A stretch of DNA of 26,751 nt from a virus. The stretch is from the IMG/VR virus record IMGVR_UViG_3300047453_000096, positions 1-26,751 of that record; one strand, given 5' to 3'. Below, piece after piece: positions 1-26,751 of the stretch. The first letter of the stretch is position 1, and each line of letters starts with the position of its first letter. A model generated the notes under the pieces. That model searched no databases, was not told the DNA's origin, and saw only the letters and a program-made list of their open reading frames with translations. Made by a program: the position numbers and the translations under genes.

Positions 1-2
1 GA

Positions 3-611
3 CATCGTACAGATAGAATATTTGTAGTAGAAGGTGACTCAGCTAGTGGCGGATTGATTAAATGTTTGGGACGCAAAGGTAATGCGTTTTATGCACTTAA
101 AGGTGTTCCGCTAAATGTACTAGAAGTGTCACATCAAAAGTTTAGTGCAAACAAAGAGCTGACAGAGTTGTATTCAATTATTACAACTTACCCAGATGCT
201 GAGATTTGTATTGCTACTGACGCTGACGCTGATGGAAGTCGTATCCGTGGACTAGTATCTCTGTTTATGTTCAAGTATTTTCCAGAGCACCTAAACAACG
301 GCAAAATGAAGATTCTACGTACACCTATTGCAATCGGTAAAAAGAACAACGAAGTAAAAGAGTGGGCGTATACATTTGCAGATGTAAACAAGATTGATCA
401 CAAACTAGACGTAAGCTATGTAAAAGGTTTAGGTAGTTGGAGTGAGAAAGACTTAAAGCACATTATTAATCAAGACACAATGGATGAAATGTTGCCAACA
501 GTAAGTATTGCTGATACTGATCTCTTTACAAATTGGTTTAGTGGTAGTACTATTAACTATCGCAAAGAGCAAATCTTAAAAGCGGCACCATTTGATATTA
601 TGAAGGTATAA
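3..611 (+). CDS. 39: DNA topoisomerase II large subunit, C-terminal part (5' end outside window)
   Basis: This is the C-terminal part of a type IIA topoisomerase ATPase/Toprim subunit (T4 gp39, GyrB/ParE family). It acts with gp52 to relax and decatenate phage DNA. The frame is open from the window edge, so the 5' end is missing. The Toprim acidic motif EGDSASG is encoded at about 30-50. The Toprim DxD motif follows as DADADGSRIRG at about 218-250. These residues bind the catalytic metal ions. In T4 the Toprim part is split off as gene 60, but here both Toprim motifs lie in one frame, as in unsplit relatives. The stop lies 2 bases before the gp52 start, so the two subunits are translationally coupled. 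Recognition is firm. The ATPase domain cannot be assessed. Confidence 0.93.
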   Translation, partial: HRTDRIFVVEGDSASGGLIKCLGRKGNAFYALKGVPLNVLEVSHQKFSANKELTELYSIITTYPDAEICIATDADADGSRIRGLVSLFMFKYFPEHLNNGKMKILRTPIAIGKKNNEVKEWAYTFADVNKIDHKLDVSYVKGLGSWSEKDLKHIINQDTMDEMLPTVSIADTDLFTNWFSGSTINYRKEQILKAAPFDIMKV

Positions 612-613
612 CT

Positions 614-1942
614 ATGACAGCAGAAATAAAACTAGAGGACTTCTTTGGAGAAGAGTATATTGACTTTTCTGTATATGACAACGTTCGTAAACTGTCTAGT
701 TACATTGACGGACAAAAGAATGCCAGTCGTAAAATTGTACACACAGTCCTACAGCAGAACATTGACAAGTTTACAAAAGTAAGCAACTTAGGTCCTAAGG
801 TACAGGACTATGCACAGTATCTACACGGTAGTCTTGAAGGTACTATTGTTAATATGACTGCAAACTATGTAGGTAGTGGTAACAATGTTCCGTTGCTAGA
901 AGGCGATGGTAACTTTGGTAGTGCATTTATTAATGATGCGGCTGCTACACGTTACATCTTTGCACGTATGGCACCTATCCTAAAACAGTTATATGTTAAA
1001 GATGACTTTGTTAACCTTCAGCATCAGAACTTTGAAGGTGCTAAGATTGAGCCACGTTACTATGTACCTACATTGCCTATGCTGGCTATTAATGGTAGTG
1101 ACGGTGTATCAATTGGGTATGCACAAAAGATCCTACCACGTGACCCTGCACAGATTATGAAGTGGGTAACACAACGAGCCGCTGGCGAACGCAATACTGC
1201 AAGACTAACTCCATACTGGGAAGGTATGAGTTGTACAGTTAAAAAGGGTGAGTCAGAAGGACAGTGGGAGATACACGGAGCGTTTACACGCAGAACTAAG
1301 CACCGTATAACCATTGATGCATTACCTGTGGGCTATACACTCAAGCAGTATCAAGCAGTGTTAGAGAAGCTCGTTGACGACAAAGTAATTAAAGATTATG
1401 ATGACTTATCAGACAACGATGAGTTTGCATTTGAAATCCAAGTTGATCGTTCGTTTGGTGAACGTTCAGATGAATGGATTATGACTAAACTTAAACTAGT
1501 TAAAAAGATTACAGAGAACTATACTTGTATTGATGAAAACAATAAAATTGTTATCTTTAATAATATAAAAGAACTACTTGAAGCGTGGTATCAAGTACGC
1601 ATACAATATAACAGTTTGCGTAAGAAGCACTTACTTGCTAGTATGCAAGAAGAAATGGACTATACAAACGCTAGAGCAAAGTTTATACAAGGTGTAGTTG
1701 AAGAAGCAATTGAATTGCGTAATACAAAAGAAGCAGCCGTTATTGCACAAGCAGAGGCATACGACAGCGTCTTAGAAGGTCGTGTAAAGGGGTTCTTGGG
1801 ACTGCCTATGCGTAGTTTAACAACTGAAGAGATCGCTAAACTACGTGCAAAAGCAAAAGAGCTCAAATCGCAAATCAAAGAATACAGCAAAAAGACTTTT
1901 GAAACCATCTTACTGGAAGACCTAGATAACCTTAAACTTTGA
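614..1942 (+). CDS. 52: DNA topoisomerase II medium subunit (gp52, GyrA-like)
   Basis: This is the breakage-reunion subunit of the phage type IIA topoisomerase. At 442 residues it matches the length expected for T4 gp52 and lacks the GyrA C-terminal beta-pinwheel. The active-site motif AATRY falls at residues 110-114, so Tyr114 is the likely nucleophile and Arg113 its neighbour. Other GyrA-type landmarks are SRKIVHT (38-44), HGSLEG (71-76) and LLEGDGNFGS (94-103). Residues 340-435 are charged and helical, as expected for the coiled-coil gate. The start is 2 bases after the large-subunit stop, with AAGG just upstream. Arginine codons are strongly CGT/CGC (17 of 21 by my count), unlike the fibre genes. 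Confidence 0.95.
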   Translation: MTAEIKLEDFFGEEYIDFSVYDNVRKLSSYIDGQKNASRKIVHTVLQQNIDKFTKVSNLGPKVQDYAQYLHGSLEGTIVNMTANYVGSGNNVPLLEGDGNFGSAFINDAAATRYIFARMAPILKQLYVKDDFVNLQHQNFEGAKIEPRYYVPTLPMLAINGSDGVSIGYAQKILPRDPAQIMKWVTQRAAGERNTARLTPYWEGMSCTVKKGESEGQWEIHGAFTRRTKHRITIDALPVGYTLKQYQAVLEKLVDDKVIKDYDDLSDNDEFAFEIQVDRSFGERSDEWIMTKLKLVKKITENYTCIDENNKIVIFNNIKELLEAWYQVRIQYNSLRKKHLLASMQEEMDYTNARAKFIQGVVEEAIELRNTKEAAVIAQAEAYDSVLEGRVKGFLGLPMRSLTTEEIAKLRAKAKELKSQIKEYSKKTFETILLEDLDNLKL

Positions 1943-1948
1943 CGTTCT

Positions 1949-1956
1949 GATAAATA
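1949..1956 (+). promoter_or_regulatory. T4-late-type promoter octamer GATAAATA
   Basis: The octamer differs from the T4 late consensus TATAAATA only at the first base. It lies 24 bases before the ATG of the fibre-like gene at 1981, and the same octamer precedes other virion genes here. TTCTG (1945-1949) can pair with CAGGA (1969-1973), which covers the ribosome-binding site. That pairing would form only on read-through transcripts. Confidence 0.7.
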
Positions 1957-1980
1957 CTGTATAACAAACAGGATGACCAG

Positions 1981-3066
1981 ATGAACGATCTTAGACAAAG
2001 CCTCGAAACACTTGCTAATTCTATTGAAGCAATAGATAATAAGCCGCCACAACAAGCCCAAATTAACGATAGAAGTTTGAGCGGAAACAAAATACACGGC
2101 GGAATTATTACTAAGTTTGCTAGTGTAGGCGTGTCTGACGAAGCAACCAAAAGAGTTGTAGTAGTCAATGATCAAGGGCTAACAGTATCACAAGTAAATG
2201 TTGACACTCTTAAAGGTGCAACTACTGTAGATGGTACGCTAACTGTAAAAGGTGAAATCTTTGCAACTAAACTACACGTTGATGAAGTTACAGCAGATTT
2301 GCGTAACGAAAGAAGTGCCCCATTAGAATTTAAGGCCGAAAACGGCAGTGTTTATAACAAAGGATTACTTTGGACAGGCGCTGGCTATACAAAGCAATTT
2401 GTAGTACAAGGCAATCCAGATAGAATTTGGTCAAGTGAAGCAATTGACTTACATCAAGAAAGAGACTATCGTATTGGTAATGAAACTGTTATCAATAAAG
2501 ACTCGCTTGGCACATCAATCGTAAATAGTAACCTTAAAAGAGTAGGCACACTTGAAAGTTTAGCAGTAGCAGGAAACTTAAATGTAGACGAGTTTTTCCG
2601 TTATGATGCTAATTCACAACAATTAGCATTAGGAGCAGAAGCACCTAATGGTATGCTAACTTTGGAAAGTTGGGATCATCAATTTATAATTGATCCTACA
2701 GATGACAGACAATGGAAACTAGGAACTTGGACTACTAGTGATTTACACATTGTTACAGATGACAGCATTAGACTTACAGTGGCTGCCAGTGGAAATATTA
2801 CTGTAAAAGGTAAAACTAATTTTGAAAAAGGTGTTGGAATAGGCGTTAAAAACTTTGCTGATGATGTTGACTTAACAGTTGCTGGTGCAGTACGTTTTGA
2901 TGGACGTAAGTTTCAAGTTTCAAACGGAACACCGACAAGCGGAACATATAGAAAGGGCGATATGATCTGGAACGATAATCCTCAACCTACAGGATATGTA
3001 GGATGGATATGCGTTCGAGAAGGAAGCCCAGGAGAATGGAAGCCATTTGGACAAATTAGTTCGTAA
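1981..3066 (+). CDS. tail-fibre-like virion protein
   Basis: This 361-residue protein is built like a phage fibre. Its short N-terminal helix region carries a LSGNKIHGG-type segment (about 35-43). Repeating beta-rich strings follow, such as TTVDGTLTVKG, which are typical of trimeric beta-helical shafts. The last 30 residues end in GWICVREGSPGEWKPFG, a C-terminal tail I recognise from fibres of marine myoviruses. It carries the late octamer at 1949 and CAGGA ahead of the ATG. It stands apart from the main fibre cluster, sitting right after the topoisomerase genes. No receptor-binding or enzymatic domain is identifiable. Exact role (long fibre, short fibre or baseplate decoration) is not determined. 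Confidence 0.7.
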   Translation: MNDLRQSLETLANSIEAIDNKPPQQAQINDRSLSGNKIHGGIITKFASVGVSDEATKRVVVVNDQGLTVSQVNVDTLKGATTVDGTLTVKGEIFATKLHVDEVTADLRNERSAPLEFKAENGSVYNKGLLWTGAGYTKQFVVQGNPDRIWSSEAIDLHQERDYRIGNETVINKDSLGTSIVNSNLKRVGTLESLAVAGNLNVDEFFRYDANSQQLALGAEAPNGMLTLESWDHQFIIDPTDDRQWKLGTWTTSDLHIVTDDSIRLTVAASGNITVKGKTNFEKGVGIGVKNFADDVDLTVAGAVRFDGRKFQVSNGTPTSGTYRKGDMIWNDNPQPTGYVGWICVREGSPGEWKPFGQISS

Positions 3067-3103
3067 CACCGTTAAAAAGAACAATAATACGGAAGGAACT
3101 ACG

Positions 3104-3430
3104 ATGTCGGTATCAGAGGAAGCAAAACACAGACGAGTCGAAAAACAGGTTGGACAATGGGATATCTATGCCCGGCTAATGCCAACAGTTTTTTTGTTAA
3201 TATCAATGGTGTTGATATGGTGTGGCGCAATAGATTTTGACCAAGCGTTTTGGTTAGGCTTAGGGTTGTTCTCAATAACTGCTGTAACTTGGTGGTTTTG
3301 GACAATCTTTACAATCAGGTTGCTGGTTAGAACTTTGAGTAGAGCAAGTAAAAATTTAGAGGAAGTAAAAAACGAATTTAAACTTATACATAAAGAAGTA
3401 AAGGCACTAAAAAATGATGAAAATGAGTAA
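3104..3430 (+). CDS. small two-helix membrane protein
   Basis: I do not recognise a family. The ATG at 3104 is chosen because GGAAGGA lies 6 bases upstream. An in-frame ATG at 3047 would overlap the preceding gene and has no such site. The 108-residue product has a charged N-terminus and two hydrophobic helices at about 25-43 and 49-71. The second is rich in tryptophan and phenylalanine. A charged, probably coiled-coil tail follows at 78-103. The helical-hairpin topology is compatible with a holin-like or membrane-exclusion protein, but nothing in the sequence proves either. It overlaps the next membrane gene by 17 bases, so the two are probably made together. Confidence 0.7.
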   Translation: MSVSEEAKHRRVEKQVGQWDIYARLMPTVFLLISMVLIWCGAIDFDQAFWLGLGLFSITAVTWWFWTIFTIRLLVRTLSRASKNLEEVKNEFKLIHKEVKALKNDENE

Positions 3431-3902
3431 GCATACACTTTGGCGAGGAGCTGCCAATATAGTAAGTGGATTGAGTATGGTTACGATCATTACTTTAGGA
3501 ATAATGTATATGAGTTTTGATAATGAATTTGTATTTACAGATACAACAATAGGCATTACAAACAATCCAGTTACCAAAGACCAAGACATAGAGTTCTATA
3601 TGGTAGGCTCAAAGAAGTTCCAGTGCAACAGCATAGCAGTACACGGTGTAGCACACGCATCAGACGGCTCACACTCACACAAACTAAACACATTTACAAA
3701 ACGCTACATACAAGCAACATCACCAGGTGACCGTGTAGAAAACGGCTGGCATATGGCTGTACCGGATGATATGAAAGAAGGCGGCGAGTATCGTGTTAGT
3801 ATGACAGGCGAGTTTGAATGTATACACTTGATATTCAAAACACACAAAGCGCAAACATTTGATAACATTTATTTAAACGTAGAATCTCGCGTAAATAAAT
3901 AA
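3414..3902 (+). CDS. membrane-anchored protein with histidine-rich ectodomain
   Basis: Family not recognised. The N-terminus is positively charged, and one hydrophobic stretch at about 13-34 should act as an uncleaved signal anchor. The remaining roughly 125 residues would then face the periplasm. They contain a histidine cluster (H77, H81, H87, H89 in the segment HGVAHASDGSHSH) and two cysteines (C71, C136), which could bind metal or form a disulphide. Strand-like alternation around 125-160 suggests a small beta domain. The start overlaps the end of the two-helix protein, and ATGs at 3414, 3417 and 3423 are all possible. A role at the host envelope is an inference from topology only. Confidence 0.65.
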   Translation: MMKMSKHTLWRGAANIVSGLSMVTIITLGIMYMSFDNEFVFTDTTIGITNNPVTKDQDIEFYMVGSKKFQCNSIAVHGVAHASDGSHSHKLNTFTKRYIQATSPGDRVENGWHMAVPDDMKEGGEYRVSMTGEFECIHLIFKTHKAQTFDNIYLNVESRVNK

Positions 3903-3906
3903 CTTT

Positions 3907-4482
3907 ATGTTAGCTATTGGCAACGGCGAAAGTCGCACCTCTATTGATATCAATAATATTCAGCAATTAAAAGTTGGCTGTAATGCCGTTGTACGTGACT
4001 ATTCAGTTGATTACTTAGTATGCGCAGACAAGCGTATGGTGCTAGAAGCAATCGGCAGACACTATAAAAAGACAATATTTACACGCAATGACTGGATGCG
4101 GTTGTTTGGACAACATAAGAATGTTAGAGAAGTGCCGCCGTTACCTTACAAAGGTACAGAAAGATGGGACGAACCCTTTCAATGGGGAAGTGGATCTTAC
4201 GCTGTTCTTGTTGCGGCAATATACACAAAAACCAAATCTGTTGACCTTATTGGATTTGACTTACACAGTAAGACCAACAATGTAAATAACATTTACAAAG
4301 GAACACCAAACTATATCGATGCAGACAAACGAGCAGTTAATCCAAGTTATTGGATACATCAAATAGGTATGGTATTCAAATCTTTTCCAAAAATACAATT
4401 TACAATATATCAAGACAACTGGGAACTACCCGAAGCCTGGAATCAACCTAATGTAAAGGTTGACAACATAAGTAGTTTATAG
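3907..4482 (+). CDS. DUF115/MptE-like protein, possible sugar or pterin transferase
   Basis: This 191-residue protein starts with a Rossmann-like loop, GNGES (5-9). GCNAVVRDY follows at 24-32, then a segment describing a 'YLVCADKRMV' strand. WGSGSYAV (93-100) and DLIGFDL (113-119) come later. This order resembles the DUF115/MptE-like and sialyltransferase-like fold, in which GxGxS, N and GSG motifs hold a nucleotide-bearing donor. The assignment rests on remembered motif order and is tentative. There is no Shine-Dalgarno before the ATG at 3907, which lies 5 bases after the previous stop, so coupling is likely. Its neighbours are a glycosyltransferase and a pterin-synthase homologue, so a sugar or a pterin substrate would both fit. 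Confidence 0.5.
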   Translation: MLAIGNGESRTSIDINNIQQLKVGCNAVVRDYSVDYLVCADKRMVLEAIGRHYKKTIFTRNDWMRLFGQHKNVREVPPLPYKGTERWDEPFQWGSGSYAVLVAAIYTKTKSVDLIGFDLHSKTNNVNNIYKGTPNYIDADKRAVNPSYWIHQIGMVFKSFPKIQFTIYQDNWELPEAWNQPNVKVDNISSL

Positions 4483-4488
4483 TATACT
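4460..4488 (+). promoter_or_regulatory. sigma70-type promoter for the PTPS-like gene
   Basis: TTGACA (4460-4465) is separated by exactly 17 bases from TATACT (4483-4488). The start of transcription would be near 4495, giving a leader of about 57 bases before the ATG at 4552. It lies over the end of the upstream gene. The near-consensus form points to use by unmodified host RNA polymerase, meaning early expression. Confidence 0.8.
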
Positions 4489-4551
4489 ATACGTAAGGAC
4501 TTAGCGTCAACCCTTCTAATTCTGCCGCTCACATAATTAATAGGAGAAACT

Positions 4552-5001
4552 ATGGCAAAACATTTAAGTACAAAACATTATGGACACAACATTGGTCTTT
4601 CGGCAGTATTCAGACAGCCTAACGCAGATCATTCACATTGTCATTTGCTACACGGTTACAGTTTAGCATTTACATTTACATTTGGATGTAGTGAACTAGA
4701 TAATAAAAACTGGGCAGTAGACTTTGGCGGACTAAAGCCACTCAAGGCTTGGTTAGAAGATCATTTTGATCACAAAACTGCAATTGACAAAGACGATCCA
4801 TTCTTAGACAAGTTTATGGAATTACAAGAACTTGGACTAGCAGAAATTGTAGTAATGGATGGAGTAGGTGCAGAGAAGTTTGCAGAACACGCATTTAATT
4901 TTGCAGATAAACTAGTACGTGATATGTCCGGCGGACGTTGTTATTGCGTAAGAGCAGAATGTGCAGAACACGGAGCAAACTCAGCGATATACGAGGCGTG
5001 A
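4552..5001 (+). CDS. divergent 6-pyruvoyl-tetrahydropterin synthase / QueD-like protein
   Basis: This 149-residue member of the PTPS/QueD fold is the family that makes 6-pyruvoyl- or 6-carboxy-tetrahydropterin, the second step toward 7-deazaguanines. Conserved elements are Cys30 in C-x3-HGY (30-36), the block WAVDFGGLKPLK (54-65), FDHK (72-75) and a late Glu136 before an AxY ending. In standard QueD the zinc is held by three histidines. Here the first aligns with Phe20 and the third with Tyr36, so only His34 is retained. His27 and His29 might compensate. I recall the HGY form in other marine phages, so this is probably a phage subfamily. AGGAG precedes the ATG, and a strong sigma70-type promoter drives the gene. 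No queC, queE or folE lies in the window. Confidence 0.82.
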   Translation: MAKHLSTKHYGHNIGLSAVFRQPNADHSHCHLLHGYSLAFTFTFGCSELDNKNWAVDFGGLKPLKAWLEDHFDHKTAIDKDDPFLDKFMELQELGLAEIVVMDGVGAEKFAEHAFNFADKLVRDMSGGRCYCVRAECAEHGANSAIYEA

Positions 5002-5830
5002 TTTGGTCAAGAAATACATTGATGGTGAAACAAAAGAAGAACGTAAAACACGCAAAGCCTTAGAGAAGGTGCAGAAAAGTGTGGAAGATGTTAAAATTTT
5101 GCCGCAAGAAAATGTAAACAACAAATACTATGTTCTGTGTCTAAAGCACGGAACAAAGTATAGTGAAGAATATGTAAACATTTTATACAGTATGGTCAAA
5201 CGGCATTGCACTTTAGACTTTGAATTTGTATGCTTAACCGATAATCCAGCTGGCATTGATCCTAATATTACTATTATTACATTGCCACAAGGAATTGAAG
5301 GATGGTGGTGCAAGCCCTATATATTTTCAAACGAGCTTGGCTTATCTGGCACAATACTGTATATGGATTTAGATGTCGTGATAGCAGATAATATTAATCA
5401 ATTGTTTACATATGCTCCTGATGGGTGGAGTACTATCAGAGATTTTAATCGCAAGCAACGACCTAGTTGGCAAAAGTATAACAGCAGTGTTGTTAAATTT
5501 AATTCAGGCGAGTTAGACTATCTGTGGACTAATTTTAAAAAGAAACAAGCTGAGTACCAAAAAAGATTACACGGCGATCAAGACTGGTTGTATGAAGTAA
5601 CAAGCAAAGACAATCCAGCAACATTATTCCCAGACCATTGGATACAGAGCTGGAAATGGGAAATAAGATCTAGCAAAGATATAGATTATAAAAAGCCAAG
5701 AGGAAAAAGAACACTAAGAACAATAGAACACGTTACTCCGCCAGTAGGATGTTGTGTATGTGTATTCCACGGCGATCCTAATCCTGCTTGGTGTGATGAT
5801 CCTTGGGTTAAACAGAATTGGAAAATGTAA
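4961..5830 (+). CDS. GT-A type glycosyltransferase
   Basis: This is a predicted nucleotide-sugar glycosyltransferase of 289 residues. The core begins at about 56 with YYVLCLKHG, followed by FEFVCLTDN (88-95). WWCKPYIFS (115-123) and the metal-binding DxD in LYMDLDVVI (133-141, Asp136 and Asp138) come next. Later motifs are a KFNSG turn (179-183) and HGDQDW (204-209), which match the acceptor side of GT8-like folds. The ATG at 4961 overlaps the PTPS-like gene by 41 bases. A TTG at 5003 with GAGG 6 bases upstream would avoid this and remove 14 residues, so the start is open. The acceptor could be host surface sugar, phage protein or modified DNA. The sequence does not say which. Confidence 0.75.
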   Translation: MQNTEQTQRYTRRDLVKKYIDGETKEERKTRKALEKVQKSVEDVKILPQENVNNKYYVLCLKHGTKYSEEYVNILYSMVKRHCTLDFEFVCLTDNPAGIDPNITIITLPQGIEGWWCKPYIFSNELGLSGTILYMDLDVVIADNINQLFTYAPDGWSTIRDFNRKQRPSWQKYNSSVVKFNSGELDYLWTNFKKKQAEYQKRLHGDQDWLYEVTSKDNPATLFPDHWIQSWKWEIRSSKDIDYKKPRGKRTLRTIEHVTPPVGCCVCVFHGDPNPAWCDDPWVKQNWKM

Positions 5831-5831
5831 T

Positions 5832-6389
5832 ATGAACCATCAAGACTACTTATTATTTCCTACACTTGTTATGGCATTTGATTTAACAGGCGATGTAGAC
5901 AATAAACAAATGATAGACAATTATAAAGGTGTTGATCATTTGTTAATGGACGGAGGATCGAGTAATTACGACGGTGGAGGTTGGAATATGGACAGCTATC
6001 CAGGCCTCAAAAACACACTACAACAGTGTGTCGATATATATGCAGAACGTATGAACCTAAGTGATATGACTATTAGTAATAGCTGGATGAATAGTATGAC
6101 TCCAGGTAGTAAAGTAAAACCGCATAGACACGAAGGCAGTGTTGTTAGTGGTGCTTACTATCCTAAAGTAGCAGACGGTAGTGCTAGTCTTATTTTCCAT
6201 AGTCCTATAAGTTTATATAGAATGAACGATGTATTCAAAGGTGAATCAGAATTGAATACATATTTTAATTACTTTCCGGCGAGAGAAAACGTATTGTACA
6301 TTTTTCCTAGTTGGCTTACACACGAAACTGAAGTTAACGATACTGAAGAACGGTATGTTTTGAGCTTCAATACAGGACGAACCTATTGA
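5832..6389 (+). CDS. putative 2OG-Fe(II) oxygenase
   Basis: This 185-residue protein resembles the small phage 2-oxoglutarate/Fe(II) dioxygenases of the TIGR02466 kind. The double-stranded beta-helix core starts at SWMNSMTPG (84-92). HRHEG (98-102) supplies the first iron histidine, and SGAYYPK (106-112) and the following strands build the barrel. IFPSWLTH (157-164) supplies the distal His164. Arg174 in ERYVLSFN is placed to bind 2-oxoglutarate. The ATG at 5832 is 1 base after the glycosyltransferase stop. A longer in-frame start at 5754 would overlap that gene heavily. The substrate is unknown. Placement suggests it works on the same target as the glycosyltransferase, or on phage proteins. 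Confidence 0.75.
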   Translation: MNHQDYLLFPTLVMAFDLTGDVDNKQMIDNYKGVDHLLMDGGSSNYDGGGWNMDSYPGLKNTLQQCVDIYAERMNLSDMTISNSWMNSMTPGSKVKPHRHEGSVVSGAYYPKVADGSASLIFHSPISLYRMNDVFKGESELNTYFNYFPARENVLYIFPSWLTHETEVNDTEERYVLSFNTGRTY

Positions 6390-6414
6390 CAACCTTACGC
6401 AAACGTGTTATACT
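6386..6414 (+). promoter_or_regulatory. sigma70-type promoter upstream of the UV endonuclease gene
   Basis: TTGACA (6386-6391), a 17-base spacer and TATACT (6409-6414) with an upstream TG (6406-6407) give an extended -10 promoter. Transcription would begin near 6421, about 118 bases before the UvdE start. The -35 box covers the stop codon of the oxygenase gene and the TTG of a possible micro-ORF. Confidence 0.78.
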
Positions 6415-6535
6415 GTTTACACAATGGTACAAACAACTACGACAACACCCGGACTATGCTTGGTACAACTGTATACAATGGGCGTGGTCAAACTCAGGCA
6501 CACACGAGCTAGACGGCTCATACAGGAAATGGTAA
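6386..6535 (+). CDS. possible tryptophan-rich micro-protein (49 aa)
   Basis: This frame has a composition that looks like protein and not noise. It contains HPDYAWYN, IQWAWSNSG and a final SYRKW, with five tryptophans and four tyrosines in 49 residues. It ends 3 bases before the UvdE ATG, as expected in a packed operon. Its only usable start is a TTG at 6386 with AGGA 8 bases upstream, overlapping the oxygenase stop by 4 bases. The difficulty is that the sigma70-type promoter occupies the same bases. A transcript from that promoter would lack the start. It could be made only from read-through mRNA, or it could be a decayed gene. Another frame (ATG 6424-6549) looks less protein-like. Confidence 0.42.
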   Translation: MTTLRKRVILFTQWYKQLRQHPDYAWYNCIQWAWSNSGTHELDGSYRKW

Positions 6536-6538
6536 CTT

Positions 6539-7678
6539 ATGGATCTTAAATTTACAACAGCAGGAGACTTTTTGAAATCACAAGAAGACATTCAGCGCAT
6601 TGGCTTTGCTTGCAAGTATATGCATCCAGATCAATCGCAGAAAAAGAAATTATTAGAAGAAATCCAACGTCCACTAAATACACGTAGCACAACAGTACAG
6701 TGGCTCAATAGGCAGACACGTGATGTTGCTGAAGAACGCTTGTGGGAACTTATGGTTCATAACATTGCGTCATACAAAAGGTTGATTGAATATGTGGGAT
6801 CTCTTCCACCTGAACTTCGGATGGTTCGACTCGGTTCTGATGTACTTCCTGTTTATACCCAGCACGAGTGGGCTTATTATTGGCAGCTGCCTGACGTGGT
6901 GGCATATTGTGAAAGAGCGTTCGCAGAAGTCGGCGCCACGGCAAGAGCCCTTGATGTGCGACTTTCGATGCATCCAGGTCAGTTCACAGTCCTTGCCAGT
7001 GATAACGAAGAAATTGTAGAACGGAGCATAGAAGAATTTGAATATCACACCAACTGCATCCGCTGGATGGGCTACGGCCAATCCTTCCAAGACTTCAAGT
7101 GCAATGTCCACATATCCGGTCGTCAAGGTCCAGCCGGTATTAAACACGCAGTTGACAACAGACTTTCTCCAGAAGCGAGAAACACGATTACGATCGAGAA
7201 CGACGAGAACAAATGGGGCATCGACGCAAGCCTCGAGCTTGTCGACACCTGCGCATTGGTACTCGATATACACCATCACTGGTGCCGTGAAGGTGAATAC
7301 ATACAGCCCACCGACGATAGATTTGCTCGCGTAATAGATAGCTGGCGTGGTGTGCGTCCTGTAATACATTATTCATACAGTCGCAACGAAGCACTGCCCG
7401 AAGGCTTTGCACACGACACTATGCCCGATATGCCAGCACTACTAGAATCAGGCTACAAGAAAGCAAAACTACGAGCGCACAGTGATTACTATCCTAATCA
7501 ACTTGTTAATGACTGGGCATTGAGCTTTTCGCCTTATGCAGATATTATGTGCGAGAGCAAGTGCAAGAATCTTGCTAGTATTGACTTATATAAATACAAA
7601 GAGGAGATAGAACACTATGAGCTATTTGAGCAAAATGTACGGGAACAAGTCAAAAGCCCCGACCCAATCATCATCTGA
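6539..7678 (+). CDS. uvsE: UV damage endonuclease, UvdE/UvsE family
   Basis: This TIM-barrel endonuclease nicks DNA 5' of UV photoproducts, starting alternative excision repair. The family's histidine and acidic motifs appear in order: SMHPGQFTVLAS (143-154), HISGRQG (191-197), ITIENDE (217-223), DIHHHW (243-248), HYSYS (277-281) and LRAHSDY (311-317). These are the expected metal ligands. At 379 residues the protein is somewhat longer than many bacterial members. The last 20 residues are also coding for the next gene in another frame. Base composition is odd. The ends are AT-rich like the rest of the phage, but roughly 6785-7340 is much richer in G+C (35 of 60 bases at 6901-6960 and again at 7201-7260), with codons such as GCC, GAG and CTC. 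That pattern suggests a recombined core. Confidence 0.9.
   Translation: MDLKFTTAGDFLKSQEDIQRIGFACKYMHPDQSQKKKLLEEIQRPLNTRSTTVQWLNRQTRDVAEERLWELMVHNIASYKRLIEYVGSLPPELRMVRLGSDVLPVYTQHEWAYYWQLPDVVAYCERAFAEVGATARALDVRLSMHPGQFTVLASDNEEIVERSIEEFEYHTNCIRWMGYGQSFQDFKCNVHISGRQGPAGIKHAVDNRLSPEARNTITIENDENKWGIDASLELVDTCALVLDIHHHWCREGEYIQPTDDRFARVIDSWRGVRPVIHYSYSRNEALPEGFAHDTMPDMPALLESGYKKAKLRAHSDYYPNQLVNDWALSFSPYADIMCESKCKNLASIDLYKYKEEIEHYELFEQNVREQVKSPDPIII
7589..7596 (+). promoter_or_regulatory. perfect T4-late octamer TATAAATA inside the UvdE gene
   Basis: This is an exact match to the T4 late consensus. It lies 20 bases before the ATG at 7617, with GAGGAG between, so it should drive the small gene that overlaps the end of the UvdE gene. 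It is the only perfect octamer I found in the window. Confidence 0.75.
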
Positions 7679-7904
7679 TAAAAATCCTAACAGAGTTACA
7701 GGTGGACTAAAAGCACAAGGTGTTGATAAGTTTGTTATGATGTCAGAAGACGGCTCTCAGCAAGAAATTCCTACTGTAGAATATGTTCGTAGTTTAGAAG
7801 AACAATCTAGAAAACAAAGAGCTGCCATTACTACATTAGAGAGAAAATTATCTCGTCAGGAAACAGCTATTCAACAACTAAGTTCAGCTATTTCTCAGAG
7901 ATAA
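7617..7904 (+). CDS. small late protein with C-terminal coiled coil
   Basis: Family not recognised. The 95-residue product has a polar, serine- and asparagine-rich N-terminus (1-30) and a mid segment (36-57) of extended character. A strongly helical, charged stretch at about 57-95 (RSLEEQSRKQRAAITTLERK) has a heptad pattern. The start at 7617 lies 62 bases inside the UvdE gene but is well supported. GAGGAG sits 10 bases upstream and a perfect late promoter 20 bases upstream. The late promoter suggests a virion or assembly role. It ends convergently with, and overlaps by 17 bases, the minus-strand gene that follows. Confidence 0.72.
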   Translation: MSYLSKMYGNKSKAPTQSSSDKNPNRVTGGLKAQGVDKFVMMSEDGSQQEIPTVEYVRSLEEQSRKQRAAITTLERKLSRQETAIQQLSSAISQR

Positions 7905-8139
7905 TTTTAATAATAGCGGCTTTGTTCATACTAGCATTTGCTTTATAACCAGCCACTTTTGCATAATCTAATAATTGTTTCTTAGTTAAAGATCCTAAGT
8001 TATCTTCCTTTATTAGTTTATCTAAGTCACGTCTTTTATTATCGTCAACGTGTCCTTGGTACTCTTTTACGGTCATAATGTCGTGGGGGACAAATGGTCC
8101 ATTATATCCTGTCCACAAATTCTTTAACCAGTTAATCAT
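7888..8139 (-). CDS. small protein with Rho-N/SAP-like C-terminal motif
   Basis: This 83-residue product is encoded on the opposite strand to its neighbours. Its N-terminus (MINWLKNLWTGYNGP) is amphipathic and tryptophan-rich. The C-terminal 35 residues, starting LTKKQLLDYAKVAGYK, follow the helix-extended-helix pattern of the Rho termination factor N-terminal/SAP-like fold, in which a KAAIIKII helix closes the motif. Such folds often bind nucleic acid, but the match is by eye only. AAAGGAG precedes the ATG by 8 bases, and a late-type TAAATA element lies on this strand at 8167-8162. It faces away from the small membrane gene at 8196 and shares its intergenic region. Confidence 0.65.
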   Translation of the reverse strand: MINWLKNLWTGYNGPFVPHDIMTVKEYQGHVDDNKRRDLDKLIKEDNLGSLTKKQLLDYAKVAGYKANASMNKAAIIKIISEK

Positions 8140-8161
8140 AATATACTCCTTTATGAAAGTA

Positions 8162-8179
8162 TATTTACTAAATATTAGT
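8162..8179. promoter_or_regulatory. divergent, nearly symmetric late-promoter region
   Basis: TAAATA occurs on the plus strand at 8169-8174 and on the minus strand at 8167-8162, back to back. The ATGs lie 21 and 22 bases beyond each element (8196 plus, 8139 minus), each with AAGGAG. The bases 8167-8179 form the inverted repeat ACTAA-ATA-TTAGT. Neither octamer is perfect (ACTAAATA and AGTAAATA). Confidence 0.5.
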
Positions 8180-8195
8180 CACAAGGAGAGCAAAT

Positions 8196-8360
8196 ATGAT
8201 TAAAAAATGGATTAATAGTAGATTAGAAGAACGCACATCTTGGGACGGAGCAATGCTTATTGGCGTTGGCTTAGTTGTCTTAATTGCAGGACCTTTTGCT
8301 AAATTAGCCGCATATGCCGCAATTGCGTATGGTGCTTGGACTATTTGGAAGTCTGAATAA
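8196..8360 (+). CDS. small membrane protein (54 aa)
   Basis: A 54-residue product with a charged amphipathic start (MIKKWINSRLEERTSWDG) is followed by a long hydrophobic region at about 18-48 rich in alanine, glycine and valine. It ends in TIWKSE. The hydrophobic part could form one long or two short membrane helices. AAGGAG lies 8 bases before the ATG. The stop at 8358-8360 is directly followed by the ATG of the Fe-S carrier gene, so they share a transcript. Function unknown. I recall similar small proteins in marine T4-like phages. Confidence 0.7.
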   Translation: MIKKWINSRLEERTSWDGAMLIGVGLVVLIAGPFAKLAAYAAIAYGAWTIWKSE

Positions 8361-8738
8361 ATGTCATTTTGTACTTTAACCGATTCAGCTAAAAAGCAGA
8401 TAGATACTATTTGCGAAGAAAATGAAGCCTATGCAGTTACACTTAACATTAAAGGCGGTGGGTGTGCAGGGTTTGAATATGAATGGGGTCTTTATGACAC
8501 TCCAGATGAACTTGAAAAAGACGATGAAGTGTTTAAAACAGATACAGGATGCACTCTTGCAATAGGATCTGCTAGTGTAATGTTCTTAGTCGGAACTCAA
8601 ATTGATTATAAAAAAGATATTATGGGATCGATGTTTGAAATATCAAATCCTAATGCACAAAGCAGTTGCGGTTGTGGAATTAGTGTAAATTTTGATATGG
8701 ATAAACTAGCAACACCTCTAGCAACGCCTGCAGATTAA
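8361..8738 (+). CDS. A-type iron-sulfur cluster carrier (IscA/HesB-like)
   Basis: This 125-residue A-type carrier receives and passes on Fe-S clusters. The three ligand cysteines are present: Cys35 in GGGCAGF (32-38) and Cys103 and Cys105 in SSCGCG (101-106). The family block MGSMFEISNPNA (88-99) sits just before the last pair. The N-terminal helix carries the usual SAKKQI pattern. A short alanine/threonine tail follows the CGCG motif by about 15 residues and is a little longer than in host proteins. Host-like hesB genes are known auxiliary genes of marine T4-like phages. They may support phage enzymes or host photosynthetic or respiratory Fe-S proteins. It overlaps the convergent minus-strand gene by 4 bases. 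Confidence 0.92.
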   Translation: MSFCTLTDSAKKQIDTICEENEAYAVTLNIKGGGCAGFEYEWGLYDTPDELEKDDEVFKTDTGCTLAIGSASVMFLVGTQIDYKKDIMGSMFEISNPNAQSSCGCGISVNFDMDKLATPLATPAD

Positions 8739-9022
8739 AGTTTACTAATAGGGAGATCAGAACTAGCAGATAAGTTCCATACTTGTTTGCGTTCAACTCC
8801 CTTTTTTTGTGCAAACTTTTTAGCATCACAATTTTTACAAACGTGAAAATAATTGTTGTTTAGACGTTTAGGATTCATACTTCCTCTTGCACGTTCAAAT
8901 TCAACACTACAGTTATCGCATCTTAATAAAACCATAGTAATGGTTCTATGATACTGATGTTTATTACCAGTTTTACTCACACGTTCGTGATGCTGTTTTA
9001 ATGTATATTCTCTTATGAACAT
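8735..9022 (-). CDS. small zinc-ribbon protein
   Basis: This 95-residue minus-strand product has two CxxC knuckles, CDNC (35-38) and CKNC (62-65), 23 residues apart. That is a zinc-ribbon arrangement. The segment between is basic and aromatic (EFERARGSMNPKRLNNNYFHV). The first 30 residues contain several histidines. An internal Met30 before VLLRCDNC could be the true start, since no clear Shine-Dalgarno precedes 9022. The family looks like the CxxC-type phage proteins related to HNH or transcription zinc ribbons, but no catalytic HNH residues are visible. Nucleic-acid binding is a reasonable guess only. Confidence 0.6.
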   Translation of the reverse strand: MFIREYTLKQHHERVSKTGNKHQYHRTITMVLLRCDNCSVEFERARGSMNPKRLNNNYFHVCKNCDAKKFAQKKGVERKQVWNLSASSDLPISKL

Positions 9023-9054
9023 ACTGTATTTACATTAAGATTATAAAATGATAC

Positions 9055-9062
9055 GATAAATA
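9055..9062 (+). promoter_or_regulatory. T4-late-type promoter octamer GATAAATA
   Basis: It matches seven of eight bases of the T4 late consensus and lies 39 bases before the ATG of the giant fibre gene at 9102. GCGGAG stands as ribosome-binding site between them. Confidence 0.72.
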
Positions 9063-9101
9063 ACTATGTTAAAGCACAAAATCACAGCGGAGAATTCATA
9101 A

Positions 9102-12100
9102 ATGGCAAGACAAGACGTTAATATCGGTGTTGAGGGTAACGACGGCACCGGCGATAGTATTAGAGAATCGTTTCGTAAAGTAAACGAAAACTTTCAAGAA
9201 GTTTATGCAATTTTTGGACAAAGTGGCACAATTAGCTTCACAGCACTTAGTGATACACCGGATTCATTACTGCCTAGTACAATTCCGTTAGTTAAAGCAG
9301 ACGGCAGTGGCATTGATTTAGTTGAATTTGCATCTAATAATTCTGTAGATTCTACTAAAAATGACACAATTGTATTCAATTATACCATAGGCGGAAAATT
9401 AGTTATCAGTACAGCGTTTACTGAACTAGCAGATGACACTGCTCCAGCTATGAGTGCTCCATTAAACGCTGGCGGCAATGCTATTGCTAATATTGATGTT
9501 AGTGTTCAAAGTGCTCAACAATTTAACGATATTCATAATACAAACATTAACGTTGACGACCTTGTTATTAACAAAGGTTACGCAGATAGACGTTATATTA
9601 GTTCAGGACTGCCTATTAGAGTTGCGCCAGAACCACTAACACAAGATCCATATAAACTTAATATTACACGTTACATTAATGGTGATATTGAAGTAGTTGC
9701 TCACGGCTATGACACAAGTATCAACGGATTAAAATTTGTTTTTAATTCAATTTACGATGATCCAAGTAACTTAGACTCAGAAGTTCTTGCTAATCAAATT
9801 GTAATTGGAAACACATACAAAATTAAAACACTAGGCGATGTTCCTTGGACATCAATTGGTGCTGACTTAGGCGTTGACGGTGAAGTATTCATTGCTACTG
9901 CTACTACATCTGGTACAGGCGTAGTACAGCCAGTTTACTTTTTAAGATATGTTACTGATAACTTTTTATCAGTATTCCTTAGAAGAGAAGATGCAGCTCT
10001 TGTAAATGATACAGAAGCAGATGCAGCTAAAAACTATGTGTCTGGTACAAAAGCAGACGACGATGTACACGAAATGATTGACACAGGTGTTGATGCAACT
10101 TTAGCAGGCAACTACCTAAGCGATGTTGCTATGCCTAGAGACAGCATTGTTCGTAGACAAGGCGATGCTATGGAAGGGCCATTAACACTTTCCGATCACC
10201 CAGGTGACCTTGAAGGATTTGGCAAACCAAACGGCGCAGATGATTTACAAGCAGCTACAAAATTTTATGTTGATAACGCAGGCTACGCATCGACACAAAA
10301 CATATTTGTTAGTTTAGACGGTGATGATAGAATGATTGGTGTGCCTCCGGGCAAAGAAGGTGCATCGTTAAACTACGCTTACCGTACTATTAATGCAGCC
10401 GCACAACGTGCAGAAGAAGTTATCTTAACAGCAGAAGAAGAGCCAGGTCCTTACTTCCAAACAGTTACTAAAGAAGATGGTGCAAGTCCTGCAGAAGTTA
10501 CTGCAACAGAATTTGTTGGTACTGACACTTGGGGCGGACAACAAACAGCCGACTTAATTAGAATCAACAGAGAATATCTATCTAAAGAATTATCAGGATG
10601 GATCAAATATACATTCCCAGATTTTGTTTATGAAATATCAACTTGCGAAAGAGATACGGGATTAATCCTTGATGCTGTTGAATATGATATTCGTAGAGGA
10701 TTGACTGCAAACTTCCTTTCAAGAATTGCAGCAGAAAGATATTACTCAAGTACAAGCGGACGTATTGCAATCACACAACAGAAAACAGAAACTGTTGGTG
10801 CGATTAATCAACTAAAAACAATGACTGATGCAATACTACAAAATAAATTATTCAATGAAAAGAGTATTGATTTTGTTACACTAAGTGGATCTGCTAATGA
10901 ACGTGCTAGAGTACAAACAACTACAGACCACGGCTTAGTAGACGGTGATCACGTTGTATTCAAAGATATGGGCGGTATGGTCGAAATTGAAGGCCAAACT
11001 GCTTATGTTAAAAATATTGAACAAACAGATATTGCATTAGACGGCAAAGTAATTGAACTGTACAAAGACGACAGTTTATTAGAACTATGGGATATCAGTG
11101 CATATACTCCTTATACAGCTGGCGGCAAACTTGGTCAAGTATTCCAAGAGCGTGTAAGAGACTTTGACAGCGTTAAACTAGCACAAACATTTGATGAGCC
11201 AGATGCTGATGCAACTGCAAGACTTGCAATTACAGGTAGTGGCGGTAAGTTTGATCTAATTGTTGATATTATGTCAAATGGCATTAATGCTGGTGCAGAC
11301 ATTGTTTATGGTAGAAACTATAAGATTGTACTAGACAATGGTGCAAGAACATTTGTTGACCAGGGTGATCCAGATAATACTGACTTGCTTCCGGGTAAGG
11401 TAGTAGTAGGTAATATCTCCGGAGCGAAGGGACGTATTGTTAAGGTTATTAATAACGATGGTACAGAAAGTAATAATGACACAATTGAATTACTACAATT
11501 AAATGGTGTTGACTTTGCTCCAAACGAAACTGTAAGATATGGTAACTTTGTTAAAGAAAAGCAAGTTACTATTTTTGTTGAATCAGGTATTTACGAAGAA
11601 GACTTACCAATTAAGATTTCAAACAACGTATCACTAAAAGGTGACGAATTTAGACGAGTAATTATACGTCCTAAGAATCGTGTATCACAATCGCCTTGGG
11701 CTAATACATATTTCTTCCGTGATGCTGATTTTGATGATATGACGTTAGCAACAACAGGTGAACCGTTTGTAAACCAAGTAGGTGATGTACAAGGCTACTT
11801 TGGTAGACACTATCTATCAGACAATACTACAGATATAAACATAGGCGGCATAGTTACAAACCCAGGTAATTACACAACAGCTTCAAAAATTATGCAACTT
11901 AACAAAGCATTTATTCAAGACGAAGTTATTGAGTTTATCAACACAAACAATCCTAGCTTTATATATGATATTGCTAAGTGTAGACGTGATACAGGCTTAA
12001 TTGTAGATGCGCTAGTAAAAGATTTAGTAAGAGGTGGACAAGAGTTTACCATTGAGACACAAGGACAATATCAAGACGCATACATTAGTGAATTTAACAA

Positions 12101-15100
12101 TGACGGATTTGGTGGGCAAGAAGCTATTACACAAAGTGCTATTAATCATATATCAGTACTTGCACAAGACTTATTAAACGCTACAGCACCTGCACAAAAT
12201 GGTGCAACAGTTCCTGATATTTCATTAGGAGCAGGCGAAGCTGGAACTGTAACAATTGCAGACGGTTTAGTCGATCTAGTAAACTTTGCATTCAATGCAG
12301 CATACAATCCTCCTTTACGCAACGATGCACAGGGTATGGATGTGTTTATGATGTCAGATGCTAGTATTTTAAGAAATGCTACAGTACAAGGACACGGCGG
12401 ATTTATGGTTGTACTTGATCCTGAAGGACAAGTTCTAACTAAGTCTCCATACATACAAACAGGATCGTCATTTAGTAAGAGTGACAATGAAAAACGATTT
12501 AGAGGTGGTATGTATGTTGATGCATTTACAGGTAACATTCCTGTAACTATTCCGCAGAACATTAATACTGGTACTTACAACGGAGCAGGTAAACTTAATA
12601 ACTTTGAAATGTGGGTGCAGTCATCTCCAGGTCAAGGTTTGTTTGTTAGACCACCACAATTACCTTGTCCATTCTATGTAGAAGGTAGACGTTATCAAGT
12701 TAACGCTATCTCAGAGTACGATAGTGGAAACGGTTGGTGTAAGATTTTCTTAGACGCAGATTCAAATGACGGTGTTGGTTATGACGAAAGCCAGTTTGAT
12801 GATGGATTGTATTATAGAGATATCTTCTTACAAACTGCTGGTAACAGAAGTATGCTCGGAAACGACTTTACACAAATTAACGATTTAGGATACGGGCTTG
12901 TAACTAACAATGGTGCGTTCTCTGAGATGGTTAGTATGTTTACATACTACTGTCAGGTAGCATACTATGCTAAAAACGGTTCAGAGATTAGATCACTTAA
13001 CGGTTCGAATGGTTATGGTAACTTTGGTTTAGTTGCTGAAGGTGCTGATCCAAACGAGATTCCAGATCAGGTTACACTTAAATACCCAATGGCTGTTCCA
13101 GCAAAAGCATATACTTCAGTTGATACACCAAACGCATTTGAGGATACTACGATATATGTAACTGATATGAGATACCCTCCAAGTGTTAACTCATTGATTA
13201 CTATCGACCACGGCGGAGTAATTGGCGTACTTAACTATGTTATCTCTAATGTAACAAATATATCAGACACTGACAACGATGGACAAGACGGCGAAACAGT
13301 AGGTGATATTGTTGCAGTAGGCGGAACGTATAGTAATGCTGTTTATAAATTAGATCTTAGAGCTGATGAAATTAGTGCTACAGACTTTTTTGGAAGTCTA
13401 AGAGCTACAGTACCTAACGGGGCTTTCATTGAATTTAGAAATAACTTTACACAAATATTTGAAGGAGTAAGAGATCCTTCAAAACTTGTAACTCGTCCTT
13501 CAACAGCAATTAACTATGATGAATCAGATGACGCAACATATAGAAGTTTAGTATTCCAAGCAGCTGACACATTTGCACAACCATTAGCAAACGACGAAGT
13601 TTTAACAGGATTAGAAATTGGATACAACTTTGTATCTCCTGAAATTGATACTGGAAACTTAGGCGGCGGATATGGTTCTGCACAAGGCGATGATAAAATT
13701 GCAATTAAGCCGCTTGATGCTGACAGAGCATTAAGAATAACTAGAGACGTTGCAGGCAAACAGCCCGGAGATGCAGGATACGCAGGCGGAATGGTGTTTA
13801 CTTGGCAAGGTAAATTACATCAAGTAACAGATTACAACGACAGTGGTGCGTTTGTGTTTATTAATATAGCAGACCAAGGTACTAATATTAGTAGTTACTC
13901 ACCGGCTGGTATTAGTACTGGTATAAGTGCTAGTGATAGAGTTTTAAATTGTGGTCTTAATATTGGCGCTACAGCAGAAATTACTATTGCTATTTCATTA
14001 TGTAGAGCAACAGGACACGACTTTACACAAATTGGTACTGGCGGATTTAACGATTCAAACTATCCAAATGTTATTTTAGGTGATCCTGAAAATAACTTAG
14101 CGGCTGCATACACTGATGGCGCAACAGCAATATCATCACAAGTTTGGGAAAGACGTAAAGGACGAGTATTTTGGATGTCAACAGACCAAAATGGTTTCTT
14201 CCGTGTTGGTAAGTTCTTTAGTGTAGACCAAGCAACAGGTGATATTACATTTGCTGGTGAAATTGGTATTTCAAATGCTAACTCATTAGGATTTAAACGT
14301 GGTGTTACAATTAACGAATTTAGTGCTGATGATTCAATGTCTGATAACTCAGGCCAAGCTACACCGACAGAAAAAGCTGTAGTAGGTTACATCAATCGTG
14401 TACTAGGTTGGAACGTTGCTGCAGGCTCACAAATTCAAACAGCACCAGCAGGAAATAGAATTGGCGTTGGCTTCCTTCCATTAAATGGTAATAGTACTAT
14501 GGAAGGTGATATTGATATGGGTTCAAATCAAATCACTAATGTAGCATTACCAGGTGTTGACGGAACAGCAGCAGCGAACAAAAATTATGTAGATGATAAA
14601 GTTAACGACTATGATCAATTAGAAGATTTAAGAAACATTGAATTTAACAGTATTGCATCAGACGATATTATTGTTGCTACTGGTAAGAAAAGAATTGTAG
14701 TTGATTTAACTTCAGGTGGTAACTGGACAACAGGCACTGTTATTGGATTATTAAATAGCGGATCAAAAGCAGGTACCATTGTTGACATTGAGTCTATAAC
14801 TGACTCGTTGTTAGGCAACAAATTAATGGTTACATACACAGCTACAGCAGGTGTATTTAATATAGGCGAAACCCTGTACGATAAACCAGGACAGAGTATT
14901 TTTGGAACAATTATAGACGGACCAATTGATGAAGTTGCAAACGCAAGCGAAGCCGCAGCAAGTGATATTAATGTTACAGTTACTAGAACAGCAAGTGGAG
15001 CAGAATACAACTTACAATACGAAGCTGACAGCCTTATTGATAACGATGTTAAGAGTAACGCAGGTATACGTCAAAGTAAATTGCTTATGCAAGCCGCAGA

Positions 15101-16880
15101 TACATTTGTTGAGTCAACTGGATGGACAGGTGCAAAAGCACAAGCTGACTTAGGACTTGCTAAATTTAGTGCAGATAACTTTAATACAAGTGACGGCTTT
15201 GTAAGAATTAAAAACAACGGTGTTGTTTTTGCAGAAATACCTGATTTAACACAATACAAAGTTTATGGTAGAACAGCAAGCGGTTCAGGTGATGCTAGTG
15301 CAGTTTCGTTCTCAGACATTGCAAAATTTGGTGCAGGTATAGAGGATAAGGACTTTACTAGTAGAGAATGGTCTGACCCAGCTCTTACTAAATTAGTGTT
15401 TACTAGTGGCGTATCAGTTAATGACGGTGATACTCTTACCCAAGGTAGTGCAAGTGGTACTGTACAAGGTAAAGTAAATAATGAAACTACTGTCTACGTA
15501 AGCAGTGTTACAAATACTTTTAACACATCAAACAATGTACTTAACACAACACAATCAAATACATCAATAGGTACACCAACCACTGCACAAGCTGTAACTG
15601 AACGTGGTGCAGCAATGATTAGATTGGGTGAAGGAGTTTACGCAACAACTAGTATATCAAGTGGGACAGCAGCAGACACTATTGTTAGAAGAGGCGGCAG
15701 TGGCGAAGTTGATGCAGCTAAAATTAAAGTTGGCGGCTTTGATACTATTGCATTAAGTAGTACAACAATTACGTTTAAAACTCCAGGTACTGCTACAGTA
15801 TTTGAAGCAACTGGTAACACAAGTGCAGACTTGCAAGTTAAAGTGCCAGGACACTTAGTACTAGGCGGCATTACAAACAGTGGTGGAAACTTTGTTGAAT
15901 CAGCAGCTAAATCAGGATCAACTAGCTTTGATGATGGAAGTTATGTTGCATCTAGTTGGATGTACACAAACTTCATCGAAGCAGCGAGCGAATCAGGAGG
16001 CACAGCAGCTAATACAACAGGTATTGGCCTAGGTGATGGTAATGGATTTACTGGCGATGCAGCAGATACTATCTTACTAATTGCCAAAGGTGCTCCAAGA
16101 GTAACTATTAAAGAGACTACTACTACAGTTGAAAACAACTTAAAGGTAGACGGCACCTGCGTAGTTGATGGACAAACTACTATTAATGACAGTTTATTAA
16201 TAAATTCTGCTAATGAAGTATTTAGAATTAGAAACGGTGTTAACAGCACTAATAGATTCCTTGTTGACTCCGACAATGGTAATACTACTATTGCAGGAAC
16301 AATTACAGTTGGAGGGTTAGCACAATTTAACGGTAGTGTTAACTTAGGTGATGCCGCAAGTGACACAGTTACATTTGTTGCAGATGTTGACAGTAACATT
16401 ATTCCAGATGGTAACGGTACTCGTAACTTAGGTGCAAGTGGATCACGTTGGAATACTGTATATGGTAACACACTTAGTGGTGTTGCTACAACAGCAAAAT
16501 ACGCTGACTTAGCAGAGAACTATGTAGGTGACGAAGCATACGAGCCAGGCACTGTTGTTGTGTTTGGCGGCGAAGCTGAAGTAACTACAACAACAACTAA
16601 AGGTGATCGTAGAGTAGCAGGCGTTGTTTCAACTGATCCAGGGTTCTTAATGAACTCAGAGTTAGATACGGTAAATACTGTAGCAATAGCATTACAAGGG
16701 CGTGTTCCGTGTAAAGTAATTGGATCAGTATTTAAAGGGGATATGCTAGTAGCAAGTGCAATACCTGGATATGCAATGGTAGACAATGATCCAAAAATAG
16801 GTACAGTTATAGGCAAGGCTGTAGAAACAAAATTAGACCCTGATAAGGGCGTAGTTGAAGTAGTTGTAGGAAGAACATAA
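9102..16880 (+). CDS. giant modular tail-fibre/adhesin protein (2592 aa)
   Basis: This is the largest gene in the window and is probably a distal fibre or baseplate-attached adhesin. Residues 1-40 hold an attachment-like module, GNDGTGDSIRESFRKVNENF, shared with two later genes. FVSLDGDD and a YRTINAAAQRAEEV helix begin at about 402. A cysteine-containing module, CERDTGLILDAVEYD (515-529), recurs as CRRDTGLIVDALVKD (960-974). Between them, FVESGIYEEDLPIKISNNV (about 825-843) looks like a pectate-lyase-type beta-helix start. A GFFRVGKFFSVDQATG module falls near 1700. The last 160 residues begin NLGASGSRWNTVYG (about 2440) and continue AKYADLAENYVGDEAYEPGTVV. I recall this ending from marine phage fibres, where it may be a trimerising or self-cleaving cap. 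It overlaps the next start by one base (TAATG). Confidence 0.8.
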   Translation: MARQDVNIGVEGNDGTGDSIRESFRKVNENFQEVYAIFGQSGTISFTALSDTPDSLLPSTIPLVKADGSGIDLVEFASNNSVDSTKNDTIVFNYTIGGKLVISTAFTELADDTAPAMSAPLNAGGNAIANIDVSVQSAQQFNDIHNTNINVDDLVINKGYADRRYISSGLPIRVAPEPLTQDPYKLNITRYINGDIEVVAHGYDTSINGLKFVFNSIYDDPSNLDSEVLANQIVIGNTYKIKTLGDVPWTSIGADLGVDGEVFIATATTSGTGVVQPVYFLRYVTDNFLSVFLRREDAALVNDTEADAAKNYVSGTKADDDVHEMIDTGVDATLAGNYLSDVAMPRDSIVRRQGDAMEGPLTLSDHPGDLEGFGKPNGADDLQAATKFYVDNAGYASTQNIFVSLDGDDRMIGVPPGKEGASLNYAYRTINAAAQRAEEVILTAEEEPGPYFQTVTKEDGASPAEVTATEFVGTDTWGGQQTADLIRINREYLSKELSGWIKYTFPDFVYEISTCERDTGLILDAVEYDIRRGLTANFLSRIAAERYYSSTSGRIAITQQKTETVGAINQLKTMTDAILQNKLFNEKSIDFVTLSGSANERARVQTTTDHGLVDGDHVVFKDMGGMVEIEGQTAYVKNIEQTDIALDGKVIELYKDDSLLELWDISAYTPYTAGGKLGQVFQERVRDFDSVKLAQTFDEPDADATARLAITGSGGKFDLIVDIMSNGINAGADIVYGRNYKIVLDNGARTFVDQGDPDNTDLLPGKVVVGNISGAKGRIVKVINNDGTESNNDTIELLQLNGVDFAPNETVRYGNFVKEKQVTIFVESGIYEEDLPIKISNNVSLKGDEFRRVIIRPKNRVSQSPWANTYFFRDADFDDMTLATTGEPFVNQVGDVQGYFGRHYLSDNTTDINIGGIVTNPGNYTTASKIMQLNKAFIQDEVIEFINTNNPSFIYDIAKCRRDTGLIVDALVKDLVRGGQEFTIETQGQYQDAYISEFNNDGFGGQEAITQSAINHISVLAQDLLNATAPAQNGATVPDISLGAGEAGTVTIADGLVDLVNFAFNAAYNPPLRNDAQGMDVFMMSDASILRNATVQGHGGFMVVLDPEGQVLTKSPYIQTGSSFSKSDNEKRFRGGMYVDAFTGNIPVTIPQNINTGTYNGAGKLNNFEMWVQSSPGQGLFVRPPQLPCPFYVEGRRYQVNAISEYDSGNGWCKIFLDADSNDGVGYDESQFDDGLYYRDIFLQTAGNRSMLGNDFTQINDLGYGLVTNNGAFSEMVSMFTYYCQVAYYAKNGSEIRSLNGSNGYGNFGLVAEGADPNEIPDQVTLKYPMAVPAKAYTSVDTPNAFEDTTIYVTDMRYPPSVNSLITIDHGGVIGVLNYVISNVTNISDTDNDGQDGETVGDIVAVGGTYSNAVYKLDLRADEISATDFFGSLRATVPNGAFIEFRNNFTQIFEGVRDPSKLVTRPSTAINYDESDDATYRSLVFQAADTFAQPLANDEVLTGLEIGYNFVSPEIDTGNLGGGYGSAQGDDKIAIKPLDADRALRITRDVAGKQPGDAGYAGGMVFTWQGKLHQVTDYNDSGAFVFINIADQGTNISSYSPAGISTGISASDRVLNCGLNIGATAEITIAISLCRATGHDFTQIGTGGFNDSNYPNVILGDPENNLAAAYTDGATAISSQVWERRKGRVFWMSTDQNGFFRVGKFFSVDQATGDITFAGEIGISNANSLGFKRGVTINEFSADDSMSDNSGQATPTEKAVVGYINRVLGWNVAAGSQIQTAPAGNRIGVGFLPLNGNSTMEGDIDMGSNQITNVALPGVDGTAAANKNYVDDKVNDYDQLEDLRNIEFNSIASDDIIVATGKKRIVVDLTSGGNWTTGTVIGLLNSGSKAGTIVDIESITDSLLGNKLMVTYTATAGVFNIGETLYDKPGQSIFGTIIDGPIDEVANASEAAASDINVTVTRTASGAEYNLQYEADSLIDNDVKSNAGIRQSKLLMQAADTFVESTGWTGAKAQADLGLAKFSADNFNTSDGFVRIKNNGVVFAEIPDLTQYKVYGRTASGSGDASAVSFSDIAKFGAGIEDKDFTSREWSDPALTKLVFTSGVSVNDGDTLTQGSASGTVQGKVNNETTVYVSSVTNTFNTSNNVLNTTQSNTSIGTPTTAQAVTERGAAMIRLGEGVYATTSISSGTAADTIVRRGGSGEVDAAKIKVGGFDTIALSSTTITFKTPGTATVFEATGNTSADLQVKVPGHLVLGGITNSGGNFVESAAKSGSTSFDDGSYVASSWMYTNFIEAASESGGTAANTTGIGLGDGNGFTGDAADTILLIAKGAPRVTIKETTTTVENNLKVDGTCVVDGQTTINDSLLINSANEVFRIRNGVNSTNRFLVDSDNGNTTIAGTITVGGLAQFNGSVNLGDAASDTVTFVADVDSNIIPDGNGTRNLGASGSRWNTVYGNTLSGVATTAKYADLAENYVGDEAYEPGTVVVFGGEAEVTTTTTKGDRRVAGVVSTDPGFLMNSELDTVNTVAIALQGRVPCKVIGSVFKGDMLVASAIPGYAMVDNDPKIGTVIGKAVETKLDPDKGVVEVVVGRT

Positions 16881-18322
16881 TGACAAACAGAATACCACTT
16901 ATAGTAGATACCGCAGACGGCAATAAAATTAAAGAACTACCAAGCGGAGATGCACTAAACTTAGTAGGATCTGCAATTGTTGATGCTACAAGCATCTCAA
17001 CTACAGGAACAGTAACATCGTCTGTAATAAACACAGCATCGATTAATGTTAACGGATCGCCAATAGCAGCGGTAGCATTAAGCGGCAACTTTGATGATTT
17101 AGATAATGTTCCAGTTGGGTTTAGCGGTGACTATGACGACTTAACTAACAAGCCAACTATTCCAATACACTTAGAATCATTGTTCAATGTAGGAAATATT
17201 ACACCAACAGATGGGCAAGGTCTTAAATGGAGCAGTATTAATAACCAATGGGAGCCAGGTAGCGTTGTAGCAGATATTGATCTAAGCGTAAGAAATATAC
17301 AAGAATTACAAAACGTTATTGTTACTGGTCCTGTAGATAATAAGTTTCTTAAATATTATGCAGGAGCGTGGAGAGCTTCAACTGTTACATATAGCGAAGT
17401 ACAAAATGCTCCTACTGCACTAAGTCAGTTAATTAACGATGTAGGGTATATTACTGTACCAGGATCTGCTCAAACACTAAGCGTAACAGGCGGCGAGTTA
17501 TCTATTAGCGACGGTAATACAGTTGACATAGCCCAAACAATAAGTTATGATGGAACTAGTTTGGCATTGTCTGATTCAAACACTATTGAAACTAATACCC
17601 TTGATGTTAATTTTAGAAAAGTAAACACTACAGCAGGCGTAGTTGGTGATGTAACAGGATCATTATTTGCTGATGATAGCACATTACTAGTAGACGGTAT
17701 AAATGGCACAATTCCTAGTCCAACAATTGAAGGCGAAATGCAATGGCTCGGTGCAGGCAATGACGATCTTACAAAAATATACGCAAGCCAAGGTAGAATA
17801 GTAGCTGAAAACTTAGGTACTAGAGCATTGAATCTAAGAGCATTCAATCCATTGTCAAGTCTTTGGAGCGACAATGGTGTTAGTTTATCAGTAAATATCG
17901 ACCAATCAGTTTTTACTCAGTCAAGACAACTAAGAATTAAAGATGAGGGTGCAGGTCAAGGGTTACAATCAGTAACAATACTAGGCAGCAAATATACAAT
18001 TGGTGCCAATACTGAAAACTGGACTAAACTTTACTTAGGTGGATTGTCAGATGCTCCAGAACAAATCGGCGGAGTTATACCAGACGAGAAATCACACATA
18101 TATAGGTTTGCAAAAGGTTGGTTTGAAACTATTGACACAGACGCATTAATTATTAATGCAGATATTGAATTAAAAGGCAACTTAGTTAGTGACGACAGTA
18201 CTTTGCTAATTGATGGTGCTACCGGAACTATCCCAGGATATGTAAGTTTAGCAACACTCAAGACAGAAGTAGCAGCAGCAACAGATTTTGCAGACTTCCA
18301 AACTAGGATTGCAGCACTTTAA
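16880..18322 (+). CDS. fibre-like virion protein with internal repeat (480 aa)
   Basis: The start is coupled to the giant fibre gene through TAATG. The N-terminus IPLIVDTADGNKIKELPSGD matches a recurring opening of marine myovirus fibre proteins. GNFDDLDNVP (79-88) and GDYDDLTNKP (93-102) are a tandem of the common DDLxNxP fibre repeat. A second repeat pair, DDSTLLVDG-NGTIP (from 265) and DDSTLLIDG-TGTIP (from 438), lies 173 residues apart, implying duplication of a shaft unit. The protein is rich in Asn, Ser, Thr and Val without cysteine-rich or catalytic motifs. All 11 arginines use AGA or AGG, which contrasts sharply with the replication genes. The role is structural by context. The partner is probably the preceding fibre. 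Confidence 0.72.
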   Translation: MTNRIPLIVDTADGNKIKELPSGDALNLVGSAIVDATSISTTGTVTSSVINTASINVNGSPIAAVALSGNFDDLDNVPVGFSGDYDDLTNKPTIPIHLESLFNVGNITPTDGQGLKWSSINNQWEPGSVVADIDLSVRNIQELQNVIVTGPVDNKFLKYYAGAWRASTVTYSEVQNAPTALSQLINDVGYITVPGSAQTLSVTGGELSISDGNTVDIAQTISYDGTSLALSDSNTIETNTLDVNFRKVNTTAGVVGDVTGSLFADDSTLLVDGINGTIPSPTIEGEMQWLGAGNDDLTKIYASQGRIVAENLGTRALNLRAFNPLSSLWSDNGVSLSVNIDQSVFTQSRQLRIKDEGAGQGLQSVTILGSKYTIGANTENWTKLYLGGLSDAPEQIGGVIPDEKSHIYRFAKGWFETIDTDALIINADIELKGNLVSDDSTLLIDGATGTIPGYVSLATLKTEVAAATDFADFQTRIAAL

Positions 18323-18329
18323 TGATTAC

Positions 18330-18337
18330 GATAAATA
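18330..18337 (+). promoter_or_regulatory. T4-late-type promoter octamer GATAAATA
   Basis: It lies in the 37-base gap between two fibre genes, 22 bases before the ATG at 18360, with ACGGAG as the ribosome-binding site. Confidence 0.72.
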
Positions 18338-18359
18338 CTAAAAACGGAGATATATCTAA

Positions 18360-19073
18360 ATGGCTATAACAAGTATTAATGTAGGAAACATTGCAAACGA
18401 TGGAACAGGTGACGATCTCCGCGAAGCTTTTATTAAGGTAAATTCTAACTTTATTGATATTGACAGTAGGGTAGCTGATGTTCCGTTATCAGCAACTAAC
18501 ATCGGAACTACAGGTGAAGGTGTATTTTTTGATACAGTAAACAATAACCTACAATTTAAAAGACTAATTCCAGGTGCTAACACAAGCATTGTAGCAAACA
18601 ATGAATCTATTACTATTAACTCTACTGGTGGTTTAACTAGCTTTTTAGTATTAACTAACAACGGCAGTATAACTGTTGATAGTGGCAATTATCTTGGTAT
18701 AGAAGGTAGAAATGGTGTTAATACATCTGGCACAAACGGCACAGTGTTTGTTGAACTTGACCCTGTTGGATTAGTAGTATCTGATACTACTCCGGCGTTA
18801 GGCGGCAATTTAAATGCAAACAATAAAAATATTACAGGCATTGACACGTTAAGCGCAGGATCAATGTTTGGTAACTTAACTGGCTTAGTACACGGTATTG
18901 ATATAAGAACAATTAATCAATATTTTGATCAAGAATGGGATTTTGGTCCTGTTTTAAATAGACAGTTTAATTCAATACTTGATTATATCATTAGTGACTA
19001 TACAGTTGATTTAGGTGGATTTATTGGCAATGAGGTATCAGAAGCAAATATCGACCTTGGAACTATTGCCTAG
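18360..19073 (+). CDS. fibre or baseplate-associated protein with shared N-terminal module (237 aa)
   Basis: Residues 5-36 carry the NVGNIANDGTGDDLREAF - KVNSNF module that also opens the giant fibre (9102) and, in a degenerate form, the protein at 21634. The middle is beta-rich. DTTPALGGNLNANNKNITGI (about 142-161) is a fibre phrase common in this phage group. The C-terminal 60 residues (FDQEWDFGPVLNRQFNS) are a different, aromatic-containing segment and might form the contact with a partner. It has its own late octamer and Shine-Dalgarno. The shared N-terminus implies that these proteins dock to the same site or partner. That is an inference. Confidence 0.72.
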   Translation: MAITSINVGNIANDGTGDDLREAFIKVNSNFIDIDSRVADVPLSATNIGTTGEGVFFDTVNNNLQFKRLIPGANTSIVANNESITINSTGGLTSFLVLTNNGSITVDSGNYLGIEGRNGVNTSGTNGTVFVELDPVGLVVSDTTPALGGNLNANNKNITGIDTLSAGSMFGNLTGLVHGIDIRTINQYFDQEWDFGPVLNRQFNSILDYIISDYTVDLGGFIGNEVSEANIDLGTIA

Positions 19074-19077
19074 CTCC

Positions 19078-19085
19078 GATAAATA
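19078..19085 (+). promoter_or_regulatory. T4-late-type promoter octamer GATAAATA within an inverted repeat
   Basis: The octamer sits in the 31-base gap before the ATG at 19105. CTCCG (19074-19078) and CGGAG (19091-19095) flank it and are perfectly complementary. CGGAG is the ribosome-binding site. A transcript starting about 6 bases after the octamer would lack the left arm, whereas a read-through transcript would contain both. Confidence 0.7.
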
Positions 19086-19104
19086 CTGTACGGAGAACGT
19101 ATAG

Positions 19105-21609
19105 ATGACAATTTGGACACAACGATCAGGCAGCAAACTTGCACAACTTCAGGAACGTATTACTACTACAGTTCCATTACCAGTAGATTCTTTAGCTACT
19201 GTTAAATTACTTAGTGGCGAACTGCCAAAAGGTATGAGGCTTAACGGAAACATTATCGAAGGTACTCCGTTTGAAGTAGCAAGAGATACAACTTACAGAT
19301 TTGTGTTACGAGCAAAACTTGACGCAGCAGTTGAAGATAGAACATATAATATTGTAGTACAAGGGCCAGACGAGCCGCTATGGATTACTAAAGAAGGTTT
19401 GTTAGACATTGGATCTAACAGCACGTTTTATATCTTAGACAGCACTCCAGTTGAATACCAATTTCAAGTAATAGATAATGATACTAGCTCAGGACAAACA
19501 CTAACATACTTCCTTGGTGCTGATTCAGGTGAATTGCCACCAGGTATCACATTAACACGAGACGGTAGACTTATTGGTGTAGTTGATCCTGTACTTGCAT
19601 TAGAAAAGAATGCACGTAGTGGATTATATGACGAAAGTCAATTTGATAGAAACCCTTATGATTTTAGTGTGCAAAGCGCACAAGGCTTTGATAGTTTTTA
19701 CTATGATATAACAATTTATGATTTTGCAACACCAACACAAGTACCTAAAAAACTAAACCGATTTTATCAATTTATTGTAAGTGTAACCGACGGCGATACA
19801 ACAGCACAGCGCACATTTAGAATATACGTTGTAGGTGATGATTTCCTACGTGCAGATAACACAATTATGCAAGTTGGATCAGGTATCTTTAGTGCAGATA
19901 ATACGCACATCAGAACACCAATATGGCTAACACCAAGTGACTTAGGTGTTCGTCGTGCAAACAACTACATTACATTATTCTTAGATATTGTTGACCCTAA
20001 CAGTTTAACTGGTTACACATATTACGAATTAAAGTCTACTAACGATGATAACAGTGTTAGTACACTTCCGCCTGGAATGTCCTTGGATGCACAAACAGGT
20101 GAAGTATCTGGCTTAGTACCTTATCAGCCTGCTGTAACAAAGGAATATAAATTTACTGTAAATGCAGTACGTGTTACTGGTGGTAGTACTGAAAGCACTG
20201 AAACACAAAAAACTTTTAAAGTTTTACTGCTAGGCGAAGTCAATAGTAATATTAATTGGGTTACTCCAGATGATTTAGGCGATATTAATTCAAACTTTTT
20301 ATCTACCTTAAGTGTTGTAGCAACTAGTGATGTACCTGATGCATTTGTACTTTATTCATTAGAATCAGGATCACTTCCGCCAGGATTAGAATTAGCATAT
20401 GATGGCGAAATAATTGGTAAGATTAATAACTTTGGGTCGCCAACACAACTTGGTCTAACAGTATTTGATAGTGCAAACTTATCTCTAGACGGGAACACTA
20501 CAACTGTTGATAGATCATATACGTTTACAGTACGAGCTCAAGATCATTTTGGATATAGTGCAACTACTAGAACGTTCACTATAAAAGTAGCTGACCCGGA
20601 TGACAAATTATATACAGATATATACTTTTCACCTTTGCTAAAGACAGAACAAAGAATTACATTTAATAACTTTGTAAGAGATGATGCAATATTTCCAAAC
20701 CAATTAATTTACAGACCAAATGACCCTGCGTTCGGTCTTCCTAAAGATATTAAATTACTAGTGTATTCAGGTATAGAATCTAAACTAGCAGAACAATATG
20801 TTGCAGCGTCAGCTCTTACAACCAAACGTAAAAATTATAAAATTGGTGATTTAAAAACAGCAGTTGCAAAGTTGCCTGGAACAAATGAAATAGTATACGA
20901 AGTAGTATATTTGGATGTTAAAGATCCTTACGAAAGTACTGGCAAAGTTGCAGAATCAATTACCATTAAGAATAATGCTAAAATTTTAGTTAACAGTGTA
21001 AGAACTGATCCAAGTGATCTTAAGTATGACACTAGCACATTAACTAGAATAGAAATAAATGCAAGAAACGGATTAATTTTTGTAGAACCTAATAGAAAAA
21101 GTTTAACTATAGGTACACGCCAAGGCGATGTTGAATGGGAATTTGGAACTGATATATACTTAGACACTAGAACAGATAGTGTAGAAATTACAACAAAAGG
21201 AACACCTAGCAATAACTTGGCTGCTAGACCTTCACCAGTAGAAAACACTATCCGTACTGATATAGATGCTATCAAAGTAAGTGACCCTAATAAAATTACA
21301 AAATATATCAGTAATATAAGTAATGTTAGACGTAAGTTTAGTCAGCTAGGAAGAACTGAAAGAAACTTTTTACCGTTGTGGATGCGTACAGCACAACAAG
21401 ATAGCATACAAGAACTAGGATATACGTTGGCAATACCTCTTTGCTATTGTAAACCTGGCACAAGTGAAACTATTAAGGCTGCAATTAATTTTAGTCAATT
21501 TGACTACAGACAATTTGAGCTAGATATTGATAGATTCTTAATAGACAATACCGAAGGTGTTGGCGAACCTAAATACTTCGTATTTGCTAACTACGAGTTA
21601 AATATATAA
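19105..21609 (+). CDS. virion protein with Ig-like (He_PIG) repeats (834 aa)
   Basis: This probable baseplate or fibre-connector protein has at least four He_PIG-type repeats, each marked by LPxGhxLxxxGxIxG. They are ELPKGMRLNGNIIEG (39-53), ELPPGITLTRDGRLIG (143-158), TLPPGMSLDAQTGEVSG (320-336) and SLPPGLELAYDGEIIG (423-438). Each is followed by beta strands ending in a YxFTVxAxD-type string, as in cadherin- or Ig-like folds. Residues 500-834 lack the repeat and look globular, with FNNFVRDDAIFPNQLIYRP near 514. The start has CGGAG 9 bases upstream. Ig-like repeats in phage virions usually mediate weak surface binding or form rod segments. Here the N-terminal WTQRSGSKL suggests the attachment end. 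Confidence 0.75.
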   Translation: MTIWTQRSGSKLAQLQERITTTVPLPVDSLATVKLLSGELPKGMRLNGNIIEGTPFEVARDTTYRFVLRAKLDAAVEDRTYNIVVQGPDEPLWITKEGLLDIGSNSTFYILDSTPVEYQFQVIDNDTSSGQTLTYFLGADSGELPPGITLTRDGRLIGVVDPVLALEKNARSGLYDESQFDRNPYDFSVQSAQGFDSFYYDITIYDFATPTQVPKKLNRFYQFIVSVTDGDTTAQRTFRIYVVGDDFLRADNTIMQVGSGIFSADNTHIRTPIWLTPSDLGVRRANNYITLFLDIVDPNSLTGYTYYELKSTNDDNSVSTLPPGMSLDAQTGEVSGLVPYQPAVTKEYKFTVNAVRVTGGSTESTETQKTFKVLLLGEVNSNINWVTPDDLGDINSNFLSTLSVVATSDVPDAFVLYSLESGSLPPGLELAYDGEIIGKINNFGSPTQLGLTVFDSANLSLDGNTTTVDRSYTFTVRAQDHFGYSATTRTFTIKVADPDDKLYTDIYFSPLLKTEQRITFNNFVRDDAIFPNQLIYRPNDPAFGLPKDIKLLVYSGIESKLAEQYVAASALTTKRKNYKIGDLKTAVAKLPGTNEIVYEVVYLDVKDPYESTGKVAESITIKNNAKILVNSVRTDPSDLKYDTSTLTRIEINARNGLIFVEPNRKSLTIGTRQGDVEWEFGTDIYLDTRTDSVEITTKGTPSNNLAARPSPVENTIRTDIDAIKVSDPNKITKYISNISNVRRKFSQLGRTERNFLPLWMRTAQQDSIQELGYTLAIPLCYCKPGTSETIKAAINFSQFDYRQFELDIDRFLIDNTEGVGEPKYFVFANYELNI

Positions 21610-21615
21610 TAAATA
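21608..21615 (+). promoter_or_regulatory. late-type promoter octamer AATAAATA
   Basis: It overlaps the stop codon of the 834-residue gene and lies 18 bases before the ATG at 21634. TATCT (21614-21618) and AGATA (21623-21627) can form a five-pair hairpin around TTGG, masking the GGAG ribosome-binding site in read-through RNA. Confidence 0.6.
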
Positions 21616-21633
21616 TCTTTGGAGATAAAAACA

Positions 21634-22236
21634 ATGGCAAGTAATATAAACACAACAAATATTGATGTAGCGTATCCTGTCGCAGGACAAGATAACGATT
21701 CACAAGGGTTTAGAGATAACTTCTCAACAATTCAAAATAACTTTGTAGCATCAAAAGCAGAGATTGAAGCACTTCAATCAACAACAGCACAAGGCGTTAC
21801 ACACAATAGTGACGATAATCTAAATGATTTTAACGGAACTATTATTCAAGACGCTAGTTTAGATACAGTAACACAAGAAGCAACTGTACTTTCAGGAGTT
21901 AACAGTCAAACAGATGTTAACTTTACAAACGGGCACTATCAAGAAATTTCAGTAACAGCAGACGTAACACTACGTTTTGCACTATGGCCAGGCAACTTAA
22001 AGTACGGAAAGATCCGTGTAGGAATTACAGGTACTGGTAGTACTGTTGGTGGAGCTACAGATTCTGCACATAGAGTTACTTTGTCTACAGAAAATGCAGG
22101 CTCAATAAAGTATAGCCCAAATTATCCTGCAAACTTAGACATTCCGGCATCTTCTAACCCAACTATTATTGATGTTTGGACTACTACTGGCGGTGCTGTT
22201 GTGTATGTAGAATACATTGGACAGTTTACACCGTAA
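21634..22236 (+). CDS. small fibre or baseplate protein with degenerate shared N-terminus (200 aa)
   Basis: The ATG at 21634 is chosen because GGAG lies 9 bases upstream. An in-frame TTG at 21619 would sit in front of that site. The opening, NTTNIDVAYPVAGQDNDSQG followed by FRDNFSTIQNNF, is a divergent copy of the module in the 9102 and 18360 proteins. It keeps the ND-x-x-G-F/LR--F---N-NF spacing. The rest is a single beta-rich domain (TVLSGVNSQTDVNF, then a run of alternating strands to GAVVYVEYIGQFTP). It contains no cysteine and no catalytic motif. A late octamer precedes it, and its stop overlaps the next ATG by one base. Confidence 0.7.
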   Translation: MASNINTTNIDVAYPVAGQDNDSQGFRDNFSTIQNNFVASKAEIEALQSTTAQGVTHNSDDNLNDFNGTIIQDASLDTVTQEATVLSGVNSQTDVNFTNGHYQEISVTADVTLRFALWPGNLKYGKIRVGITGTGSTVGGATDSAHRVTLSTENAGSIKYSPNYPANLDIPASSNPTIIDVWTTTGGAVVYVEYIGQFTP

Positions 22237-22472
22237 TGTTTAACCCACTAGTAGATTCATTTGATGCGTTATCTAATAACGAAATTGAACAAACTATTAG
22301 TTCTTTATCTCGTAAGTATTTTCAAACGCACAATCCTGATGTTCAAATGCAAATATCAGCAATATTAGAAATGTACAAGTCAGAGATGAGAGTACGCATT
22401 GCTAAAGGCTCACAACAACAAAGTCAAGATAATGGCGATAATTCTCTTGACAATCTAATTAATATCAGTTAA
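22236..22472 (+). CDS. small helical protein (78 aa)
   Basis: The start ATG overlaps the previous stop as TAATG, so translation is coupled to the fibre cluster. The 78 residues are predicted largely helical. SFDALSNNEIEQTISSLSRK (8-27) and a second helix, NPDVQMQISAILEMYKSEMR (33-52), look like a helical hairpin. A polar, glutamine- and asparagine-rich tail (58-78) ends the protein. I recall homologues at this position in cyanophage genomes but no function. Coupling to virion genes suggests an assembly or structural helper. Confidence 0.68.
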   Translation: MFNPLVDSFDALSNNEIEQTISSLSRKYFQTHNPDVQMQISAILEMYKSEMRVRIAKGSQQQSQDNGDNSLDNLINIS

Positions 22473-22475
22473 AAT
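22447..22475 (+). promoter_or_regulatory. candidate sigma70-type promoter
   Basis: TTGACA (22447-22452), a 17-base spacer and TAAAAT (22470-22475) fit the consensus. The predicted start, near 22482, coincides with the ATG of the next gene, which would make that mRNA leaderless or nearly so. That mismatch lowers confidence. No Shine-Dalgarno is visible before 22482. Confidence 0.4.
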
Positions 22476-22481
22476 ACTTGT

Positions 22482-23012
22482 ATGCTTATGAAAACTGACG
22501 ACTTAGGAATACCACGATTCTCTAATAAAGATCTAGTAGATATGATCTATAGTGGCAATGTTGAAAAATGTCACGTAGTTCTATGCGAAGAATCAGATGA
22601 TGTAGATAAGTTCAATGTCGCTATGGAAGAACAAGGCTTTGATAAACTACAAAAATATATTCCATTAGATGTAGATCAACAAACTTTTGACGGTGTATGT
22701 CAAAGTGAATGGTTTATGCCTGATGAATACAAAGACATCAATGTATATGAATATGTACTAGGCAAAGCAAAAACACCCTGCCCACAACACGTACAAGATC
22801 GTATATGGGAAGAAATGGAAGCATATGGCGAACGTGATATGCATAATCTATTACGCTATATGATTTATCTTGTAGACTTTATGCGTGAGAATAACATTGT
22901 ATGGGGTGTAGGTAGAGGTAGCTCTGTAGCATCATATGTGCTATATTTAATAGGTGTACACAAGATTAATTCAATCCAGTTTGGCCTGGATTGGCGAGAG
23001 TTCTTGAGATAA
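22482..23012 (+). CDS. orphan DNA polymerase III alpha-like fragment
   Basis: Residues 107-176 of this 176-residue protein align by eye with the piece of bacterial DnaE that joins the PHP domain to the palm. They show a helix RIWEEMEAYGERD, a region LLRYMIYLVDFMRENNI, then GVGRGSSVASYVLYLIG (142-158), equivalent to GPGRGSAAGSLVAYLLG. The protein ends at WREFLR, where DnaE has FERFLN. The catalytic aspartates, which follow in DnaE, are absent. The N-terminal 100 residues have no visible PHP histidine motifs. The GS motif is therefore kept without polymerase chemistry. It may bind nucleotide or another polymerase subunit. Starts at 22482 and 22488 are both possible. I recall similar genes in marine T4-like phages. 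Confidence 0.72.
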   Translation: MLMKTDDLGIPRFSNKDLVDMIYSGNVEKCHVVLCEESDDVDKFNVAMEEQGFDKLQKYIPLDVDQQTFDGVCQSEWFMPDEYKDINVYEYVLGKAKTPCPQHVQDRIWEEMEAYGERDMHNLLRYMIYLVDFMRENNIVWGVGRGSSVASYVLYLIGVHKINSIQFGLDWREFLR

Positions 23013-23039
23013 GTAAGTATATAACTAGGAGAATATATT

Positions 23040-23399
23040 ATGCCAATGAAACAAACAGGACGCAAAGTTTATAAAACTATGCAAGGTAAGACAGTTGATA
23101 TGGATTTACTACGTCAACGCAATGAATTAACACCCGCAGTAGGTAACGCAAAAGTTAACGCTCGTGGTGACGAATTAGGTCCAGGTGGACAGATTATTAA
23201 AAAACGTGAAGAAGTTTTAGGACAGTATTACAAAAACAATACTCCGGACGAAATTACAACAAAAAGATCTCAACTAGTAGCAGACGAGCCAACACTAGAT
23301 AACAACGGTAAAGATGTTACAGACGATTGGGTAGAGCCAGTATCAGAAGATAGCTGGGTTGAAGACGAAGACGGAAATTTTATTCAAAAAGGTGACTAA
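23040..23399 (+). CDS. conserved acidic phage protein (119 aa), function unknown
   Basis: AGGAG lies 8 bases before the ATG at 23040. Residues 1-60 are basic and well ordered (MKQTGRKVYKTMQGK, then DLLRQRNELTPAVGN and ELGPGGQIIKKREEVL). Residues 78-119 are very acidic, ending SWVEDEDGNFIQKGD. The bipolar charge is typical of a small structural or scaffold-like protein, but no domain is recognised. The N-terminal block is one I recall from T4-like marine phages without a known role. It overlaps the co-chaperonin start by one base (TAATG), so the two are probably translated together. Confidence 0.65.
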   Translation: MPMKQTGRKVYKTMQGKTVDMDLLRQRNELTPAVGNAKVNARGDELGPGGQIIKKREEVLGQYYKNNTPDEITTKRSQLVADEPTLDNNGKDVTDDWVEPVSEDSWVEDEDGNFIQKGD

Positions 23400-23788
23400 T
23401 GATTGAAGGTGATGTAAAAGCAATAGGCAATAGAGTTCTAGTAACCGATATGCATTTTGGTGAACAAACAACAGCAAGTGGATTGATTATTGCAAACGAC
23501 GACGGCAAAACACGAGGAATTTATCCAAGGTGGGGTAAGGTATATGATAAAGGACCTGAGAACAATGACCCATATGATATTGGACAATGGATTTTAGTTG
23601 AACACGGTCGTTGGACACGAACAATAAAAGTAAAGACTACCAACGGAGATGAAATTGAAGTTCGTATGGTAGAAGCTGAGTCTATACTTGCAATGTCAGA
23701 AACTAAACCTGACAGTGTACAGATTGGCACAGAGTATGCAGACGGTGAACACGCAACCGTCGACCCTAGTAGTTTTATAAGGACATAA
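23399..23788 (+). CDS. 31: GroES-like co-chaperonin (gp31 type)
   Basis: This co-chaperonin would cap host GroEL to fold phage proteins, as T4 gp31 does for the major capsid protein. IEGDVKAIGNRVLVTDM opens the GroES beta-barrel. GEQTTASGLII (21-31) has the layout of the mobile loop, with GLII in place of the GroEL-binding IVL tripeptide. WGKVYDKGPENNDPYDIGQWILVEHG (45-70) matches the GroES core strands. A helical and polar tail from about 92 to 129 is an extension not found in GroES. At 129 residues it is longer than GroES (97) and T4 gp31 (111). Assignment rests on order and loop. Interaction with GroEL is inferred. Confidence 0.75.
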   Translation: MIEGDVKAIGNRVLVTDMHFGEQTTASGLIIANDDGKTRGIYPRWGKVYDKGPENNDPYDIGQWILVEHGRWTRTIKVKTTNGDEIEVRMVEAESILAMSETKPDSVQIGTEYADGEHATVDPSSFIRT

Positions 23789-23790
23789 TA

Positions 23791-24147
23791 ATGACAAACG
23801 TATTTAGAGATATTGACACATTCGCTGTGGCTTGTGATCAGCCACCAAGTGAAGAAAACTACAAAATGTATCTTGATTTGATCCGTGAAGAAACGGATGA
23901 ATTAGAAGAAGCCATCCAAGACAACGACAAAGTCGAACAGCTCGATGCACTAGTAGACATCTTAGTTGTTACTATGGGTGCAATACGTGCCGCAGGCTGG
24001 GACGGAGAAGCGGCCTGGAAAGAAGTAATGGACACAAACTTTGCTAAAATTGATCCAACCACAGGCAAAGTAATCAAACGTGAAGATGGTAAGGTACTCA
24101 AACCAGAAGGTTGGAAAGCCCCTGAATTGGCACAATTTATCAAATAA
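23791..24147 (+). CDS. mazG: MazG-like nucleotide pyrophosphohydrolase
   Basis: This 118-residue all-alpha NTP pyrophosphatase belongs to the MazG/PRA-PH superfamily. The metal-binding pattern is present: EExxE at 33-37 (REETDELEEAI) followed by ExxD at 49-52 (EQLDALVD). It would hydrolyse (d)NTPs or alarmone-type nucleotides to monophosphates and so tune nucleotide pools during infection. The C-terminal half contains WDGEAAWKEVMDTNFAKID, a helix seen in PRA-PH-like members, and ends GWKAPELAQFIK. AAGGA precedes the ATG, which lies 2 bases after the co-chaperonin stop. Substrate choice cannot be read from the sequence. Confidence 0.85.
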   Translation: MTNVFRDIDTFAVACDQPPSEENYKMYLDLIREETDELEEAIQDNDKVEQLDALVDILVVTMGAIRAAGWDGEAAWKEVMDTNFAKIDPTTGKVIKREDGKVLKPEGWKAPELAQFIK

Positions 24148-24153
24148 AAACTC

Positions 24154-24182
24154 TTGACTTTTGTCCTCTATCCTGCTATAAT
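24154..24182 (+). promoter_or_regulatory. strong extended sigma70-type promoter for tRNA-Arg and replication genes
   Basis: TTGACT (24154-24159), a 17-base spacer and TATAAT (24177-24182) with TG at 24174-24175 make the best bacterial promoter in the window. Transcription should start near 24189, ten bases before the tRNA, and continue into the dexA-like gene and the clamp-loader operon. No terminator is visible between. Confidence 0.88.
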
Positions 24183-24198
24183 TAATGTAAATTAACGA

Positions 24199-24275
24199 GC
24201 GGCTGTAGCTCAGCTGGATAGAGCACAAGTTTGCGGAACTTGAGGTCAGGGGTTCGACTCCCTTCAGCCGCGCCA
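24199..24275 (+). tRNA. tRNA-Arg (anticodon GCG), CCA encoded
   Basis: A full cloverleaf can be drawn. The acceptor stem is 24199-24205 with 24265-24271. The D stem is GCTC/GAGC around AGCTGGATA. The anticodon stem is 24226-24230 with 24238-24242, and the loop TTGCGGA puts GCG at 24233-24235. The variable loop is five bases, and the T stem is 24248-24252 with 24260-24264, containing one G-U pair. The discriminator is G24272 and CCA is encoded at 24273-24275. A20, C35 and G73 are the arginine identity elements. GCG would decode CGC and CGU. Bacteria normally use ACG for this box, so the anticodon is unusual. Confidence 0.95.
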
Positions 24276-24290
24276 AAAGAGGAAAATAAA

Positions 24291-24833
24291 ATGGCTACAC
24301 ACGGGATGATTGACCTAGAAACCCTAGGAGTAGAACCTGATAGTGTTGTAATGACATTAGGTGCTATTAAGTTTGATCCTTTTACAGACAACGAGCCCCA
24401 CAGTCCAATATATTTGCGAGGAGATATTGAGGATCAGACTAACAACTTTGATCGTTCAATTGATGATAATACGTTAGCCTGGTGGAGCAAACAACCACAA
24501 GAAATTCAAGACGAAGCATTTGGGGATCACGACGATCGTGTTACTGTTCCTGAAATGTTAAAAGTATTAAACAAATGGTGTGTAGGTTTAGATTACATTT
24601 GGTGTCAAGGTCCTACATTTGATTTTGTAATACTACAGCATCTATATAAAGAAGCAGAAACACCAGTACCGTGGAACTTCTGGCAAATTAGAGATAGTAG
24701 AACATTGTTTGCTATGATGCCAAGTGATCCACGTAAAGCAATACAAGAAAGTTTACATAATGCACTTGCTGATTGTTATTATCAAGCAAAATGCGTACAG
24801 CAGTCTTACAAGCACTTTGGAGTAACTAGATGA
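24291..24833 (+). CDS. dexA: DexA-like 3'-5' exonuclease (DEDDh)
   Basis: This 180-residue DnaQ-fold exonuclease is related to T4 exonuclease A (DexA). Exo I is MIDLETLG (6-13; Asp8, Glu10). Exo II is TFDFVIL (109-115; Asp111). Exo III is HNALADCYYQA (156-166; His156, Asp161), so the four carboxylates and the general-base histidine of the DEDDh class are all present. It is shorter than T4 DexA (227). The ATG at 24291 has AGAGGA upstream. A longer in-frame start would read through the tRNA and is rejected. It lies 15 bases after the tRNA in the same transcript. Likely roles are degradation of host DNA or end processing. Confidence 0.88.
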   Translation: MATHGMIDLETLGVEPDSVVMTLGAIKFDPFTDNEPHSPIYLRGDIEDQTNNFDRSIDDNTLAWWSKQPQEIQDEAFGDHDDRVTVPEMLKVLNKWCVGLDYIWCQGPTFDFVILQHLYKEAETPVPWNFWQIRDSRTLFAMMPSDPRKAIQESLHNALADCYYQAKCVQQSYKHFGVTR

Positions 24834-25213
24834 AAATAGGCCTTAGCCTAAGTCGATGTATTCGTGATATATTTACTGGTGCAGTTGAAGAAAATGATGT
24901 ATTGGTAATTATTGCTCGTACAGATTTTGATCCGCACAATGATAATCATTGGAATAATATTTGGGAAGGTTATACACAGGGCGGATTAAGTAGAGCTGAA
25001 TGGGCAGACTTTAGAGATGAATATGTTTCTTTTAGGCGCCTAGCACTAGAATTATACGATGATGGCAAAATACATCAGCCACGACATTATGGTGCTCACC
25101 CACCACGGTTGCCATATCATTGGTTAGATTGTGTTGTAAGACCACAAGAACACAATCCAGCACAGGCCAAAGCGTGGCAAAATTATTTAACTATTACGGA
25201 TTTATCAAAATGA
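24830..25213 (+). CDS. conserved hypothetical protein (127 aa)
   Basis: Coupled to the exonuclease gene by an ATGA overlap. No known domain is recognised. The first 35 residues, IGLSLSRCIRDIFTGAVEEN followed by DVLVIIART, look like a helix then a buried strand. WNNIWEGYTQGGLSRAEW (41-58) is tryptophan-rich. RHYGAHPPRLPYHWLDCV (85-102) is rich in histidine and proline. The sequence is soluble in character, with no membrane segment. I recall similar proteins near replication genes in other T4-like phages, but no function is known to me. Confidence 0.7.
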   Translation: MKIGLSLSRCIRDIFTGAVEENDVLVIIARTDFDPHNDNHWNNIWEGYTQGGLSRAEWADFRDEYVSFRRLALELYDDGKIHQPRHYGAHPPRLPYHWLDCVVRPQEHNPAQAKAWQNYLTITDLSK

Positions 25214-25422
25214 TAAAAGATGATACAGATAATCCTTGGGCTGTTATGATATGCCTTGATGGTAAAGATGATTGGATTTTTGTAACCGAAGACACTGGCA
25301 AATGTGATTGGGAATTAAAGCCTGTATTGTTTAACGATATTAATGATGCATTATTGTTTGCTGACCAATACGTAATTAGTGGTAAAGAAGAGAATGTTCA
25401 AGTAGTAACATACGATAGATAG
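25210..25422 (+). CDS. small hypothetical protein (70 aa)
   Basis: The start at 25210 overlaps the previous stop as ATGA. A longer in-frame ATG at 25120 is rejected because it would overlap the previous gene by 94 bases. The 70 residues are acidic and rich in tryptophan, aspartate and valine (DNPWAVMICLDGKDDWIFVT, then FNDINDALLFADQYVISG). The strand-strand-helix alternation suggests a compact alpha/beta unit. No family recognised. It sits in the early operon upstream of the clamp loader. Confidence 0.65.
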   Translation: MIKDDTDNPWAVMICLDGKDDWIFVTEDTGKCDWELKPVLFNDINDALLFADQYVISGKEENVQVVTYDR

Positions 25423-25433
25423 AAAGAAGTAAT

Positions 25434-25616
25434 ATGACACCAGAACCTAAAGATATAGATGACGAAACAAAAAGATTAGTAAAAGAGTACCTTGACAAGG
25501 GCGGAAAGATAACACACTATAAAAGTGGGGAAAGGTCTGAAGAAATTGATTTCAAAGGCGGCTTTTATCAAAGACGTAAAAGAAAGAAAGAAGAAAAAGA
25601 GGGGAAAAATGGTTAG
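25434..25616 (+). CDS. small basic protein (60 aa)
   Basis: The N-terminal part (DIDDETKRLVKEYLDKGGKI) is a charged helix leading to a GGKITHYKSGERS turn. The C-terminus is strongly basic (QRRKRKKEEKEGKNG). This is a common layout in small phage proteins that bind nucleic acid, but no proof is visible. It overlaps the next small membrane gene by 8 bases. The Shine-Dalgarno (AGAAG) is weak. Confidence 0.6.
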   Translation: MTPEPKDIDDETKRLVKEYLDKGGKITHYKSGERSEEIDFKGGFYQRRKRKKEEKEGKNG

Positions 25617-25773
25617 ATGGTATGATTGGATAGCGGCAGTAGTATATGCATATCTTATTATGTATTTCTTCTTTACAATTCCTATCTTCGGTGCTATAAT
25701 AGCATATATGATATACGAATACTTATGGGGACACGTATACTGTCAATATAGATTACAACAGGAAAACAGATGA
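25609..25773 (+). CDS. small membrane protein (54 aa)
   Basis: The ATG at 25609 is chosen because GAGGGG lies 5 bases upstream. The longer in-frame ATG at 25525 would duplicate the coding of the previous gene. Residues 7-40 are hydrophobic (YDWIAAVVYAYLIMYFFFTI, then IFGAIIAYMIYEYLW). They form either one long or two tightly spaced membrane helices, with a short charged tail. It overlaps the clamp-loader start by 4 bases (ATGA), so it is part of the replication operon. Function unknown. Confidence 0.65.
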   Translation: MVRWYDWIAAVVYAYLIMYFFFTIPIFGAIIAYMIYEYLWGHVYCQYRLQQENR

Positions 25774-26687
25774 AAGAATTATGGGTAGAAAAGTATCGTC
25801 CGAAAACAGTAGATGGTTATGTATTCCGTGACGAAGCACAGCGCAGTCAAGTAAAGACTTGGATTAAAGACAAAACTATTCCGCATTTGCTGTTTAGTGG
25901 TAACGCAGGTATTGGTAAAACAACACTTGCTAAATTGTTGTTTAATGAACTAGAAGTTAATGACTTAGATGTACTTGAGATTAACGCAAGTCGTACAAAC
26001 TCAGTAGATGATGTGCGTGATAAGATTGTTAACTTTGTACAGATGATTCCATTTGGTGACTTTAAAGTTGTGTTGCTAGATGAGGCTGATTACTTGAGTC
26101 CAAACGCACAAGCGGCATTGCGTGGTGTAATGGAGGAGTATCATACAACAGCACGTTTTATTCTAACGTGTAACTATCCTAACAGAGTTATTCCTGCACT
26201 ACACAGCAGATGTCAAGGCTTCCATATTGCTAAGATTGATCAAACAGAGTTTACAGCAAGAGTTGCAGAGATTCTTATTACAGAAGGTGTAACTCCGGAC
26301 TTAGACGTACTAGATACGTATGTAAAGGGTACATACCCGGACTTGCGTAAGTGTATTAACACAGTGCAAATGAATAGCGTAGATGGCGTCTTAAACAAGC
26401 CCAATGAAGGTGATACAGGCGAAAGCGACTGGAAACTTGAAATGGTTGAACTGTTTAAGGCAGGCAAGATTCAAGCGGCACGTAAATTGTTGTGCGGTGC
26501 AATCCGTCCAGAAGAAATGGAAGAAGTGTATCGTTGGTTATATGACAACATTGAACTGTTTGGAGATGATGCACAACAAGACCAAGCAGTGCTTGTTATT
26601 AAGCAAGGTCTAGTAGATCATACACTAGTTGTAGATCCAGAGATTAACTTGGCAGCAGTACTAATCAAACTAGCGAGACTTCAATGA
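25770..26687 (+). CDS. 44: sliding-clamp loader large subunit (gp44-like)
   Basis: This AAA+ ATPase of 305 residues loads the phage sliding clamp (T4 gp44 is 319). The opening VEKYRPKTVDGYV (6-18) is the RFC-type box. Walker A is GNAGIGKT (44-51). Walker B is VVLLDEAD (100-107). The sensor and SRC arginine-finger region follow at ILTCNYPNR (131-139) and SRC (146-148). The collar helices at about 220-305 complete the fold. Arginine codons are 10 CGT, 1 CGC and 4 AGA. The partner small subunit gp62 should follow in the T4 order, but the next start does not look like gp62. Confidence 0.93.
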   Translation: MKELWVEKYRPKTVDGYVFRDEAQRSQVKTWIKDKTIPHLLFSGNAGIGKTTLAKLLFNELEVNDLDVLEINASRTNSVDDVRDKIVNFVQMIPFGDFKVVLLDEADYLSPNAQAALRGVMEEYHTTARFILTCNYPNRVIPALHSRCQGFHIAKIDQTEFTARVAEILITEGVTPDLDVLDTYVKGTYPDLRKCINTVQMNSVDGVLNKPNEGDTGESDWKLEMVELFKAGKIQAARKLLCGAIRPEEMEEVYRWLYDNIELFGDDAQQDQAVLVIKQGLVDHTLVVDPEINLAAVLIKLARLQ

Positions 26688-26751
26688 AGTGGGTAATAGT
26701 TGCATTAGAAAACGAACTACCTAGTGATTTTTTTCACAAACACAGACCTGA
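26684..26751 (+). CDS. partial gene, possible nucleosidase-like N-terminus
   Basis: The start overlaps the clamp-loader stop (ATGA), and the frame is open to the window edge. Only 22 complete codons can be read (MKWVIVALENELPSDFF followed by HKHRP). A beta strand then an acidic ALENELP turn is reminiscent of the opening of the MTA/SAH nucleosidase-phosphorylase family. It does not resemble what I recall of gp62. Twenty-two residues are too few for a call. Confidence 0.45.
   Translation, partial: MKWVIVALENELPSDFFHKHRP

Follow-up and report, generated by a model that had tools for sequence, protein, structure and literature searches.

The tRNA-Arg(GCG) gene of this phage and the arginine codon split beside it are quite probably two separate things that adjoin each other: a functional, exchangeable phage tRNA, and a family-wide codon split that is independent of that tRNA. 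The window (the whole stretch of DNA that was analysed, 26.7 kb) is a fragment of a large T4-like phage and carries gp39/gp52-like topoisomerase genes, a gp44-like clamp loader gene and auxiliary genes. The closest named phages are far off: gp52 shares 42% identity with its counterpart in Vibrio phage Va1, gp44 shares 56% identity with those of Pseudomonas phage PA5oct and its kin, and a megablast search with the window found no match among named phages. The near kin of the window are viral contigs, with gp44 identity of up to 96%. Judged from sequence neighbours, which are marine Vibrio phages, the phage and its relatives would be marine. The large relatives used for comparison (G001, 275 kb; G002, 180 kb; G004, 170 kb; and G006) are partial records of 165-275 kb, and genes in all codon analyses were called by the longest-ORF rule.

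The tRNA-Arg(GCG) gene lies at 24199..24275 (+), with its anticodon at 24233-24235, a discriminator G and an encoded CCA end. Its assignment in the sequence-only reading was borne out by an ARAGORN call and by Rfam RF00005 at 67.6 bits. In an alignment of 12 distinct phage tRNA-Arg sequences, pairing is kept in 252 of 252 cells and changes on both sides occur at 18 of 21 pairs, against 81% of cells paired and 6.9 double-change pairs in shuffled controls; full pairing together with compensatory changes indicates that the fold is under strong selection. A20 and C35 are arginine identity elements, established for the E. coli arginyl-tRNA synthetase (ArgRS), and both (A20 and C36 in the alignment numbering) are invariant across the 12 sequences. 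Judged by its cloverleaf, covariation, CCA end and identity elements, this is a functional phage tRNA gene, with charging and use on the ribosome predicted. The anticodon loop UUGCGGA differs from CUACGAA of tRNA-Arg(ACG) at positions 32, 34 and 37, and because positions 32 and 37 also differ, a plain A34-to-G change would not turn the ACG form into the GCG form. Among tRNAs of named phages, the four closest to that of the window are all TCT or ACG, and a literature search found no paper describing a phage tRNA-Arg(GCG).

That bacteria decode the CGN box through ACG and inosine, as had been supposed, is mostly true (PMC3711424), but a scan of bacterial and archaeal contigs found native tRNA-Arg(GCG) with the loop TTGCGGA in at least 79 of them. 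The matches listed include contigs of Spirochaetes, Saccharibacteria, Chloroflexi and some SAR324, and a tRNA-Arg(GCG) in place of ACG has been described in Mollicutes (PMC3711424). The phage tRNA resembles the cellular tRNA-Arg(GCG) in its anticodon loop UUGCGGA and in A20 of the D loop. On the other hand, the best cellular match among those listed, from SAR324, agrees at only 56 of 72 positions, and phage relatives have either GCG or ACG in the same slot. SAR324 was considered as a host on the strength of this match and was dropped, the GCG pattern being present in 4 of 52 genomes of the class.

The tRNA gene sits in a compact slot downstream of a MazG/PRA-PH-like gene (23791..24147 (+); Pfam PF01503 and PF03819). 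It is preceded by a sigma-70-type promoter at 24154..24182 (+), consisting of TTGACT, a 17-nt spacer and TATAAT (11 of 12 consensus positions) with TG before the -10 element, which ends about 16 nt from the tRNA. This promoter-before-tRNA layout is identical in every relative with a slot tRNA that was read. A DexA/Rv2179c-like 3'-5' exonuclease of 180 aa (24291..24833 (+); Pfam PF16473, E 5e-35; PHROG 255, E 1e-49) begins with its ATG 15 nt after the tRNA 3' end, and a Shine-Dalgarno-like GAGGA, read from the sequence, lies between the two at 24279..24283 (+). The exonuclease and the tRNA are probably on one transcript. It had been proposed that the phage brings its own decoder for its early genes; the near-consensus promoter with TG before the -10 element fits early expression of the tRNA.

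The slot tRNA belongs to a set whose members are gained, lost, moved and exchanged among large marine T4-like phages. A slot without a tRNA is the commonest state among relatives carrying the exonuclease; a GCG tRNA occupies it in seven (L036, L057, L098, L099, L109, L110 and L144) and an ACG tRNA with an ordinary loop in three (L069, L100 and L101). The exonucleases of L057 and L069 form a divergent clade (about 51% identity), and since this clade also has slot tRNAs, either the slot is ancient or it has acquired a tRNA on more than one occasion. A search of viral contigs with the tRNA pattern gave 22 contigs with a near-identical GCG tRNA. It occurs either in the exonuclease slot or within the main tRNA cluster, which relatives carry 4-8 kb upstream of gp52, or else stands on its own between a promoter and another ORF, and one identical sequence was found in all three settings. 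A GCG tRNA of a different scaffold in G013 represents a fourth setting. Clusters of tRNA genes are present in G001, G002, G010, G016, G022 and G023. Like the tRNAs of other T4-like and jumbo phages, such as the 56 tRNA genes of Xanthomonas phage XacN1 (PMC5852040), those described here are canonical with a CCA end, vary as sets between close relatives and are clustered in relatives. In contrast to them, the tRNA of the window stands alone, behind its own promoter and before an exonuclease gene, and has the anticodon GCG.

What use such a tRNA has is a question for which one rival explanation deserves some weight. Infection may lead the host to cut or limit its tRNA-Arg(ICG), for which the phage tRNA may then substitute with a loop that escapes host anticodon nucleases; this is a possibility that we hold only tentatively. 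The loops UUGCGGA and CUACGAA differ at positions 32, 34 and 37, and loop changes of this kind follow a published pattern in mycobacteriophages, where they were proposed to evade anticodon nucleases (PMC10264068). The tRNA has also been kept or regained in several settings irrespective of codon use. However, an ordinary ACG loop is found in the same slot of L069, L100 and L101, and UUGCGGA is the ordinary loop of a cellular tRNA-Arg(GCG) and need not be an escape mutation.

In relatives without a slot tRNA, the sigma-70-type promoter of the slot lies within an inverted repeat whose arms covary, and a small gene next to it also has its promoter inside an inverted repeat. The left arm (ACTCCT...) is at and after the -35 element and the right arm (...AGGAGT) is the Shine-Dalgarno sequence; the arms vary between phages yet remain complementary. 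In read-through RNA the repeat would mask the Shine-Dalgarno sequence. A Shine-Dalgarno sequence and a start codon follow 227 promoters, and 23 of these have arms of at least 10 nt, against 1.05 with the promoter halves re-dealt; the 23 include related phages and so represent a smaller number of independent events. For the G002 type, the hairpin has a predicted energy of -25.3 kcal/mol (z = -6.4). In the window, a segment of the promoter spacer, GTCCTCTATCCTGC at 24163..24176 (+), is complementary at 12 of 14 positions to the D arm of the tRNA (24213-24226). In the predicted read-through RNA the native tRNA fold loses by 9.7 kcal/mol, which was reached by 0 of 300 shuffled upstream sequences; the folding model thus predicts that the spacer segment would unfold the tRNA in read-through RNA, in the window lineage only. 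Such complementarity was not seen in five of six other slot tRNAs with distinct flanks, and L372, of the same lineage as the window, has the only other slot tRNA that clearly shows it. Because it is clear only in this lineage, the pairing may be due to chance.

These features raise the possibility, which we regard as speculative, that the slot is a nested-promoter RNA switch, in which RNA read through from upstream hides the Shine-Dalgarno sequence in tRNA-less relatives or misfolds the tRNA in the window lineage, and RNA started at the inner, early promoter is free. In T4, the start sites of genes e, soc, 49 and I-TevI are hidden in longer transcripts and freed by internal starts, and the internal promoters of e and I-TevI are late promoters (PMC3014915, PMC2988022). 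The likeness to the logic of T4 e, soc and I-TevI is a hidden start freed by an inner promoter, and the difference is that the promoters here are of host type and that a tRNA is involved; if true, the switch would extend that logic to host-type promoters and to tRNAs.

The second of the two things, the codon split, is evident in the window itself. The counts of CGY (CGC and CGT) made by eye in the sequence-only reading proved exact on recount. The gp52-like topoisomerase subunit (614..1942 (+)) uses CGY for 17 of 21 arginines (14 CGT and 3 CGC), the gp44-like clamp loader (25770..26687 (+)) for 11 of 15 (10 CGT and 1 CGC), and the fibre-like gene at 16880..18322 (+) for 0 of 11, with 9 AGA, 2 AGG and no CGN at all. 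The C-terminal part of the gp39-like topoisomerase subunit (54..611 (+)) uses CGY for 5 of 5. Pooled, CGY makes up 33 of 41 arginine codons in the gp39-, gp52- and gp44-like genes, 48 of 170 in six tail/fibre genes and 31 of 90 in accessory genes. The first group differs from the tail/fibre genes (Fisher p = 1.2e-9) and from the accessory genes (p = 1.4e-6), and the latter two do not differ from each other (p = 0.32). The split that had been described between replication and fibre genes is thus beyond chance, but, since accessory genes behave as fibre genes do, it separates core or host-promoter genes from the rest. The fibre-like gene at 16880, although counted correctly, is an extreme of its class and differs from the other fibre genes at p = 0.035 only; the 2592-aa tail/fibre protein (9102..16880 (+)) uses CGY for 28 of 92 arginines and the 834-aa tail-region protein (19105..21609 (+)) for 12 of 41. 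The gp39/52/44 group and the tail/fibre genes are set apart by their Leu, Glu, Gln and Lys codons too, and most strongly by their Arg codons (V = 0.44).

The sequence-only reading had depended on CGY use being correlated with gene class over a full genome, and CGY does track gene class, and even promoter class, across the large relatives. CGY fractions in replication genes and in all genes are 0.68 and 0.41 in G001, 0.63 and 0.44 in G002, 0.59 and 0.43 in G004, and 0.41 and 0.24 in G006; Va1, whose tRNA content lay outside the tRNA scan, gives 0.60 and 0.45. Measured against Markov-1 random sequence, near-consensus sigma-70-type promoters are enriched 4-5 times in G001 and G002 and about twofold in G004 and G006. 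Genes directly downstream of them have CGY fractions of 0.54-0.62, against 0.38-0.42 otherwise, in G001, G002 and G004. When genes of at least 150 aa behind such promoters were compared with other genes of that size, CGY was 0.55 against 0.38 in G001 (p 5e-12), 0.64 against 0.41 in G002 (p 2e-12) and 0.55 against 0.41 in G004 (p 2e-4); these codon-pooled p-values are too small, as they take codons as independent, and a per-gene test gave 6e-5, 1.5e-4 and 0.014. The isoleucine codons AUY shift in the same three genomes (0.80 against 0.69 in G001, 0.87 against 0.65 in G002 and 0.75 against 0.69 in G004), AUA being used less behind the promoters, and Arg and Ile are the strongest or near-strongest families. 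Synonymous codon use thus differs between promoter classes genome-wide in G001, G002 and G004. In the AT-rich G006, CGY showed no difference by promoter class, and the split is by replication class only. Some late genes are also rich in CGY (gp18, 27 of 42 in G001; gp23, 18 of 18, and gp18, 17 of 20, in Va1), so the conserved early/late division is not the whole axis of the split; gp23 and sheath families, sought in 16 relatives as a late-gene test, gave few matches.

Temporal differences in the codon usage of phage genes have been described before (Mioduser et al. 2017, PMC5683454; Shigella phage Sf14, PMC12482277). The present case is similar in that synonymous codons vary by temporal gene group. 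It differs in that the variation goes with promoter type, Arg AGA/AGG and Ile AUA showing it most, and in that relatives with and without the matching tRNA were compared.

Different gene ancestry had been offered as an equal explanation of the split. If fibre genes were acquired or fast-evolving, and new arginines arose from Lys AAA as AGA, the split would reflect ancestry and mutation bias. In favour of this, CGY is concentrated at conserved arginines and lower at variable ones in gp52 (0.92 against 0.31) and gp44 (0.66 against 0.37), and likewise in groES, mazG and the gene at 23040; this pattern can be explained by selection for accuracy or by recent replacement of Lys with Arg. The Leu UUA, Glu, Lys and Gln families shift as well. 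However, the tail gene at 19105, compared over 28 homologues, is AGA-rich throughout, with CGY at 0.24 of conserved and 0.21 of variable arginines, which argues that gene class matters by itself and weakens the ancestry explanation. Moreover, the link with promoter class holds in genes of 150 aa or more, where Arg and Ile AUA show it most and not all families share it. We consider this explanation unlikely.

The idea that the tRNA causes the split, or is there for its sake, finds no support in relatives that show the same split with no CGN-reading tRNA found. G001 (275 kb, partial) has ten tRNAs, of which only tRNA-Arg(TCT) is for arginine; in G002 (180 kb, partial) 20 tRNAs were found and no tRNA-Arg among them; and the scan found no tRNA in G004 (170 kb) and G006, both partial records. 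As G001, G002 and G004 show the split, it would not be owed to the tRNA, unless one lies in the missing parts of these records. The second tRNA cluster of G001 holds tRNA-Arg(TCT), tRNA-Leu(TAA) and a CAT tRNA (loop CTCATAA) similar to tRNA-Ile2, that is, decoders for the opposite codon class. Pooled by tRNA state, the odds ratio for Arg is 1.89 in GCG carriers, 2.08 in ACG carriers and 2.07 in phages with neither. When arginines of all shared genes were aligned with those of the nearest non-carrier, the seven slot carriers had a CGY mean log ratio of 0.29, which random sets reach with P = 0.036. Glu GAG, a codon outside the range of this tRNA, had a larger excess of 0.62 (P below 0.001), and phages with a cluster-located tRNA shifted the opposite way in CGY (-0.35). 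The larger Glu GAG shift and the reversal in cluster carriers indicate that the tRNA brings no Arg-specific CGY gain; CGY was not found to be enriched because of the tRNA or where it is present. The clamp loaders of slot-tRNA carriers are higher in CGY than the others (0.72 against 0.59; n = 6 and 66, p = 0.004), a difference for which a slight influence of the tRNA or common ancestry could account; as a tRNA effect this excess was set aside, since the wider test shifts Glu GAG more.

Codon compensation, in which the phage would bring tRNA-Arg(GCG) to speed its CGY-rich early genes and the supply would have shaped the split, is very doubtful, for although an early-type promoter stands in tandem with a CGY decoder and with replication genes rich in CGY, and the clamp loaders lean the right way, the split is equal without the tRNA, the exonuclease directly 3' of the tRNA and probably cotranscribed with it uses CGY for only 3 of 7 arginines, a CGY-preferring host would already have abundant ICG tRNA, and G001 brings tRNAs for the other codon class.

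We therefore return to a functional, exchangeable tRNA beside an independent codon split. On the side of the tRNA, host RNA polymerase would transcribe it together with the DexA-like exonuclease early in infection from the sigma-70-type promoter of the tRNA, host RNases would excise it and host ArgRS would charge it. It would then read CGC and CGU without inosine editing by TadA, and may top up or replace host tRNA-Arg(ICG); tRNA-Arg(GCG) thus probably adds to the supply of CGC/CGU decoders without needing TadA. In this reading the split is a family-wide trait, present with or without the tRNA, of host-promoter genes and of genes with conserved or abundant products; these avoid the codons rare in proteobacterial hosts (AGA/AGG, AUA and partly UUA), and tail and accessory genes do not. 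The driver would be the host tRNA pool in early translation, and avoidance of AGA/AGG and AUA in host-promoter genes is what would be expected under an intact proteobacterial tRNA pool.

Codon usage is a frequent explanation for phage tRNAs, and this phage family, with members that have a GCG, an ACG or no CGN-reading tRNA, provides a natural control. The comparison shows that a decoder found next to a matching codon bias is no evidence that one causes the other, and that several members of the family have host-promoter genes whose codon choice is shifted away from AGA and AUA independently.

The UvsE-like UV endonuclease gene of the window (6539-7678) has a GC content of 45.5%, against 38% for the window, and is probably a recent arrival. 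This phage genome also carries a QueD-like gene (4552-5001) and an Fe-S assembly (IscA/HesB-like) gene (8361-8738), and the NTPase domain of DNA polymerase III alpha (PF07733) is the only one in a short protein of 176 aa (22482-23012).

A small tRNA cluster in the related genome G001 (G001:C1:224553-224800, L185) encodes a CAT tRNA with an Ile2-like loop, CTCATAA, together with tRNA-Arg(TCT) and tRNA-Leu(TAA). These are decoders for AUA, AGA, and UUA, the same codons that are shunned by the genes directly behind near-consensus sigma-70-type promoters. In one other relative, G008, ARAGORN reports a possible suppressor tRNA with anticodon TTA, which would read TAA, and a second tRNA with the ambiguous anticodon gtag (G008:C1:63123 and 63982, L203).

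In the window, the promoter spacer (24163-24176) is complementary to the D arm of tRNA-Arg(GCG) (24213-24226) at 12 of 14 positions, a match confined to one lineage. Within read-through RNA, the tRNA would fail to fold.

In several relatives, sigma-70-type promoters are enclosed by inverted repeats in which the Shine-Dalgarno sequence forms the right arm (L120:9945, L058:9407, L130:9787, L010:8059, L151:9946, L160:9947, and L003:8097, among others). The arms vary in sequence from phage to phage with complementarity kept, and arms of at least 10 nt occur at 23 of the 227 promoters followed by a Shine-Dalgarno sequence and start codon, versus 1.05 expected. This arrangement predicts that read-through RNA would be silent and RNA begun at the inner promoter active.
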